Positions 1 through 64,000 of a DNA stretch of 64,000 bases are shown in pieces (positions within the stretch are counted from its first letter, which is position 1; each line of letters starts with the position of its first letter). Below the pieces are notes generated by a model, which made no database searches, was not told the DNA's origin, and was given only the letters and a program-made list of their open reading frames with translations. Origin of the DNA: Terriglobia bacterium (GTDB lineage Bacteria > Acidobacteriota > Terriglobia > Terriglobales > Acidobacteriaceae); contig JAIQGE010000001.1 in the NCBI GenBank assembly GCA_020072815.1, positions 124,001 to 188,000 of the forward strand, in the 5' to 3' direction. The position numbers were made by a program, and so were the translations under genes.

Positions 1-48
1 GGCCGCGCCAAAAGCAAATTCACGGCGGCCAATGGAAGACTTGGACAT
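1..48 (-). CDS. Tat-exported protein, N-terminus only (cut by window edge)
   Basis: Sixteen codons are visible, reading MSKSSIGRREFAFGAA. The RREF motif followed by small hydrophobic residues is the start of a twin-arginine signal peptide, so the product is probably folded in the cytoplasm and exported. An AGGAG ribosome-binding site lies about six bases before the ATG at 48. The mature protein is outside the window and cannot be identified. Confidence is for an exported protein starting here, not for any function. Confidence 0.6.
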   Translation of the reverse strand, partial: MSKSSIGRREFAFGAA

Positions 49-316
49 GAGGACTCCTGCTAAAAGCGTTAACGCCGGAGAGTACATGAAGGGGATGTCA
101 AGGGTCAATCTCGCAGTGTTCGTCCGAGTCGAGCTGTTTCTGAAATTCCGAGCGTAGCGAGGAATCGCTATCGGCATGATGATGCGTCATAAATGGAAGA
201 TTGGTTTTCTTGAAGTCGAGCTTTCCTGGCAATAGGGATCTCTCGCTTCGCTCGAGATTTCAGAAAACTGACGCTCGGAAACTAAGAGGTAGCCTGCGTG
301 AGTTCTGAAAAGCAGG
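49..316. other. Intergenic region with short GC-rich inverted repeats
   Basis: No convincing gene is seen. The stretch 140-170 and the stretch 240-275 contain related palindromic words around GAGCGTAGCGAGG and CTCGCTTCGCTCGAG next to copies of CTGAAAT/TTTCAG. They look like remnants of an intergenic repeat. Small open frames here lack ribosome-binding sites. Confidence 0.4.
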
Positions 317-2023
317 CTAGAACGTAAACGCCAGGCCGCCGCGCAGCGACCGCGCCGCCTGCACCATGTACACGGTGCGGCCGTCCTGGCCATTCACCGG
401 CAGGTAGCCCTGGCCCAGCACGTTGCGCAGGTCCAGGAGAGCGTCCATTTTCGCGGGGATCAAGGAGCTGCTGGGAAGCGGCTGGCGGATGAACACGCTG
501 AGGAAGGGGTCTGTCTGGCCAGGCGACGCGTTGAACGCGTCCACGCTGGAGAGCGTGTTGCCGCTGGTCCACTTGTACGATGCGATCCAGCGGGTGTGGG
601 AAACCGGAACGTAGCCGGCAAACTTGGTCCCCACGGAGTGCTGGCGGCTGGTGGCCAGAGCATGCGGCAGGTCTTGCCACGCCACCAGCGAATCGGCGGT
701 AACGGCGCTGCCGTTGGAGTAATCCACAGTGATCGTGAGGTCGTCAGAAATTTTCCGCTGTATCACCACACGAACGCCCGCCGTCGAAAGGCCGGGAAGG
801 TAGGCGTAAGAGAATGTGCCGGAGTAAGTGTCGGGCAGAACATCGTCAGAATAGCTGGAAGGATCGCCCGCGCCGGTGAGGACCAGATTGCGCAAATGGT
901 CCACGTAGCCGGCCACCTGGATGTTGGTGTCGCCCATCCGCCGGGAGACTGCGATTTCCTGATGCTGGGCGTTTTCCACTTCCGGCCGGCCGTTGGTAAG
1001 GGCCATTCTAGGACCGGACTCGCTCAGGTCCGCGGGCGCCGTATCAAAACCTTTGGCGGAACGCGTGTCCGGCTCGGAGGTGGCGTAGCGATACTCCACA
1101 ACCATGTCCGGCGACAGATGGACCTGGACTGAGCCGTAAGGACGCAATGCCGCAACGCGCTTGGCGAATTCCATGGACTGCAGGGCCGCGCCGTACTCCA
1201 GATCAATGAAGCCGGCAACTTCCATGCGGTCTGAACTGTTGATTTCCATGGCCGCGTACGGCGAGTTCTCCACCGCCAGGCCGGGAGGCGCAAAGCGCCG
1301 GTAGGTCAGCGTCACCGTGGGACGCGAGCTCTCACCGAAATCGTGCGCGTAAGAGGCGCGCAGCACGCCGGCGGGATCACCCTGGGCCCCGATGTTGCCG
1401 TTGAAGGAAAGCGTGCCGGAACTGAACAACGATTTTTCCAGCGCGAAGGAGGTGGTCATATCGCCCGCACTGCCGAAACCTTCGGCGTCAGAGCCTGCGA
1501 TAAAAGCCACACGCGCTTTCATGGAGCGGTCTTCCGAGCGTTCCGGGCTGGCGACTACCACCAGGGTTCCGCCGTCTTTGCGATCTTTGTTCACGGCGCG
1601 CAGCACGGGACGGCTGGCCGTGGAACGCAAGGTCCAATGCCAGTCATCGGCTTCGGTGGAGGCCGAGCGGCGCGGCGGCAGCAGCTTCAGCGCGTCTGAC
1701 AATGTGTTCAGCGTAATGTTGACGAGCACGTGCGCGCCGGCGCGCAAGGTCACGTTCTCCCGCAGAGTCGGCAGAAAAGAAGCAGCGCTGACTTTCACCT
1801 GATAGGTGCCCGGCTGCATATTGGGGGCGGAATAGTAACCCTTGGAGTCCGTGTAGACGGTGGTACCCAGCAACGCGGCGGAGGTAAAGATGTCCACCAC
1901 GGCGCCCATCTGGGGCGCTCCCGAGCTGTCTTTGACGACTCCTGAAATAGCTCCCACGCTCGCCGCGAACAACGGCGAGCCGGCCAACAGGACCACCAAC
2001 AAACATCCGAGTTTACGGGTCAT
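317..2023 (-). CDS. Secreted CarboxypepD_reg-domain outer-membrane barrel-like protein
   Basis: About 568 residues. It begins with a signal peptide (MTRKLGCLLVVLLAGSPLFA) and then a carboxypeptidase-regulatory-like beta-sandwich (roughly residues 25-105, with GVVKDSSGAPQMGAVV and the YYSAPNMQPGTYQV motif). The rest is a long alternating polar/hydrophobic region ending in phenylalanine (GGLAFTF), typical of outer-membrane barrels. This is the architecture of acidobacterial TonB-dependent-like proteins, but I see no plug domain and the length is about half the usual, so it may be a smaller barrel relative. An upstream in-frame GTG exists at 2029; I chose the ATG at 2023 because GAAGG lies eight bases before it. 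It follows the GWxTD gene by 27 bases on the same strand, so the two are probably cotranscribed. The substrate is unknown. Confidence 0.75.
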   Translation of the reverse strand: MTRKLGCLLVVLLAGSPLFAASVGAISGVVKDSSGAPQMGAVVDIFTSAALLGTTVYTDSKGYYSAPNMQPGTYQVKVSAASFLPTLRENVTLRAGAHVLVNITLNTLSDALKLLPPRRSASTEADDWHWTLRSTASRPVLRAVNKDRKDGGTLVVVASPERSEDRSMKARVAFIAGSDAEGFGSAGDMTTSFALEKSLFSSGTLSFNGNIGAQGDPAGVLRASYAHDFGESSRPTVTLTYRRFAPPGLAVENSPYAAMEINSSDRMEVAGFIDLEYGAALQSMEFAKRVAALRPYGSVQVHLSPDMVVEYRYATSEPDTRSAKGFDTAPADLSESGPRMALTNGRPEVENAQHQEIAVSRRMGDTNIQVAGYVDHLRNLVLTGAGDPSSYSDDVLPDTYSGTFSYAYLPGLSTAGVRVVIQRKISDDLTITVDYSNGSAVTADSLVAWQDLPHALATSRQHSVGTKFAGYVPVSHTRWIASYKWTSGNTLSSVDAFNASPGQTDPFLSVFIRQPLPSSSLIPAKMDALLDLRNVLGQGYLPVNGQDGRTVYMVQAARSLRGGLAFTF

Positions 2024-2050
2024 ATCCACCGCCTTCAGGGGAATCAGCGA

Positions 2051-3796
2051 TTACTGGACCGTAAATTTTGCCGACGGCGAAATGGTTTGCTTGGAAACCA
2101 GATCGTTGATTTTGATCGTTACCTGGTAAATACCTGGATCGAGCTTACCCAAAGAAAGGCTCTTTTCCAGGGTGATTTGCTCGCCAACGTTGCCCATTTG
2201 GGCCGTTGTTTCCGTTAAGTTTAGCACGGGCTGGTTGCTGGTGGTATTGACAACTTGGTATTCCACCGTGGCGGAAGGTCTTTTGGTCTTTTCGTCCACG
2301 CCCAGGTTGTAAACCTGCATCCAGAAGTTGATTTTCTCCTGCTTTTTGAAGGCGGAAGTCTTGGAATCAGCGGCCGGTACCCGCGGGCGCACCCGCGTCT
2401 GGCCGATGACAAAGTTGCCGGTGCCGATTTCTCGCGCCGGTACCGGGTCCATCTGGTCGGCCAGAATCAGGGACGAAGTGGAAAGTTTGTCGTCGCTGTA
2501 GTCGGGCACGATCAGGTTGTGCGAATACGTCCCCAGCTTGTCGCCGTTCACGTCTTTCAGCACCACGTCCAGCTTGTACAGGCCGGGCCGCAAAGGCAGC
2601 GCCTTCCAATACAGTGAAGTGTTGTTAAGTTCTTTTTCCAGCAGCTCCGCCGGGATGTCTTTCTTCAGCGTTTCCTCAAAAGTTTGCACTGTCTGGCCGG
2701 AGAGCTTGCTCACCTTCCCGAACAGGTTCACCACCGAATGCTGGACGCCTTCTTTGCCTACCCAGGTCAGGGACCGCAACGGCACTTGCAGGGTGATGGG
2801 GACTAGCACCGTATCTGACGTCAGCTTGACAAAGTTGAACTGCACGTCAAAGGGGAGCAGGTTGTAGCGGATCTTGTGGGTGACCACTTCGTCCAGGTCC
2901 TTGAACTTGATGGGAGGCGGCGCGTTCAATTTGGCGAACGTTTCCATGCGGTCAAACTGCTTGGTTTGCATGTTCTGGTTGAACGGGCCGGAACCCAGGG
3001 CCTCAATTCCGCGGAAACGGTCAGCCTTGTTGGCCTGGCCCATGTCTTCCATGGTGGTCAGGCCGGCGTTGGGAACGTGCAGCAGCGCGTCTTTGCGCGA
3101 GCGGTCGAGCGTCATCTGATAAGAGCCGCAGCTGCAATCGTCCACAAACTCAATCTCAATTTCCTGTCCAATGCCTTCCAGGTAGCGGTAGCGCCACACT
3201 TCAAAGGGGTAGGTTGAGGTCTCGCCGCCGCCTTCCTCCGCCGGGCGCTGATAAGGACCTCCCATGGGATGGGAGTCAATGCTGGTGGGCGGACCGTACA
3301 TCACGTAGATTCTTCCGCGGTCCGTCTTCCATCCGGGAATCCCCGCGGCATAGTGCTCGTTGGCATAGGCGATGCGGCGATAGTGCTCTTCCTTGTACTC
3401 GTTTTCCGCGGTGTCCGGCGTGGGATCGCGGCGCAGCCAGAACCCTTCAATGAACTGGTCGCGCTCAGTGTTGTTGGAGAGTTTCTTGAACGCGGACAGC
3501 TCTTCGTCGGTGATGATCCAGCGCACGTCCTCGTTGAGCCACTTCTTGTACGGCCCTTCCAGCTTTTCTTTGATGGCGTTCTTGTCGGAAGTCGGCCGCT
3601 GGCGCTTGAGCGGATCTTCTTCGCCTTGCTGCTGGGCCGGGGCGGCATCAGCCGGTTTTTTCTTCTTGGCGGAAGTAGATTCCTTTTGGTTATCGTCGGT
3701 ATAGGAACCGGCTTCTTGCGCTTGCGCCAGGAAACAACCGGAAACGGCCAATATGAACAGTATGAGAAAGTGCCTGGAACGGATATAACGGTACAT
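2051..3796 (-). CDS. GWxTD domain-containing secreted protein
   Basis: About 581 residues. The protein has a signal peptide (FLILFILAVSGCFLAQAQ), then a Lys/Ala/Gln-rich linker, then a conserved domain with GIPGWKTDRGRIYVMYGPP, the signature that names the GWxTD family, which is frequent in Acidobacteriota and of unknown function. A cysteine in the signal region (SGCFLA) could make it a lipoprotein, but the lipobox is poor. The C-terminal half is beta-rich. I set the start at the ATG at 3796 because AGGAGG precedes it by about nine bases; the longer frame to 3865 adds a positively charged stretch without a ribosome-binding site. It is likely the first gene of a two-gene unit with the barrel protein downstream. 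Confidence 0.85.
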   Translation of the reverse strand: MYRYIRSRHFLILFILAVSGCFLAQAQEAGSYTDDNQKESTSAKKKKPADAAPAQQQGEEDPLKRQRPTSDKNAIKEKLEGPYKKWLNEDVRWIITDEELSAFKKLSNNTERDQFIEGFWLRRDPTPDTAENEYKEEHYRRIAYANEHYAAGIPGWKTDRGRIYVMYGPPTSIDSHPMGGPYQRPAEEGGGETSTYPFEVWRYRYLEGIGQEIEIEFVDDCSCGSYQMTLDRSRKDALLHVPNAGLTTMEDMGQANKADRFRGIEALGSGPFNQNMQTKQFDRMETFAKLNAPPPIKFKDLDEVVTHKIRYNLLPFDVQFNFVKLTSDTVLVPITLQVPLRSLTWVGKEGVQHSVVNLFGKVSKLSGQTVQTFEETLKKDIPAELLEKELNNTSLYWKALPLRPGLYKLDVVLKDVNGDKLGTYSHNLIVPDYSDDKLSTSSLILADQMDPVPAREIGTGNFVIGQTRVRPRVPAADSKTSAFKKQEKINFWMQVYNLGVDEKTKRPSATVEYQVVNTTSNQPVLNLTETTAQMGNVGEQITLEKSLSLGKLDPGIYQVTIKINDLVSKQTISPSAKFTVQ

Positions 3797-3977
3797 CAGA
3801 AGGCGCCTCCTTCTATGGGGCTTTGAGGATGCTTGGATTGTATGTCTTTGCGCCCCTTGAAGCAAGAAGCAAAGGCGGGTTAGAGTCCTTTCGGAATTGC
3901 CCCTAAGAGCTTAAAAAGTAAGCTATTTGGCAGAAGTTCCTGGCTCGGCGCCCTAGCTCAAAAAGCTGTCCTCTGGA

Positions 3978-4028
3978 TATAATCGAAGTCAGGCTCCGTC
4001 ATTACAATAGGACGTGTACTTACGTCCT
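3978..4028 (+). promoter_or_regulatory. Probable promoter and operator-like inverted repeat before the efflux adaptor gene
   Basis: The 307-base divergent gap 3797-4103 holds a perfect TATAAT at 3978-3983 without a clear -35 box. Downstream, AGGACGT at 4009-4015 and ACGTCCT at 4022-4028 form a perfect seven-base inverted repeat with a six-base spacer, suited to a dimeric regulator or a 5'-UTR hairpin. Nothing else is recognisable in this gap. Confidence 0.4.
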
Positions 4029-4103
4029 CAGGGTGGAACTTTCCCCCCGGTACCGGCGTATATGGTATGGCGCACATTACTGCGCTGAGCCTGGAAGGAT
4101 CTC

Positions 4104-5507
4104 ATGACAGGAAAAAAGAAGATTGCACTCATAGTTGTTGTGATTGTGGCTGCGGCGGCGGTGGTCGGCTTCACTGTCAGCCAGACTCAGAAGAACGTGG
4201 TCACGGTGCAGACCGGCAAGGTCATCAAGCAGGACGTAGCTTCCGTAGTGACAGCTTCCGGTGAAATCAAGCCGAAGACGTTTGTCAACGTGGGCGCGAA
4301 TGCCATGGGACGCATCACCCGCCTATTCGTGAAAGAAGGCGACAAAGTAAAAAAAGGCCAGGTACTGGCCCAGTTGGAAAACGTCCAGTCCTCCGCTGAC
4401 GTGGACCAGATGAAGGCCACTCTGGGCCAGGCCCAGACGGACCTCATCTCGCAGCAGGCAGCGTTGAACACCGCGCGCGCCCAGCTCAACAGCAGCTCAG
4501 CCACGCTGGCCCAGGCCAAGCTGGAATTTACGCGCGCTCAGGGCCTGTACAAGGACCAGTTGATCGCCAAAGCCGACTATGACGCCAAGAAAGCGGCGTA
4601 CGACGTGGCCGAAGCCGTGGTGGCCCAGGACCAGGCCCGCGTCGCGCAGAACGTGGCGCAAGTGGATTCTTCCCGCGCCCGCGTTACCCAGGCGCGCGCC
4701 AGCCTTACCCGCGTGAATGACGTTCTCAGCAAGACGACGTACACCGCTCCCTATGACGGCGTGGTCACCAACCTGCCCGTGCATGAAGGCGAAACCGTGG
4801 TCATGGGCATCCAGAATTCTCCGGGGAGCACGCTCATGACGGTGGCGGACATGGCCGTGATTACCGCGGAAGTCCACGTGGACGAGACTGACATCGTCAA
4901 CGTGGCGCTCGGCCAGACCGCTGAAGTCACCATTGACGCCATCCCCAATAAGACTTTCAAAGGCGTGGTGACCGAGATTGGCGACAACGCCATCATCCGC
5001 TCCACCGGCGTGTCCACCTCGCAGAGCACCTCCGGCAGCCAGGAAGCCAAGGACTTCAAAGTAGTCATCACCCTGGAGAACCCGCCGGAGAAGCTGCGTC
5101 CAGGACTCTCCTCCACGGCCAAGATCACCACCGGGCTGGCGCATGACGCCCTGGCCATTCCCATCCAGGCGCTCACCGTCCGCGACAAGAAAGAGCTGGA
5201 GGCGCAGGCCGAGAAAGACAAAAACAAGGGCAAGAGCAAAGACAAGAAAACGGCTGCGGCCACGCCCGCCCCCGGCGCGAAGAAAGAAAACCAGGACGTT
5301 CAAGGCGTATTCGTGATCAGCAAGACCAAGAAGGCTGAATTCCGCACCGTGGAAACCGGCCTGACCGGCGCCACGGAAATCCAGATCAAGAGCGGCCTGC
5401 AGGAAGGCGATGAGATCATCACCGGCAGCTACAAAGTCCTGCGCACGCTGAAAAACGGCGCCGGCGTGAAAGTAGACAATTCGGCGGCCGTTAAGAGCGA
5501 GTCGTAA
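4104..5507 (+). CDS. MacA/HlyD-type periplasmic adaptor subunit of an efflux pump
   Basis: 467 residues. An N-terminal membrane anchor (residues 6-24) is followed by a split lipoyl/biotinyl-like hairpin ([24 protein letters not shown] and [19 protein letters not shown]). Between these lies an Ala/Gln-rich coiled coil (residues 95-200), and after them beta-barrel and membrane-proximal domains. Such adaptors link an inner-membrane transporter with an outer-membrane channel. An unusual Lys/Ala/Glu-rich insert (about residues 365-395, [13 protein letters not shown]) interrupts the membrane-proximal domain. GGAAGG lies just before the ATG. The next gene, 71 bases downstream, is an ABC ATPase, so a MacAB-like tripartite pump is likely, but its usual permease does not follow. 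The substrate cannot be told. Confidence 0.87.
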
Positions 5508-5578
5508 CCGTTGGCCTTATCGCACGTCTAAGCAAAGCAGAAAGAGGAATCTGGGTGGGGACAGACCAGGAGAAAAGC

Positions 5579-6319
5579 ATGGCAACTCAAGTGGCCGATC
5601 TTTCTGAAAACGTGATCAGCGCGCCGCCGGCCGATTGCATCATCTGCACGGAGGACCTGTGGAAGACCTACGAGATGGGATCGGAACAGGTGCACGCCCT
5701 GCGCGGGGTCAACCTGAAGATCAATCGCGGCGAATATGTGGCCATTATGGGCCCCTCCGGCTCCGGCAAATCCACATTGATGAATCTGATTGGCTGCCTC
5801 GATTCCCCCAGCAAAGGCCGCTACTGGCTGAACAGCAACCTGGTCAGCGAACTCAACGACGACGAGCTGGCCCGCATCCGCAACAAGGAGATTGGCTTCG
5901 TCTTCCAGACGTTCAACCTGCTGGCCCGCGCTACGGCCCTGCACAACGTTGAGCTGCCGCTGATTTACAGCGGCACCCCGGCAGATGAAAGAATCTCCCG
6001 CGCCAAGGGCGCCCTGGCCGCAGTGAACCTTGCCGACCGCATGAACCACAAGCCGAACGAGCTCTCCGGCGGTCAGCGCCAGCGCGTGGCCATCGCCCGC
6101 GCCCTGGTGAATAATCCCTCCATCATTTTGGCCGACGAGCCCACCGGCAACCTGGATTCGCAAACCGGCCAGGAAATCATGGACCTGTTTGCCGATCTCC
6201 ACAAAAAAGGCAATACCATCGTTCTGGTCACCCATGAAGCCGACATCGCCGAGCACGCCCACCGCGTGGTCCACATCCGCGACGGCGTGGTCGCCAGCGA
6301 CGAACGCAAAAACAAGTAG
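5579..6319 (+). CDS. ABC transporter ATP-binding protein, MacB/LolD type
   Basis: 246 residues with Walker [10 protein letters not shown], signature [14 protein letters not shown], Walker [13 protein letters not shown] and the switch His in LVTHEAD. The motif [12 protein letters not shown] places it in the MacB/LolD/FtsE class, which drives mechanotransmission permeases rather than uptake. I chose the ATG at 5579, preceded by AGGAG, over the upstream GTG at 5555. It follows the adaptor gene and is probably cotranscribed with it. No permease gene comes next; the nearest FtsX-type permease is the convergent orphan permease at 7046-9475, which could be the partner. Confidence 0.92.
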
Positions 6320-6589
6320 CAGGCAGACCTGACCGCTGATTCACAGTGGACGCGGCACAGCAGAACCTTTGCGTCTCAAGTCCCCATCTGTATCCGTTTT
6401 CCCCAGCCCATGTGGTAATCCGACTCCAGAGGCTCCCAGCCCTATAAGCGCAAGGTGCTCATTTTGATAGAGTTATACCTTCCTGGCCATTGGCAGGCCA
6501 GTTGCTTATTCACTTGCTAGAGTCCGTCTCAGGTTCATGGAGCAGAAGTTTTGCGCCGGGTGTGGAAGTCAGTGTTTGGAGGTGGAACC

Positions 6590-6883
6590 ATGGACGGTTG
6601 CACGAAGACCAGCGGTGGCATTCTCAACAGCGCCAGAAAAACCAGTTTCCTGCCCCTGCGCGACGCCGTGCTGTGCGGTGATTGTAATTTTGTTTCCGCC
6701 GCCGAAGAGGGCGTGTGCCCGGTGTGTCACGGACGTTCTCTTTCCCGGCTTTCAGACCGCTTGCTTTCTGCCGGTAAGCCTGCGGGCTCGAACCAGGGCG
6801 AGATGGGTTACCGTCGAATCCTGCAGCTGCTCGGATTCCGACGCAGAAATCGCCAGAACGACTTTGCGTATCTGCAGCGCTGA
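6590..6883 (+). CDS. Small zinc-ribbon protein
   Basis: 97 residues. The centre carries CGDCNF and, twelve residues on, CPVCHG, a four-cysteine zinc-ribbon pattern, followed by a basic C-terminus. Support for a real gene is a strong GGAGGTGG ribosome-binding site seven bases before the ATG and a textbook rho-independent terminator 95 bases after the stop (6978-7019). A nucleic-acid-binding or structural zinc role is possible, but no family is recognised. The gap 6320-6589 before it has no other gene. Confidence 0.55.
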   Translation: MDGCTKTSGGILNSARKTSFLPLRDAVLCGDCNFVSAAEEGVCPVCHGRSLSRLSDRLLSAGKPAGSNQGEMGYRRILQLLGFRRRNRQNDFAYLQR

Positions 6884-6977
6884 CGTCGGGCGCGCAGTTC
6901 ATCAAGTTTTTTCGAGCGCGTAATCCGTAGCTCCTTCCCCCTGAAAAGGGCTTTTGCGCGCGGACGATGGCTCGAGA

Positions 6978-7019
6978 GGTCGCTGACCAACCCGCTATGG
7001 TCAGCGACCTTATTTTTTT
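6978..7019 (+). terminator. Rho-independent terminator
   Basis: GGTCGCTGACCA (6978-6989) and TGGTCAGCGACC (6998-7009) form a perfect 12-base stem with an eight-base loop, followed by TTATTTTTTT. The T-run is only on the plus-strand side, so it terminates transcription coming from the efflux and zinc-ribbon genes. Confidence 0.9.
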
Positions 7020-7045
7020 CGCTTCGCTCCGCCACGCTTCATAGC

Positions 7046-9475
7046 TCACTCGTACCGGAGCGCCACCGTAGGATCCACCCGCGTCGCCCTGCGCGCCGGG
7101 ATGTAGCACGCCGTCACCGCCACCGCCACTAGCAACACCGTCACGGCGCTGATGGCCAGCGGATCAACAACGCCAACCTGAAACAGCAAGCTGCGCAGAA
7201 AGCGGGCAAAGACTGCGCCGGCGATCAAGCCGATCACCACGCCGATCAGCGTGAGCCGCAGCCCGCCGCCAATCACCAGCCGGAAGACCTGGCCGGGCGT
7301 GGAGCCAAGCGCCATGCGCGTGCCGATCTCCCGCGTCCTCTGGCCCACGGCAAAGGACATGACGCCGTAAATCCCCACCGCGGCAATCAGCAGCGCGAGT
7401 CCGGCTAGGATGGCCAGCAGCACGGTGCGAAAGCGCGGCTGTGAAACCGAAACGGCCATGTTTTCTTCCATGGTGCGGACCTTCACCAGCGGCTGATTGG
7501 CGTCAATCTCATGGACGGCGCTGGCCAGCGAGTTGGCCAGGCTGCGCGGCTCGCCGCTGGTGCGCATCACCAGCGAGAGAGCGAACACCGGCAGAGGCGG
7601 GATCACCTGGTGATACGGCACGTACATTTCCGTGGGTGCCTCACTGGAGAGCGACTGCTTCACGTCGCCCACCACGCCAATCACTTCCATGTACGGGAAC
7701 GATTTGTCCGGCGTTGCGCCCAGTTGCAGGTGCTTGCCCAGAGGCGACTCGTTGGAGAAATACGTCTTGGCCATGGTGGCATTGATCACCACCACCGAGG
7801 GCGTGCCTTCCTGGTCAGAATCGCTGATCCAGCGGCCAGCGAGCAGCGGCATGCCCAGCGTGGCCCGGTAACCCGTGCTCACCGCGCGATAGTTGGCCAT
7901 AATGTACTCGTGCGGCGACTTGGGCGGACGCCCGTCAATATTGAAATGAATCACCGATCCCGAGCCGCTGACCGGAAGAAAAGAAGCTGCTCCCGCGGAG
8001 CGCACCCCCGGCAGAGCGGCGGCGCGTTCGATGATGCGATCAAAAAACAGATTGCGCTCGGCAGCCTTGGCGTGAGTCACAGGTGAGACCGGCAAATCGG
8101 CGATCAGGATGTGGTCCACAGCAAAACCCGGCGCTGAACTCGACAAGCGGTCAAAGCTGCGGATCAGCAGCCCGGCGCCTACGAGCAACAGCATGGCCAC
8201 GGCGACTTCACTCACCACCAGGGCGCCTCGCGCGCGCAGCACGCCCAGTCCCACGGCCCCGCGGTCATTCTGGTTCAGCGCCGATCTCAAGTCCATGCCC
8301 GCCATATGCAACGCCGGCGCCAGTCCGAACAAGACTCCGGCCACCACCGCCAGCACGCTGGTAAACGCCAGCACCGTCACGTCAATATGGACGCCGCTGG
8401 CCGCGGGCAAGCTCGTAGCGCCAAGCAGCAGCAGAGGAGGCACAGCAAACAGCGCCAGCAACAATCCCAGGCCCGCGCCCACCAGCGACAACGTAACGCT
8501 TTCCGCCAGCACCATGCGGACCACGCGCCAGCGGCTGGCGCCAATGGCCGTGCGGACGGCAATCTCCCGTTGCCGCGCGGTGGCTCGCGCCAGCATCAGG
8601 TTGGCCACGTTCACGCAGGCAATCAGCAGCACAAATCCCACCGCGCCCAGAATCATCAGCAGCGCCGGGCGGACGTTCTGCACCAGTTGGTCCTGCATCA
8701 GGTTTACGTTGGCGCCGGTGCCGGTGTTGAATTCCGGATACTGCTGCTCCAGCCGCTTGGCGATGGTGTTCATCTCCTCCCGCGCCGCTTCCACTCTCAC
8801 TCCGGGCTTGAGGCGCGCGAAGGGCAAAATGCCGGGATGCCACGAACGATCGTCGGGCAGGGTAACGGCCCACGGCTCCATCGGCAGCAGCACATCAGGC
8901 GACTGCTGCAGCAACTGAAACCCGGCAGGCAGCACGCCGATGATGGTGTACTGCTTGTTGTCCAGCGTGAGCGATTGACCCAGCGCGCTCTCCGCCGCGC
9001 CATAGCGCCGCTGCCACAGTCCCTGGCTGATCAGCGCCACTCCGGCCGCCCCCGCCCGGTCTTCCTCGGGGGAAAACATCCTGCCGCGTGCGGGGCTCGC
9101 TCCCAGCAGCTCAAACGTGTTGGCGCTGGCCATCTGGGCCACCAGGCGTTCCGGTTCGCCCGCGCCGGTCAGCGTCATGTTCAGGTTGCGCACCGCGCCC
9201 ACGGCGGAAAACGAACGGCTCTGGTCGCGCCAGTCTTTGTAGTTGAGATACGAAACAGAAAGAATCGGAAACCGCGCAAGCCGTTCCGTGAGCAACACCA
9301 GACGGCTGGGGTCCTGGAACGGCAGCGGCCGCAGCAGCACAGCGTCAATCACCGTGAAGATGGCCGTATTGGCGCCGATGCCCAGCGCCAGCGTGAGTAC
9401 GGCGATGACGGTAAAGCCGGGCGTCATGCGCAACCTGCGCACAGCGTAGCGGAAGTCTTGAAGATAGGAGTTCAT
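7046..9475 (-). CDS. Acidobacterial-type duplicated orphan permease (ADOP family ABC permease)
   Basis: 809 residues. It has two tandem FtsX/MacB-type permease modules, each with a periplasmic MacB-like core domain between the first and the following membrane helices. The N-terminus DFRYAVRRLRMTPGFTVIAVLTLALGIGANTAIF is characteristic of the family that is greatly expanded in Acidobacteria and usually lacks an adjacent ATPase gene. The last part (GVMSFAVGQRTREIGTRMALGS and PARRATRVDPTVALRYE) is the conserved second-module end. It is convergent with the adaptor/ATPase pair, which could supply its missing ATPase. The export substrate is unknown. Confidence 0.93.
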   Translation of the reverse strand: MNSYLQDFRYAVRRLRMTPGFTVIAVLTLALGIGANTAIFTVIDAVLLRPLPFQDPSRLVLLTERLARFPILSVSYLNYKDWRDQSRSFSAVGAVRNLNMTLTGAGEPERLVAQMASANTFELLGASPARGRMFSPEEDRAGAAGVALISQGLWQRRYGAAESALGQSLTLDNKQYTIIGVLPAGFQLLQQSPDVLLPMEPWAVTLPDDRSWHPGILPFARLKPGVRVEAAREEMNTIAKRLEQQYPEFNTGTGANVNLMQDQLVQNVRPALLMILGAVGFVLLIACVNVANLMLARATARQREIAVRTAIGASRWRVVRMVLAESVTLSLVGAGLGLLLALFAVPPLLLLGATSLPAASGVHIDVTVLAFTSVLAVVAGVLFGLAPALHMAGMDLRSALNQNDRGAVGLGVLRARGALVVSEVAVAMLLLVGAGLLIRSFDRLSSSAPGFAVDHILIADLPVSPVTHAKAAERNLFFDRIIERAAALPGVRSAGAASFLPVSGSGSVIHFNIDGRPPKSPHEYIMANYRAVSTGYRATLGMPLLAGRWISDSDQEGTPSVVVINATMAKTYFSNESPLGKHLQLGATPDKSFPYMEVIGVVGDVKQSLSSEAPTEMYVPYHQVIPPLPVFALSLVMRTSGEPRSLANSLASAVHEIDANQPLVKVRTMEENMAVSVSQPRFRTVLLAILAGLALLIAAVGIYGVMSFAVGQRTREIGTRMALGSTPGQVFRLVIGGGLRLTLIGVVIGLIAGAVFARFLRSLLFQVGVVDPLAISAVTVLLVAVAVTACYIPARRATRVDPTVALRYE

Positions 9476-9542
9476 GAGCGTGGATTCCCCCGGGAATTGT
9501 AGCGCGCCTGAAAAGAGTTAGACGTCAGCGAAGAGAAAATGG

Positions 9543-9630
9543 CGTGGACCGCAGGCGCCCTCGCCTGTGCAGAAGCATCGTGTGGCACAGCCGGCGGGTT
9601 CGGTGGAGGCGCCTTCGGCTGTGCAAGGTG
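9543..9630. repeat. Two degenerate copies of a short GC-rich intergenic repeat
   Basis: Positions 9543-9581 (GTGGACCGCAGGCGCCC..CTGTGCAGAAGCAT) and 9602-9630 (GGTGGAGGCGCC..CGGCTGTGC) are related to each other and to 15676-15713. Each contains a small hairpin around GGCGCC. They lie in the 280-base gap after the permease start. Confidence 0.45.
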
Positions 9631-9662
9631 GAAGAGCGGCATTCAGAGCCACGTATATAAGA

Positions 9663-9754
9663 GCGAGGCCGATCACGCGCCGAGCTCGTCGCGGCAGGCG
9701 CGTAATGATCTATTTTCGAAGCCAGAATCGCAGGCGGTTTGGAGCGAAGCGACA
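9663..9754 (+). repeat. 92-bp dispersed intergenic element, copy A
   Basis: It starts GCGAGGCCGATCACGCGCC and ends GGTTTGGAGCGAAGCGACA, the two conserved ends of a family with copies at 17971, 18088, 21559, 42267, 42385 and 44931. It ends four bases before the stop codon of the transpeptidase gene on the other strand. Confidence 0.8.
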
Positions 9755-9758
9755 AAAA

Positions 9759-11018
9759 CTACTGCTGCACGCCCGCCGCCGCGCTCTTCTCCGTCCGGTT
9801 TACCGCGGTCTTCGCGAAGAAATCGTGGTCGTAGAGCGACCGATAGAACTTGCCGGTAATTTCGGCGGCTTTGGGGCCGTACGTCGGACGCCCGCCCTGA
9901 AGGAAGACCACGGTGGCGATGCGTCCTTGATCGGTGTCCGCGTACGACGCAAACCAGCCGAAGCGCGTGCCCGCTTTGGAGCAGGTGCCGGTCTTGCCGC
10001 GGATGGGCTCTTGATTGAAGTTCAGTCGCAGGCTGCGCGCGGTGCCGTATTCCACCGCGCCCGTCATGCCTTCCGCAATTTCCGGAATCAGGTCAGCGAT
10101 ATCGAGCTGCCGCTTGACGCGCGGGGTAAATCCGGCAATCTCTTCCTCCGACTGCGGATGCTGCAGGTAATAGAGCGTGCCCCCGTTGGCGATGGCCGAA
10201 ACCAGCGCGCCCAGTTGCAGGGGCGTCATGGAAATGCTTTCGCCGAACGAGCACATCTTGCCCACGCCGCCGCGGCGAGCGTCAAGCTCATGCGCGGGGA
10301 ACACACCCAGGTGTTCGCCCTCAATCTCATAACCGGCCAGCTCGCCCAGGCCAAACTGCCGGGCATACCGGCGGACTTTGGGGAAACCCAGGCGGCGTCC
10401 CAAAGCCTCAAAATAAGCGTTGTTGGAATGGGCCAGGGCCTCGGTGAGGTTCATCTCTGAGTTGCGCCCCAGTTTGATCTCACTGTCGCGGGTGATCACG
10501 CCTTCACTCAAACCCGCCAGCGCCACGGCGACTTTAATGGTGGAGCAAGGTTGTGCGCCTCCGGAGAGCGCCAGCTTCTGGTTGACCATGGCCAGGATGC
10601 GCCCATCATTCGGATTGATGGCGACTACCGTGCCGTTCATGTTGCCCAGCGCGTCTAGCGCGGCTTGGCGGACAATGGGATCTTCGCCGTCAGAGTCGTC
10701 ATCGGCGGCGATGCCGCTGGCGAAAGAGCTGGTGCGAAAGCGTTCCACCCGGCGCGTCGCGCGGCGGCGTTTGCGCAGCGCAACCTGCTTGGTCACGGCT
10801 TGCTTGGTCGCTGCGCGGCTTGAGGCCGCAGCCTGCTGCTTGACCGGACGCCTGTGGCGTCTGGCTGTCCGCTTGTGCGATCGCGGCGCTTCCGTGACTT
10901 TCGCGTCTTTCTTGGCTGGCTTCGCGCTCGTCGAAGTCGCGGACGTGCGCGCCAATGACGGCTGGCAGACCATCATTGCCAGCAAAGCCAATACCAATAT
11001 CCTGAACTGAAAATTCAT
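9759..11018 (-). CDS. Penicillin-binding transpeptidase-domain protein without an N-terminal module
   Basis: 419 residues. A signal peptide is followed by a very basic Lys/Arg/Ala-rich linker (residues 30-95) and then a penicillin-binding transpeptidase fold. Active-site motifs are visible: STIK (SxxK, in QPCSTIK), SNN (in HSNNAYF) and KTG (in RGKTGTC). The pedestal/dimerisation domain of FtsI- or PBP2-type proteins is absent, so it resembles a stand-alone transpeptidase or class D beta-lactamase-like protein. It may crosslink peptidoglycan or serve as a penicillin-recognising enzyme. It lies downstream of ftsZ on the same strand but 340 bases away, so coregulation is uncertain. Confidence 0.8.
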   Translation of the reverse strand: MNFQFRILVLALLAMMVCQPSLARTSATSTSAKPAKKDAKVTEAPRSHKRTARRHRRPVKQQAAASSRAATKQAVTKQVALRKRRRATRRVERFRTSSFASGIAADDDSDGEDPIVRQAALDALGNMNGTVVAINPNDGRILAMVNQKLALSGGAQPCSTIKVAVALAGLSEGVITRDSEIKLGRNSEMNLTEALAHSNNAYFEALGRRLGFPKVRRYARQFGLGELAGYEIEGEHLGVFPAHELDARRGGVGKMCSFGESISMTPLQLGALVSAIANGGTLYYLQHPQSEEEIAGFTPRVKRQLDIADLIPEIAEGMTGAVEYGTARSLRLNFNQEPIRGKTGTCSKAGTRFGWFASYADTDQGRIATVVFLQGGRPTYGPKAAEITGKFYRSLYDHDFFAKTAVNRTEKSAAAGVQQ

Positions 11019-11358
11019 CTCACATCACCGCGGGAAACTTTCCCATCAAAAGGACCTTTACCATTTCGGAAGAAGAACTCTTGCCTTCTGTTTTACCAAC
11101 TTGCCTGCACGGCAGGTATGGATTAAAACCCTGAATTTGTGACCGGGTTGCGCCCCGGGCCGCCTAGCAATGCCGCAGGGGCCGATGAGGTTCACCTCAC
11201 CGGAGGAGAAACCATTCGCGGCTGGCTGCGCGGCAGCCGCGAATGTCCATATCCAATAGGAGATGCCCCAGGAGAGAGGGGGCGAATGCAATTACGCTAA
11301 ACTCCGTCCCCCGGCATTTTCCTTAAGTTTTGATTAACCTTGTTAATCACATCCGGCC
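11019..11358. other. Gap between ftsZ and the transpeptidase gene with two perfect inverted repeats
   Basis: No gene is seen. CATTCGCGGCTG (11213-11224) and CAGCCGCGAATG (11234-11245) form a perfect 12-base stem with a nine-base loop and no T-run. TGATTAAC (11331-11338) and GTTAATCA (11342-11349) form a perfect eight-base stem just downstream of the ftsZ stop. Either may be an RNA hairpin protecting or ending the ftsZ message, or a binding site. Confidence 0.5.
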
Positions 11359-12669
11359 TTAATTCACCTCGCCGCGTTTGCGGATGAAGGCCGGCACGTC
11401 AAGGTCGTCGGCTTCCACGCCGCCGGTCATGGCCTCTGATACCGCCGCCAGATTGGGGTTCTCCCGCGCTGGTGCGGCCAGGCGCACTGCCCCGCCGTTC
11501 ATGGCCCCGCCGTTCATGGCCCCGCTGTGCATAGCGCTGCCGTGCATGACGCCGCCGTTGGCGCCGCCATTTACCCTGGGAGCAGCCGGCTGCGTCTGGT
11601 AGGCCGAAACCGTGCGCGCCGACGAAATAGCCTGCTGCGCCGCAGTGATGCCGCGGTCCTTGCGTTGCGGCTGCTGTTTGAACCCGGTGGCGATCACCGT
11701 GATCTTGATTTCATCTTTCATCTTCTCGTCCTGCACTGCGCCGAAGATGATGTTGGCGTCCTCGTCGGCGGCCGACTGGACGATGGTGGATGCTTCATTC
11801 ACTTCCGCCAGCTTGAGCGAACTGGAACCTGTGATGTTGATCAGGATGCCGCGCGCGCCGTCAATGGCCCCGGCTTCCAGCAACGGCGACGAAATTGCCG
11901 CCTGGGCAGCTTCCGCCGCGCGATGGTCGCCGCGGGCCACGGCCGTTCCCATCACCGCGTAGCCCATGCCGGCCATGATGGTCTTCACGTCGGCAAAGTC
12001 GCGGTTGATGATGCCGGGGATGGTGATGATGTCGGAGATCCCCTGCACCGCCTGGCGCAAAATGTCGTCGGCGATACGGAACGACTCGAAGAACCCGGCG
12101 TTCTGCGCCACTGCCAGCAGCTTTTCGTTGGGAATCACGATCATGGTGTCCACGCTGTCCACCAACTCCGCCAGCCCGCGCTCCGCCTGGTTCATGCGGC
12201 GCTTGCCTTCAAACGCGAACGGCTTGGTGACCACCGCCACCGTCAGCGCGCCCATTTCGCTGGCCAACGAAGCGATGATCGGCGCCGCTCCGGTGCCCGT
12301 GCCGCCGCCCAGGCCCGCGGTGACGAACACCATGTCCGCGCCTTCCAGCGATTCAATAATTTTGTCGGCATCTTCCAGCGCCCCGCGCCGCCCGATTTCC
12401 GGGTTCGCGCCCGCGCCCAGCCCGGTGGTGAGCTTGGTACCCAGTTGGATCTTGACCGGCGCGCGCGACATCTGCAACGCCTGCAGGTCGGTGTTGGCCA
12501 CCACAAACTCCACGCCTTCCACGCCGGCGCAGATCATGCGATTGACCGCATTTCCGCCTCCGCCGCCCACGCCGATCACTTTGATCTTGGCGTTGTTGCG
12601 GGGATCTTCGTTGAACTGGATGCGAATGTCGCTTTCCGGCTGTTGCGTTTTCTTCTTGTCGTCCATCAT
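11359..12669 (-). CDS. ftsZ: Cell division protein FtsZ
   Basis: 436 residues; the tubulin-like GTPase that polymerises into the Z-ring. The [11 protein letters not shown] loop and the tubulin signature [10 protein letters not shown] are present, as is the synergy-loop region. The C-terminal conserved peptide ([16 protein letters not shown]) that binds FtsA follows a variable linker. The linker is unusual: it contains near-identical pentapeptides ([20 protein letters not shown]) encoded by 15-base tandem repeats. I chose the ATG at 12669 because AGGAG lies nine bases upstream; a second ATG follows directly. It is the last gene of the ftsQ-ftsA-ftsZ group, separated from ftsA by 196 bases that could hold its own promoter. 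Confidence 0.98.
11489..11563 (-). repeat. 15-bp tandem repeats inside the ftsZ linker
   Basis: Five 15-base units are visible. The first two (11489-11503 and 11504-11518) are identical (GCCCCGCCGTTCATG on the plus strand); the rest diverge. They keep the reading frame and encode Met/Gly/Ala-rich pentapeptides. Confidence 0.8.
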
Positions 12670-12865
12670 GCCATCACACTCCTGAACTTTTGAATTCGCC
12701 GACATCACAGGCGATGGTCCGCATCGCCCCGACATAGCCGCGCTACGTCAATCCAACCTTTCACCGACCCAATCTCTTCCGCGATCATCGCTTCCACGCG
12801 CCGTACTTTCACGCGACAGCTTTCCGCTAAGCGCCGCTCAAGCGCATGTTCTTCACGCGCCGTTC

Positions 12866-14122
12866 TTACGCGCCCAAGCGCGCCAGAAACGACCGCAGGC
12901 GCGTGCCCAAGCCTGGTTGCTGGATCATTTTTGCCGCCGTGGTGCGATGCGCGTACATCGCCAGCCCGATCAGCGTGGCAAACTCCGGCTCCGCCAGCGA
13001 TGCCGGCATCTTGGCAATGGGCACGGGCGACGCCAGCCGCACCGGTCGGTCCAGGATCTTGTCGCAAACTTCGCGCAGGCCATCCAGCCGCGACGCGCCA
13101 CCGGTCAAGACTAAGCCGGCATTGCACAGCTCCAGCACTCCGGCTTGCTGCAGGTGGTCGCGCAGCAGCTCGCACAACTCCGCTGCGCGCGGCTCCAGAA
13201 TTTCCGCCAGGAAACGGCGGGCCATTAGCCGCGGCGGCCTGTCGCCCACCGCAGGCACTTCAATCTCCTCGTCCGCCGGCACCTGGTCGCTCAACGCGTG
13301 GCCATACTTCTTCTTGATCTTTTCCGCTGAGACCAGCGGCGTGCGCAGGCCTACCGCCACGTCATTGGTAAAGTGGTCGCCGCCCACGGGGACTACGCCG
13401 GTGTGCGCCGCCATGCCGTCACAGTAGACAATCAGCTCCGTCGAGCCGGCGCCAATGTCCGCCAGGCACACGCCCAGTTCTTTTTCTTCGGCGCGCAGGA
13501 TGCAGTCGGCGGACATCAGCGCTTCGTACACCACGTTGTCCACGTGTATGCCCGCGCGATTCGCCGCCGTCACCACGTTCTGCACCGCGCTGGAGGAAGC
13601 CGTGACCATGTGCAGGCTCACTTCCAGCCGGCGGCCCATCATGCCCGCGGGATCGCGCACGCCGGTCTGCTCATCCAGAATGAATTCCTGCGGCAGTAGG
13701 TGCAGAATCTCGCGGTCCGCCGGCAGGCTCACGGAACGCGCCTTTTCCACGGCTTCGCGGATGTCATCGCGGTTGACCTCGCGCGCGTGCTGGCCCAGTG
13801 CGACTCCGCCGCGGCTGGTGACGCCTTTGATATGCGCGCCGCCTACCGCCACCACCGCGTTGCCCACCGAGCATTCCGCGACTTTTTCGGCTTCCTCCAC
13901 CGCCTTGTGGATGCTCTGCACCGCTTTATCGAGTTCTACGATGATGCCTTTGCGCGAACCGCGGCTCTCCACTACTGCGTGTCCGCGATAGCGCAACCCG
14001 CTGTCTCCCGCCTGGCAGATCAGCGCCACCGTCTTCGCGCTGCCGATGTCCAGCACGGTCACCGTGTCGCTGCTCGCGTCTCTTTTGATTTCGTTCTTGA
14101 TTTCGTTTGTCATACTGCTCAC
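12866..14122 (-). CDS. ftsA: Cell division protein FtsA
   Basis: 418 residues; the actin-like membrane tether of FtsZ. Actin-fold motifs VLDIGSAKT (phosphate 1), LADIGAGSTELIV (phosphate 2) and LTGGASRLDG (adenosine) are in order. The C-terminus RLRSFLARLGA is a plausible amphipathic membrane-targeting helix. The first codon may be GTG at 14122, which shares its G with the ftsQ stop (TAGTG); an in-frame ATG follows at 14113. Either way translation is probably coupled to ftsQ. Confidence 0.96.
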   Translation of the reverse strand: MSSMTNEIKNEIKRDASSDTVTVLDIGSAKTVALICQAGDSGLRYRGHAVVESRGSRKGIIVELDKAVQSIHKAVEEAEKVAECSVGNAVVAVGGAHIKGVTSRGGVALGQHAREVNRDDIREAVEKARSVSLPADREILHLLPQEFILDEQTGVRDPAGMMGRRLEVSLHMVTASSSAVQNVVTAANRAGIHVDNVVYEALMSADCILRAEEKELGVCLADIGAGSTELIVYCDGMAAHTGVVPVGGDHFTNDVAVGLRTPLVSAEKIKKKYGHALSDQVPADEEIEVPAVGDRPPRLMARRFLAEILEPRAAELCELLRDHLQQAGVLELCNAGLVLTGGASRLDGLREVCDKILDRPVRLASPVPIAKMPASLAEPEFATLIGLAMYAHRTTAAKMIQQPGLGTRLRSFLARLGA

Positions 14123-15447
14123 TATGCCGGCGATTTCTTCGATCTCTTCTTAGCTTTCTTCCGCGCCTCCACGCCTCCGCGGTGAAGAGGTTGCTTTTGC
14201 GACTCTGCGCCTGCGCGATGAGTAGGTCCCTTTTTCGCTTCCGCGTTTCCGCGGTGCGCAGGCTTTTTCTGTACCGATGGTGACGGCGCTGCCGCCTTCG
14301 CCGCTACTTTCACCGGAGCTGGTCCTTCGATCAGCCTGGGCGCCGGCGACTGCGCGCGACGTTCCGCATCTGGGTTGACCACAATCTGGCCTTCATAACG
14401 CAGGTCCACCGACTGCAAATTGGGAAATTGCTTCCGCCATTCCGCAACGTGGTCCACGTAGAGCTGGTAGCGGCTCAGGAAGTCTGAAGCCCCCAGATGG
14501 ATCAGCAGCGTGCCGCCCGTGTCGCCGGCTTTGGCTGCGGCTGGCGGAGCCGTGGTCACTTTCACGTCTTCCGGATCGGACAAGTCCACTTCACTCAGCT
14601 GCTGCATGTAGCCTTTGCCGTCCGGCCCGCCGGAATCCAGCTCTTGCGCCATGCGGTTGTAGATCTTCATGGCCGCCGCTCGCGACGAAAGCGGCTCGGT
14701 GTCCGCAATGCCGTGGATCACCGGGAAGGAATATTTCGTCTGGCGGTTCGCGGGCATGCCCATCACCACGCCGTGCGCGTCAATCAGGCTGATGCGCGAC
14801 CCGATCTGCGCAAACGCCACCGGCACACGCTCGCGGATATGGACCGCAATGCGGTTGGGCAGCACGCGCATCACCGTCGCCGACTCCACCCAGGGAATCT
14901 GTTCCAACTGATGCTTGCGTTCATCCAGCGGAACGTAAAAGATGTTCTTGCCTATGTCCGCTCCGGCTACGTCCATTACCTGCGTGCGCGAAGCGTTGTT
15001 CACGCCGCTGATGGCCACGTTGTCCGTGGAGTCTATACGGAACCGCCAGGAGTTCATGCCGTAGAGGTAGGCGCCCACGGCCATGCTGATGAACGCGCCG
15101 GCAACAATCCCCAGCACTGCAACCACTTTGAGCTTGCTCAACGTTTTGCGCGTGAGCGTAGTGCGGCGCACCGGCACGCGGCGCGATGTGCGCAGGAATT
15201 GCCCGTCTTCGCCATCCAGACCGCCGTCAAGATCGCCGTCGAAATCAATAGCGTCTTCCAGTTCAGGAATTCCGGCATGCATGGACGGATCTTGCGCGTA
15301 TCGCTGCCGCACACGTCCGCGTTCTGAAGACGCGCGTTCAGAAGTTGTTCTCGATGAGATAGCGATGCGTCCCGGCGAATCGCCAGGTGACGCCGCCAAA
15401 CTGCGCGGGGCGTCTTTAGGATTGACTTCAATAATCTCGCGCGGCAT
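14122..15447 (-). CDS. ftsQ: Cell division protein FtsQ/DivIB with long basic tail
   Basis: 441 residues, longer than the usual 250-300. A disordered acidic/basic cytoplasmic segment (1-105) precedes one transmembrane helix (about 107-130), a POTRA domain (FRIDSTDNVAISGVNNASRTQVM) and the FtsQ beta domain. The extra C-terminal region (about 365-441) is Lys/Ala/Pro-rich and carries three repeats of a PxHRxxxExxK pattern (KPAHRGNAEAKK, GPTHRAGAESQK, QPLHRGGVEARK). The protein links the early and late divisome in the periplasm. The stop overlaps the ftsA start by one base. Confidence 0.92.
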   Translation of the reverse strand: MPREIIEVNPKDAPRSLAASPGDSPGRIAISSRTTSERASSERGRVRQRYAQDPSMHAGIPELEDAIDFDGDLDGGLDGEDGQFLRTSRRVPVRRTTLTRKTLSKLKVVAVLGIVAGAFISMAVGAYLYGMNSWRFRIDSTDNVAISGVNNASRTQVMDVAGADIGKNIFYVPLDERKHQLEQIPWVESATVMRVLPNRIAVHIRERVPVAFAQIGSRISLIDAHGVVMGMPANRQTKYSFPVIHGIADTEPLSSRAAAMKIYNRMAQELDSGGPDGKGYMQQLSEVDLSDPEDVKVTTAPPAAAKAGDTGGTLLIHLGASDFLSRYQLYVDHVAEWRKQFPNLQSVDLRYEGQIVVNPDAERRAQSPAPRLIEGPAPVKVAAKAAAPSPSVQKKPAHRGNAEAKKGPTHRAGAESQKQPLHRGGVEARKKAKKRSKKSPA

Positions 15448-15829
15448 TAATAAAGTTGGCCAGCGGAGTTGATCGCCACCCTCAATATACCTGTTTCGTC
15501 CCGATATTGTTAGGAGTTTTTACGAAAAAGCCGACTTTTTTATGGGTTAGACCCGGCGCCGGATGCTGTGGCCCCCTGCCCGGACCCATGTGGCAAAAGG
15601 CCCGGGGTTCCCGGAATCCAGGGCTCCCGGCTTGCCCGGGTTTGGCAAGCTGGGATGGGGCGCACGCTTCGCGTGGCGGGGTGGAGGCGCCCCCGGCTGC
15701 GCAGAAGCATGGTTTGGGCCCCAGTGCGTCGCGCCCGATCACCCTAGTCGTTGTCCAGCCGGATTCTTCTTGCCTCCCCCGGCTCGCCTTTGCTAGATTC
15801 GGCCTCAGTTGTCCACAATGGGGGAACGG
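15448..15829. other. Gap between ftsQ and a divergent gene; contains a GC-rich repeat
   Basis: No gene is supported here. Position 15676-15713 (GGGTGGAGGCGCCC..GGCTGCGCAGAAGCAT) is a copy of the short repeat seen at 9543-9630. The rest is GC-rich with several short CCCGG inverted repeats. Promoters for ftsQ (leftward) and the secreted protein (rightward) must lie here, but none is clear. Confidence 0.45.
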
Positions 15830-16357
15830 ATGCGCCACAATCTTCTTCGTCTATCGCTTTTGATCTGTCTTACCGCTTCGCTTACCGGGCAAACCGCCCC
15901 GTGGCAAAAGTACAGGAACGTTGCCGGCAACTTTGCGGTCCTTCTGCCCGTGGAACCCAAGGAGACCACCACGGGCGACACTCCAGCCACCACGTCGCAC
16001 ACCATCCAGGCCATCGCCGAAGCTGTGAGCTACACCATCGTGTATGTGACCTTGGACGAGGAACAGGAGGTCACGGAAGCCAATTACAAGACTTACAAGG
16101 AAGGCGTGCTCAAGGAGTTGTCCACCTGCACCGTGCTCGATGAGCAGCCGGCCGCGCCGGCCATCCCCGGTTATATTGGCCGGTGGTACCGGATGAACTG
16201 CGACATTTCCAATACCAAGCTGACCTTCGTCGGCAATCTCTACTGGGGAAAGCACTACGCTTACGCCGTGCTGGGGATGTTCGCCACCGCGCCTACCGAT
16301 CCACCCAGCATCAAGAAATTCGTCAACTCGTTTGGGGTGATTGACGCCAGTAAGTAG
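15830..16357 (+). CDS. Small secreted protein of unknown function
   Basis: 175 residues from the ATG at 15830. The N-terminus (MRHNLLRLSLLICLTASLTGQ) is a good signal peptide. The mature part begins WQKYRNVAGNFAVLLPVEPKE and contains three cysteines and a beta-rich pattern. The phrase 'f.v.lP..P' followed by a C-terminal 'F..SF' resembles small secreted proteins common in Acidobacteria, but I cannot name a family. It lies on the plus strand between ftsQ and murC, both on the minus strand, so it interrupts the division cluster. Longer starts at 15809 (TTG) and 15818 (ATG) are less likely because they displace the signal peptide. Confidence 0.65.
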   Translation: MRHNLLRLSLLICLTASLTGQTAPWQKYRNVAGNFAVLLPVEPKETTTGDTPATTSHTIQAIAEAVSYTIVYVTLDEEQEVTEANYKTYKEGVLKELSTCTVLDEQPAAPAIPGYIGRWYRMNCDISNTKLTFVGNLYWGKHYAYAVLGMFATAPTDPPSIKKFVNSFGVIDASK

Positions 16358-16516
16358 AGGCTCTTGCCGGATCTTCTAACGCAGGGTCTTCTAGCGCCAG
16401 GTTCGAACAAACGACGCGCGGCGTGCAGTTTCTTGGCGATTCGCGCCTGCGGAGAGTGCTAAAAGCTCAGGAGTCGGCGGACTTGCCTTGAACTATTTGT
16501 CTTCTGCTGCTGTTCC

Positions 16517-16554
16517 GATCACCAGATCACGCGCGATCACCCGATCACCCGATC
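16517..16554 (+). repeat. Short GATCAC tandem-like repeat
   Basis: GATCAC occurs at 16517, 16525, 16535 and 16543, with a further GATC at 16551, at eight- to ten-base spacing. It ends next to the murC stop codon. Confidence 0.55.
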
Positions 16555-16557
16555 TTC

Positions 16558-17964
16558 CTAGGCCCTTTTCTTTGGCTTTTCGCGGGCTTTCAGCAGCTCC
16601 AGTACCTGCGCGCCCAGTTGAGAGATATTCCCCGCGCCCAGCGTCAAGATCATGTCGCCAGGCTCGGCCGCGGCAACCGCCTCGCGCGCCGCTTCAGCAA
16701 ATGACGTCATGTGGCGCGCTTCTTTCCCGCCCAGCTTCTGGATCGCCGCCACCACGCGCTCAGAGGTCACGCCGGGGATAGGCGGTTCGCTGGCTGGATA
16801 GATGTCCACCAGCAAAACGCTGTCAGCGTCGGCAAAAGCCGTGCCGAATTCGTCCAGCAGGTCCCGCGTGCGGGTGTAGCGGTGCGGCTGGAAGACCACG
16901 TGGACCCGGCTGAAGCCGCACTGTCGCGCGGCCGCCAGCGTGGCGCGGACCTCCGTGGGGTGGTGGCCGTAATCGTCAATCACGCTCACGCCGTCAGCGC
17001 GGCCTTTGAGCTGGAAGCGGCGGTCCACGCCGCGGAAGCTTTCCAGGCCCTCGCGGATCTGCTCCGGATCAACATCCAGTCCCACGCCCACGCCGATGGC
17101 CGCCGTGGCGTTGAGCACGTTGTGGTATCCCGGCACTTGCAGATGAAATTCGCCCAGCGACTTGCCGCGATACTCCACATAAAAGTGCGAATTGTGGCGC
17201 AGGCTGGTGCACTTGGTCTTGGTCCGCAGGACGCGGAAGTCAGAATCTTCACGCTGCCCATAGGTGAGGGCGCGGCGCGCCAGGCGCGTCAGCAGGCTGC
17301 GCAGGCGGTCATCGTCATTGCACAGCAGCACCGTCCCGTAAAACGGCACACGGTCCACAAAATCTATGAAGGCCTGTTCCACGTCCGCCATGTCGCGGTA
17401 GCAGTCCATGTGCTCGCGGTCAATGTTGGTGACCACCGCCAGGATCGGCGAAAGCTTGAGGAAGGAGCGGTCGCTCTCGTCGGCTTCCACCACCATGTAG
17501 CGCGATTTGCCCAGGCGCGCGTTGGAGCCCATGGCATCCACGCGTCCGCCCACCACCACCGTGGGGTCCAGCCCGCCCGCCGCGAGCACCGAGGCCACCA
17601 TGCTGGTGGTGGTGGTCTTGCCGTGCATGCCGGCAATGGCGATGCCGTACTTCAGGCGCATCAATTCCGCCAGCATCTCCGCCCGCGGAATCACCGCGAT
17701 GTGGTGCGCGTGCGCCGAGACGACTTCCAGGTTGTCCCCGCGTACAGCCGAACTGGTCACCACCACCTCCGCGCCGGTGATGTTCTCCGCCTGGTGACCA
17801 ATGAAAATGATTGCCCCCAGTTCCGCCAGGCGTTCGGTGATGGCCGAATGCTTCAGGTCTGAGCCGGAAACCTTGTAGCCGAGCGTAAGCAGGACTTCAG
17901 CAATGCCGCTCATGCCGATCCCGCCAATGCCTACGAAATGAATCCGCTGTATCTTGGCAAACAT
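16558..17964 (-). CDS. murC: UDP-N-acetylmuramate--L-alanine ligase
   Basis: 468 residues, normal length. It adds L-Ala to UDP-MurNAc with ATP in the cytoplasm. The nucleotide loop [10 protein letters not shown], the Mur-ligase P-loop [10 protein letters not shown], the EADESD metal/substrate motif and the [10 protein letters not shown]-terminal motif are present. The start ATG has no obvious ribosome-binding site: the dispersed repeat copy B ends seven bases before it. With murG upstream and ftsQ-ftsA-ftsZ downstream it keeps the usual cluster order apart from the inserted secreted-protein gene. Confidence 0.97.
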
Positions 17965-17970
17965 TATTTG

Positions 17971-18062
17971 TGTCGCTTCGCTCCAAACCGCTTAGGAGCT
18001 TTCTTCTTGTTTGAATCCTTCTGCGCCTGAAGCAGGCCGCTCGGCGCGCCAGTCGGCCTCGC
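17971..18062 (-). repeat. 92-bp dispersed intergenic element, copy B
   Basis: On the minus strand it starts GCGAGGCCGACTGGCGCGCC and ends GGTTTGGAGCGAAGCGACA. With copy C it fills most of the murG-murC gap; the two copies are spaced 117 bases apart. Confidence 0.85.
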
Positions 18063-18087
18063 GGCTGCCATTTCACTCGGTGATGCC

Positions 18088-18179
18088 TGTCGCTTCGCTC
18101 CAACCCGCCGTAGAGCTAGTTCCAGCTTTCGATTCTTCTGCGCTTGGTGCGGCGGGCTCGCCACGCCAGTCGGGCTCGC
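18088..18179 (-). repeat. 92-bp dispersed intergenic element, copy C
   Basis: On the minus strand it starts GCGAGCCCGACTGGCGTGG and ends GGTTGGAGCGAAGCGACA. It is the upstream member of a head-to-tail pair with copy B, 20 bases after the murG stop. Confidence 0.85.
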
Positions 18180-18199
18180 GGTTTTGGTTTGGCTAATTG

Positions 18200-19297
18200 C
18201 TATTTGCTAATTGCTAATTGCTTTTTTCCCGCCAACTCCGCCACCATCCTCGCCACCCGTCCTGCCGCATCGTGATGCGACAAAGCACGCGCCCGCGCCG
18301 ACATCTCCGCCAGCTTTTTCCGGTCGCCCAACAACTCCACAATCGTCTCCGCCAATCGTTGCGGCGTCAACTCCGCTTGAGCAATCAGGACCGCGGCTCC
18401 TCCGGAGGCAATGGCTTCGGCATTGCGTCGCTGGTGATCGTCGGCCGCCTGCGGGAACGGAACAAAAATGGCCGGCTTCCCGGCCGCTGTAATTTCCGCC
18501 ACCGTGCTTGCTCCTGAGCGGCACACCAGCAGGTCGGCCTGGGCAAACGCTTGCGGCATATTGTCAATGAAAGCCGATACTTCGGCGGCTACGCCCGCTT
18601 GCTGGTACGCTGCCGCAACCTCATTATAGTCGCGCTCACCCGTCTGGTGGATGACCCGTAAACCGGGAATTCGCTGCTGTACTTCCGGGATGGCCCCGAT
18701 CATGGCCTGGTTGATGGCCCTGGCCCCTTGGCTTCCGCCAAAGATCAGCAATGTTGGCGGACCGGGACCGCCGGCGGCCGCGGGCGACGAAGGAATCGCA
18801 AAAAACTCCTGCCGCACCGGCACGCCCACCACTTGCGGGTTGCGGAAATATTTCGCGGTCTGCTCAAAGTGCACGGCCGCAGCCGACACCCGCTTGCCCA
18901 CAACCTTGTTGGCGAATCCCGGCACGTAATTGGGCTCAAACGCTAAGGTGGGAATCTTCTCCAGGAGGGCCGCCGCCATGGCCGGACCTGAAGCATAGCC
19001 GCCCACGCCCACCACCACATCAGGATTGAAAATCGCCATGATCTTGCGCGCTTGCATAATGGCCAGCGGCAGATCAATAAGGGTCCGCAGCCGTGTGAGC
19101 CAACTCACGTTCTTCAGCGCGCCGATCTTGACCCGCATCAGCCCAAAGCCCGCCGCCGGCACCAGCCGGTTCTCAATGCCGCGCGCCGTGCCGACGAACA
19201 ACACCTCCGCGCCGTATTGCGCTTTGAGTTCCCGGGCAATAGCCAGCGCCGGAATCACGTGACCGCCTGTTCCACCGCCGGCAATGAGTACGCGCAT
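18200..19297 (-). CDS. murG: UDP-GlcNAc:undecaprenyl-PP-MurNAc-pentapeptide GlcNAc transferase
   Basis: 365 residues. It converts lipid I to lipid II at the inner membrane. The N-terminal [13 protein letters not shown] loop, the central GGSQGA loop and the acceptor-binding region ([28 protein letters not shown]) are conserved. This is the first gene of the leftward murG-murC-ftsQ-ftsA-ftsZ half. The expected upstream neighbour ftsW is 14 kb away at 33571. Confidence 0.97.
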
Positions 19298-19464
19298 GTC
19301 AGGAAGAGTCTACCCGACGCGGCCAGCCTCCATGAGCACGTGTGCCCTAGTAATCATCACACTTTGGTCGGCAGTCCGACGCCCGTTTCCCTCCCCCTGT
19401 GACATCCATCACAGCCTGCCTGCCCAAGAGAAGTGGTATCATCGCCGCTCATAGGCTGAGACCG

Positions 19465-19529
19465 CGGTTACCGGTGCAATGCTTCTTCTCGCACGCAGAT
19501 CCTGGTGCGAACATGTAACCCGGTTACCG
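19465..19529. promoter_or_regulatory. Direct repeat of CGGTTACCG in the murG-acs divergent region
   Basis: The nine-base word CGGTTACCG occurs at 19465-19473 and 19521-19529 in the 271-base gap between divergent murG and acs. It is nearly palindromic, so it may be a regulator site for acs, but no promoter boxes are clear. Confidence 0.3.
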
Positions 19530-19568
19530 AAAGACCAGACAAATCACACCGACTGCCAGGAGGCGTTT

Positions 19569-21479
19569 ATGGCAACTGTCGCCCACACTGAATCCGGAAT
19601 TGAGCAGCTCTTACAATCGGAAACCGAACTTCAGGCGCCGGCATTTCTGAAAGAACAAGCAAAGCTGAAAGACTATGACGCCGAGTACAAGCGTTCGGTG
19701 GACGACCCTGACGCGTTCTGGGACGGTGTCGCCAAAGAACTGGAATGGTTCCAGCCCTGGAACAAGGTGTTTCAATCCACGTATCCCACGTTCCAGTGGT
19801 TTCTGGGCGGCAAGTGCAACATCGCTTACAACGCGCTCGATCGCCAGGTGAAGTCCGGACGCAAGAACAAAGTCGCTTACATCTGGACCACTGAAGACGG
19901 CAGCGAACGCCAGATCACCTACGGCCAGTTGCTGGACTTTGTCTCCCGCACCGCCAACGGCCTCAAGTCGCTGGGGGTGAAGAAGGGCGACCGCGTCATC
20001 ATCTATATGCCGCTGGCGCTGGAAGGCGTGGTGAGCATGCTGGCTTGCGCGCGCATCGGCGCGGTGCACTCCGTGGTTTATGCCGGGTTCAGCGTGCAAG
20101 CGCTGCGCAGCCGGATTGAAGATGCCCAGGCCCGCGTGGTCCTCACCGCGGATTTCACCATCCGCCGCGGCAAGCGCGTTCCGCTGCGCTCAATCGTTCA
20201 AGAGTCCATTGACGGTCTGGAAATCGTTGACAAAGTGGTGGTCCACCGCCGTGGGGAGCCGTTTGATCTGGATTCGCGCGAAGTTGACTTCTACGAACTG
20301 GTCAAGAGCCAAAGCACTGAGTGTCCAGCTGAGGTCATGGATTCGGAAGACCCGCTTTACATCCTTTATACCAGCGGCACCACCGGCAAGCCGAAAGGCG
20401 TGGTGCACGTGCACGGCGGATACATGGTGGGCACGTACTACCACATGACCCGCTTCTGGGACATCCGCGATGACGACGTCTTCTTCTGCACCTCCGACAT
20501 CGGCTGGGTGGTGGGCCATTCGTATATCGTCTATGCGCCGCTGCTCGCCGGCGCCACCACCGTGTTCCGCGAAGGTGCCATTGATTTCCCGCATCCGGCC
20601 GTGGCTTGGGAGGTTTGCGAGAAGTATCGCGTCTCCGTCGTGTTCACAGCGCCCACGGCCGTCCGCATGTTCATGCGCCATGGCGATGAACTTCCCAAGA
20701 AGTATGACTTGCGCGGCATCCGCTTGTTCACCTGCGCGGGCGAGCCGCTGAACCCGGAAGCTCTGACCTGGGCCTATCGCGTGATCTGCGGCAACGGCAA
20801 GACCGGCTTCGTGGCCGACAACTGGTGGCAAACTGAAACCGGTGGTCCGTGCCTGGGCACGCTCAGCTGCTTCCCCCAGCGTCCGGCCAAAGCCGGCAAG
20901 GCGCTTCCCGGCGTGGTGGCGGAAGTGGTCAACCAGCAAGGCGAGAAGATGCCGCCCAACAAAGGCGGACTGCTGGTGCTGCGCCGTCCTTTCCCCCACA
21001 TGTTCCGCACCGTCTATGGCGACGCGGAGCGCTATGCGCAGGATTGGAGCAAATTCGGCAATGCTTATGCCACCGGCGATGTCGCGGTGTGCGATGCCGA
21101 CGGCTACTTCACCGTGGTGGGCCGCGCCGATGACGTGCTCAACGTTGCCGGCCATCGCATTGGCACCGCTGACGTGGAAGGCGCGTTGGTCAGCCATCCC
21201 GCCGTCGCCGAAGCCGCGGTCATCGGAATCCCGGATGAGATAAAAGGAGAAAACATCAAGGCCTTTGTCATCCTGCGCGTGGGACACACGGCTTCCCCCG
21301 AACTGGAGGCCAAGTTGAAAGACCACGTGCGCCACACGCTGGGCTCGATTGCGGTCCCGGTGGCGGTGGCGTTTCCAGACAAACTGCCCAAGACTCGGAG
21401 TGGAAAGATCATACGGCGCCTGTTAAAGGCGCAGGAACTAGGCCGCGACGTCGGCGATCTTTCAACCCTGGAGGAATAA
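19569..21479 (+). CDS. acs: Acetyl-CoA synthetase (AMP-forming)
   Basis: 636 residues. It activates acetate with ATP and CoA to acetyl-CoA. The P-loop-like YTSGTTGKPKG, the WWQTETGG motif, the hinge (VVGRADDVLNVAGHRIG) and the C-terminal PKTRSGKIIRR with the regulatory/catalytic Lys are all present. AGGAGG lies five bases before the chosen ATG; an upstream in-frame ATG at 19479 has no such site. It stands alone with a strong hairpin after it. It may also act on propionate. Its closeness to the oxalate-type locus fits a small-organic-acid theme but does not prove a shared pathway. Confidence 0.95.
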   Translation: MATVAHTESGIEQLLQSETELQAPAFLKEQAKLKDYDAEYKRSVDDPDAFWDGVAKELEWFQPWNKVFQSTYPTFQWFLGGKCNIAYNALDRQVKSGRKNKVAYIWTTEDGSERQITYGQLLDFVSRTANGLKSLGVKKGDRVIIYMPLALEGVVSMLACARIGAVHSVVYAGFSVQALRSRIEDAQARVVLTADFTIRRGKRVPLRSIVQESIDGLEIVDKVVVHRRGEPFDLDSREVDFYELVKSQSTECPAEVMDSEDPLYILYTSGTTGKPKGVVHVHGGYMVGTYYHMTRFWDIRDDDVFFCTSDIGWVVGHSYIVYAPLLAGATTVFREGAIDFPHPAVAWEVCEKYRVSVVFTAPTAVRMFMRHGDELPKKYDLRGIRLFTCAGEPLNPEALTWAYRVICGNGKTGFVADNWWQTETGGPCLGTLSCFPQRPAKAGKALPGVVAEVVNQQGEKMPPNKGGLLVLRRPFPHMFRTVYGDAERYAQDWSKFGNAYATGDVAVCDADGYFTVVGRADDVLNVAGHRIGTADVEGALVSHPAVAEAAVIGIPDEIKGENIKAFVILRVGHTASPELEAKLKDHVRHTLGSIAVPVAVAFPDKLPKTRSGKIIRRLLKAQELGRDVGDLSTLEE

Positions 21480-21506
21480 CAGCAAGACCATCAGGGCACT
21501 CCCTCA

Positions 21507-21542
21507 CCCGGCGCAGCGTGATTAGCTAGACGCTGCGCCGGG
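21507..21542 (+). terminator. Strong hairpin after acs
   Basis: CCCGGCGCAGCGT (21507-21519) and ACGCTGCGCCGGG (21530-21542) make a perfect 13-base stem with a ten-base loop. Only scattered Ts follow (TTCCAACCTTATTTC), so it is either a weakly T-tailed terminator or an RNA-stabilising hairpin. Confidence 0.7.
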
Positions 21543-21558
21543 TTCCAACCTTATTTCA

Positions 21559-21649
21559 TGTCGCTTCGCGACAAACCGCCAGCGATTCTGGCTTCCGCAA
21601 AATGCCTTCTGCTCCTGTAGCACGCCGCTCGGCGCCATACGGGCCTCGC
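21559..21649 (-). repeat. 91-bp dispersed intergenic element, copy D
   Basis: On the minus strand it begins GCGAGGCCCGTATGGCGCC and ends with GGTTTGTCGCGAAGCGACA. It lies between convergent acs and the PEGA-protein gene. Confidence 0.8.
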
Positions 21650-21675
21650 GTCGGACCTTTCCTGCAAAGAGATTC

Positions 21676-21720
21676 TGCCTCTGCGCGGCAAACCGCCAGC
21701 TAGCTTCCTTCACGCTGCTA
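21676..21720 (-). repeat. Partial copy of the dispersed element (D')
   Basis: The CAAACCGC word at 21689-21696 is exactly 117 bases from the same word in copy D (21572-21579), and flanking bases (CCAGC) match. Only the 3' part is recognisable. Confidence 0.5.
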
Positions 21721-21747
21721 CTAGCCTGTGCTTGTTTTGGCGAAGCT

Positions 21748-22506
21748 TCATCGTTCCTCTTCCGCGTGCGTTGGCGCAGACGGTTTGCGGGCCTCCTCCA
21801 GCGCGACTCTGATCTTCAGCGTCTTCCCGCTGAGCACGTAAATCCTCTCCCGATAGCTGGCGCGCCCCGGCGCCGAAATCGAAAGATCATAGGTTCCTGG
21901 CTTCAACCGCAGGTGTTTCAGGTCCTCCGCGTTGCCGGCGAAGGCTCCGTCCACGTAAACGCGCGCGAATTTAGGCTCCACGGACAATTTGACTTCGCCC
22001 CCTCCATAGCCGTAACCGTAAGCGTATCCGGGATAGTAGGGCGAATAGTAAGGCCCGTAATAAGGACCATAGTAGTAAGGCCAGTAGTACCCGCGCGGGT
22101 AAAACCCAAACCCCACGAACGGACGGACAAACGCCCTGCGCGGGAAGCGGGCAAAGCCCGCGCCTACCGCCACAGTAACGTGCGGCCGGGTGCTGTAACT
22201 TCTGGCCGAGTTGTTTGCGGTGGCCGGTTTGGTGTCTGCTTTTGTATTGGAAGCCGGCTGGCTTGAAGGCCGGGTCTCAGCCTGCGCCTGCTGCTCCTGC
22301 GACGCCGGCGCAGTTGGCGTCTGGCCGCTTTGTCTGGCAGCGTCCTGCGTTTGGCTGTCAGCGGGAGGCTGCGGCTGTTCGGCGGCCGCCGGCGTTTTCT
22401 GATCTGCTGGCTGGTTCTGCAGTCCATAGCCGAACATGACTGAACCCAGCAGAACTGCCGATACATAGACAGCTTTCAAGACGACGGTTGGATGTTGCTT
22501 TTCCAT
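21748..22506 (-). CDS. PEGA-domain membrane-anchored protein with Tyr/Pro/Gly-rich linker
   Basis: 252 residues from the ATG at 22506. An N-terminal signal anchor (VVLKAVYVSAVLLGSVMFGYG) is followed by a Gln/Ala/Pro/Thr-rich disordered stretch. Next is a low-complexity segment of repeated YYGPYY/YGYG units, and last a PEGA domain (VKLSVEPKFARVYVDGAFAGNAEDLKHLRLKPGTYDLSI). PEGA domains are extracytoplasmic beta modules thought to bind other proteins or surface layers. AAGGGG lies nine bases before the chosen start; starts at 22539 and 22608 are possible. No neighbour explains its role. Confidence 0.8.
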   Translation of the reverse strand: MEKQHPTVVLKAVYVSAVLLGSVMFGYGLQNQPADQKTPAAAEQPQPPADSQTQDAARQSGQTPTAPASQEQQAQAETRPSSQPASNTKADTKPATANNSARSYSTRPHVTVAVGAGFARFPRRAFVRPFVGFGFYPRGYYWPYYYGPYYGPYYSPYYPGYAYGYGYGGGEVKLSVEPKFARVYVDGAFAGNAEDLKHLRLKPGTYDLSISAPGRASYRERIYVLSGKTLKIRVALEEARKPSAPTHAEEER

Positions 22507-22774
22507 AAGGCGCGCCCCTTGGAATGGATTTTCGTTCATCTCTCTTGACTGGTTGATGTGGCACGTTGCCAGCCATCCGCCTAACGGACGCTGCGTCTTG
22601 ATTTTCAATGTCTTAGGTGAGGAGAAACGCTGCGCAGTTCGTCCTCTTGGTGGTTTTCAGCCAGATCGTTGGTGGATTTCAACCATGGCGTCGCTCCTTC
22701 ACTCAAGCTCTGTAGGGCGACTACAGGCGGTCCACGGCCGCACTACCTGTCTTTGTTGGCGCGCAAGGTGCTGC

Positions 22775-22812
22775 AAAAAAACTCCCTTCCGCATCGGATG
22801 ATGGGAAGGGAG
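22775..22812 (-). terminator. Rho-independent terminator of the oxalate-type operon
   Basis: On the minus strand CTCCCTTCC (from 22812) pairs with GGAAGGGAG (to 22782) in a nine-base stem, followed by a run of seven Ts (plus-strand As at 22775-22781). It ends transcription 30 bases after the stop of the transporter gene. Confidence 0.9.
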
Positions 22813-22841
22813 CCTGAAACTTTCTTGTTTTGGTCTAGCGA

Positions 22842-24380
22842 CTAGGCAGCCGCGATCGTGGTGCTGCCGCCATCACCTTTTAGTTGAGGCGCTTTCATCC
22901 TGCGTAGGACGAAGAAAGCGAGCGTCGCCGCAATCAAGTCGAAGGCGATAGCCACCGTGAACACTCCGATCCAGCCCGTCTTGGGCAGCGTCCATTTGGC
23001 CGCGAAAGGCGTCCATGTCTTAGGCAGCACGGTTAGCGTGAGGCCGTAGGCGATCACCAGTCCTGCCACGGTGAGCAGAATCCCTTTGGTGGCCTTACTC
23101 AGGTTGATGTTCCACACCGTCGGGGCAAGGAACACGGCGAAGAGCACCATGACTCCACCGATCAAGAGCAGGATGTCGGCGCGAAAATCAAAGGCCTTGC
23201 CCGCCGCCAATGCTGAACCGATGGGAATAAACACTGAAGCTGTCCCCTTGGCCGTGTAGAGGAAGCCGTAATTCGCCGTGGCATGCTTGCGGCCGAAGAA
23301 GTCGCCACAGAGCGCCGGGAACAGCGAGAAGATCTCGCCCCACCCGAAAAAGGTGAATGCGCTGAAGACCACAAACATCAGCGGGTTGCTGGCCGTCTTG
23401 ATCAGGGTGAAGATGGCCACCGCTTCCAAACCAAAAGCCAGGGCCATGGTCTTCTCACGGCCAATATGGTCGGAAACAAATCCCCACAAGGGGCGGCAGA
23501 GGCCGTTCACCAGACGGTCGGCGGAAAGCGCGAAGGTGAGCGCCGGCATGGTGAGCCATAGCAGGCTCACGTTGATTTTGTCCACCTTGAAGTCAATCGC
23601 CATGGGAGCCAGCTGGGCCACTGCCATCAAGCCTCCGGTGGCGACCATGGTCATCATTACATACATGAGCCAGAAGTGCGGCGTCGCCGCCATTTCCCCG
23701 GATGTGAAGGAAACCGGCGCTTGGCGCGTTCTTACTTCTTCGCTGCCTTTGGACCTCCAGGTCTTAGGCAACCATCCCGCCGGCGGCGATTTCAGGAACA
23801 ACGCCGCAATCACCACCACCGCGCCCTGAATGATGCCCCAGCGAATGAATGCCGTTTGGTATCCGGCCGAGGCAATCAATTTGGCGATGGGCGCCACCGT
23901 GAAGGCTGATCCCGCGCCGAAGCCGGCTGCCGTCAATCCTGCCGCCAGGCCACGGTGGTCGGGGAACCATTTCAACGCGCTGCCAACCGCTGTCCCGTAG
24001 ACAATTCCCGCTCCGATGCCGGCGATTGCGTAGGCCAGATACAGAGCTGTGATGGTTTCAGCTTTCCCGCTCATGACCCAGCCCAGTCCGGCGAGAACTC
24101 CGCCCAGCATGACTAGCAAGCGCGGGCCGAACTTGTCCACCAGCCAGCCTTCAAAAGGCACCAGCCAGGTTTCCAGCAGCACAAACACGGTGAACGTCAC
24201 CTGGATGAGCGCTTGTTCTACTTTGAGTTGTTTTTGCAGCGGCGATACAAAGAGCGTCCAGCCGTACTGGAAGTTGGCAACCGCAATCATGCTCACTACG
24301 CTTGCGGTCAGAATCAGCCAGCGGTTGGAGAAGAGAGATTCAGTTTCTGGGGCCGGTGTTGCAGCCGATGATGCAGACAT
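22842..24380 (-). CDS. oxlT: OxlT-like MFS transporter (oxalate/formate antiporter family)
   Basis: 512 residues with 12 MFS helices and two further C-terminal hydrophobic helices (about 442-462 and 477-500). The oxalate:formate antiporter family is recognised from the substrate-binding regions. Arg296 in NGLCRPLWGFVSDHIGRE and Lys378 in YGFLYTAKGT correspond to the Arg272 and Lys355 I recall for OxlT of Oxalobacter, with nearly the same spacing. AGGAGG precedes the ATG. It is the last gene of a leftward set with a GntR regulator and a three-subunit ferredoxin oxidoreductase, which supports oxalate import, perhaps in exchange for formate or carbonate. Other OFA members move different carboxylates, so the substrate is inferred. 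Confidence 0.85.
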   Translation of the reverse strand: MSASSAATPAPETESLFSNRWLILTASVVSMIAVANFQYGWTLFVSPLQKQLKVEQALIQVTFTVFVLLETWLVPFEGWLVDKFGPRLLVMLGGVLAGLGWVMSGKAETITALYLAYAIAGIGAGIVYGTAVGSALKWFPDHRGLAAGLTAAGFGAGSAFTVAPIAKLIASAGYQTAFIRWGIIQGAVVVIAALFLKSPPAGWLPKTWRSKGSEEVRTRQAPVSFTSGEMAATPHFWLMYVMMTMVATGGLMAVAQLAPMAIDFKVDKINVSLLWLTMPALTFALSADRLVNGLCRPLWGFVSDHIGREKTMALAFGLEAVAIFTLIKTASNPLMFVVFSAFTFFGWGEIFSLFPALCGDFFGRKHATANYGFLYTAKGTASVFIPIGSALAAGKAFDFRADILLLIGGVMVLFAVFLAPTVWNINLSKATKGILLTVAGLVIAYGLTLTVLPKTWTPFAAKWTLPKTGWIGVFTVAIAFDLIAATLAFFVLRRMKAPQLKGDGGSTTIAAA

Positions 24381-24502
24381 AGAAATGCCTCCTGACTTGC
24401 CTCACTTGTAAGAAACCTCGCGGGCCAAGTTACATCGCTACTTTGCCTTACCCTTTTTTACCCTTCCCTCTTTCCCTTGACGCCCATCGGGCAGATGGCG
24501 CA

Positions 24503-24532
24503 ACAACGGCAACTCCTTCGAGCTGCCGTTGT
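24503..24532. other. Hairpin between the oxidoreductase beta gene and the transporter gene
   Basis: ACAACGGCA (24503-24511) and TGCCGTTGT (24524-24532) pair perfectly, extended by CTC/GAG around a CTTC loop. There is no T-run on the operon strand, so it is more likely an RNA processing or stability element than a terminator. The rest of the 174-base gap shows nothing. Confidence 0.55.
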
Positions 24533-24554
24533 GCTGTTTTAATTGCCCGGTATA

Positions 24555-25583
24555 TTACTCCGCCGGGGCCTGATCTGCCTCAATTTCTTTTCTGAAGGGA
24601 ATCACGCCGGGATACAGCCATTTGGTCCACATTTCGTCAATCTTGCTCTGGAAGTAGTCGGTATCGTCCTTGGTGAAGTGGGCGAAGCGTCCTTGTTTGG
24701 TCAAGTAGTCTCTTACCGGCTGGCGGCGAATCTTGCCCGCGGCAATCTGTTGGGTCCTGCCGGTCAGGCGCAGTACGCCGTTTTCTATTTCATACAACGG
24801 CCATACGCCGGTATTCACGGCGAGTTCGCCGATTTCGTGAGACAGGTACGGATCGTAGTCCCAGCCCTTGGGGCACGGGTCAAGCGAGTGGATGAACGTG
24901 GGCCCGCCGATGGCCAGGGCCTTGCGCATGGAGTTCATGGCGTGCAGGCCATAGGACATGCTGATGGTTGCGACGTACTTGCATTCCGGGTGTCCCGCGG
25001 CCATCATGCCGGCCATGTTTTTCTTCCAGCGATGATGCATGATCCGCTTTACTTTGCCGGGGGTGCTGAAGGTGGTGTTGGCGCCCCAAGGCGTGCTGCC
25101 GGAGAGCTGAATGTCAGTGTTGGCGTATGACTCGTTGTCATACATCAGGATCAGGCAGTTGTAATCAGGATGGGTCAGTGTGGCCGAGATGCCGCTGATG
25201 CCCATGTCCGCCCCGCCGCCATCGCCGCAGAAGGCGATCACGTTGATGGGCTCGTTCTTCATCTTGCCTTTGCGCATCAGGACTTTCAGCGCGGCGGCTG
25301 TGCCCAGCGCGGCGGAACCGCTGCTGCCCAGTTGCGTATGCATCCACGGCACCACCCAACTGGTGCTGTAATACGTGGTGTTGGCCACGTACATGCATCC
25401 TGTGCTGCCCAGCACGATGGTCCGCGGCCCTGCGGCCTTGGCCATCAGCTTCATCAGCAGCGCCGATTCGCACCCCTGGCATGTCCGGTGGCCGGAGGTA
25501 AAGAATTCCTCCAGGGGCAGCTTCTTGACTGATTTAAACGGGTCCAGCGCCTGTGTGGGATCGTGTTTTACGATAGTAGCCAT
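24555..25583 (-). CDS. Oxalate oxidoreductase-like, beta subunit (TPP and 4Fe-4S)
   Basis: 342 residues. This is the thiamine-pyrophosphate-binding subunit of a 2-oxoacid:ferredoxin oxidoreductase. Cys35 and Cys38 (HRTCQGCES), Cys63 (GSTGC) and Cys237 (DPCPKGW) fit the four ligands of the proximal 4Fe-4S cluster. The TPP/Mg site is CGDGGGADMG (119-128) with NESYANT (150-156). The reaction, if the oxalate assignment is right, is oxalate to two CO2 with two electrons passed to ferredoxin and no CoA needed. An AAGGA site precedes the ATG and the alpha gene ends 50 bases upstream. Confidence 0.88.
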   Translation of the reverse strand: MATIVKHDPTQALDPFKSVKKLPLEEFFTSGHRTCQGCESALLMKLMAKAAGPRTIVLGSTGCMYVANTTYYSTSWVVPWMHTQLGSSGSAALGTAAALKVLMRKGKMKNEPINVIAFCGDGGGADMGISGISATLTHPDYNCLILMYDNESYANTDIQLSGSTPWGANTTFSTPGKVKRIMHHRWKKNMAGMMAAGHPECKYVATISMSYGLHAMNSMRKALAIGGPTFIHSLDPCPKGWDYDPYLSHEIGELAVNTGVWPLYEIENGVLRLTGRTQQIAAGKIRRQPVRDYLTKQGRFAHFTKDDTDYFQSKIDEMWTKWLYPGVIPFRKEIEADQAPAE

Positions 25584-25633
25584 TGCTTCACATTCCTTTC
25601 TGATGGTGAGAACTCACATCAGCGAAAAAAGGT

Positions 25634-26863
25634 TTATTCGCGCAGTCCAATCCACTGCGTAAGCGGCTGCGCCTTGCCACTGGCGGCCTGGAGCACGGAC
25701 GCGGTGATCTTCTCCACATCCGGAATAGTGACTTCGCGGCCGCCGAGACCGGCGATAAAGCCCAGCACTGGCGGCTTGTTGCCCGCGGAGCAGTAAAGAG
25801 CGGTGCGGACCTCAGTGGCCAACACGCCGCTGTTGTAGGGCGATCCCATGGAATAGTCGCGATCAATCACGCCCACGGCCTTGAAACGGCTCAGGCACTT
25901 GGCCAACTCTTCAGCGGCAAATGGACGGAACCAGCGCATGCGGACGAACCCAACTTTCTTGCCTTCATCGCGCATCTTGCGGATGGCCACTTTCACCGGC
26001 GTGGAGAGCGTACCCATGCCCATCAACACCACGTCGGCGTCACTGGTCATGTATTCCTCAAAGAACGGGTTGCCGTAAGAGCGTCCGAAAATCTTTTCAA
26101 ATTCCGCATACGCTTCTTTCAGCACGCCGTAACTCTTCTCAATGGCGGCATAGTTCTGGCGGCGGATCTCCATGACCCAGTCTTCGTTGCCCTGCGGGGC
26201 CACGGTGATGGGATTGTCCGGATGCAGCAGCAGGTCGCCGCGGTCATAGCGCGGCAGGAACTTGTTGACCTGTTCCTGTGTAGGGATGTGCACCAGCGCC
26301 TGGGAATGCGTGAGGAACGCGCCGTCGCAACTGATGGCGCAGGGCAGGAACACCCGGCGGTCTTCAGAAACGCGGTACGCGATCAGCGCGGTGTCCAGGG
26401 CTTCCTGGGCGTTGTCCACCCAGACCAGTTGCCAGCCCAGGTCGCGGACGGCGAGCGCGTCATTGTGTTCCACCCCGAACGCGCCGGGATCATCCAGCGC
26501 GCGGTTGCCGACCATGGCAATCATGGGAATGCGCAACGCCGGAGTAACCGTGAGCGCTTCCATGGCGTACATCCAGCCCACGCCGCTTGAGCCGCAAAAC
26601 ACACGCGCGCCTGCAGCGGAAGCGTGTTTCACGATCTCAAACTGGGAGTGCTCGCCTTCGGCCACAATGTATTCGCAATCCATTTCGCCGTTGGCCACCA
26701 GTTTGCAAATGTACTGCATCACTGTGTCATACGGCCGGATTGGATAGGCCGTGATCACGTCCACATCGGCCAGCTTGCAGGCGACCGCGATGGCTTCGCT
26801 GCCGGTTATTAACGCTGTATCGTCAGTCTTTTTCTGTTCTTCAACGACTGTAGCTATCGCCAT
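25634..26863 (-). CDS. Oxalate oxidoreductase-like, alpha subunit
   Basis: 409 residues. This is the pyrimidine-domain subunit of a 2-oxoacid:ferredoxin oxidoreductase. The conserved TPP-activating Glu is in AEGEHSQFE. Pyruvate enzymes have YPITP here; this protein has YPIRP with Arg43, and GNRALDDPGAF with Arg121, Asp124 and Phe129. From memory the Moorella oxalate oxidoreductase uses Arg31, Arg109, Asp112 and Phe117, so all four match with one offset of 12. This is the main evidence for oxalate as substrate. GGAAGGGAG precedes the ATG. Gene order gamma-delta, alpha, beta is also as in Moorella. Confidence 0.9.
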   Translation of the reverse strand: MAIATVVEEQKKTDDTALITGSEAIAVACKLADVDVITAYPIRPYDTVMQYICKLVANGEMDCEYIVAEGEHSQFEIVKHASAAGARVFCGSSGVGWMYAMEALTVTPALRIPMIAMVGNRALDDPGAFGVEHNDALAVRDLGWQLVWVDNAQEALDTALIAYRVSEDRRVFLPCAISCDGAFLTHSQALVHIPTQEQVNKFLPRYDRGDLLLHPDNPITVAPQGNEDWVMEIRRQNYAAIEKSYGVLKEAYAEFEKIFGRSYGNPFFEEYMTSDADVVLMGMGTLSTPVKVAIRKMRDEGKKVGFVRMRWFRPFAAEELAKCLSRFKAVGVIDRDYSMGSPYNSGVLATEVRTALYCSAGNKPPVLGFIAGLGGREVTIPDVEKITASVLQAASGKAQPLTQWIGLRE

Positions 26864-26887
26864 GACAAACTCCCTTCCTGATGTTGA

Positions 26888-28060
26888 TTATCCTTTGCTC
26901 GCGATGTCCAGCATTTCCGGGATCTGCTCTTCATATTGTCCCAGGTAGCGGAAACCGTGCGATCTGTCGCCATGCCCTTTGATCTTCTGCTGTACCCAGC
27001 CTTTGTAGGCGGCCTTGTCTTTGCGCCACGCCACCCATTGGCTGGAGTTGTCGTGGAAAGCGGTCTCATTCACCATGGTCACGCAGTTGGGTACGGGGCA
27101 TACCGCTTCGCAAACTCCGCAACCGCAGCAGGCTTCCATGTTGGCGTCATACAGACCTTCCGGCGTCACATCGAAGCAGGAATCCGGGCACTGCAGCCAG
27201 CACAGCGTGCACTTGATGCAGGTATCAAAATCCACCACCGGACGCATGGTCCGCGTGCTGAATTTCTTGAACGTGGGATTGCGGTCCGGCTTGTAGCCGC
27301 CTGTGGCCTTGGTGGCCGGATCACTCATAGCATGGCCTTGAGGAATGCTGGGGATGGCGATGCCTTCGCCCATCTGGTGCCAGCTGGGCAGATCAAACTT
27401 GAATGGCACTTCCGGGTTGCCCTGGTTGGGGTTCACGGTGACCGACGTGACGCGCTCAAAGGCCCGCGCCGCGGATGTGACCTTCACCGGATCATGCCAC
27501 TCGTCCGTGATGGCGCTTTGGACTGACTTCAGGCTGAACAGGTCGGGAAGGATTTTGGCGATGGCGCCCAGGATGCGTACGTCCGTGTGGTCATCCTTGT
27601 AGACCCACAGGCCGGAGAAGCTGACGGTGCCCTTGATGATCGCCATTTGGTACGGGGTCTCTTTGCGGTGGCACATGGGGATGATGGCGTCCGGTTGCTC
27701 GCGCGAGGTCACAATCAGCGTGCCGCCGGGCTTGAGCAGCTTGTTGACCGGCTGCAGTCCATACCACGCCCAGGACTCAACCCCTTTGCACAGAGTGTCG
27801 TCCACCACAATGGTGACGTCCACGTCCTTGGGTTCATATTTCGCCATGCCTTCTTCCAGCGTGACGTCGTCGGTGGCGACGATGGCGAAACTTTTTGCGG
27901 GAATGCCGTTGCGTTCCGGGCTGTCACCGTAACGGCCGAATGAGATGCCGGGCTTGCCTTCTTTGTGGGCCGCCAGCACAATTGCACGGCTGATGTTCCT
28001 GGCCAGGGTTTTCTGGAAAATGCCGCGATAGATAATCTCAATGGCGAATAACCGACCCAT
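26888..28060 (-). CDS. Oxalate oxidoreductase-like, fused gamma-delta subunit (two 4Fe-4S clusters)
   Basis: 390 residues. The N-terminal part (1-185) is the gamma domain of 2-oxoacid:ferredoxin oxidoreductases, with a GISFGRYGDSPERNG segment. The C-terminal part (about 270-350) is an 8-iron ferredoxin-like delta domain with CIKCTLCWLQCPDSC and CCGCGVCEAVCPVPNC. The gamma-delta fusion and gene order match the oxalate enzyme of acetogens; many pyruvate enzymes have separate gamma and delta. It carries electrons from the TPP site to ferredoxin in the cytoplasm. GGAGG lies seven bases before the ATG, and the regulator gene ends 18 bases upstream, so all are one operon. Confidence 0.9.
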   Translation of the reverse strand: MGRLFAIEIIYRGIFQKTLARNISRAIVLAAHKEGKPGISFGRYGDSPERNGIPAKSFAIVATDDVTLEEGMAKYEPKDVDVTIVVDDTLCKGVESWAWYGLQPVNKLLKPGGTLIVTSREQPDAIIPMCHRKETPYQMAIIKGTVSFSGLWVYKDDHTDVRILGAIAKILPDLFSLKSVQSAITDEWHDPVKVTSAARAFERVTSVTVNPNQGNPEVPFKFDLPSWHQMGEGIAIPSIPQGHAMSDPATKATGGYKPDRNPTFKKFSTRTMRPVVDFDTCIKCTLCWLQCPDSCFDVTPEGLYDANMEACCGCGVCEAVCPVPNCVTMVNETAFHDNSSQWVAWRKDKAAYKGWVQQKIKGHGDRSHGFRYLGQYEEQIPEMLDIASKG

Positions 28061-28078
28061 GTGCTGCCTCCATATCTT

Positions 28079-28774
28079 TTAGAACTTCTTCAATACCATT
28101 CCCTCTACGTCTCTTAGATGATGCCGCATGGCCGCTTCGGCCGCTTTGGCATCGTGCCGCTTGATCGCCGCCAGCATCCGCTGGTGTCCGGCGAAGGATT
28201 TCTGCGGCCGTCCTTCGGTTTGCAAAGATCGTGCGCGCGTCTCGCGCAGCATGTCCATCACTACGTCCAGCACCTTCAAAACCACGCTATTGCGGGATGC
28301 GGTAGCAATGGCGTAATGAAACTCCGTGTCCTCTTCCACCGCCAGCCCGCCGGTGCGGACTTTCTCGCGATGGCGGCGCAGGATGTCTTCCATCCCGGCG
28401 ATCTCTTTCTGCGATGCATGCCGGGCAGCGCGCGCTGCCAGCGGCGGCTCCAGCATCTTGCGAAAATCCAGCAACTCAGCCACCAACTGCTTGCGGTTGG
28501 CGATCACGCTGGAGAGCGGGCTTACCAGCACGTCTGGCGAAACCTCCCGCACCACCGTCCCCGCGCCTTGCCGGGGCTCCACCATGCCCACCAGTTCCAG
28601 CCGCCGCAGGCCGTCGCGGATGGAGCTGCGGCTCACGCCCAGCATCTCGGTCAACTCGCGTTCCGAGGGAAGCTTGTCGCCGGGGCGCATCTTCTCCAGG
28701 ATCAGCCGCTCAATCTGATGGGCGACTTGCTCATGGACCTTGTGCTTACGGATGGCCGCAAACTCTGCTTTCAT
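28079..28774 (-). CDS. GntR/FadR-family transcriptional regulator
   Basis: 231 residues from the ATG at 28774. The N-terminal winged helix (MRPGDKLPSERELTEMLGVSRSSIRDGLRRLELVGMVEPRQGAGT) is followed by an all-helical FCD ligand domain with likely metal-binding residues (EEDTEFHYAI, SFAGHQRML, MRHHLRD). FCD regulators usually sense small organic acids. It is the first gene of the oxidoreductase-transporter operon. A TGGTC..GACCA inverted repeat sits in its promoter, so autoregulation and oxalate- or product-induced derepression are likely. A GTG at 28786 is an alternative start. Confidence 0.9.
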   Translation of the reverse strand: MKAEFAAIRKHKVHEQVAHQIERLILEKMRPGDKLPSERELTEMLGVSRSSIRDGLRRLELVGMVEPRQGAGTVVREVSPDVLVSPLSSVIANRKQLVAELLDFRKMLEPPLAARAARHASQKEIAGMEDILRRHREKVRTGGLAVEEDTEFHYAIATASRNSVVLKVLDVVMDMLRETRARSLQTEGRPQKSFAGHQRMLAAIKRHDAKAAEAAMRHHLRDVEGMVLKKF

Positions 28775-28825
28775 CGTCGCCAGCACTCCCCGCCCGGTTT
28801 GCCCAATTTGGCATCTGATCCCAAG

Positions 28826-28875
28826 TGGTCTGCTAACCGGACCAAAACACTATACCTCTTCTGCCAGCCCGTCAA
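28826..28875 (-). promoter_or_regulatory. Promoter with GntR-type operator for the oxalate-type operon
   Basis: On the minus strand TTGACG (28875-28870) and TATAGT (28854-28849) form a sigma70-like promoter with a rather short 15-base spacer. Just downstream lies the imperfect palindrome TGGTCTGCTAACCGGACCA (28826-28844), with perfect TGGTC/GACCA arms, like FadR-family sites. An operator at the transcription start fits repression. Confidence 0.55.
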
Positions 28876-28954
28876 GCAACTTTGTTGGAAGAAATCTTGA
28901 GGAATCCGGCCAGCCAAGCCCTTGGCCTTCCGGGCCCAAAAAGAGCTTATGGAG

Positions 28955-28974
28955 CGCAGGCAAATTTGCCTGCG
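28955..28974. promoter_or_regulatory. Perfect 20-bp palindrome
   Basis: CGCAGGCAAATTTGCCTGCG is perfectly self-complementary. It lies in the 397-base divergent gap between the GntR regulator and the protease gene, 197 bases before the protease start. It could be a dimeric regulator site or a repeat-derived hairpin. The remainder of the gap shows only GGCGGTGACGGCGGTCAC-like repeats around 29005. Confidence 0.55.
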
Positions 28975-29171
28975 AATCTTAAACTTAGTGACTCGTTTGG
29001 GGTTACGGCGGTGACGGCGGTCACGGAAAGGTGTGACGAAGGGGGGACTGATTGCGGGGCGAGTGCATATGATTTGCTCTTGCCTGTCATTTGCGGCTTG
29101 CCAAGCTTTCTTTTCGCCCGCGCGGATCTAGACTTGTGGAATAATGTTTGCGCGGCTAGAGGAGGCGAAAG

Positions 29172-30761
29172 ATGCCCTCTGCAATAGACAAAGTCATCCT
29201 CACCGACCTGACGGCGTTGAAAGCCAAGTACGGCGACGCTGGTGCAAGCAAAATCAACAAGTCGGTAGATGCGCTGATCGCTGCCGATAAGCAGCGTGGA
29301 TTGACCAGTTGCTTGATCGCCGTGGACGATGCTGCGGCCATGAAAAAGCTTGCGGCAACTGCCGTCGTCAAGGCCGCGGACCCCAAGCAAAACAAAGTCG
29401 CCGTTGACGGCATCTACAAAGCTCTCGCGCCTGACTACCTGCTTATCCTTGGCTCAGTAGACGTGATTCCTCATCAGGACCTGAAGAACCCCGTCTACGA
29501 CCCCTCGCCCAGTGGTGACCCCGACAAAATTGCGTTTGGCGACCTGCCTTATGCCTGTGAAGCCCCTTATAGCCAAAAGCCACAGGATTTCTTGGGGCCA
29601 ACGCGCGTGGTTGGACGCTTACCGGATTTGACAGGCGGCGCTGACCCGGCTTACCTCGTCGGATTGCTGCAAACCGCGGCGTCGTACAAGACCCAAGGGC
29701 CAACGGGCTACGATCGTTATTTCGGAATTTCCGCTCAAATCTGGAAGAAGTCAACCGCCCTTAGCCTGGGAAATATTTTTGGCACAGCCACGGACCTGAA
29801 GACCATCCCGCCGGGCAACAAGAAATGGCCGGCTGCGTCACTCCGCAGGATGGCCCACTTTATCAACTGTCATGGTGCAGACACTTCGTCACAGTTTTAT
29901 GGCCAGCCGGCAAGTGGCAAGGAAGTCTACCCGGTCGCGCTCGACGCTGCTTACGTCAACGGTAAGGTGGCCGACGGCACCGTGGCAGCCGCTGAATGCT
30001 GCTACGGCGGGCAACTGTACGATCCATCACTGCTGAAGGGTCAACAAGGCATCCTTAACACATACCTGGCCAACAAGGCATACGGGTTCTTTGCCAGCAC
30101 GACGATTGCTTACGGACCAGAGGATTCCAACGCGCAGGCGGACCTCATTTGCCAGTACTTCATCCTAAGCGTGCTTGGCGGGGCCTCTCTGGGCAGGGCC
30201 GCTTTGGAGGCACGGCAGAAGTTCGTACAGACAGCCTCCCCGCCAGATCCCTCAGACATAAAAACTTTGAGCCAGTTTAATCTCTACGGCGATCCGTCAA
30301 TTACCCCAATAAAAATGCCGTCGCCGTCTTTGAGCATAGCTAAACCCAAGTCGGCAAAGTCCATGGTTGCTTTCGCCGGGGAGCGCGCTGAGCGATCAGA
30401 CCGTAGAAGACTCTTGTTCCGGATAGGACTCAACTTGGCCAACACCGAAGCCCAGGCATATTTTACGGCGCGCAAAGCCACCAGGTCTGTTCAGGCAGCC
30501 CTCCTAAAGAAAGCCGGTGAGTTGGGCATCAAGCCCACGAAGACCTTGTCTTTTGATATCAGACACCCAGCCGGCTCGATGAAGACCATGCCTAAGACTC
30601 TAGGGGCAAAGTTGATTGCTCCTACCCGCTTCCATGTGATCTTCGGCGATACTGGAAAGAAAGATCGCGCGTCCTCCGCGCCCGTGGTTAGAATCGTCGG
30701 TTTGATTGGGAAAGAAGTGGACGGGCAAGTCGTGTCCGTGAGGAAAATTGCGAGCCGTTAA
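29172..30761 (+). CDS. C25/caspase-like cysteine peptidase, cytoplasmic
   Basis: 529 residues without a signal peptide or membrane helix. The caspase-type dyad is visible as His234 in INCHGAD and Cys277 in AECCYGG. The VGRLPDLTGG segment (147-156) and FNLYGDPSITP resemble gingipain-type (C25) peptidases. The region after about 390 is Lys/Ala-rich with a separate beta-type domain of unknown kind. C25 enzymes are normally secreted, so a cytosolic one is unusual and could be a regulated effector. GAGGCG lies just before the ATG. A 76-residue gene follows 57 bases downstream and may be its partner. Confidence 0.7.
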   Translation: MPSAIDKVILTDLTALKAKYGDAGASKINKSVDALIAADKQRGLTSCLIAVDDAAAMKKLAATAVVKAADPKQNKVAVDGIYKALAPDYLLILGSVDVIPHQDLKNPVYDPSPSGDPDKIAFGDLPYACEAPYSQKPQDFLGPTRVVGRLPDLTGGADPAYLVGLLQTAASYKTQGPTGYDRYFGISAQIWKKSTALSLGNIFGTATDLKTIPPGNKKWPAASLRRMAHFINCHGADTSSQFYGQPASGKEVYPVALDAAYVNGKVADGTVAAAECCYGGQLYDPSLLKGQQGILNTYLANKAYGFFASTTIAYGPEDSNAQADLICQYFILSVLGGASLGRAALEARQKFVQTASPPDPSDIKTLSQFNLYGDPSITPIKMPSPSLSIAKPKSAKSMVAFAGERAERSDRRRLLFRIGLNLANTEAQAYFTARKATRSVQAALLKKAGELGIKPTKTLSFDIRHPAGSMKTMPKTLGAKLIAPTRFHVIFGDTGKKDRASSAPVVRIVGLIGKEVDGQVVSVRKIASR

Positions 30762-30818
30762 CTTGACGGAAAAGCTGGGACGATCAGCATTTGGCTTCGC
30801 CAGGGATTAGATGGCGGC

Positions 30819-31049
30819 ATGGAAGAAATTTCAGGACAAGTCGTAAAAGGGCCCTTTGCCACGGGCTCCAAGAGCGAGCACAACGCTATTTTTTTAATTA
30901 GCGAAAAAGGCCGTTATGTCCTCCGCCGGCTGGGTGGTAACCCCTTTCAGGACCCTGAGCTGGAAAAACTGGTTGGAAAAACCATTCGTGGCCAGGGAGT
31001 TGTTACGGACTATACTTTTCTCCTGTCCGACTGGAGCGAATTGAAATAG
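30819..31049 (+). CDS. Small conserved-looking protein downstream of the caspase-like peptidase
   Basis: 76 residues, beta-rich, with an ordered composition (SGQVVKGPFATGSKSEHNA and YVLRRLGGNPFQDPELEKLVGK). It looks like a small single domain, perhaps OB- or SH3-like, but I recognise no family. It follows the peptidase on the same strand, so an inhibitor, adaptor or sensor role is possible. The ribosome-binding site is weak (AGGGA 14 bases upstream). Confidence 0.55.
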   Translation: MEEISGQVVKGPFATGSKSEHNAIFLISEKGRYVLRRLGGNPFQDPELEKLVGKTIRGQGVVTDYTFLLSDWSELK

Positions 31050-31208
31050 CAACGTGCCTTCCCGGCGGCACACTCTGTGCGGCCTTCGTGGCCCTTGTGG
31101 TTAGAGGGTGCTCTGGCCACGGGCAATATCGGGGTCCCGGACCTCAAACCAGAAAAAACTGTAATTACGACCCAGGATCGTATATCCTTTGCCGCCTGTT
31201 AAGCCGCC

Positions 31209-31622
31209 GTGGAACTTTTGTTCAATCTCGCCTGGCTGGCGCTGGCCGCGGCGCTGCTGTTTCTTTACGGCGCGCGGGCGCCGTCGTTCGCCACCGAACA
31301 TCGCCGCATCACCAGCGCCATCGCTCTGGCCTGCATCCTGGCGTTGCTGTTCCCGGTGATCTCCATCAGTGACGATCTCAGTTGCAACCCCGATCTGGCG
31401 GAATCCAATGCTTCCAAGAAATGGGTAGCGTCAACGCATCTTGCCAAACCGCTGATCTCGACGTGGCTGAGCGTACCTCCACCGCAGAGAGGCACGCGAA
31501 GAGAACCGGTGCTCGATGCCGGCTGCCTCGCGCAATCACCTGGACTCTCCTCCTCGAATTTGAACCGGCGTCCTCCCCCCTGCGCTCTCCTAGCAGCAGA
31601 GCAGTTTGCTCGGCCGGTCTGA
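31209..31622 (+). CDS. Small membrane protein of unknown function
   Basis: 137 residues with two hydrophobic helices (3-20 and 35-53). The second ends FPVISISDDL, a phrase I associate with small acidobacterial membrane proteins of unknown function. The C-terminal half is polar and ends without recognisable features. The start is GTG without a clear ribosome-binding site, so the call is tentative. The following stretch 31623-31888 contains no supported gene; the porin promoter must be there. Confidence 0.45.
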   Translation: MELLFNLAWLALAAALLFLYGARAPSFATEHRRITSAIALACILALLFPVISISDDLSCNPDLAESNASKKWVASTHLAKPLISTWLSVPPPQRGTRREPVLDAGCLAQSPGLSSSNLNRRPPPCALLAAEQFARPV

Positions 31623-31888
31623 TTCCTCTAATCAAACTTGAGCTGTTTGCATGCGTTGCCTGCATTTTTTATGGGACTGCTCCCGGCATGTCGCGTTTGC
31701 GCCTGCCGTTGATGCAGCTTCCGGCAGGCCGATCTTGGAAAACGGAATCTTCCGCTTTTCCCACTAGGCGAGGAGAATTTCAATCCCCTCGCAGGGCCCC
31801 ATTTTGAGTTCGACCAGGCGCTGCACGCTTTCCCGCCGCCAGTGTGCGGACGGGCCGCGCTTGTCAGATCAAACCCGGAGAATAAAAA

Positions 31889-33526
31889 ATGCGTTCACCA
31901 ACAAAGTGTCTACTGCTCGTTTTACTTTTCATCATGCTCGGCGCCGTCGCCTATCCTCAGAGTACGTCGGCCCCCGCTACCACCGCCTCCTCATCGCCCT
32001 CAGCCGCAAGCCGGGACGAAGTGGACCAACTGCGCCAGGAAGTGGCGGCGCAGCGCCAAACCATTGAGCAACTGAAAACCATGGTGCAGCAACTGGTTTC
32101 AGCCAAATCGCAGGATGCCGCCCCGGGCGCCGCCCGCGTGGTGGATGCCACCTTGGTGCAACCGGCCACGGCCGCCGCACCAGCAACCGCCGCTGCTTCC
32201 GGCCAGGAGTCGGGCGAGAAGGGCGAAAAGAAAGACGGCAACGCCCAGAAATCCGGCCCCGAGCTCAAGTTTTCCGTCGGCGGCGGTGAAGTCCAGATCT
32301 ATGGCCACGCTGACGTGTCCTTCGACTACGTGGACAATGGTCTGGCCAACCGCTTTGGCGCAGTCGGCAACAATGGGTGGCTGGCGCAGCTTTCCAGCAA
32401 CCTGTCTTACTTTGGCGTGCGCGGCTCGCGCAAGCTCACCCACAACCTGAACGGAGTTTTCCAGATTGAAACTGAAGTGGCCTTCACGGCCACGCCCGGC
32501 CCAACCACGGACGCGCAAGTCAAGCAGGGCCTGGGCTCGCGCGATACCTACGTCGGGCTGCAGGGCGACTGGGGCGCCATCAAGATGGGCAAACAAGATG
32601 CGCCTTACAAAAGGGCATCGGCTAGGGTGGACCCGTTCATCAATTCCATCGGCGACAGCCGCAGCATCATGGGCAACAGCGGCGGCGACAATCGCTCAGA
32701 GTTCAACACCCGTGTGCCGCATTCGCTGTGGTATGAGTCGCCGAAGTTTTTCAAAGACTTCAATGCCGCCGTTCAGTTCTCACCCGGACAGAACCGCACT
32801 GACGACAACAGCATCCTGGCGCGCGCCGAACCCAACTGCACCGGCGGCAATGACGGCCCCTGCACCGACGGTGGCTTCGGCAACCTGCTGAGCGCCTCTC
32901 TTACCTATAACAAAGGCCCGCTCTACGCTTTCACCGCTTACGAACACCACGCCAAAGTCAATCGCGCGGCCGACGAGGGCGGATCCTCAGTCCCCGGTGT
33001 GCCGCCGGCGGGATCGGTAGGCATCGCCGACGAAAGCGCATGGAAAATCGGCGGGCAGTACAACTTGAAAAAATCGCGGACGACAGCGAATTTCGTCTAC
33101 GAAAAGCTGAAGCGCTACGCGCCAGCCGTGGGGGCCTTCAACGAGCGCTCGCGGCCAACGGCCACCTGGCTGTCGGTCACGCAAGGGTTCACGCCGAATG
33201 ACGACCTCAATTTCGGCTGGGCCCATGCCGGCAAGACGCCCGGCGATCCTGGCGGGCAGATCAACCAACCCGGAACCCTGATCAACCTGGCCGGGCCGAT
33301 TGACAACGAGGCCAACCTGATTGACCTGGGCTTCAAACACCGCTTCCCGGACAAGAGGACGTCAGCGTACTTCGTATATGCGCAGCAGATGAACCATCAG
33401 GGCGCCCACTACGATCTGGGGGCCAACGGCCACGGGGCCGTTGTGGATCGCCAGGACGCTGCGGGCAATTCCTTCACCGGCTTGACGCACAGAGGGCTCT
33501 CCCTCGGATTGACGTACGACTTCTAA
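31889..33526 (+). CDS. Outer-membrane porin with N-terminal coiled coil
   Basis: 545 residues. After a signal peptide (to about residue 24) comes a coiled coil (DEVDQLRQEVAAQRQTIEQLKTMVQQL, about 42-70) that probably trimerises in the periplasm, an Ala/Thr/Gly-rich linker, and then a 16-strand-type general porin barrel. The barrel starts VQIYGHADVSFDYVDNG, contains the long L3-like loop, and ends GLSLGLTYDF with the C-terminal Phe required for insertion. GGAGA lies before the ATG and a terminator follows directly. It is next to the organic-acid genes and could admit small anions, but that is inference. Confidence 0.88.
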   Translation: MRSPTKCLLLVLLFIMLGAVAYPQSTSAPATTASSSPSAASRDEVDQLRQEVAAQRQTIEQLKTMVQQLVSAKSQDAAPGAARVVDATLVQPATAAAPATAAASGQESGEKGEKKDGNAQKSGPELKFSVGGGEVQIYGHADVSFDYVDNGLANRFGAVGNNGWLAQLSSNLSYFGVRGSRKLTHNLNGVFQIETEVAFTATPGPTTDAQVKQGLGSRDTYVGLQGDWGAIKMGKQDAPYKRASARVDPFINSIGDSRSIMGNSGGDNRSEFNTRVPHSLWYESPKFFKDFNAAVQFSPGQNRTDDNSILARAEPNCTGGNDGPCTDGGFGNLLSASLTYNKGPLYAFTAYEHHAKVNRAADEGGSSVPGVPPAGSVGIADESAWKIGGQYNLKKSRTTANFVYEKLKRYAPAVGAFNERSRPTATWLSVTQGFTPNDDLNFGWAHAGKTPGDPGGQINQPGTLINLAGPIDNEANLIDLGFKHRFPDKRTSAYFVYAQQMNHQGAHYDLGANGHGAVVDRQDAAGNSFTGLTHRGLSLGLTYDF

Positions 33527-33540
33527 CCGCTTGTTCAAAC

Positions 33541-33575
33541 AGGCCCGGACGCAGACTCTGCTCCGGGCCTTTATT
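33541..33575 (+). terminator. Shared terminator between the porin gene and ftsW
   Basis: AGGCCCGGA (33541-33549) and TCCGGGCCT (33562-33570) form a perfect nine-base stem followed by TTATT. The stem abuts the ftsW stop codon at 33571 on the other strand, so it can serve both convergent genes. Confidence 0.8.
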
Positions 33576-34662
33576 CCGCCTGTTGCGTGACGTTCAGCAA
33601 CACGCCCACGCTGGCCAGCATCACAAACAGCGATGACCCGCCATAAGAAATGAACGGCAGCGGAATGCCTTTGGTCGGCAGCAGGGCCAGCACCACGCTG
33701 ATGTTAAAAAAGGCCTGGGCCACCACCATCGTCGTAATGCCCACGGCCAGGAAGCGGGCAAACGGGTCGCGCGAGCGCATGGCGGCACGAAACCCGCGCC
33801 AGGCAAACACCGCAAACAGCAACGCAACGAACACTGCGCCCACCATTCCCAGCTCTTCCGCGGTGACGGCGTAGATGAAGTCGGTGTGCGGCTCGGGCAG
33901 GTAGAAAAGTTTCTGGCGGCCTTCCATCAATCCAAGGCCGGTGATGCCCCCGGTCCCCACGGCAATGAGCGATTGGTTGATATGGAAGCCGGCGCCTTGA
34001 GGATCACGGTCAGGAAACAGGAACGCGATGATACGCTTCCATCGCCAGGGCACAAACACGATCAAATAGAGCACCGCGGGAACGATCGGCACCAGAGCGT
34101 AAACAAAGTAGCGGATGCGCATGCCGGCGGCATAGAGAATGGCCGCGGTGACGCCCATGCAAACCAAGGCCGTGCCCAGATCAGGCTGCCGGATGATGAG
34201 CGCCGCAAACAGCGCCACCGGAACAGCAACCGGCAACAGAGTGTGCCGCCAGTCGTCCATGGATTTGAGGCGGCCTTCCAGAAAAAACGCCAGAAACAGG
34301 ATGAGCGCGGGCTTGGCCAACTCCGACGGCTGAAACGAGAACGCGCCCATGCGAATCCAGCGATGTGTGTTGTGCGTGCGGTCCAGAAAGAGCACGGCCA
34401 CCAGCAACAGCGTAGTCAGGCCGAGAAACGTGAAGACCACGCCGGGATGCTTCCAGCGGCGATAGTCCACGCGCATCAGCACGGCCATGGCGGCCAGTCC
34501 GGCCAGCGCCCAGCCGAGTTGGCGAACCACAAAATGGTACGGCGAACCAAAACGCTCTCCGGCCAGCACCGCCGACGCGCTGAACACCATCACCACGCCC
34601 ACGCCGGTCAGCAAGAGGGTCGCCGCAAACAGCCATTTATCTATGCCTACTCGTCTGGCCAC
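33571..34662 (-). CDS. ftsW: Lipid II polymerase FtsW (SEDS family)
   Basis: 363 residues with about ten membrane helices. SEDS hallmarks are present: FQPSELAKPALILF, the periplasmic loop with PEPHTDFIYAVTAEELGMVG, and the final PLPFISYGGSSL. It polymerises septal glycan strands together with a class B PBP. The start is a GTG that shares its G with the murD stop (TAGTG), the same junction as ftsQ-ftsA. It ends this half of the split cluster; murG would normally follow. Confidence 0.95.
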   Translation of the reverse strand: MARRVGIDKWLFAATLLLTGVGVVMVFSASAVLAGERFGSPYHFVVRQLGWALAGLAAMAVLMRVDYRRWKHPGVVFTFLGLTTLLLVAVLFLDRTHNTHRWIRMGAFSFQPSELAKPALILFLAFFLEGRLKSMDDWRHTLLPVAVPVALFAALIIRQPDLGTALVCMGVTAAILYAAGMRIRYFVYALVPIVPAVLYLIVFVPWRWKRIIAFLFPDRDPQGAGFHINQSLIAVGTGGITGLGLMEGRQKLFYLPEPHTDFIYAVTAEELGMVGAVFVALLFAVFAWRGFRAAMRSRDPFARFLAVGITTMVVAQAFFNISVVLALLPTKGIPLPFISYGGSSLFVMLASVGVLLNVTQQAE

Positions 34663-36059
34663 TAGCTTCTGTCTCCCGTCGTCACCGGAGCCAGCGCCAT
34701 CACCAACTCCTTGAAGATGCGTCCGCGCTGTTCGTAGTTTTCAAACTGGTCAAAGCTGGCGCACGCGGGAGCCAGCAGCACTACGTCGCCCGGCTTGGCG
34801 GCCTCAAAAGCCTGGCGCACCGCCCGCTCCAGCGTGCCGGAACGTTCGATGGGCGTGGCCCCCTGGATCTGCGAAGCAATCTTCTCCGCGGCGGCGCCGA
34901 TCAAATACGCTCGCCGCGCACGCTCGCGCAGCAAGGCGACAAGCACCGTGTAGTCGCTGCCTTTGTCTTTGCCGCCAAGAATAATGTGGATGTTTCCCGG
35001 GAACGACTCCAGCGCTTTCACCGTGGCATCCACGTTGGTGGCTTTGGAATCGTTGTAAAACGCGACGCCGTTGATGGTGGTCACCAGTTCCAGACGGTGT
35101 TCCACCGCGCGGAAGTCGCTGACGGCCTGGCGCACCTGCTGCGGCCCGCATCCGGCAACCATGCCCATGGCCACCGCGGCCAGCACGTTCTCCAGATTGT
35201 GCGCGCCTTTTAGATGAATGTCCGCTCGCGTCAGGACGGTTTGGTCTTTACCATTTTGCCGGAAGATGATGTCGTCGCCCTTGAGGTACGCTCCGTTTTC
35301 GACAGGCTGCTTGCGGCTGAACCACAACAGCGAGCTCTTGATTTTGCCTTTCAGCGCGACGCACGCGGGATCGTCGGCATTGAGCACGGCGAAATCGCCA
35401 GAACTCTGGTTTTCCCCAGCGCCTGGGCGCTGGTTTTCAAAGATGCGTGCCTTGGCGTCCGCGTACGCCTGAAAAGTGTGGTGGCGGTCCAGATGGTCAG
35501 GCGTGATATTGAGGACGGCCGCGATCCAAGGACGAAACTGCTCAATCGTCTCCAACTGAAAGCTGGAAATCTCCAGGACGACCAGCGCGTCCGGCGAAGA
35601 TTTTCCGGCAAGAGATATCACCGGCGTACCGATGTTGCCGCCCACCAGCGTCTTCTTCCCGCTTTTGGCCAGGATTTCGCCCACCAAAGTAGTCGTGGTG
35701 GTCTTGCCGTTGGAGCCGGTAATCGCGATCACCTTGCCTTGCAGGAAGCGGAACGCCAGTTCAACTTCGCCGATCACCGGAATGCCCAGGGTGCGCGCGT
35801 GCTGCAAGTTCGGCTGGTCCGTGGGAACGCCCGGGCTCACCACGATCAGGTCCTGGTCGCGGAAGGTGCGCTCGCCGTGGCGCCCGGTTTCAATAGAGAC
35901 GCCGCGGTCCAGCAGCGCGGCAATTTCAGTTTGCAACTGGACGTCACTCTTGGCGTCAGAAACGGTGACCTTGGCGCCGCGTTCCTGCAAAAAGAATGCC
36001 GCAGCCACGCCGGAACGGCCCAGCCCAACCACCAAGACCCGTTTGTTCTTCAACTCCAT
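34662..36059 (-). CDS. murD: UDP-N-acetylmuramoyl-L-alanine--D-glutamate ligase
   Basis: About 465 residues. It adds D-Glu to UDP-MurNAc-L-Ala. Visible are the N-terminal Rossmann loop VVGLGRSGVA, the P-loop GSNGKTTTTT, the HxDRH motif in DHLDRHHTF, and the DSKATNVDAT substrate-binding region. I placed the start at the second Met (MELKNKRVLVVGLG), which fits family N-termini; a Met four codons earlier (36071) is possible. It lies between mraY and ftsW and is coupled to ftsW. Confidence 0.96.
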   Translation of the reverse strand: MELKNKRVLVVGLGRSGVAAAFFLQERGAKVTVSDAKSDVQLQTEIAALLDRGVSIETGRHGERTFRDQDLIVVSPGVPTDQPNLQHARTLGIPVIGEVELAFRFLQGKVIAITGSNGKTTTTTLVGEILAKSGKKTLVGGNIGTPVISLAGKSSPDALVVLEISSFQLETIEQFRPWIAAVLNITPDHLDRHHTFQAYADAKARIFENQRPGAGENQSSGDFAVLNADDPACVALKGKIKSSLLWFSRKQPVENGAYLKGDDIIFRQNGKDQTVLTRADIHLKGAHNLENVLAAVAMGMVAGCGPQQVRQAVSDFRAVEHRLELVTTINGVAFYNDSKATNVDATVKALESFPGNIHIILGGKDKGSDYTVLVALLRERARRAYLIGAAAEKIASQIQGATPIERSGTLERAVRQAFEAAKPGDVVLLAPACASFDQFENYEQRGRIFKELVMALAPVTTGDRS

Positions 36060-36144
36060 GCCGGTTCCCATTGTGACACGAATGAGTGTGCCGCGAACCT
36101 GTTTCCCACTCGAACCCGTTTACTCGTCGCGCACCATCGCGGCA

Positions 36145-37278
36145 TTAGCGCAATTTCAACGTGGTCAGCGCGAACAGAGCAAAGATCAGCGCCAGAATCC
36201 AGAAACGAATAATGATCTTGGATTCCGACCACCCCTGCAGTTCAAAGTGATGGTGGATCGGCGCCATCTTGAAGATGCGCTTCTTGCGCAGCTTGTACGA
36301 TCCCACCTGCAGGATCACTGACAGCGCTTCAATCACAAAGATCCCGCCCACAAACGGCAGCAGCAATTCCTGCTTGATGATGACGGCCACCGTGCCGATG
36401 GCCCCGCCCAGCGCCAGCGAGCCCACGTCACCCATAAAAATTTCCGCGGGGTGCGCGTTGTACCAGAGAAAGCCGATGCTGGACCCCACCATGGCCCCGC
36501 AGAAGACCGTCAGCTCCGCCACCTGCGGCATCTTCTGCAGTTCCAGGTACTCTGAGAACACGGCATGACCGCTCAAGTACGTGAGCACGGTAAGCGCGCC
36601 GGTGGCAATCACCGTGCAGCCGATGGCCAGGCCGTCAAGCCCGTCGGTGAGGTTAACGGCGTTGCTGGAGCCCACCAGCACCAGCATGACAAAAACCACA
36701 AACGGCGCGAACGCCAGAAACCAAAGATGCGGATAGTGGCGCAGGCTGTCTATCACCAGGTCCGGCCGCACCTGCTTGAAGAACGGGACCATCAGGTGCG
36801 TAGAGTATTGCCGCTTGGCCGTGAGATACACCAGCACCACGCCCACCACGCCGGCCGCCAGAAACTGCAGCAACAGCTTCATCTTTCCGGTGAGACCGAG
36901 ATTGCGTCTGTTCGCGACCTTAAGATAGTCGTCGGCAAATCCGATGGCGCCGAAGGCCACGGTGGAGAAAATCGCCAACCATATATAGATGTTGGAAAGG
37001 TCGGCCCAAAGCAGCGTGGGAATCACGATGGCCACGGTAATCAGCACGCCGCCCATGGTCGGAGTGCCGGCTTTTTTCTGGTGGGCCTTGGGGCCTTCTT
37101 CGCGGATGTACTGGCCGATCTGGAACTCGCGCAGCCGCCGGATAATCGCCGGGCCGATAATCAACCCCATGAACAAAGCGGTGAGGCTGGCAAACGCGGT
37201 GCGAAACGTGACGTACCTGAAAATGCGAAACGGAGGAAAATGCGCAAACAACCGTTGATAAAGGAGCCAGTAAAGCAA
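36145..37278 (-). CDS. mraY: Phospho-N-acetylmuramoyl-pentapeptide transferase
   Basis: 377 residues, about ten helices. It makes lipid I from UDP-MurNAc-pentapeptide and undecaprenyl phosphate. The conserved cytoplasmic loops are present: PTMGG, the DDYLKV aspartate pair, NAVNLTDGLDGLA, and the PIHHHFE histidine cluster. The start is a TTG at 37278, unusual but backed by GGAGG five bases before it. That ribosome-binding site lies immediately next to the left end of the inserted element at 37291, so transcription from murF must cross the insertion or start anew. Confidence 0.96.
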   Translation of the reverse strand: MLYWLLYQRLFAHFPPFRIFRYVTFRTAFASLTALFMGLIIGPAIIRRLREFQIGQYIREEGPKAHQKKAGTPTMGGVLITVAIVIPTLLWADLSNIYIWLAIFSTVAFGAIGFADDYLKVANRRNLGLTGKMKLLLQFLAAGVVGVVLVYLTAKRQYSTHLMVPFFKQVRPDLVIDSLRHYPHLWFLAFAPFVVFVMLVLVGSSNAVNLTDGLDGLAIGCTVIATGALTVLTYLSGHAVFSEYLELQKMPQVAELTVFCGAMVGSSIGFLWYNAHPAEIFMGDVGSLALGGAIGTVAVIIKQELLLPFVGGIFVIEALSVILQVGSYKLRKKRIFKMAPIHHHFELQGWSESKIIIRFWILALIFALFALTTLKLR

Positions 37279-37290
37279 TATTCCTCCGCA

Positions 37291-37537
37291 GGCAGTATTT
37301 AGTACTTAGTAGTTAGTCAGCCGCTCTCGCTCTTAGCTCGATCTGTTCCTCAACACTGCTCAAAAATGAGGTGAGCATTTTGCGCACCTCGCTCAGCTTG
37401 GTTGCGTTGCTCGCGAAGTCAACTCCAACGTCAGACTGTGGGCCTTGTTCCAAACCTGCAAGTCTCGGTAATTCCTCATCCTGCCTCCGAGATCAGTGTT
37501 GTCTCTAAATACTAAATACTCAGTACTAAATACTGCC
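37291..37537. mobile_element. Small element with 16-bp perfect terminal inverted repeats (MITE-like)
   Basis: The 247-base unit starts with GGCAGTATTTAGTACT (37291-37306) and ends with its exact reverse complement AGTACTAAATACTGCC (37522-37537). Further TTTAGTA/TACTAAA words lie next to the ends. Inside is a decayed four-helix-bundle gene. The murF stop codon (37526-37528) lies within the right terminal repeat, so the element supplies the last murF codons. No flanking target duplication is evident. Confidence 0.65.
37313..37479 (-). pseudogene. Remnant of a four-helix-bundle (23S rRNA intervening-sequence-type) protein gene
   Basis: From an ATG at 37479, with GGAGG eight bases upstream, the frame reads MRNYRDLQVWNKAHSLTLEL, the typical start of the four-helix-bundle/S23 family (FRDLxVWxKAHxL). 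It stops after 28 codons at 37393. In the neighbouring frame the text continues LSEVRKMLTSFLSSVEEQIE to a stop at 37313, resembling the family's C-terminal helix. The middle, about 60-70 residues, is missing, so an internal deletion with a frameshift has inactivated the gene. Confidence 0.7.
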
Positions 37538-38914
37538 CCCCCGAACCTTCTGTTGCAACACTTCCAACGCGCGCTCCAGTTTCACGCCGCGCGAAGCTTT
37601 CAGCAGGACGGCGTCGCCAGGCCTGAGCAGCCGGGCCAGCACTTCGCCGGCTTGTTCCGGAGTTTCCAGAAACTGGGCCTGGACGCCGCCGCCGCACGCG
37701 GCTTCCGCCAGCGCTTTGGCCAAGCCGCGCACCCCCAGCACCAGATCAATCTTCATTTTCGCCGCATGCTGCCCGGACTCACGGTGCAGTTCTTCGGCCA
37801 GCGGCCCCAGTTCCAGCATCTCGCCGGCGACCAGGATACGGCGTTCGGCCTTGATTCCGGCCAGCGCGTCAATCATCGAATTGAGCGCTTTCGGGTTGGA
37901 GTTATAGCAGTCATTCAGAATGGTGGCGCCGCGGATTTCCAGGACTTGACCGCGCTTGTCGCCGGGCCGCAGAGAAGCCATGGCCTCAGCCGCTTCTGAC
38001 GGAGGTATGCCGCGCTCCAGCGCCGCCGCCGCTCCAGCCAGGGCGTTGTAGATGTTGTGCTCACCCACCAAAGGCAGGTTGACGGATTCGCGCACGCTGC
38101 CCACCACCAATTCAAACGTGGATCCCGAAACGCCGTTGAGTTTTATGTTTTGTGCGGAAACATCAGCCGCCTTCTTGATTCCAAACGTCACCACCTTGCC
38201 TTTGAAGTCCCGTCCGAACTGGCTGACGTATTCATCGTCAGCGTTCAGGACGGCGACGCCACCGGGATGCAGGGTCTCTATGATTTCGTACTTGGCGCGC
38301 GCGATCCCGGCAATGGAGTCAAACGCCTCCAAGTGCACCGGCGCCACGCAGGTGACCACCGCCATGTCATGCTGCGCCAGCGCGCCCAGAGCGCGGATCT
38401 CGCCGGCGTGGTTCATGCCCATTTCCACCACGCCGACATCATGCTCGGCTTCCAGTTTCAGCAACTGCAGCGGCAGGCCGATGTGGTTGTTCAGGTTGCC
38501 GGTGCTTTTGAGCACGCGAAAGCGCGTGGCCAGCAGGTGGGCCAGAACTTCTTTGGTCGTGGTCTTGCCGGCCGATCCGGTCACCGCCAGCAGCGGCTTT
38601 CCCCACAAGCGGCGTACCGCGGCCCCCAGGGACTGCAACGCCTTCAGCGTGTCATCCACATACATTAGGCGGGGACCAGCTTCAGTTTTCTTTTCCGCCT
38701 GGCTGTCTGCTTTGACGATAGCCGCCACCGCGCCTTTGTCCAGCGCCGCCTGCACGTAGTCATGGCCGTCAAAGTGTTCGCCGGCCAGGGCGATGAACAG
38801 ATCGCCCGCGTTCAGCGTGCGCGAATCAATGGAGTAGCCCATGGCCACCGCGTCCTGCTCAAATTCGCCTTTGGCGCCGGTGAATTCCGCGATCCGCCAC
38901 AGCGGCAGCTTCAT
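37526..38914 (-). CDS. murF: UDP-N-acetylmuramoyl-tripeptide--D-alanyl-D-alanine ligase
   Basis: 462 residues. It adds D-Ala-D-Ala to the UDP-MurNAc-tripeptide. The P-loop GSAGKTTTKE, the NNHIGLPL motif, EMGMNHAGEI and the NDCYNSNP region are family hallmarks. The start ATG at 38914 overlaps the murE stop (ATGA) and has GGGAGGG upstream. The final residues GSI and the stop come from the terminal repeat of the inserted element, so the native C-terminus may have been slightly altered. Confidence 0.96.
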   Translation of the reverse strand: MKLPLWRIAEFTGAKGEFEQDAVAMGYSIDSRTLNAGDLFIALAGEHFDGHDYVQAALDKGAVAAIVKADSQAEKKTEAGPRLMYVDDTLKALQSLGAAVRRLWGKPLLAVTGSAGKTTTKEVLAHLLATRFRVLKSTGNLNNHIGLPLQLLKLEAEHDVGVVEMGMNHAGEIRALGALAQHDMAVVTCVAPVHLEAFDSIAGIARAKYEIIETLHPGGVAVLNADDEYVSQFGRDFKGKVVTFGIKKAADVSAQNIKLNGVSGSTFELVVGSVRESVNLPLVGEHNIYNALAGAAAALERGIPPSEAAEAMASLRPGDKRGQVLEIRGATILNDCYNSNPKALNSMIDALAGIKAERRILVAGEMLELGPLAEELHRESGQHAAKMKIDLVLGVRGLAKALAEAACGGGVQAQFLETPEQAGEVLARLLRPGDAVLLKASRGVKLERALEVLQQKVRGGSI

Positions 38915-40419
38915 TTTGGCCCTCCCGAACAAGCCATGTACCCCAAATGTTCTAATGCCTGCCGCGCCACTTGGACATCATCGAAGGGGAATACACCTTC
39001 GCGCGTGATCTGCACTTTCTCGTGTCCTTTTCCGGCAATCAGCACCATGTCGCCGGACATGGCCTCAATTAGCGCCAGACGGATGGCTTTAGCGCGGTCC
39101 GGTTCTACCGAATAACGGGTGGTGGTCTTCTGCAGTCCGGTCAGCGCGTCAGCGATGATGTGCTGCGGATCCTCGCTGCGCGGGTTGTCTGACGTAAGCA
39201 CCACAAAGTCGCTTCCCTGCGCGGCGGCCAGGCCCATCAGCGGACGCTTGCTGCGATCACGATCACCGCCGCAGCCGAACACCGTGATCACTCGCCCCGT
39301 CCCAACACCACGCCGGACAAACTCGCGGGCCACGCGCGTAAGGTTGCGCAGCGCATCGTCCGTATGCGCGTAATCCACAATCACCGCAAAGGGCTGGCCG
39401 CAATCCACTTTTTCAAACCGCCCCGGCACCTGTTTGAACTGGCGCACCGCTTCAGCAATCTGCTCCAGCGAGCAACCGCAGGCGTAAGTCGCCGCGGCCG
39501 CAGCCAGCGTGTTGTACACGTTGATGCCGCCGATCAACGCTGTCTCCATCTTCCTGCTGCCGGTCGGCGTGATGAGCTCGAACGTCGTCCCGTCCTGCTG
39601 CAAGTTGATGTCCAGGGCGCGGAAGTCGCCGCTTTGGATTCCGTACAGAATCACGCGTTCGTTGGCGCTCTTTCTGGTCTGCGCCAGTTGAATGCCATAT
39701 TCGTCGTCCACGTTGATGACGGCGGTCTTCGGCGGCGCGGAGCCGCAGCCGTTGAAGAGGATGTTCTTGGCCTCAAAATAGCTCTGCATGTCCTGGTGAT
39801 AGTCCAGGTGGTCGCGCGTCAGGTTGGTGAACACCGCAACTTCATACGGAATGCCCCATACGCGTCCCTGGACCAGCGCGTGCGAAGAGACTTCCATCAC
39901 CGCGTGGGTGGCCCCGGCGCTCACGGCTTCGGCAAAAATCTGGTTGAGCTCCAGGGCTTCTGGCGTGGTGTGCGGAGCAGGCAGAACTCGTCCCGCGACG
40001 TGATATTCAATCGTGCCGATCAGCGCGGAACTCATGCCGCAGTGCCGCAGGATGGACTCGCACAGAAAACTGGTGGTGGTCTTGCCGTTGGTGCCGGTGA
40101 TGCCGATGGTCTTCAGCTTCTCCGCCGGACGCCCGTAAAAGTTCGCGCTCATCCTCGCCAGGGCCTGCCGCCCGTCCATGACCACCGCCCAGGGGACATG
40201 CGCGCGATGATGTTCGTGTTTGGAATCGGTGACCACGGCCACCGCGCCGTTTTCCAGAGCCGCGTCAATGAAGCGATTGCCGTTGGTGCTGTCGCCGTAC
40301 ATGGCCACGAAGACCCATCCCGGCTGAACGCGGCGGGAGTTGTAGTCCAACCCGGCAACTTGTACCTCACCTCCGCTGTGGGCGACGCCGGTACCACGCA
40401 GCAGTTCAGAGAAGTTCAT
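38911..40419 (-). CDS. murE: UDP-N-acetylmuramoyl-tripeptide synthetase, meso-DAP type
   Basis: 502 residues from the ATG at 40419. P-loop GTNGKTTTSF, YAHTDDAL and the SDNPRSEDP motif are present; the DNPR sequence is the selector for meso-diaminopimelate rather than lysine. It is the first gene of the leftward murE-murF-mraY-murD-ftsW unit. The usual upstream genes (mraZ, rsmH, ftsL, ftsI) are not in the window. A TTG at 40443 is an alternative start. Confidence 0.96.
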   Translation of the reverse strand: MNFSELLRGTGVAHSGGEVQVAGLDYNSRRVQPGWVFVAMYGDSTNGNRFIDAALENGAVAVVTDSKHEHHRAHVPWAVVMDGRQALARMSANFYGRPAEKLKTIGITGTNGKTTTSFLCESILRHCGMSSALIGTIEYHVAGRVLPAPHTTPEALELNQIFAEAVSAGATHAVMEVSSHALVQGRVWGIPYEVAVFTNLTRDHLDYHQDMQSYFEAKNILFNGCGSAPPKTAVINVDDEYGIQLAQTRKSANERVILYGIQSGDFRALDINLQQDGTTFELITPTGSRKMETALIGGINVYNTLAAAAATYACGCSLEQIAEAVRQFKQVPGRFEKVDCGQPFAVIVDYAHTDDALRNLTRVAREFVRRGVGTGRVITVFGCGGDRDRSKRPLMGLAAAQGSDFVVLTSDNPRSEDPQHIIADALTGLQKTTTRYSVEPDRAKAIRLALIEAMSGDMVLIAGKGHEKVQITREGVFPFDDVQVARQALEHLGYMACSGGPK

Positions 40420-40443
40420 TGTCTCGATTATATTCAAACCCAA

Positions 40444-40953
40444 CTCCCCTACCCTTCCCCTTCAACTAGGAATCTAAAGGCGTTACACGAATCATCCCAG
40501 GAGATTCCCGATTGACTTGCTGCTAACTATTTGATTGATAACCACTTTGCAAATCCCTACCCCACCCTCCCCCTTTCACTCCTATTGCAAAACAAAGGAG
40601 TTATTCCATTCGACCCAACGGTCACCCAAGTATTAACTCATGAGTTATCTTTCCTTGTAACCTGATGATTCTGCAAACTTTCTGCCCTTCGGGTACGATC
40701 CTGCGACTTCCTGCTTTGCCTCATCGATTTTCCTTGCAGCCTGCTCGAGCTCATTTCTGCGATTTGCAAAATCCTTCTATTGTAACGTGTTTTATTCGCT
40801 ATGGCGAGCGCGAACTAGTTCATCGTCCTAAATAAGTGCGCAAAGCAATTGGACATGCAGGAAAGGAGGAAGGGGAGGGAAACTGGCCGCTAATGAACGC
40901 GAAGCTGCGCGAATTTATCCTTAATGTTCGTGCTCATTTCGCGGCCAAATGCT
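40444..40953. other. 510-bp gap upstream of murE with a 14-bp palindrome
   Basis: This stretch is more AT-rich than its surroundings and has no supported gene. TAACTCATGAGTTA (40634-40647) is a perfect 14-base palindrome and could be an operator. The promoter of the murE operon should be here on the minus strand, but no clear pair of boxes is seen. The part 40890-40945 (GCGAAGCTGCGCGAATTTA..TTTCGCGG) looks repeat-like. Confidence 0.45.
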
Positions 40954-42153
40954 CTATCGTCTCGATACGGACCCCTCTCTCCGCTCGAGACTAATGGAAG
41001 AGGACAGCCTCCGCAGCCGTTTGCATGCTTCCTGCAGCTCTGCGTCAGTCTTGGCGAAGCAGAAGCGGATCAGGTCCTCGCCGCCGGAGCCGTGATAGAA
41101 CGCGCTGCCGGCCACGCTGGCCACCCCGGTTTCGCGCAGAAGCGTCATGGATTTTTCCTTACTCGTTTTGCCGCCAAGAATGCTGGCGTCGGCCAGCACG
41201 TAATACGCGCCCTTGGGGACAGACGGCGTCAGCCCAACTTCCTTCAGCACGCCGCACAGCAAATCGCGCTTCTGCACGTATTCCCGCGAAATCTCCTGGT
41301 AGAAACTTTCGGGCAGTTGGCGGATGCCTTCCGCCACGCCTATCTGCAGCGGCGCCGGCGCGCACACGTAAACCAGGTCATGAAAATACGCCATGGCCTG
41401 CGCCCACTTGCGATGGCAGATGGTATAGCCCACCCGCCAGCCGGTGATCGCGAACGTCTTGGAGTAGCCGGAAATGGTGATGGTCCGCTCCCACATGCCG
41501 GGCAGCGTAGCCGGGCTGATGTGGCGGCCTTCGTAGATGAAGTATTCGTAGATTTCGTCGGTAAACACGAACAGGTCATGCTTGATGGCGAAGGCGGCAA
41601 TCCATTCCAGCTCTTCGCGGGTGAAGACTTTGCCGGAAGGATTCGCCGGGGTGTTGATCATGATGGCCCGCGTGCGCGGCGTAACGGCGCGCTCCAGGTC
41701 GGCCGGCGAAAACTTCCAGTCCGGCGCCTGCAGAGTGACAAACGCCGGAACCGCCTCCACCGCGATCAACGTGTTGAAATGATAGCCATAATAAGGTTCA
41801 AACAGAATGACCTCGTCGCCGGGATTGAGCAGCGCCAGGCAGCTCGCGTAAAAAGCGCCCGTGGCCCCTGAGTGGGCGATGACTTCCGTCTCCGGGTCGC
41901 ACTCAATGCCGTTGAAGCGGCGCATCTTCTCCGCGATGGCCTCGCGGATCGGCGCCAGGCCTTCCGCGCGCGTGTAACTATTGATGCCGCCGTCAATCGC
42001 TCGCTTGGCCGCAGTGCGCACCGGCTCAGGAACTTCCGTATCGCAAACGCCCTGGGCCAGGTTGATGCCCTTGACCTTCTCGCACTCCAGGGACATCACG
42101 CGAATTTCAGATTGCACGGTAAGCGCCGCGCGCCGGCTTAGAGACAAGGACAT
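40954..42153 (-). CDS. PLP-dependent class I aminotransferase (aspartate aminotransferase-like)
   Basis: 399 residues. Fold-type I aminotransferase: HSGATGAFY cofactor loop, NTPANPSGKVF, DEIYEYFIYEG with the pyridine-binding Asp and Tyr, the PLP-binding Lys in SGYSKTFAITGWRVGY, and the Arg that holds the substrate carboxylate in RFCFAKT. It lies in the branch of aspartate/kynurenine/methionine aminotransferases, so the amino donor cannot be fixed from sequence alone. GAGG lies seven bases before the ATG. It stands downstream of trpD on the same strand but two repeat copies separate them. Confidence 0.9.
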   Translation of the reverse strand: MSLSLSRRAALTVQSEIRVMSLECEKVKGINLAQGVCDTEVPEPVRTAAKRAIDGGINSYTRAEGLAPIREAIAEKMRRFNGIECDPETEVIAHSGATGAFYASCLALLNPGDEVILFEPYYGYHFNTLIAVEAVPAFVTLQAPDWKFSPADLERAVTPRTRAIMINTPANPSGKVFTREELEWIAAFAIKHDLFVFTDEIYEYFIYEGRHISPATLPGMWERTITISGYSKTFAITGWRVGYTICHRKWAQAMAYFHDLVYVCAPAPLQIGVAEGIRQLPESFYQEISREYVQKRDLLCGVLKEVGLTPSVPKGAYYVLADASILGGKTSKEKSMTLLRETGVASVAGSAFYHGSGGEDLIRFCFAKTDAELQEACKRLRRLSSSISLERREGSVSRR

Positions 42154-42266
42154 GGGGGACCTCGGTTCGAACGTTGGGACTTTGATTGTAGCGTTGGGGA
42201 TAGTGAATGGGAAGTTCAGCGATGGATGCTGGGATAGTAAGAAGGTTCTTTCTAGGCTAATCCCCG

Positions 42267-42358
42267 TCGAGGCCGACTTGCGCGCCGAGACGGGTGTTTC
42301 GGGAGCCAGAAAATCTCGGCAGGAGTTGAGAACCCGAGCGGTTGGGAGCGAAGCGAGA
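42267..42358 (+). repeat. 92-bp dispersed intergenic element, copy E
   Basis: It starts TCGAGGCCGACTTGCGCGCC and ends GGTTGGGAGCGAAGCGAGA. It is the first member of a head-to-tail pair with copy F in the trpD-aminotransferase gap; the right-end words are 119 bases apart and the left ends 118. Confidence 0.8.
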
Positions 42359-42384
42359 AACTACGGTGGTTAACAAATTGAGCC

Positions 42385-42477
42385 GCGAGGCCGGCTTGCG
42401 TGCCGAGCGGCTTGCCGCAAGCGCAGAAGGATTTCTCAAGATTGTAATTTCCGTCGGCGGTTTGGAGCGAAGCGACA
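42385..42477 (+). repeat. 93-bp dispersed intergenic element, copy F
   Basis: It starts GCGAGGCCGGCTTGCGTGCC and ends GGTTTGGAGCGAAGCGACA, three bases before the trpD stop codon. In this copy GCTTGCG and CGCAAGC form a seven-base stem. Confidence 0.85.
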
Positions 42478-42480
42478 GAA

Positions 42481-43530
42481 TTAACGATTCGTAAACTCCG
42501 CCAGCGCATCCAGTTTCTTGCGCGCGGCGCCGGAGTCAATAGACTGGGCTGCCAGGGGCATGGCTTCCGCCAGCGAGTCGGCTTTGCCTGCGGCGACCAG
42601 GGCGGCCGCAGCATTCATGAGCACAATATCGCGGCGCGGAGATTTTTCGCCGGCAAGGATCTTGCGGATGATCTCAGCATTCACATGGAGATCGCCGCCG
42701 GTGATGGCGCTGAGCGGCGCGGTCTTGAGGCCAAACTGGGCGGGCGTGACTTCATACACGCGCACCCACTCGCCGCGGACTTCACCGATCTTCGTCGGCC
42801 CGCTGATGGAGATTTCGTCCAGGCCGTCCGCCCCGTGCACCACCAGCGCGCGATTCAGTCCCAGCATCTTCAGCGCGGTGGCCAGCTTCTCCACCAGGTC
42901 AGCGGAATACACGCCCACTACTTGCGCCGATGCGCCGGCAGGATTGGTCAGCGGCCCCAGCAGGTTGAAGACGCTGCGCAGCGGACGCAGTTCGCGCCGC
43001 GCCGTCTGCACGTACCTGGTGGCCGTGTGCATGGCCGGGGCAAACATGAACGCGATGCCCACTTCGCGCAGGCATTCGGCAATGCGCGCCGGAGGAATGT
43101 CAATCTTCACGCCCAGGGCTTCCATCACGTCCGCCGATCCGCATTTGGACGTGATGCCGCGGTTGCCGTGCTTGGCCACGCGCACTCCGGCGCCGGCGAT
43201 GGCCAGCGCGCAGGCCGTGGAGATGTTGAAGGTATCGCTGGCGTCGCCGCCGGTGCCGCAGGTGTCCACCAGCGCCTCGCGCCCGGTGTCGCTCACGTCC
43301 AGCGCCGTGCCGTCCGCGTGGGTGATGGGCGTGGCCGCGGCGCGCATGGCCTCCGCAAAGCCCACGATCTCTTCCACCGTCTCGCCCTTCATATGCAGCG
43401 CCACCAGCAGCGCGGCAATCTGCACGTCCGTGGCTTGGCCGGTAAGGATTTGCGACATGACCTGGCGCGCCTCTTCGCGGCTGAGCGAGATGCGGTGGTT
43501 CGCGATTTTGTGGATGGCGTCAGTAATCAT
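42481..43530 (-). CDS. trpD: Anthranilate phosphoribosyltransferase
   Basis: 349 residues. It joins anthranilate and PRPP in tryptophan synthesis. The PRPP loop [38 protein letters not shown], and [10 protein letters not shown] are typical. A short insertion ([14 protein letters not shown], about 72-85) precedes the glycine-rich loop. No other trp gene is adjacent, so it is an isolated pathway gene here. The ribosome-binding site is weak. Confidence 0.96.
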
Positions 43531-43575
43531 GGCGATGAACGGCTGACGACTAGCTTATCAGGCAAGGTCAAGGAA

Positions 43576-43692
43576 ATCGCCGTGATCGCTGGAATCGCAC
43601 GTCATCGCCGGAATCGGGAGTGCTCTCCATCAACAATATGCGCCGCAGTTCCGATCTCGGCGATGTCGGCGATTGCGTGCGATCACGGCGAT
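43576..43692. other. Long imperfect palindrome before sucC
   Basis: ATCGCCGTGATCGC (43576-43589) and GCGATCACGGCGAT (43679-43692) are perfect 14-base inverted arms. Inside, AATCGC/GCGATT, CATCGCCG/CGGCGATG and ATCGG/CCGAT continue the pairing in order, so about 117 bases can fold into one long hairpin. It lies in the divergent trpD-sucC gap, 56 bases before the sucC ATG. There is no T-run. Confidence 0.75.
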
Positions 43693-43747
43693 CCTATAAA
43701 ATCACTGGTTTGCCGCCAGCATTCCAGCGCCTCAAGCAGAACCTATC

Positions 43748-44920
43748 ATGAAGATTCACGAGTATCAGGCCAAAACCATCCTTGCCAAATACGGCGTGCC
43801 CACGCCGCGCGGCGAGATGGCGTTGACCCGCGAAGAAGCGGAGATCGCAGCCAAGAAGCTTTTCGACTCCGGCGCCAAAGGCGTGGTGGTGAAAGCCCAG
43901 ATCCACGCCGGCGGACGCGGCAAGGGCGGCGGTGTCAAAGTCGCCAAGACCCTGGACGAAGCCAAGAGCTGGTCGGACAAGATCCTGGGTATGCGCTTGG
44001 TCACGCACCAGACCGGCCCCGAAGGCAAGATCGTACAGCGGCTGCTGATTGAAGAGACGCTGCCCATTGAGCGCGAACTCTACCTGGGCATTGTGGTGGA
44101 CCGCGCCACCGCGCGCCCGGTATTCATGGCGTCAGCTTCCGGCGGCATGGAAATTGAAGAAGTCGCGGCCAAAGATCCCAAGGCCATCTTGAAGGAAGCC
44201 ATTGATCCGGTCACCGGTTTCCAGCCCTACCACGCGCGCAAACTGGCGTTCGGCCTGGGCCTGAAGCCGGAACAGATCAATGACGCCGTAAAGTTCATGA
44301 CCGGACTGTACCGGGCGTTTGTGGATACAGATTGTTCGCTGTGCGAGATCAACCCGTTCATCACCACCGCGGACGGCCGTCTCTTTGCACTGGACGCCAA
44401 AGTCAACTTTGACGACAACGCGCTCTTCCGCCACAAAGACCTGCGCGAGCTGCGCGACATCAACGAAGAAGACCCGCTGGAAGTGGAAGCCTCCAAGTAC
44501 AGCCTGAACTACATCAAGCTGGATGGCAACATTGCCTGCATGGTCAACGGCGCGGGGCTGGCCATGGCGACCATGGACATCGTCAAGTACGCGGGTGGCT
44601 CTCCGGCCAACTTCCTGGACGTGGGCGGCGGCGCTAACGCCGAACAGATTCGCCACGCCTTTGAAATCCTGCTCAGCGACCCCCACGTGAAGGCCATCCT
44701 TATTAATATCTTCGGCGGCATCCTGCGCGTGGACATGCTCGCCCAGGGTGTGGTGGAAGCCGCGAAAGCCACCAACCTGAAGCTGCCTCTGGTCCTGCGC
44801 CTGGAAGGCACCAACGTGGAGCAAGGCCGCGAGATCCTGAAGAACTCCGGGCTGAACTTCCAGGTGGCGGAGACGATGAAAGACGCAGCGGAGAAAGTTG
44901 TGGCCGCAGCAGGGCGATGA
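43748..44920 (+). CDS. sucC: Succinyl-CoA synthetase, beta subunit
   Basis: 390 residues, normal length. An ATP-grasp domain ([40 protein letters not shown]) is followed by the CoA-ligase domain with [15 protein letters not shown] and NIFGGILR. With SucD it interconverts succinyl-CoA and succinate with nucleotide phosphorylation in the TCA cycle. It is separated from sucD by 112 bases that consist mostly of repeat copy G. Confidence 0.97.
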
Positions 44921-44930
44921 TCTTAGCCCG

Positions 44931-45023
44931 GCGAGGCCGACTCGCGCGCCGAGCCGGCTGTACCAAGCGCTGAAGAATCTGACTCAATAACGAAACTGAT
45001 TTGCGGTTTGGAGCGGAGCGACA
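44931..45023 (+). repeat. 93-bp dispersed intergenic element, copy G
   Basis: It starts GCGAGGCCGACTCGCGCGCC and ends GGTTTGGAGCGGAGCGACA, ten bases before the sucD ATG, inside the sucC-sucD pair. Its GGAGCG word is the only Shine-Dalgarno-like sequence near sucD, though about 16 bases away. Confidence 0.85.
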
Positions 45024-45032
45024 AGAATAAAG

Positions 45033-45920
45033 ATGGCCGTCCTAGTCAACAAATCCACTCGCCTCATCGTCCAGGGCATCACCGGACGTGAAGGCACTTT
45101 CCACGCCAAGGGCGCGGCCGCATACGGCACCAACGTTGTAGGCGGCGTCACGCCGGGCAAGGGCGGCGCCACGCATGAAGGCTGGCCGGTGTTCAACACC
45201 GTGCAGGAGGCCAAAGAAAAGACCGGGGCCAACGCCACCGTCATCTTCGTCCCGCCGCCGTTCGCCGCCGACGCCATCATGGAAGCCGTGGACGCCGAGA
45301 TCCCGTTGATCGTCTGCATCACCGAAGGCGTTCCGGTCCTGGACATGGTGCGCGCCTATGAATATCTGCAGATCAAAGGCAAGTCGCGGCTGATCGGGCC
45401 GAACTGCCCGGGCATCATCTCGCCGGGCAAGTGCAAGATCGGCATCATGCCCGGCCACATTCATAAGGAAGGCAACGTGGGCATTGTTTCCCGCTCCGGC
45501 ACGCTGACCTATGAAGCGGTGTACCAGCTCACCACGCGCGGCGTGGGACAATCCACGGCCATCGGCATTGGCGGCGACCCAATTATCGGCACCAACTTTA
45601 TTGACGCGCTCACGCTGTTCAACGCCGACCCGGAGACCGAAGCCATCATTATGATTGGCGAAATCGGCGGTAACGCGGAAGAGAACGCCGCGGACTACAT
45701 CAAGAAAAATGTAAAGAAGCCGGTGACGGCGTTTATCGCCGGGCAAACCGCGCCTCCGGGACGCCGCATGGGCCACGCGGGCGCGATCATCTCCGGCGGG
45801 CACGGCACGGCAGCAGAAAAAATCAAGGCGTTGGAAGCGGCGGGTATTGCCGTGGCCAAGTCGCCGGCGGTGATCGCGCAGACGTTGTTCGATCATTCAG
45901 GAATCAAGCCGGCAAAGTAA
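45033..45920 (+). CDS. sucD: Succinyl-CoA synthetase, alpha subunit
   Basis: 295 residues. The CoA-binding Rossmann domain begins [13 protein letters not shown] and carries GGVTPGKGG. The phospho-histidine lies in [18 protein letters not shown]. The partner is SucC. It lacks a good ribosome-binding site because the intergenic repeat ends just upstream; cotranscription with sucC is expected. ndk follows after 86 bases. Confidence 0.97.
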
Positions 45921-46006
45921 CGCCGGCGGTGACGTTGCTATTGCGACGTCCAGCGACGCGGAAAGCCTGCGTCTTGACGCATCAACTCAGGAGAAACCAA
46001 CCGTAC

Positions 46007-46432
46007 ATGGAAACTTTGCAACGCACTTTTTCAATCGTTAAACCGGACGCCGTGGCCAAAGGCGCCACCGGCGACATCATCCACATGATCCAGGAGAAGG
46101 GCTTCCGCATCATCGGCATGAAGATGCTGGAGATCAGCAAGCACCAGGCGGAAGGCTTTTACGCGGTGCACGCCAGCCGGCCCTTCTTTGATTCGCTCAC
46201 CACGTTCATGTCCAGCGGGCCCATCGTGGTGCTGGCGTTGGAAAAGAACAACGCCATCGCCGACCTGCGCAAGCTGATGGGCGCCACCAACCCGGCCAAC
46301 GCCGAAGCGGGCACCATCCGCAAGAAGTGGGCGGACAACATTGAGCACAACGCCATCCACGGCTCTGATGCCGACGACACCGCGCGATTTGAGCTGAGCT
46401 ATTTCTTTGCCGGGTACGAACTGACGCAATAA
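46007..46432 (+). CDS. ndk: Nucleoside diphosphate kinase
   Basis: 141 residues from the ATG at 46007. It equilibrates NTP and NDP pools through a phospho-His. The motifs [21 protein letters not shown]-like [11 protein letters not shown], and [13 protein letters not shown] with the active-site His are present. AGGAG lies 13 bases upstream, somewhat far. The longer frame from 45929 adds a basic stretch absent from the family. It is likely cotranscribed with sucCD, which makes NTP. Confidence 0.96.
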
Positions 46433-46824
46433 TCTGGCGAGCAAGTAGTTGACGGAGCCCCCGGCCCGCACAAGGCCCACCCTGTGCCTGTGCTCTATTC
46501 ACGGTTAGCTGCCGGACAAACGGTTTTACATGCTCAAGGCACGGTCGCTGCTCAGTCGTCCGGCTCAACCAGCGCTGGCAGCGACCGCCTTAATACTGCG
46601 AAAATCCCAGATTCTCCCCCATGTGGGTTAATGGCTGGATAGTTGAATCTAGTGTAAAACTCCTATCTAGCTAGCTTTTCCATATATACTAGTATCGATT
46701 TTAGAGCAGCAACCTAGGTAACTATTAGCTATCCTGCCATCATTATAGTTTGCAGACACAAATAATCTGTTTGTGAACTACAATTCCCACCGTCTCCGAT
46801 ATTTCCAACGCAAGAGGAATGCTC
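46433..46824. other. AT-rich gap before the subtilase gene
   Basis: 392 bases without a supported gene. From about 46650 the sequence is strongly AT-rich (several TATATA, TAGTAT and TATAGT words), unlike its surroundings, and probably contains the subtilase promoter. No repeat or terminator with a T-run is clear after ndk. Confidence 0.45.
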
Positions 46825-49800
46825 ATGCCTTCGGCTTTTCAGCTCACATCCTCCAGCAAGCTATCGTCCAGCCTAAACAAACGCCATAGATCAACATCAG
46901 GAATGGCCCTTCGCCGTATCGTATTCTGCGTGCTGCTCGCGGTAACGTACGTGGCGCAAGCGCAGGCGCAAGCGCCTACTCCACTGCCGGCACCGCAATC
47001 GGAACGAATCATCGTGAAACTTAGGCCGGCTCTGGCCCAGGAAGCCGAAGCGGAATTCCCGGCGGCCATGCCACCCCGGCAAATGCACATCCCTGCCGGT
47101 CAGGCCCGGAATGCGCGCGTGCAGAACTTTATCGGCCGGTATGCAGCGCGCCAGCTTTCGCCCATGTATCCCGAGATTGTCCAGCTCAAGAAGAAGCACG
47201 GATGGTCGGATGCCCAGTTCGCGGAACACATCCGCCAGCGCTTTGCCGCCCGGGCGCGACGGCATCCGCATCCAGTAGCCCTTCCGGAACTTTCGCGGAC
47301 GTACATTCTGGAATTCGGCGCCATCTCTGCAGATCAAAAAGCACAGGCTGTGCAGCGGCTGAAAGCTGATCCTGATATCGAGTTTGCTGAACCTGAACAC
47401 ACATACTCCAGCAAGCTGGTGACCAACGATCCATTCCTCAGTACAAGTGGCTCCTGGGGGCAGCCTTACCCTGACCTTTGGGGCTTGTTTGCCATCGGCG
47501 CACCTGCTGCCTGGGACACGGCCACCGGCGATGGGATCGTGGTAGCGGTAGTCGATACCGGAATTGACTACAACCATCCTGACCTGGCCGCTAATGTATG
47601 GACCAACCCAAATGAGATCGATGGAAACTTCTTTGATGACGACGGCAACGGGTTCATTGACGATGTCCGCGGCTGGAATTTCTTCTTCGGCGACAACGAC
47701 CCAATCGACCATAACGGGCACGGGACCCACGTAGCGGGCACTATCGCCGCTGTAGGCGACAACGGCATTGGCATCATCGGTGTTGCCTGGCACGCCCGCG
47801 TCATGGCGGTAAAAGGCCTGGACGATAACGGGTTCGGGTTCGACTTTACCCTGGCGCCGGCCATCATGTACGCGGCCAGCAATGGCGCGGACGTTATCAA
47901 CGCATCGTGGGGCGGCCAGGGCACGTCCGAGTCCATTGAAGAAGCGATTCAGTTTGCCACCGGACTGGGTGTGGTCTTTGTCGCTGCGGCGGGAAATTCG
48001 AGCGAAGACGCTATGAATTTCTTTCCCGCGAATTCACCGGAAGCCATCACCGTAGCTGCATCTGATCCTTTCGGCAACTTTGCCTTTTTCTCAAATTTTG
48101 GTCCCAAGATTGACGTCACCGCTCCCGGTGTGGACATCCTCTCATTGCAAGCTGCATTCACATTTCTGGGCCCCCAGGTGGCTGACGGTTATATCCGGCT
48201 GGACGGTACGAGCATGGCCGCGCCTCACGTTGCCGGTGTTGCTGCACTCTCTCTGTCGCAGAACCCTGCTTATTCAACGGAACAGGTGCGGCAAGTCATT
48301 CGCTCGTCCGCAACCCCCGTTGATTTCGATTCCCGGTTCGGGGCCGGCAGACTTAACGCCGCGGCGGCTGTGGCCGTGACCAACCCGCTTGAGGCCCGCA
48401 TCACTGGGCTTCAGTTCCCTGGCGGCCCGGGCGGTCCCATTACCATCAATGGCTTTGCGCAGGGCGCGGGCTTCTCCAACTACGTTCTGGAATATGGATT
48501 TGGAACACAGCCCTTCTTCTTCAATCAGTTCTTTTCCAGCGTCACTCCAGTTTCAGGGACGCTGGGCATTCTGGATCCAGTCAGCCTTGGCCTTTTCGAC
48601 GGCACTTATACCATCCGGCTCACAGCGTTCAATACCAATGGCGCCGGCTTCACTGACCGTACGCAGTTCACGCTGGTCCTGGTTGCAATCACCAGCCCCG
48701 TGCCTACGTCCACTTTCAAACCAGGCTTCCAGTTGCCGATTGTAGGCACGGCCACCATGCCGGGCTTCTCTAATTTCACGGTGCAGTGGTCGCGGCAGGA
48801 TGGCGTAGGTGGCTTGCAGAACACCGGCATTACTCTCACCGGCGACGGGCTTTCACCTTTGGCCGGCTCAACGCTGGCAACCTGGGACACTTCGTCCATC
48901 ACACAGGCCGGTTATTACAACATCGTGCTTACAGTGAATGGTGGTACGTTCGAGCAGGCCTCAACCACCGTCTACCTGGAGCCCGACCTGCTGTCCATCG
49001 GCTGGCCGGTGTTTGTTGATCTGGGACCCTACTTCAATTCGGGGGTGGTGCCCGCCCGGAACGCTGACGGTACCACTCGGCTGGTAATGGAGAGTCCCAA
49101 CCAAGGCACTACCCTGGCCGCTTCATGGGTATTCAATCTGGACGGGTCCTTTCAGAAAACCAACCTTGACCAGTTCGGTAGCTTCCACCAGCCGTCAGTC
49201 GGCAACATTGACGGTCTCCCCGGCGATGAAGCCGTCATGCCCGATTTCAACGTAATCCGCGTGATTCATCCCGACAGCAGCTTCGACATTTTGAACCCCG
49301 GAATTGACGTTGATTTCACCAAAAACCCTCTGCTGCTGGAAGACCTGAATAGCGACTTCAACCTCGAAACCATTGTGATCGGAAATAACTACCCCACCAA
49401 CACTGCCTATGTTTATGCATGGCAGCCAAACGGCCAGCAGGCCCCCGGGTTCCCCATCCAGGTACAGGACCAGAATGATCTTAAGAACTGGTTCAATCAC
49501 ACACGCATCATGGCGGGTGATTTTGACGGCGATGGGGCAAAAGAAATAATGGTGCAGGAGGGACTTACTCAAGCCGACTACGCCTTGCGCTTGTTCAACC
49601 ATGATGGCACGCCAAAAACTTTCAATGCTCCAGTCCTGACAGGCATTCCCTTTGCCATGGTGGCCGCGGACCTGGACCACAATGGCAAACTCGAAACCAT
49701 CCTGGTGAATTACAACGGGCCGCAGGTCCTGCTTCACGTTTTTCAGCCCGATGGAACGGAGCGCCCGGGCTGGCCGATAGACGTTTCCCTTTCCAACCAG

Positions 49801-51459
49801 CAGTTCACCCAGTCATTCCTGGCGGTTGCTGACTTCAATCGCGACGGTCATGAAGAGATCGTGCTGTCACGCGATGCCGCGATTTATGTCTTCAACAGCG
49901 ACGGCACGCTGTTCCCTGGCGCGTGGCCGTTGCAATCCGGGTTCATCGGATTTGGCGCGGTGGTGATTGGTGACGTGGATGGAGACGGCTTCCCTGAAAT
50001 CGTAACCTCACGTTTTGATGTCACCTTGGGCGGCCCAAAGATTTTGGCGGTCCGCAGGGACGGCACGATCATGAAAAGCTGGGAACTCACCGGACCAAAT
50101 GGCTTTTCGCCATTTCTGTATCCGGCCCCGGCCCTCATGGACTTTGACCAGAACGGGACCACCGACATTGCCGTGGCCTACCAGCTTTCCGGCGGCTCCA
50201 CCATCCCTGGCGTGGTTACCGTGCTCGATACGCATGCCGGCTTTGCCGATGCCAATAACGACTGGCCGTTCATGCTGCAAAACCAACGGAACAATCCCGT
50301 GCTGCCGCGCCCCTCCGCCAGCAGCCTGGCCGTCACCTTAACCACAGGTTCTAATCCATCTATCGTCGGCGATAGCCTGACCTTTACCGCCACGGTAACC
50401 CCGGGCACGGCGACTGGAGCGGTCATGTTCTTTGATGGAACCACGCCGGTCTCGGGCGCTATCCAGCTGAACAACGGCTCGGCATCGTTTAGTACGCCGG
50501 GCCTCTTGCTGGGAACACATTCCATTACCGCGCGATACACGGGCGACAACAAACTCAGCGCCTCCGTGAGCCCCGTACTGATTCAAACTGTGACCAGGGT
50601 CAACGCAAGCGTCGCCCTCACCCTCACGGCGGGGACGAATCCTGCCCTGGTGGGAGATTCTCTTACTTTCACGGCAAGCGTCGCGCCCGCTTCAGCTACG
50701 GGAAGCGTAGCCTTCTTTGACGGCGCCACACCCATTTCCAGCGACGTACCTTTGGTTGCCGGATCGGCGAGTCTGACTATCTCGTCACTCCCGGCGGGGA
50801 CCCACTCCATCACTGCGCAATATAGCGGGGACGCTAATTTCAACGCAGCCGCGTCCCCGGCGTTAACCCAGATCGTCAACAGCCCGAAAGCAAATGCCGC
50901 CATCACTCTCGTCCTGAGTTCAGGAACCAATCCTTCTGTCTTTGGCGCTCCGCTGACTTTCACAGCCAGGGTCACGCCAGCCTCCGCAACTGGGACCGTG
51001 GTCTTCTTTGATGGACCTGTTGCCATGTCCGGAAACGTACCCCTGGTTGGCGGGACGGCGAGCTTTAGCACCTCAGCTTTGACGGCCGGAACTCATTCGA
51101 TCACCGCCCAATATGGCGGCGATGGGAGCTTTAACGGGGCTGTCTCCACTGCGCTTGTTCAGAACGTCGCTAAGGCCCCAACGCAAGTGGATCTGGAACG
51201 TGGGGAGAGCACTACCGCCCTTAAGCCCGGCCAGCCAGTGACCTTCATCGCCACAATCACTCCGGCCAGCGCAACTGGGACCGTGGTGTTCTTCGACGGG
51301 ACCACAGCCATATCAGGCCCAATTCCGGTGAGCAATGGTTCAGCCAGCTTCACAACAGCTTCGTTGACCGTGGGATCGCACTCGATCAGAGCGCAATACA
51401 GCGGCGACGCAAATTACAAGGCAGCAAGTTCCAACGCGCTGCCGGTAAAGGTCAAGTAA
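46825..51459 (+). CDS. Large secreted subtilisin-like protease with FG-GAP propeller and four Ig-like repeats
   Basis: 1544 residues from the ATG at 46825 (AGAGGA eight bases upstream). Order: a signal peptide with a long n-region, a propeptide (about 55-190, PQSERIIVKLRP onwards), an S8 catalytic domain with Asp244 (VVDTGIDYNHPD), His299 (NGHGTHVAGT) and Ser463 (DGTSMAAPHVAG), and two Ig-like modules. Then comes a propeller of FG-GAP/VCBS calcium repeats (DFDGDGAKEI, DFNRDGHEEI, DVDGDGFPEI, DFDQNGTTDI). Last are four tandem Big_3-type Ig domains of about 93 residues (each with GTVVFFDG..and HSITAQYSGD). It is exported and probably cell-surface or secreted, degrading proteins. A terminator follows. 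Confidence 0.93.
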   Translation: MPSAFQLTSSSKLSSSLNKRHRSTSGMALRRIVFCVLLAVTYVAQAQAQAPTPLPAPQSERIIVKLRPALAQEAEAEFPAAMPPRQMHIPAGQARNARVQNFIGRYAARQLSPMYPEIVQLKKKHGWSDAQFAEHIRQRFAARARRHPHPVALPELSRTYILEFGAISADQKAQAVQRLKADPDIEFAEPEHTYSSKLVTNDPFLSTSGSWGQPYPDLWGLFAIGAPAAWDTATGDGIVVAVVDTGIDYNHPDLAANVWTNPNEIDGNFFDDDGNGFIDDVRGWNFFFGDNDPIDHNGHGTHVAGTIAAVGDNGIGIIGVAWHARVMAVKGLDDNGFGFDFTLAPAIMYAASNGADVINASWGGQGTSESIEEAIQFATGLGVVFVAAAGNSSEDAMNFFPANSPEAITVAASDPFGNFAFFSNFGPKIDVTAPGVDILSLQAAFTFLGPQVADGYIRLDGTSMAAPHVAGVAALSLSQNPAYSTEQVRQVIRSSATPVDFDSRFGAGRLNAAAAVAVTNPLEARITGLQFPGGPGGPITINGFAQGAGFSNYVLEYGFGTQPFFFNQFFSSVTPVSGTLGILDPVSLGLFDGTYTIRLTAFNTNGAGFTDRTQFTLVLVAITSPVPTSTFKPGFQLPIVGTATMPGFSNFTVQWSRQDGVGGLQNTGITLTGDGLSPLAGSTLATWDTSSITQAGYYNIVLTVNGGTFEQASTTVYLEPDLLSIGWPVFVDLGPYFNSGVVPARNADGTTRLVMESPNQGTTLAASWVFNLDGSFQKTNLDQFGSFHQPSVGNIDGLPGDEAVMPDFNVIRVIHPDSSFDILNPGIDVDFTKNPLLLEDLNSDFNLETIVIGNNYPTNTAYVYAWQPNGQQAPGFPIQVQDQNDLKNWFNHTRIMAGDFDGDGAKEIMVQEGLTQADYALRLFNHDGTPKTFNAPVLTGIPFAMVAADLDHNGKLETILVNYNGPQVLLHVFQPDGTERPGWPIDVSLSNQQFTQSFLAVADFNRDGHEEIVLSRDAAIYVFNSDGTLFPGAWPLQSGFIGFGAVVIGDVDGDGFPEIVTSRFDVTLGGPKILAVRRDGTIMKSWELTGPNGFSPFLYPAPALMDFDQNGTTDIAVAYQLSGGSTIPGVVTVLDTHAGFADANNDWPFMLQNQRNNPVLPRPSASSLAVTLTTGSNPSIVGDSLTFTATVTPGTATGAVMFFDGTTPVSGAIQLNNGSASFSTPGLLLGTHSITARYTGDNKLSASVSPVLIQTVTRVNASVALTLTAGTNPALVGDSLTFTASVAPASATGSVAFFDGATPISSDVPLVAGSASLTISSLPAGTHSITAQYSGDANFNAAASPALTQIVNSPKANAAITLVLSSGTNPSVFGAPLTFTARVTPASATGTVVFFDGPVAMSGNVPLVGGTASFSTSALTAGTHSITAQYGGDGSFNGAVSTALVQNVAKAPTQVDLERGESTTALKPGQPVTFIATITPASATGTVVFFDGTTAISGPIPVSNGSASFTTASLTVGSHSIRAQYSGDANYKAASSNALPVKVK

Positions 51460-51467
51460 CCATCAGT

Positions 51468-51512
51468 CCGGGCGGGCCCTTCACGAGAGAGGCCTGCCCG
51501 GCTTCCCTTTTC
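51468..51512 (+). terminator. Terminator after the subtilase gene
   Basis: CCGGGCGGGCC (51468-51478) pairs with GGCCTGCCCGG (51491-51501), with one G-U pair, in an 11-base stem followed by CTTCCCTTTTCC. Confidence 0.7.
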
Positions 51513-51538
51513 CACCTGGCTATGTCGGGCCGATCGTC

Positions 51539-53782
51539 TTACTTCGCTCTTTCTATTTCCGCCACTGACGCCCTGAGCAGCTGCGTGTTCTTCTTGATGG
51601 CCGCTTCCAGCAGCGCCTGCTGTTCTTTCGCCACCTTCCAATCACCCTTCTCGGCGGCTTCGGTCAGCCCGGGAAGTTCCAAATGCGCGTAGGTATAGCG
51701 CGCGGCATAAAGAAGATGCTTGAACCACGGGCGTCCGGGGATTCCCTCCGGCGTAAGCCAGTTCGATTCCACGTCCATGATTGTCCGGTTAAGGGAGGCG
51801 ATTTGGGCCTTGCGTGCGGCTTCGTACAAAGATTTGTCTGACAACAACCGCGCAACCGCCGCATTCAGTTCTCCGCCCGCTTTCTCAAACTCATTGATGT
51901 CTGCATAGAGCGACGCCAGGTCCACGTTGGGCTGCACTTTGCTGTTCTTGTCCAGGTCGTCCACGAACTTGCGGATGTTGGCAGCATAAGAAGCGAAATC
52001 AAACGGCAATACATCGGCGTTCGCCAGGCGCAGCGCCAGCGTCCCCCACAGGCGGGTGATGATCAGGTGATATTGATAGCCGGGATCGCCAAAATGTTCC
52101 ACCCAGTAGTGGTTGTCATACATGGAATGGTAAACGCCGTACTTGCCGTCAAACTCCAGTCCCACGGTAGGCCGGCCCAGATGGTTGAGGAACACCGTGT
52201 GGTCTGATCCTGAGCCGATGCGCGTGTTCACCAGCTCAGCATCCGTCAGCGGCTTGTCAGACTTTTCTTCCTGCTGCCGGGTTTGCTTCCATCGTTCGTA
52301 CAGCGTTTCACCGGAGGGGATTTGGATGGTGTGCGTGGCTTCCACGATCATGGGCGCCAGTGAAGCGACGGCGTCAGAGTGGAAGTCGGCGAATTCGTTT
52401 CCGGTACCGCGATTGCCCGGCCCGGACGCGGACGAATCCACGTTCAGATACGCGACCAGCTTTTTCTCCAGTTCGCCGCTGAACTGTTCGCCCCACTCGG
52501 TGGATCCGGTGAGCGCGTATTCCTCGCCGTCCCAACTGGCAATCACCAGCGTGCGCCGCGGGCGCCAGCCCTTTTTCTTCATCTCGCCCAGCGCGCGGGA
52601 AAGCTCCATCATGGACGCAGTGCCGCTGGAAGGATCAATGCCGCCAAAGGCCCATGCATCGCGATGGTTGCCCATGAGCACCCATTCGTCCGGCAACTCG
52701 CTGCCGCGGATGCGCGCTTCCACCACCGTGTACGGCTGGATGCTGGTATCCATGTCCACTTTCACGTGGGCCCGCACGCCGCCGCTCAGGCGGTACGTAA
52801 TCGGCAGCGCGCCCTGCCACTCTTTGGGCGCTTCCGGGCCGTTCATGTTTTCCAGCAGCGGCTTGGCATCGCGCCAGGAAAGCGGCAGGGCAATAATTTT
52901 TGGCAGCGAGCGCGCGTCTTCCGGCTTGATGCGCTTGGCCCCGGGGACGGACGCCCATCCAGGCGTGGTGGGATCGCCGGGGACGATGAAGTCATAGGTG
53001 ACGGCGCCGCGCTGTATGTGGCTCTCCGGCCCCCACGGCCCATCAGGGAAAACTTTGCCTTTGGCCAAGCCGTCTTCCGCCGGATCAGAATAGACCAGCA
53101 TGGCCGCTGCGCCTTCGCGCTCCGCGGTGAGCGCTTTGAATCCGCGATAGCTATACGGATTGGAGTAGCGCACCAGGACGATCTTGCCTTTTACTTCAAT
53201 ACCGTTCTTGCGCAGAAGATCGTAGTCGTCGGGGTTGCCGCTGTGCGCGTACACGACTTCGGCTGTCACGTCGCCGGAAGCCGAATACCCCAGATACGCC
53301 GCCGACACGCGGGGATTTTTCGTGTCCGGATCGGCGTCATACGGGTCTTCGCGCAAACTGGCTTTGTATTGGACCGGCGCCACCATCTCCAGGGAAACCT
53401 GGCGCGGCGCGGAATGCAGAACGTCATACTTGCGCAGAGCAACATTTTCCCAGCCTTGCACCGTCCATTGCGCGGCGATGTAGGCCGCCAGTTCGTTGTT
53501 GCGGTCTGACGCCGCGGGATGGGGCTCCTGGGTGAAGTAGCGGTGCCACTGGCGCGTGCGCTCGGCGGTGGGGATGCGGAGAAAATCCTGTTCGATTTTC
53601 CATTCGCGCGCGGCGGAGCCTGCGGTAAAGCCGAGGATGGGGCCGCTGATGGCCGGCTTGCTGCCGGCGTCTGGCTTGGCTTTCGCGGTCTTCTCTTGTG
53701 GAGCGGCCAGCGAGATGGCCAACAGCGTAACCACGGCCGCCACAGCAAAAACGCACTTTCCGAATAAGGACTTTTGCCTCAT
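51539..53782 (-). CDS. M28 metallopeptidase, glutamate carboxypeptidase II-like
   Basis: 747 residues from the ATG at 53782. After a signal peptide come a PA (protease-associated) domain (GKIVLVRYSNPYSYRGFKA) and the M28 zinc-peptidase domain. Probable ligands are His/Asp in GNHRDAWAFGGIDPSSG, Glu-Glu in DGEEYALTGSTEW, Asp in LNVDSSA and His in GSDHTVFLNHLG. A transferrin-receptor-like dimerisation domain ends the protein. This is the layout of human GCPII and bacterial relatives, which trim C-terminal residues of peptides outside the cytoplasm. GGGAG precedes the chosen ATG; the longer frame to 53851 hides the signal peptide. The class III aminotransferase gene ends 34 bases upstream. Confidence 0.93.
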   Translation of the reverse strand: MRQKSLFGKCVFAVAAVVTLLAISLAAPQEKTAKAKPDAGSKPAISGPILGFTAGSAAREWKIEQDFLRIPTAERTRQWHRYFTQEPHPAASDRNNELAAYIAAQWTVQGWENVALRKYDVLHSAPRQVSLEMVAPVQYKASLREDPYDADPDTKNPRVSAAYLGYSASGDVTAEVVYAHSGNPDDYDLLRKNGIEVKGKIVLVRYSNPYSYRGFKALTAEREGAAAMLVYSDPAEDGLAKGKVFPDGPWGPESHIQRGAVTYDFIVPGDPTTPGWASVPGAKRIKPEDARSLPKIIALPLSWRDAKPLLENMNGPEAPKEWQGALPITYRLSGGVRAHVKVDMDTSIQPYTVVEARIRGSELPDEWVLMGNHRDAWAFGGIDPSSGTASMMELSRALGEMKKKGWRPRRTLVIASWDGEEYALTGSTEWGEQFSGELEKKLVAYLNVDSSASGPGNRGTGNEFADFHSDAVASLAPMIVEATHTIQIPSGETLYERWKQTRQQEEKSDKPLTDAELVNTRIGSGSDHTVFLNHLGRPTVGLEFDGKYGVYHSMYDNHYWVEHFGDPGYQYHLIITRLWGTLALRLANADVLPFDFASYAANIRKFVDDLDKNSKVQPNVDLASLYADINEFEKAGGELNAAVARLLSDKSLYEAARKAQIASLNRTIMDVESNWLTPEGIPGRPWFKHLLYAARYTYAHLELPGLTEAAEKGDWKVAKEQQALLEAAIKKNTQLLRASVAEIERAK

Positions 53783-53816
53783 GCAATCTCCCAGCTTCTT
53801 GCCGAATTGAGCTTGC

Positions 53817-55151
53817 TCACGGACCGAAAACCTGTTTGAGCGCCGCGGCAATGGCGCTGGCTATCATCGCGCACTCTTCTTGCGAAACAATGAACGGCGG
53901 CGCCAGCAGAATGTGGTCGCCACGCAGGCCGTCCACACAGCCTTGCGTGGGATAAGTCAGCACGCCGTGCTCCATCGCTGCCTGGCGAATCTTTTCGCAA
54001 ATCTTTTCTTCGCGCGGGAACGGCGTGCGCGATGCTTTGTCTTGCACGAATTCCACGCCGGCCAGCAGGCCCAAGCCGCGAATGTCGCCCACATGCGGAT
54101 GCGCTTTCAAGGGCTCAAGCGAGGCAAAAAGATCGCGGCCGGCTTCCTCAAGGCAGGTAAATAAGTTCTTCTCCTCCAGCACGTCCAGGACGGCATTTCC
54201 AGCGGCCATGGACACCGGATGGGCCTGATAGGTAAATCCGTGCTGGAATGCGCCTGATCCCTGCGCAAAAGCTTCTACCACACGTGGCCCCACGATGAGC
54301 GCTCCCAGCGGGGCGTATCCACTGGCTACACCTTTGCCCACAGTAATAATGTCCGGCTCCACGCCGTAGTGTTCCACGGCAAAGTTGCGACCGGTGCGCC
54401 CCATGCCGGTCATCACTTCATCAGCGATGAGCAGAATGTCATGGCGACGGCAGATTTCCGCCAGACGCTGCGCGTAGCCCGCAGGCGGCGCGGCCGCGCC
54501 CAGCGTCGCGCCGACGATTGGTTCAAACATGAACGCGGCGACATTCCCGCTTTCGTTCTGCAACAGCGTTTCCAGTTCGTTGGCGCAGGCTAGTTCGCAC
54601 TGGGGGAACTGCAAATTCAGCGGGCAGTGATAGCAAAAGCACGGCGCGATATGCCCCCACTCAGGCAGCAACGGTTGATACGGTTGGCGACGCGCCACGT
54701 TGCCGCTCACCGCCATCGCGCCCAGAGTGCTTCCGTGGTAGCTCTGGCGGCGCGAGACAATCCGGAAACGCTCCTGCTCGCCGCGCTCGATGTGGAATTG
54801 CCGCGCCAGCTTGATGGCCGTTTCTGTGGCTTCTGATCCGCCGGAGGTGAAATGGATGCGTCCGCCGTTGCGCATTCCCGCAGGAGCCAGGGCCAGCAAA
54901 CGCTCAGCCAGTTTCTCTGCGACGGGCGTGTGAAATTGTGACGTATGAGCGAAAGCCAGCTGCGCCGCCTGATCTGCCATCGCCCGCCCAATGGAAGCAA
55001 CGCCGTGCCCGATGCTCACCACCGCTGCCTGGCCCGCGGCGTCAAGATACTTCTTGCCGTCACTCGAGTAAATCCAGCAGCCTTCGCCGCGGACGGCGCG
55101 AGGATAATCCTTACGGAAATTGCGCGGAAAAAGTGATAACGGGCGCGACAT
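53817..55151 (-). CDS. Class III PLP-dependent aminotransferase
   Basis: 444 residues. Motifs are FTSGGSEATETAIKLAR, HGSTLGAMAVSG, the DEVMTGMGRTGRNFAVEHYGVEPDII segment with the PLP-binding Asp, and Lys in TVGKGVASGYAPLGA. This group includes omega-amino-acid:pyruvate, ornithine-like and DAPA aminotransferases; the donor cannot be fixed. It is followed after 34 bases by the secreted M28 peptidase on the same strand, suggesting joint use in amino-acid catabolism. Confidence 0.92.
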   Translation of the reverse strand: MSRPLSLFPRNFRKDYPRAVRGEGCWIYSSDGKKYLDAAGQAAVVSIGHGVASIGRAMADQAAQLAFAHTSQFHTPVAEKLAERLLALAPAGMRNGGRIHFTSGGSEATETAIKLARQFHIERGEQERFRIVSRRQSYHGSTLGAMAVSGNVARRQPYQPLLPEWGHIAPCFCYHCPLNLQFPQCELACANELETLLQNESGNVAAFMFEPIVGATLGAAAPPAGYAQRLAEICRRHDILLIADEVMTGMGRTGRNFAVEHYGVEPDIITVGKGVASGYAPLGALIVGPRVVEAFAQGSGAFQHGFTYQAHPVSMAAGNAVLDVLEEKNLFTCLEEAGRDLFASLEPLKAHPHVGDIRGLGLLAGVEFVQDKASRTPFPREEKICEKIRQAAMEHGVLTYPTQGCVDGLRGDHILLAPPFIVSQEECAMIASAIAAALKQVFGP

Positions 55152-55230
55152 GGGCTGCAGTCTGCCGATTCTAGCAGGGTAGTGGGTCAGTTTGAAAAAC
55201 TGGCCGACTAGCGGTATCAGCGTCTAGCGG

Positions 55231-55246
55231 TCCCGGCGTGCCGGGA
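55231..55246. other. Short perfect hairpin after the monooxygenase gene
   Basis: TCCCGGC and GCCGGGA form a seven-base stem with a two-base GT loop in the gap 55152-55303. There is no T-run in either direction. Confidence 0.45.
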
Positions 55247-55303
55247 TTGCGGGCCTTTAGGCAGACGTTCATCGCGCAAGCGATGAATCTCGATCATTCT
55301 GCT

Positions 55304-55591
55304 CTACTCGATCGCCGTGTACAACTCGCGCGTGCGATCTTCCATGATCGGGTCCAGGCCGCCGTTCACATATTGCTTGAAGTAAGGCGCGTTGCGGTGC
55401 GCGTCCAGCGCGGCTTGGTCTTTGTACTGCTCGTAGAAAAGAAATTTGCGCGGGTCGGCCATGGACTGGTGGCCCACATACATCACGCAGCCGGGCTCCT
55501 GGCGCGAATGCTCCTGCAGGATGCGGATATACTCTTTGCACTTCTCTTCCGTGCCCGGCTTCACCAGCATGTCCACTTTCAGGATGATCAT
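55304..55591 (-). CDS. Antibiotic biosynthesis monooxygenase (ABM)-fold protein
   Basis: 95 residues, a single ferredoxin-like ABM domain (MIILKVDMLVKPGTEEKCKEY, EPGCVMYVGHQS, FLFYEQYKDQAALDAHRNAPYF). Relatives include YgiN-type quinol monooxygenases and (4S)-4-hydroxy-5-phosphonooxypentane-2,3-dione isomerase (LsrG), so either activity is possible. Its ATG overlaps the purA stop by four bases (ATGA), so translation is coupled to purA, although no metabolic link is obvious. Confidence 0.85.
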   Translation of the reverse strand: MIILKVDMLVKPGTEEKCKEYIRILQEHSRQEPGCVMYVGHQSMADPRKFLFYEQYKDQAALDAHRNAPYFKQYVNGGLDPIMEDRTRELYTAIE

Positions 55592-56943
55592 TTCACCCTC
55601 GCGGCTTTGCCTTGCGATGCAGCGGCTTGCGGTTTGGCCGCTTCCAGTTCAGCGGCAAACTCCGGCATGACCATGGTCTGGTCGCGGTCCGGGCCGGTGG
55701 ACACCATGCCGATCTTGGCGCCGCTCTCTTTTTCCAGGAAGCGCAAATACTCCTGCGCCTTTTTGGGCAGCTTCTCAAAACTGGTGATGCCTTCCGTGGA
55801 CGTGCTCCAACCCGGCATCTTTTCGTAAATGGCTTCCACGGTTTCAAATCCCGTGGCCAGCGCGGGGACAGCGTCCGTTTTCTTGCCGTTGATTTTGTAG
55901 CCGACGCACACCGGGATTTCCGCCAGTTGGTCCAGCACGTCCATTTTGGTGATGACCCACCAGTTCACGCCGTTGATCATCTGCGCGTAGCGCAGCAGCG
56001 GCAGGTCAATCCATCCGCAGCGCCGGGGACGTCCGGTGACCGCTCCATATTCGTTGCCGCGTGCGCGAAGCTGGTCAGCCACTGCGCCGTCCACTTCGCT
56101 GGGGAACGGTCCGCCGCCTACGCGGGTGCAATATGCCTTGGTCACGCCGACGACGTTTTGAATCGCGTTGGGCGGAACGCCGGTACCGGTGACCGCGCCG
56201 CCGGAGGTCGAACTGGACGAAGTCACGAAGGGATAAGTCCCGTGGTCAATATCCAGCATCGTCCCTTGCGCGCCTTCAAACATCACGGACTGGCCCTGGT
56301 CCAGCGCCTGGTTGATGAGCAGCGCCGTGTCGGTGACGAACGGCGCAATCTTTTCCGCGGCTTCCGCGTACTCGCGGTACATGCTGTCAGCGTCCAGCGG
56401 ATCGGCGTTGAACAGCGCGTGGGCGATCATGTTTTTTTCCGCGCAGGCGTTTTCGATTGTGCTCTTGAGCAGGTTGGCGTCCAGCAAATCAGCCACGCGC
56501 AGGCCGCGGCGGCCCATCTTGTCTTCGTACGCCGGACCAATGCCGCGCGACGTGGTGCCGATCTTCACGCGTCCCGGCGCGTTTTCCGCGCCCATCTCAA
56601 TCATGCGATGGTAGGGCAGAATCACGTGCGCGCGGTTAGAGACGAACAGGTTGCCGTCCACCTGCACGCCGGCCTGGCGCAGCATGGCCACTTCTTTCAG
56701 GAAGGCCAAAGGGTCCAGCACCACGCCGTTGCCAATCACTGAGCGGCAGCCCTGGCGCAGCACGCCGCAAGGCACCAGTTGCAGCACAAATTTTTTGCCC
56801 TGGATGATGACCGTGTGGCCGGCATTGTGTCCGCCGGCGTAGCGGGCCACCACGGAAAAACTATGCGAGAGGACGTCTACGATCTTGCCTTTGCCTTCGT
56901 CACCCCATTGGGCGCCGATAATCACCGCCGTCTTGCCGCGCAT
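55588..56943 (-). CDS. purA: Adenylosuccinate synthetase
   Basis: 451 residues from the ATG at 56943, since MRGKTAVIIGAQWGDEGKGKIVD is the family N-terminus. It joins IMP and Asp with GTP on the way to AMP. GDEGKGK, GGHNAGHT, GTTSRGIGPAYEDK and the KMDVLD guanine-binding motif are present. GAGGAG is 15 bases before the ATG (12 before an adjacent GTG). The reading frame continues upstream to 57090, but that part lacks family similarity. Confidence 0.97.
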   Translation of the reverse strand: MRGKTAVIIGAQWGDEGKGKIVDVLSHSFSVVARYAGGHNAGHTVIIQGKKFVLQLVPCGVLRQGCRSVIGNGVVLDPLAFLKEVAMLRQAGVQVDGNLFVSNRAHVILPYHRMIEMGAENAPGRVKIGTTSRGIGPAYEDKMGRRGLRVADLLDANLLKSTIENACAEKNMIAHALFNADPLDADSMYREYAEAAEKIAPFVTDTALLINQALDQGQSVMFEGAQGTMLDIDHGTYPFVTSSSSTSGGAVTGTGVPPNAIQNVVGVTKAYCTRVGGGPFPSEVDGAVADQLRARGNEYGAVTGRPRRCGWIDLPLLRYAQMINGVNWWVITKMDVLDQLAEIPVCVGYKINGKKTDAVPALATGFETVEAIYEKMPGWSTSTEGITSFEKLPKKAQEYLRFLEKESGAKIGMVSTGPDRDQTMVMPEFAAELEAAKPQAAASQGKAARVK

Positions 56944-57118
56944 CACTTGGATTGCACACTCCTCGCCCGTGTGGTTTTTACAGATTGAAAAATAGTTTCC
57001 GGAAAACCCTGGACGGGAAAGATTGGTATTACTTATGGATTTTAACAAAGAAATCCGCGGCGTACCATGCTGGCGATCATTTGCGGCCACGCCCCGCCCG
57101 CGTTAGTCTGATGGAGCC

Positions 57119-58117
57119 ATGCTCCCCTTCAAACTGGTCTACAGTGACGACTATTACCTGCCCATCGGGGCCCACGTGTTCCCGGCGGAAAAGTACCGGC
57201 TTATCCATCGCCACTTATTGGAAACGGGTATCGCTGAAGCGGCAGACTTCGTGAAGCCGCAGCCTGCCTGCGATGAAGACATCCTGCTGGTGCATACCCG
57301 GGAGTACGTGCAGAAGCTGAAGACCGGAACTCTCTCCGCCATGGAAGAGCTGCAGATGGAAGTCCCCTATTCGCCGGAACTGGTGAAGGCCTTCTGGCTG
57401 GCGGCCGGCGGTTCGATTCTTGCGGCAGACCTGGCGCTGCGCAGCGGGATCGCGTTCAACATCGGCGGCGGATTCCATCACGCGTTCCCTGATCATGGCG
57501 AAGGATTCTGCGTGGTGCATGACGTGGCCGTGGCCATCAAGCGTATGCATCAGGAAGGAAAAATTACGCGGGCCATGACCGTGGACCTTGACGTCCACAA
57601 CGGCAACGGCACGGCCGCGATTTTTCCTCCCAAAAAGAAGCCGGGCAATCTGCCCAGCGCCGGCGGGCTTCGCCATGATCTGCGGCGCAGCAACAGCGAT
57701 CTGGACATGCTGGGCGCGAGCGACGGCGAACTGGAGGTCTTCACCATCTCGTTGCACCAGGCGCACAACTATCCGGCGTACAAGCCTCCGTCTTCCATTG
57801 ACGTTCATCTTCCTGACGCCACCAACGACGAAGAATACATTGGCTGGCTGGACCAGGCGCTTAGCTCCGCGTTCCGTAACTTTGAGCCGGAGTTGCTGTG
57901 CTTTATTGCCGGCGCTGACCCTTATAAAGAAGACCAGCTCGGCGGCCTGGCGATGACCATCGAAGGCCTGAAGAAGCGCGACGAACTGGTCATGAAAGTG
58001 GCCAAGACGCGCGGCGTCCCGGTGATGGTGACCTTTGCCGGCGGCTACGCGCGCAAAGTGGAAGACACGGTGACCATCCACTGCAACACGGTGGTGGCGG
58101 CGCGGGAACTGTACTGA
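57119..58117 (+). CDS. Histone deacetylase-family (AcuC/amidohydrolase-like) protein
   Basis: 332 residues of arginase/deacetylase fold. The catalytic His pair is at 120-121 (GGGFHHAFPDHGEGFC), zinc ligands Asp158 and His160 in DLDVHNGNGTAAIF with a later Asp in AGADPYKEDQLGG, and the transition-state Tyr in FAGGYAR. Family members deacetylate proteins (AcuC acts on acetyl-CoA synthetase) or small acetylated amines. An insertion of about 35 residues (170-206, Lys/Gly/Asp-rich) sits between IF and VFTISLHQ, where most relatives have under ten. It is divergent from purA. Confidence 0.9.
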   Translation: MLPFKLVYSDDYYLPIGAHVFPAEKYRLIHRHLLETGIAEAADFVKPQPACDEDILLVHTREYVQKLKTGTLSAMEELQMEVPYSPELVKAFWLAAGGSILAADLALRSGIAFNIGGGFHHAFPDHGEGFCVVHDVAVAIKRMHQEGKITRAMTVDLDVHNGNGTAAIFPPKKKPGNLPSAGGLRHDLRRSNSDLDMLGASDGELEVFTISLHQAHNYPAYKPPSSIDVHLPDATNDEEYIGWLDQALSSAFRNFEPELLCFIAGADPYKEDQLGGLAMTIEGLKKRDELVMKVAKTRGVPVMVTFAGGYARKVEDTVTIHCNTVVAARELY

Positions 58118-58133
58118 GCTTCACCCGCAAGCG

Positions 58134-58748
58134 CTAGCGGGTGCTCCAGTCGTCCATGGCCGTGGTCTTGCCGTCATTGTTGGTCACTTCAATTTTCTGG
58201 AAGGTAAATGAAACGTCTTCCAGCGGGTGAGGGTTCGGCGGCTCACCCGCGTCGGGGAAACCGATGTATTCCTTGAACGCCGAGATTGTGGGGTTGGTCA
58301 GCGTCACCGTCTGGAAAACGTATTCCATCCCTTGCGCGTTGGTCCGCAAGAATTCGAATTCCACCGAAGGCAGAAGTTCGTTGGTAGCAGCAGCACTCAT
58401 GATCTGCGGTGAGGCGGCGCCCCAGTCCTTGGTCACCACGATGGGCGAGTACTGTCTTCGTCCGCTGGCCACACCAGTCGCGTTGTCTCTGGGCGCGGTG
58501 AGCGAGAGCAGGAACTGCGAGCACGGAATCCATTTCTCCTGCCCGCGCCCCGTGCTTTGCCCTTTGAATTGGCCTTGTTTCGTTCCGCGAATCGCCATCC
58601 GGCACTGCGTGGGGCCTCCGGCCTGTACAAGCATGGGTGAAGGCGCGGTGGCGGGAGGACGCGCGGGTTGGGATTGAGCGACTTCGATGCCAGCGGCGAC
58701 CAGCATTACAAATACGGCAAGAATGATGGTGGAGCGTTTGAACTTCAC
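58134..58748 (-). CDS. Hcp-family (type VI tube-like) protein with a signal peptide
   Basis: 204 residues from a GTG at 58748, chosen because AGGAGG lies seven bases before it. The N-terminus VKFKRSTIILAVFVMLVAAGIEVAQSQ is a Sec signal peptide. The remainder fits the Hcp fold: FKGQSTGRGQEKWIPCSQFLLSL, SGRRQYSPIVVTKDWGAASPQIMSAA, and the end LEDVSFTFQKIEV. Hcp normally forms the cytosolic inner tube of type VI secretion systems and has no signal peptide, and no other type VI gene is seen here. So this is an exported orphan relative of unknown role. Confidence 0.78.
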   Translation of the reverse strand: MKFKRSTIILAVFVMLVAAGIEVAQSQPARPPATAPSPMLVQAGGPTQCRMAIRGTKQGQFKGQSTGRGQEKWIPCSQFLLSLTAPRDNATGVASGRRQYSPIVVTKDWGAASPQIMSAAATNELLPSVEFEFLRTNAQGMEYVFQTVTLTNPTISAFKEYIGFPDAGEPPNPHPLEDVSFTFQKIEVTNNDGKTTAMDDWSTR

Positions 58749-58847
58749 GTGAGTGCCTCCTGGTTCCCGGAACATAAAGAGGATGGCTGACGTGAGGAAT
58801 TGTACACCGGTGGTTTGGGCCGACGCGGCTCCTGAACAGACCAAGGG

Positions 58848-59159
58848 CTAGCGCCGGTCTTTGTCCTTGTCTCTATCCCGGTTCTTGCCTTTGTCGCGAT
58901 CCTGGTCGCTGTGGCTGTGCCGCCAATCCCAGTAACGCCGCTGGTCATCCTGATCGCGGTCTTTGATGTCGCGATGGGGCAGCCGGACTTCCACTTCCCA
59001 CTGACGGTAATAGCGGTCTTCATCCGAGTTCCAGCGATGGTAGTCGTTGTGCGCGCGGTCATGAATGCGGTATCCCCACGTGCAACCGGTGGTCATCACG
59101 GGAGCAGCCAAGGCGGCGGTCAATAACAACGCAGAAAAATACTGGTAAGGTCGGCTCAT
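58848..59159 (-). CDS. Small exported lipoprotein-like protein with Asp/Arg/Lys-rich tail
   Basis: 103 residues. The signal sequence (YFSALLLTAALAAPVMTTGC) ends in a cysteine that could be lipidated, though the lipobox is not ideal. The mature part starts WGYRIHDRAHNDYHRWNSDEDRYYRQW, a pattern I associate with small acidobacterial exported proteins. It ends in alternating DRDK repeats. GGAGG precedes the ATG by about ten bases. The function is unknown. Confidence 0.7.
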   Translation of the reverse strand: MSRPYQYFSALLLTAALAAPVMTTGCTWGYRIHDRAHNDYHRWNSDEDRYYRQWEVEVRLPHRDIKDRDQDDQRRYWDWRHSHSDQDRDKGKNRDRDKDKDRR

Positions 59160-59318
59160 CAGGCAGGCCCTCCTTGGCTCTAATGCTACTCCTATTTTCG
59201 TTGCCGCTTCTCAGTCGCAAGTTGCCAACAAAATGTCTTCCGGGAAGGACGGCCTGCACCCGCATGCTGTCTGCTTGCTTGATGAAAAACTGTGCAGTCA
59301 TTCTGCAGGGATGGCCGG

Positions 59319-60566
59319 CTACGCAATCTCCCGCACCGGCTTCTGCAGCGCGCCGAACGCAGAAACCACGACCATCGCCAGCCCGGCGATGATGAACATC
59401 CATTTGGCGCTCCAGCCGACCGCGGCGCCGGCCACCGCCATGGACAGCGGAGCCAGGCCGAGATTGAACACCATGACCACGCTGATCACGCGACCAAGGA
59501 CTGCGCGTTCCACCCGCTGCTGGAACCAGGATTGAAACTGCACGTTGATGAAGCCGCTGAAGCAGCCCATGACTGCCAGCAGAGCGGCCACCGGCCAAAG
59601 CCCGGGGAGCAATCCCATGCAGGCCGTGAAGAGGCCAAGCACGGAAGTGATGGCTACCAGCAAGAGCCCGCGGCGTTTGGATTTGAGCACGCCGGCCAGA
59701 AGCATCCCGATGAGCATTCCCGCCGCTACGCTCGATATCCAAAGGCCGAAAGAAGCAGGCGAGCCGAATCGGGCCTTGGCCATGTACGCCAGCCCCACGT
59801 TCATGGGACCGGCCAGGCAGAAATTCAGGACCGCGGTGAGCAGCATGAGCGAACGCAGCGCCGCGTCGCTGGTCACGTATTTCAGGCCTTCGCCAATGGA
59901 ACTCCACACGCTGGGCTTGGCGCCCGCCGCGGGCTGGTTCTGCAGAGGATCAGGCAGCTTCCACAAAGCGCCGATGATGAACAGAAAGCTGACTGCATCG
60001 AGGAAGAAGGCCCACGCTGCGCCCAGCGTTTTCATGATCAGTCCCGCTGGGGCTGGCCCGGCGATGGAAGTCACCAACGCGCTGCTCTGCCACACGGAGT
60101 TGGCGGCGGGCAGTTGTTGCGGCTTGACCAGCGAGCGCAGCATCGCGCCGGAAGACGGCAGGGCAAACGCGTCAGCCACGCCAAACGCCAGGGCCAGCAA
60201 ATAGAGGTGCCAGAGGAGCAAGCTGTGCTGCCAGAGCAGGAGTGCGATGGCGGCGACGAACAGCGTCCTCGCCGAAGCGGTGGCCATGAGAACTTTGCGC
60301 GGCGACGTGCGGTCAGTCACTGCGCCGCCCAGCAGCATCAGCACGGCGCGCGGGATTCCCGCGGCCATGGCGACGGTGCCCATCGCCAACCCCGAGCCGG
60401 TCAGCTGCAACACCACCCAGGGCAGGGCCACGACGTAGAACTGGTCGCCGAGCAGAGAGATGCTCGCGCCTAGCCACCACATGACAAAGTTGCGCTCGCG
60501 CAACGGGTGCGGCGGCTTTGCTTGAACCTTAGGCGCGTCGGGTGCGGGAATGGCGGCTGCTGCCAT
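59319..60566 (-). CDS. MFS exporter, EntS-like
   Basis: 415 residues from the ATG at 60566 (AAGGA eight bases upstream), with 12 membrane helices. LRERNFVMWWLGASISLLGDQFYVVALPWVVLQ at the N-terminus and the GAVTDRTSPRKVLMAT loop are typical of the MFS_3/enterobactin-exporter-like group, drug or siderophore exporters. It probably forms a unit with the small gene 60596-60985 upstream. A TetR gene is divergent, suggesting induction by an exported compound. Confidence 0.9.
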   Translation of the reverse strand: MAAAAIPAPDAPKVQAKPPHPLRERNFVMWWLGASISLLGDQFYVVALPWVVLQLTGSGLAMGTVAMAAGIPRAVLMLLGGAVTDRTSPRKVLMATASARTLFVAAIALLLWQHSLLLWHLYLLALAFGVADAFALPSSGAMLRSLVKPQQLPAANSVWQSSALVTSIAGPAPAGLIMKTLGAAWAFFLDAVSFLFIIGALWKLPDPLQNQPAAGAKPSVWSSIGEGLKYVTSDAALRSLMLLTAVLNFCLAGPMNVGLAYMAKARFGSPASFGLWISSVAAGMLIGMLLAGVLKSKRRGLLLVAITSVLGLFTACMGLLPGLWPVAALLAVMGCFSGFINVQFQSWFQQRVERAVLGRVISVVMVFNLGLAPLSMAVAGAAVGWSAKWMFIIAGLAMVVVSAFGALQKPVREIA

Positions 60567-60595
60567 GGGAAAGTCCTTTCTGGTGAACGGTTCGA

Positions 60596-60985
60596 TTAGC
60601 GGATGACGAATCCGATAAATTTGCGGTCCCATACGAAACGCAGTCTGCGTTTTTCGCCGGAGCTTGCGGCCGGAACACGCTGCTGCGCTGGCAGTGCGCG
60701 CTCGGCTTCTCGCGCCTTCCCCGCAGAACTCAACTCCGGCGGAACGCTGCTGTTCTGAGCAAACGTGGACGAATGCGCCTGACGCAGCCATTCCGCCAGG
60801 CTGGCCCAGGGGCGCTCAGCTTCGGCTTGTTTAGGGGCTTCTCTTGGCGACAGATTAGGCGCCTGACTCTGGTTTTCGTTAAGCGGAGGCTGCCCCCATC
60901 CCCAGAAGCGGGCGCCAGTGCGAGTACGCAGGTACAGCCCTGCGTAGAATTTGCTTTCTTTCGTCTGCGGAACGGCTGTGCTCAT
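60596..60985 (-). CDS. Hypothetical protein, first gene of the TetR-controlled unit
   Basis: 129 residues from the ATG at 60985, with GAGGAT upstream. It starts STAVPQTKESKFYAGLYLRTRTGARFWGWG, has a Pro/Ala/Ser-rich middle and a basic end (GEKRRLRFVWDRKFIGFVIR). No family is recognised and there is no membrane segment. It lies between the exporter and the shared operator region on the exporter strand, which supports it being transcribed. Confidence 0.5.
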   Translation of the reverse strand: MSTAVPQTKESKFYAGLYLRTRTGARFWGWGQPPLNENQSQAPNLSPREAPKQAEAERPWASLAEWLRQAHSSTFAQNSSVPPELSSAGKAREAERALPAQQRVPAASSGEKRRLRFVWDRKFIGFVIR

Positions 60986-61010
60986 GACCATCCTCGCCCG
61001 CCGTGGTATT

Positions 61011-61051
61011 ATGTAAACGTGAATTTACATTTACATATTCCCTTTTGTCAA
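61011..61051. promoter_or_regulatory. TetR-type operator and leftward promoter
   Basis: ATGTAAA (61011-61017) and TTTACAT (61024-61030) form a perfect inverted repeat with a six-base spacer, and another TTACAT half-site follows to 61036. On the minus strand TTGACA (61051-61046) is a perfect -35 box, and the operator covers the expected -10 area (TAAATT). This fits repression of the exporter unit by the divergent TetR protein. Confidence 0.65.
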
Positions 61052-61101
61052 GCGTTTTCTCGCGCTGACGCCGTCCGCGCAAGGCTGATATAAAGGAGCC
61101 G

Positions 61102-61812
61102 ATGCCCAAGGCAAAAAAGACACTGGAACCGCAGCAGGCCCGCAGCCGCGAGTCGCTGCGCAAGTTGATGAAGGCCGCCGCCGAAGTGCTGGGCCAGCAC
61201 GGCGTGGAGGGGACCACCATCCCGCGTATCGCCCAGCATGCCGGGCTCACACCGGGCTCGGTCTACCGGCGGTTCCACGACAAAGAAGCGCTGCTGGAGG
61301 CGGCGATCCTGGGAATTCTGGAACGCCAGGAAGAAAGAACACGCACCGGCATGACGCCGGAAGCTGTCCGGCAGATTCCTCTGCCAGTGTTTGCTGAACA
61401 GATGATCAACGGCATGGTCCTGGGCTATCGCATGAATGCTCCCCTGTTGCGCGCTCTGCGGCAGTTTGTCCAAGGCCGATGCAAAACGCCGTTCTGGAAA
61501 AAGGCCACCAAGCTGGAAGTCCGCTCCTTTGAACGAGTGGTGGATTTATTCATGTCCCACCGCGACGCAATCAAACACCCTGATCCTCGCGCGGCCATCT
61601 CCATGGGCTTGATGATGGTCATCAGCACGCTGTTTGAAATTGTGGTAATGCCCACAGATATTGGTCCGCTGAAAAGTTTTTTGCCCAAAGACGATCTGGC
61701 CCTCCGGCGCGAACTCACCCGGATGTTTCTGACCTATCTGGGCGTGAGCGCTGGCGTCGCTGAACCCGCTGGTACAATGGATAGCAAGCGCGCCCCGCAA
61801 ACCAATATCTGA
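61102..61812 (+). CDS. TetR-family transcriptional regulator
   Basis: 236 residues. The helix-turn-helix domain is at 15-65 (SLRKLMKAAAEVLGQHGVEGTTIPRIAQHAGLTPGSVYRRFHDKEALL), and the rest is a helical ligand domain. AAAGGAG lies before the ATG. It is divergent from the exporter unit with a perfect inverted repeat between them, so it most likely controls that unit and itself. ffh follows after 26 bases, so ffh may be partly read from this promoter. Confidence 0.92.
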   Translation: MPKAKKTLEPQQARSRESLRKLMKAAAEVLGQHGVEGTTIPRIAQHAGLTPGSVYRRFHDKEALLEAAILGILERQEERTRTGMTPEAVRQIPLPVFAEQMINGMVLGYRMNAPLLRALRQFVQGRCKTPFWKKATKLEVRSFERVVDLFMSHRDAIKHPDPRAAISMGLMMVISTLFEIVVMPTDIGPLKSFLPKDDLALRRELTRMFLTYLGVSAGVAEPAGTMDSKRAPQTNI

Positions 61813-61838
61813 TCCGCGCGGACCTTCATTGACTAGCT

Positions 61839-63197
61839 ATGTTTGAGAACCTTCAAGAAAAGATGCAGCGAGCGTTCAAGAACCTGCGCGGGCAGGGCAC
61901 GCTCACTCCGGAAAACATCCAGGAAGCGCTGAAAGAAATCCGGCTGGCGCTGCTGGAAGCCGACGTCAACTTCAAAGTGGTCAAGCAGTTCATTGACACC
62001 GTGGCGGAAAAGGCCGTGGGCCAGCAGGTGCTGACGGCGCTCTCTCCGGCGCAACAGGTGATCAAGATCGTCCACGACGAACTGGTCGCCATGCTGGGCA
62101 AAGACACATCCAAGCTGAAGTTTTCTTCGCAGCCGCCCACGGTCATCCTGATGGCCGGACTGCAAGGTTCGGGCAAAACCACCACATCCGGCAAGCTGGC
62201 GGCATGGCTGAAGAAAGGCGGGCATCGCCCCATGCTGGTGTCCGTGGACGTGTACCGTCCCGCGGCGCGCCAGCAGTTGAAAGTTGTGGCCGAGGCCATC
62301 AAGGCCCACCTCTACGAAGGCAAGGTTGAGCATGCCGACACGCCCACGGTGGAGCGCCTGGCCAAGGAAGCCCGCAAAGAAGCCGCCAACTCGGGCTGCA
62401 ATTTCCTGATCGTGGACACCGCCGGCCGCCTGCATATAGATGACGACCTGATGGCGGAAATGCAGTCGCTCAAAAAGCTGCTGAACCCGCAGGAAATCTT
62501 GTTCGTGGCCGACGCCATGACCGGACAGGACGCCGTGAACTCCGCCGAAGAATTCCATAAGAAGCTGGCCATCACCGGCGTGATTCTGACCAAGATGGAT
62601 GGCGATGCACGCGGCGGCGCCGCGCTTTCCATCCGCCAGGTGACCGGGCAGCCGATTAAGTTCATCGGCGTGGGCGAAAAGTACGACGCGCTGGAGCCGT
62701 TCCATCCCGACCGCATCGTCGGCCGCATTCTGGGCATGGGCGACGTGATGACGCTCATCGAAAAGGCCCAAGAACACGTGGACCAGAAAAAGGCCACGGA
62801 GTTCGCGTCCAAGGCGCTTTCCGGAGGCGGCTTTTCCCTGGAAGACTTCCGCGACCAGTTGCGCCAGGTGAAGAAAATGGGATCGCTGGCCAGCGTGATC
62901 AAGATGCTGCCCAGTGTGGGCCCGTTTGCCGGCATGCAAAAAGCCGCTGACCACGTGGACGACAAACAGCTCACCCACGTGGAAGCCATCATCAATTCCA
63001 TGACCAGCCATGAGCGGCTGAATCATGAGGTGATCAACGGCAGCCGGCGCAAGCGCATCGCCCGCGGCTCCGGCACCAGCGTGCAGGAAGTGAACCAGGT
63101 GCTGCGGCAATACGCCCAGATGCGCAAAATGTTCAAGGACATGGGCAAGGCCAGCTTTGGCAGAAAGCTGGCGGGGATGAAGTTTCCAGGAATGTAG
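61839..63197 (+). CDS. ffh: Signal recognition particle protein Ffh
   Basis: 452 residues. N-domain helices (1-85) are followed by the GTPase G-domain: GLQGSGKTTT (G1), DVYRPAA, DTAGRLH (G3) and TKMDGDARGG (G4). The Met-rich M-domain that holds 4.5S RNA and signal sequences follows (GSLASVIKMLP, GSRRKRIARGSGTSVQEVNQVL, MRKMFKDM). It targets inner-membrane proteins to FtsY and SecYEG. Confidence 0.98.
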   Translation: MFENLQEKMQRAFKNLRGQGTLTPENIQEALKEIRLALLEADVNFKVVKQFIDTVAEKAVGQQVLTALSPAQQVIKIVHDELVAMLGKDTSKLKFSSQPPTVILMAGLQGSGKTTTSGKLAAWLKKGGHRPMLVSVDVYRPAARQQLKVVAEAIKAHLYEGKVEHADTPTVERLAKEARKEAANSGCNFLIVDTAGRLHIDDDLMAEMQSLKKLLNPQEILFVADAMTGQDAVNSAEEFHKKLAITGVILTKMDGDARGGAALSIRQVTGQPIKFIGVGEKYDALEPFHPDRIVGRILGMGDVMTLIEKAQEHVDQKKATEFASKALSGGGFSLEDFRDQLRQVKKMGSLASVIKMLPSVGPFAGMQKAADHVDDKQLTHVEAIINSMTSHERLNHEVINGSRRKRIARGSGTSVQEVNQVLRQYAQMRKMFKDMGKASFGRKLAGMKFPGM

Positions 63198-63307
63198 GGT
63201 TTGCTTTTGTCCCGAGCGTTCGTACTTGAGGGTCGCATGACCCGAAACCCTGAGCGAAGCCGAAGGGGAGGGAACTCTATCGGTTTCGCGGGTCGCTGTA
63301 AAGCTTT

Positions 63308-63337
63308 CACCACGGAGACACGGAGGCACGGAGAAAA
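63308..63337 (+). repeat. CACCACGGAG-type repeat, copy 1
   Basis: The CACGGAG word is repeated (CACCACGGAGACACGGAG then GCACGGAG). The reverse complement of the same pattern occurs at 63485-63516 and 63548-63576. It lies in the 474-base ffh-lexA gap. Confidence 0.75.
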
Positions 63338-63484
63338 GCAGAGCGGGAATTGGGATCTGTGTTTCATGGATTCCGCCCATATCCTCTTTCGCGAACTCCC
63401 ATCGTCGTAATCGCAAACCCCGCTTCAACAGATGTTTGCTTGGTTGTCGTAAAAACAACGGTTCGTCCGTTCGCTCCTCATTCT

Positions 63485-63576
63485 TTTTTTCTCCGTGTCT
63501 CCGTGCCTCCGTGGTGAACAAGCCCTGATGCGAAGCGAGTCTTGCTTCCTCCGTGTCTCCGTGTCTCCGTGGTGAA
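63485..63576 (-). repeat. CACCACGGAG-type repeats, copies 2 and 3
   Basis: Two copies in the same orientation, 63485-63516 and 63548-63576, inverted relative to copy 1 and separated by 31 bases of unrelated sequence. No gene is supported between ffh and lexA. Confidence 0.75.
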
Positions 63577-63635
63577 GGAAATCCCCGAACCAAACCAGTA
63601 AATCCTTCTTTTTTCCTTCGTTTTGCACAATTATC

Positions 63636-63666
63636 TTGACAGTTCGTATTTTGTTCGTAAATAATT
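63636..63666 (+). promoter_or_regulatory. lexA promoter with GTTC-N7-GTTC SOS box
   Basis: TTGACA at 63636-63641 is followed by GTTC (63642-63645), seven bases, and GTTC (63653-63656). An AT-rich -10 area (TAAATA from 63658, or AATAAT) comes next. The direct repeat GTTC-N7-GTTC is the LexA box type known from Alphaproteobacteria. Its position between the -35 and -10 boxes fits autorepression. Confidence 0.65.
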
Positions 63667-63671
63667 CGCTT

Positions 63672-64000
63672 ATGGCTATTACTAAACGGCAACGTCAGGT
63701 TTACGACTTCCTGCAGACCTTCATGCAGACCAACGGATACTCGCCATCGTTTGAAGAGATTGGCGAAGGGCTGGGCTTGAGTTCCCTGGCCACGGTGCAC
63801 AAGCACATCACCAATCTGGAGAAAAAAGGGCTGCTCAAGCGCGAGTACAACCGCAGCCGCTCCATTGATGTTCTTCCGGTGCGCGGCTTGTTCAAGCGGA
63901 CCGTACAAAAACCGGAGACGGCACTGCCCCTGATGGGGCGCATCGCCGCCGGCCAGCCGATTGAGGCGGTGGAAAACCCGGAAACCATCTCGCTGGGCGA
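63672..64000 (+). CDS. lexA: LexA repressor, N-terminal part (cut by window edge)
   Basis: About 109 residues are visible. The winged helix reads MAITKRQRQVYDFLQTFMQ, SFEEIGEGLGLSSLATVHKHITNLEKKG. Then comes a linker and the start of the S24 autoprotease domain (PLMGRIAAGQPIEAVENPE), which includes the Ala-Gly cleavage-site region (AAG). It represses SOS genes and self-cleaves with RecA. The catalytic Ser/Lys lie beyond the window. There is no strong ribosome-binding site before the ATG. Confidence 0.93.
   Translation, partial: MAITKRQRQVYDFLQTFMQTNGYSPSFEEIGEGLGLSSLATVHKHITNLEKKGLLKREYNRSRSIDVLPVRGLFKRTVQKPETALPLMGRIAAGQPIEAVENPETISLG

Follow-up and report, generated by a model that had tools for sequence, protein, structure and literature searches.

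A probable operon for oxalate uptake and CoA-independent oxidation in an acidobacterium, with an enzyme sister to Moorella-type oxalate oxidoreductase

Introduction

Oxalate is an acid common in plants and fungi, and oxalate oxidoreductase (OOR) is an enzyme type known from Moorella, an oxygen-avoiding acetogen. A gene set in a Terriglobia bacterium raised the question of whether an acidobacterium also imports oxalate and oxidizes it to CO2 with such an enzyme. We analysed the 64,000-nucleotide stretch of DNA that holds the set (the window: contig JAIQGE010000001.1 of assembly GCA_020072815.1, positions 124,001 to 188,000; coordinates below count from its first letter), together with relatives of its genes and the rest of the genome. 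In the literature searched, no paper joined "oxalate oxidoreductase" with "Acidobacteri-", and a survey of oxalotrophy makes no mention, at least in its main text, of oxidoreductase, OOR or ferredoxin (PMC10192776).

Operon organization

Five open reading frames were verified on the - strand, running leftward in the order gntR, gamma-delta, alpha, beta and transporter. The features of the locus are as follows.

28849..28875, - strand: possible promoter, found by eye (TTGACG, 15 nt, TATAGT), with the dyad immediately downstream
28826..28844, no strand: probable GntR operator, dyad TGGTC-N9-GACCA
28079..28786, - strand: GntR-family regulator, FCD subfamily (235 aa, GTG start; Pfam GntR and FCD above cut-off)
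26888..28060, - strand: fused gamma-delta subunit (390 aa, two [4Fe-4S] clusters; NCBIfam OOR delta is the top match, below cut-off)
25634..26863, - strand: alpha subunit (409 aa; putative oxalate-binding R43, R121, D124, F129)
24555..25583, - strand: beta subunit (342 aa; TPP domain, one [4Fe-4S] cluster at C35, C38, C63, C237)
22842..24380, - strand: OxlT-like MFS transporter (512 aa; R296/K378 pair; TIGR04259 above cut-off)
22778..22815, - strand: intrinsic terminator of the operon (hairpin before a T-run, fold -24 kcal/mol)

The sequence-only reading had proposed a leftward five-gene set with short gaps among the first four genes and one terminator, and this layout was borne out: gaps measured 18, 24, 50 and 174 nt from gntR to the transporter gene, and the terminal hairpin was strong (z -5.94 in folding against shuffled sequences). 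A simple terminator scan did not pick up this hairpin, and a scan for - strand consensus promoters with 16-18 nt spacers returned none; the spacer of the by-eye candidate is 15 nt. An acetyl-CoA synthetase-like neighbour (19479-21479) was excluded from the system because it is encoded on the + strand and shares only 25-27% identity with the ligases found next to relatives.

Relationship to known oxidoreductases

We found that OOR was the top NCBIfam and top PDB relative for alpha, beta and delta alike. The best PDB matches were 5c4i_B for gamma-delta, 5c4i_C for beta and 5c4i_A for alpha (336 bits by phmmer, followed by the pyruvate:ferredoxin oxidoreductase (PFOR) 9bt4 at 221 bits). However, all three subunits scored below the curated cut-offs of the OOR equivalog models NF045790, NF045791 and NF045792 (delta 103.9 against 230, alpha 384.8 against 500, beta 331.3 against 590), and the enzyme was therefore classed as a sister lineage rather than an equivalog member. 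The delta model matched the gamma-delta protein in two separate stretches, in support of a gamma-delta fusion.

The proposed match of four alpha residues at a constant offset of 12 was recovered in the phmmer alignment to 5c4i_A: Arg43, Arg121, Asp124 and Phe129 align with Moorella Arg31, Arg109, Asp112 and Phe117, which we take to be key active-site residues. As marks of OOR, only Arg43, Asp124 and Phe129 are diagnostic, because pyruvate-type rows likewise have Arg at the Arg121 position. Arg43 replaced the Thr of YPITP in all 89 window-type alphas that cover the position, and YPITP was present in 22/22 other 2-oxoacid:ferredoxin oxidoreductases (OFORs), in line with the suggested exchange of YPITP for YPIRP. 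YPIRPY together with NRALDDPGAFG occurred in 88 of 90 window-type alphas, except for L063 (YAIRPY) and L094 (a fragment); the six Moorella-type alphas all had YPIRPY with DRTLDPPGDFG. Ligands for three [4Fe-4S] clusters were present, four Cys in beta (kept in 80/80 window-type rows) and eight in delta (kept, with Cys326, in 83/83).

Thus the window enzyme resembles Moorella thermoacetica OOR (5c4i, 5exd, 5exe) in its alpha, beta and fused gamma-delta subunits, YPIRPY, the Arg/Arg/Asp/Phe set and all cluster cysteines; the Moorella gene order is presumably delta-alpha-beta. It differs in alpha identity (44%), a separate clade, gamma-delta length (390 aa versus 315 aa), an altered alpha loop (D108 to N120, P113 to D125, D116 to A128) and Asp157, in 80/80 window-type rows, in place of beta Gly145, which adjoins Asn143-Thr144 in Moorella. 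Because of these loop and beta changes, its function could have shifted away from that of Moorella OOR. The systems also differ in that the window host has haem-copper oxidases and its operon includes OxlT-like and GntR genes. The archaeal PorA-type PFOR 9bt4, although of the same superfamily, has YPITP, lacks Asp124 and Phe129 and is 33% identical.

The tree check that had been proposed was run with active-site columns masked and 44 of the 90 window-type rows taken in. Alpha and Moorella OOR shared a branch with 100/100 support that held none of the 19-20 pyruvate-type alphas, so the placement that would have counted against the OOR reading did not occur; the 2-oxoglutarate type was represented by one sequence, the genome's own 2-oxoacid oxidoreductase (OWN_KorA in the script), on a very long branch. 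Because this sequence and the genome's own PFOR, used as outgroup, had very long branches attached at separate places, a second tree was built without them and L028_Por, and the OOR group was unchanged. With all three subunits also below the OOR cut-offs, the window enzyme is, as judged from sequence, a sister lineage of Moorella-type OOR and not Moorella-type proper.

The survey of relatives (80 hits kept of 274) placed the window-type lineage in metagenome-assembled genomes labelled as about eight phyla, not confined to Acidobacteria. OORs above cut-off were carried by 3 of 396 Acidobacteriota genomes, with the delta part inside a GltD-like FAD/NAD(P) protein. Moorella-type OORs with such a delta were found in the acidobacterial loci L034, L035, L036, L049 and L050; unlike the window fusion, their gamma is a separate gene. 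Against the PRK12771 cut-off of 516, their delta proteins scored 504.3 (L034), 457.9 (L035, partial) and 494.1 (L036). Since the delta clusters lie in a PRK12771-related protein, NAD(P) is the likely acceptor of these enzymes.

Transporter

The transporter scored 527.3 bits against TIGR04259, the oxalate/formate antiporter model (curated cut-off 335), and its top PDB match was OxlT (8hpj) of Oxalobacter formigenes; it likewise exceeded the threshold set for SfMCT, a lactate transporter (342/320). R296/K378 aligned with OxlT Arg272/Lys355, a pair that we assume to have a functional role, so that its retention, noted earlier from the sequence, stood; in the same alignment output, Cys occupies the Lys position in the lactate transporter 6g9x. 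Among further residues taken here to form the OxlT site, Gln34/Tyr35, Tyr124 and Trp324 are kept, whereas Tyr328 is Phe and Trp352 is Tyr, and the protein is longer (512 versus 427 aa). Formate exchange is unlikely because the partner enzyme would yield CO2, not formate.

Of the 34 close relatives whose downstream flank reached 3.5 kb or more, 30 had an OxlT-like or TctA gene, compared with 0 of 20 pyruvate-type control loci. Across the phylum, OxlT was above cut-off in 7/11 OOR-bearing versus 11/385 other genomes (Fisher 3e-8, with genomes treated as independent). TctA took the place of OxlT in 16 Rokubacteria loci, and L040 was the only one of 37 distant relatives with OxlT in the locus. Neither gene was found in nine Chloroflexota loci or in the L037/L038/L041 subclade, where the downstream flank of L037 is <1 kb.

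Regulator

A gntR-related gene was present in the locus of 44/52 close and 18/37 distant relatives. TGGTC-N9-GACCA at 28826..28844 is the sole zero-mismatch copy within the window. With an 8 or 9 bp spacer, the dyad preceded gntR in 26 of 45 loci and was not found in the other 19; the expectation from mononucleotide shuffles was 0.05, uncorrected for relatedness or for the choice of the motif from the same sequences. A related regulator, the dyad and the transporter family are shared by the Moorella-type OOR cluster L034. Genome-wide, the exact dyad occurred at 18 places versus 11 for a reversed control pattern, and we therefore claim no genome-wide regulon.

Gene neighbourhoods

Some relatives' loci carried genes for oxalate-CoA ligase, PanE-like reductase or formyl-CoA transferase alongside; in L122 the transferase was above cut-off, upstream. 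In L049 and L050, both OOR types lie in a single gene row adjoining oxalate-CoA ligase, which suggests that they are not fully redundant. None of nine oxalate-linked neighbour genes occurred at 20 wider pyruvate-type control loci (19 with at least 3.5 kb downstream), which replaced a first set of 19 PorA loci because its flanks of ~1.5 kb were too short. The neighbourhoods are thus a line of evidence for oxalate separate from that of the active-site residues.

The genome itself encodes a separate PFOR and another 2-oxoacid oxidoreductase, both above family cut-offs, and two haem-copper oxidases (COX1 above cut-off twice). It had no oxalyl-CoA decarboxylase or formyl-CoA transferase above cut-off, so CoA-dependent Frc/Oxc oxalotrophy was not recognized. 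Because it also had no close counterparts of the relatives' ligase and PanE-like reductase, no assimilation branch was recognized.

Proposed pathway and alternatives

These observations support the sequence-only reading of oxalate import and oxidation, with substrate, direction, acceptor, CoA-independence and inducer predicted, and the operon very probably encodes oxalate uptake and CoA-independent oxidation. Oxalate would be brought in by the OxlT-like carrier, held by two arginines and decarboxylated by the TPP-dependent alpha-beta-gamma-delta complex; oxidation of the leftover carboxyl-TPP would release a second CO2. A chain of three [4Fe-4S] clusters would hand two low-potential electrons to an acceptor, most likely ferredoxin as with Moorella OOR, and the electrons would end at O2 via the haem-copper oxidases. 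The most likely role of the GntR protein is to repress the operon from the promoter-adjoining dyad until oxalate or a derivative releases it. The cell would gain energy and reductant from this route, but no carbon, since no oxalate-assimilation genes were recognized; pH would also rise. One observation complicates this picture: oxalate is not used by two cultured Dehalococcoidia (Tepidiforma), which may or may not carry the operon (PMC10284905).

A role in detoxification or pH control, or the reverse reaction from CO2 to oxalate, in place of energy gain, agrees with the preferred explanation on the enzyme, and the missing assimilation branch would fit it; we consider this unlikely, as an operon that combines an oxalate-uptake-family transporter with a probable repressor fits catabolism, and reduction of CO2 to oxalate is energetically very unfavourable. 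Activity on another small oxoacid such as glyoxylate, with a carrier for a related C2 compound or monocarboxylate and oxalate not the main substrate, is less probable still. Genes resembling those of FMN-dependent 2-hydroxyacid oxidases, which could supply glyoxylate, occurred in 9/37 distant loci, all labelled Chloroflexota, and both the clade-specific beta Gly to Asp change beside the TPP motif and the otherwise redundant Moorella-type OOR of L049 and L050 favour such a substrate; the invariant Arg43, the above-cut-off OxlT score and the presence of oxalate-CoA ligase or Frc genes in linked clusters argue against it. An ordinary pyruvate or 2-oxoglutarate enzyme, which the close NCBIfam alpha scores (PorA_Arch 354 bits, OOR 385) might have suggested, is hardly credible given neither YPITP nor placement among PorA, the neighbourhood, and the separate PFOR and 2-oxoacid oxidoreductase of the genome.

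Implications

On the preferred reading of oxalate oxidation, a host equipped with haem-copper oxidases would carry out a very low-potential, probably ferredoxin-linked reaction, and how it uses the electrons becomes a question. On balance we lean towards a second, unnamed OOR lineage, under labels of about eight phyla, that would make ferredoxin-linked, CoA-free oxalate breakdown widespread, including in O2 respirers; in some Acidobacteria it would share one gene row with an NAD(P)-linked OOR and an oxalyl-CoA-to-glyoxylate branch, so that oxalate would feed both energy and carbon supply. If the lineage oxidizes oxalate, uncultured bacteria may be an overlooked oxalate sink in soil carbon and the oxalate-carbonate pathway. 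YPIRPY with ALDDPGAFG provides a diagnostic motif, and the conserved dyad a second directly testable feature.

Organization and products of the putative oxalate operon

The sequence-only reading described a leftward set of five genes closed by a single terminator. The ORF coordinates bear this out, with intergenic gaps of 18, 24, 50 and 174 nt from gntR to the MFS gene.

Features of the putative oxalate operon (coordinates, strand, feature, Pfam match or fold)
28079-28786, - strand, GntR regulator, GntR+FCD
26888-28060, - strand, gamma-delta subunit, 4Fe-4S dicluster
25634-26863, - strand, alpha subunit, POR_N+PFOR_II
24555-25583, - strand, beta subunit, TPP_enzyme_C
22842-24380, - strand, MFS transporter, MFS_1
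22778-22815, - strand, hairpin terminator closing the operon, fold -24 kcal/mol, z -5.94

For all three enzyme subunits the top NCBIfam match was the oxalate oxidoreductase (OOR) model, at scores under the curated cut-offs (gamma-delta, 103.9 bits against 230; alpha, 384.8 against 500; beta, 331.3 against 590). Among solved structures, the closest relatives were the chains of Moorella OOR: 336 bits for alpha (221 for the pyruvate-type enzyme, PFOR, 9bt4), 281 for beta (next, 202) and 86 for gamma-delta (next, 41). The MFS transporter passed TIGR04259, the oxalate/formate antiporter model (527.3 bits, cut-off 335), and also scored above the threshold for SfMCT, a lactate transporter (342 vs 320); its closest structure was OxlT 8hpj (248 bits, compared with 142 for a lactate transporter). 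Arg272/Lys355 of OxlT align with its Arg296/Lys378, confirming the pair noted earlier. Similarly, Arg31, Arg109, Asp112 and Phe117 of Moorella OOR alpha align with Arg43, Arg121, Asp124 and Phe129, so the match proposed from the sequence holds as an alignment, but Arg121 is not diagnostic, as Arg also occurs there in pyruvate-type rows.

A division/cell-wall cluster (FtsQ, MurG, Mur-ligase and an MraY-type glycosyltransferase-4; 14122-19297 and 34662-40443) flanks the operon. The DNA between these genes and the operon encodes a porin (31889-33526) and, at 29172-30761, a protein that is weakly C25-like and under cut-off. The gene at 46819-51459 encodes a subtilase of 1546 aa that contains FG-GAP repeats and four Ig-like (Big_3_5) stretches.

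Placement of the alpha subunit

A position of alpha inside pyruvate-type clades, which would speak against an oxalate enzyme, was not found. In a maximum likelihood tree of 72 alphas (including 44 of 90 window-type rows, that is, the sister lineage of Moorella-type OOR to which this enzyme belongs), the 44 window-type and 6 Moorella-type alphas (Moorella and 5 acidobacterial) formed one side of a 100/100 branch, and each type was one side of its own branch (100/99). Residues 43 and 120-130 were masked, so the grouping is independent of the motif. The outcome was unchanged in a 69-row rerun without two long outgroup rows and L028_Por, in which 19 pyruvate-type alphas likewise fell on one side of a branch. 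Alpha identity was 44.4% to Moorella and at most 36.7% to every pyruvate-type (PorA) row.

The replacement of pyruvate-type YPITP by YPIRP also stood up in the aligned rows. YPIRPY and NRALDDPGAFG were present in 88 of 90 window-type alphas, the exceptions being L063 (YAIRPY) and the fragment L094 (L numbers denote loci of OOR relatives), and YPIRPY and DRTLDPPGDFG in 6/6 Moorella-type alphas, whereas all 22 other 2-oxoacid:ferredoxin oxidoreductases (20 PorA-type, 9bt4 included, and two paralogues from the genome of the window) had YPITP. Cluster cysteines were kept in 80/80 window-type rows of beta and, in delta (eight cysteines), in 83/83. Asp157 of beta, directly after the Asn-Thr of the TPP/Mg motif, occurred in 80/80 window-type rows and marks the clade; in contrast, Moorella has Gly145 at this place, and Gly is also found in 4/4 acidobacterial Moorella-type rows and in 9bt4. 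A deep window-type subclade (L037, L038 and L041; alpha identity 56-58%) had the same motif, and no OxlT was seen near its OOR genes. In L038, the gene next to the OOR genes (L038:3674-5056) codes for a group II intron reverse transcriptase that scored over cut-off.

Transporters and other neighbors of related loci

Close relatives comprised 52 loci with alpha identity of at least 74%. Where at least 3.5 kb lay downstream, an OxlT-like gene was found in 27/34 and a TctA gene in 3/34 of them, as compared with 0/33 and 20/33, respectively, among the 37 more distant loci; L040, a distant relative with a shorter flank, had OxlT upstream. Pfam matches bore out all three Tct genes (TctABC) in L103 and two of them, TctA and TctC, in each of L095 and L085. 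In Rokubacteria (L096, L099-L107, L109, L110, L113-L115 and L118), TctA and TctC adjoin the OOR genes, replacing OxlT. An FMN-dependent 2-hydroxyacid oxidase-like gene was present in nine distant loci, all labeled Chloroflexota (L108, L111, L112, L116, L117, L119, L121, L123 and L127); the locus of L123 further encodes a TPP enzyme and an Frc-related CoA-transferase fusion of 760 aa that scored under cut-off. By comparison, 20 pyruvate-type loci of the same phylum, 19 of which had a downstream flank of 3.5 kb or more, contained none of nine reference neighbor genes.

The OxlT of the window was 72-79% identical to those of L040, L053, L062, L065 and L078-L080, which form one subtype with it, but 41-54% identical to those of most other close relatives, so that the same OOR goes with two transporter subtypes. 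OxlT over cut-off occurred in 7 of 11 OOR-bearing Acidobacteriota genomes (G229, G266, G277 and G290 lacked it) and in 11 of 385 others (Fisher p 3e-8, uncorrected for shared ancestry).

Association with known oxalate enzymes

In 8/52 close relatives, the locus encodes both a PanE-like reductase and an AMP-forming ligase. In seven of these the pair lies upstream of gntR, and the ligases share 70-87% identity with the L034 ligase; in L064 the pair lies downstream (47%). It also precedes L034, a Moorella-type cluster. Oxalate-CoA ligases took the first four places among PDB relatives of the L034 ligase, with 427-291 bits, ahead of 247 for the next entry. A PanE homologue is the oxalyl-CoA reductase of Methylobacterium. 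Aerobic methylotrophs reduce oxalyl-CoA to glyoxylate, according to one paper (PMC3720670). In addition, gammaproteobacterial L122 had a formyl-CoA transferase over cut-off (575.8/504.2) about 6 kb upstream, and L125 had one 54% identical to it.

In L049 and L050, gntR, window-type gamma-delta, alpha and beta, and then Moorella-type gamma, GltD-like, alpha and beta genes run in one direction; L049 additionally carries OxlT further down. This succession of types spans L049:8070-21116, L050:1972-11264 and L051:3938-9032; the L051 contig stops early in the GltD-like gene that follows Moorella-type gamma. Acidobacterial Moorella-type delta clusters sit inside a GltD-like FAD/NAD(P) protein (L034:7478-9310, L035:4102-5748 and L036:1125-3899), with PRK12771 as top match just under its cut-off of 516 (L034, 504; L036, 494; truncated L035, 458). 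This domain arrangement suggests that acidobacterial Moorella-type OOR probably yields NAD(P)H; window-type OOR, without the GltD-like domain, probably gives reduced ferredoxin.

Distribution

OOR alpha over cut-off was found in 3/396 Acidobacteriota genomes, and window-type alpha in 8/396, including that of the window (371-390 bits, followed by a gap down to 311). Relatives are encoded by 274 stretches in a species-level genome collection, of which the top 80 were kept. Their records are labeled Acidobacteria, Myxococcota/Deltaproteobacteria, Armatimonadetes, ANGP1, Acetothermia, Rokubacteria, Chloroflexi (including SAR202), Pseudomonadota, Nitrospinota and, in one case, plain "bacterium". 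All 80 record titles say MAG, so phylum labels and contig purity are taken as deposited. Among the open-licence papers searched, none was found that combined "oxalate oxidoreductase" with Acidobacteria. The oxc analysis of one oxalotrophy survey includes sequences assigned to Acidobacteria, and the main text of that survey mentions neither oxidoreductase, OOR nor ferredoxin (PMC10192776).

Proposed route of oxalate utilization

Searched with alpha (E 0.001), the genome of the window gave two proteins besides alpha itself. One, of 1195 aa, is a pyruvate:ferredoxin oxidoreductase (1836.5, cut-off 911); the other, of 613 aa, is a putative 2-oxoacid:acceptor oxidoreductase alpha (574.5, cut-off 482.75). 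Neither Oxc nor Frc was over cut-off in this genome, and oxalate-CoA ligase and PanE-like reductase had no close counterparts (top matches, 29% and 27% identity, respectively). Among the oxalate enzymes covered by the search (these four and OOR), OOR would thus be the only recognized oxalate route of the genome. Two haem-copper oxidase genes were over cut-off; thus, judged from gene content, OOR would be a dissimilatory oxalate route in an organism equipped for oxygen.

The most likely function of the operon is uptake by the OxlT-like carrier and TPP-dependent oxidation of oxalate to CO2, with electrons passing to ferredoxin. The carrier would bring oxalate in together with protons or by exchange against an anion other than formate, because OOR would make no formate. 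The TPP enzyme would split oxalate into two CO2 and two electrons, which three [4Fe-4S] clusters would pass to ferredoxin. We infer the substrate, acceptor, direction and inducer in this scheme; the main doubts come from subunit scores that lie under the OOR cut-offs, the changed loop, the Asp in beta and the loci in which both types occur.

Regulation

Two candidate elements precede gntR.

28826-28844, dyad TGGTC-N9-GACCA with exact arms, just downstream of the possible promoter
Just upstream of the dyad, possible promoter TTGACG-15-TATAGT, read by eye and missed by a consensus promoter scan

Of 45 loci, 26 had the dyad (8 or 9 bp spacer) 25-75 nt upstream of the end-anchored gntR start, where mononucleotide shuffles gave an expectation of 0.05, an uncorrected probability, as the motif had been picked by searching these sequences for dyads. 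These 45 were all rows with gntR of at least 45% identity and enough upstream DNA, including Moorella-type cluster L034; Rokubacteria and L040 fell outside the set. Genome-wide, the exact dyad occurred at 18 places as compared with 11 for a control, and therefore we do not claim a wider GntR regulon. Four OOR clusters, with both types represented, encode an AAA ATPase (CDC48/FtsH-related) next to gntR (L034:10008-12269, L036:3631-5856, L042:10627-12288 and L044:11064-12668).
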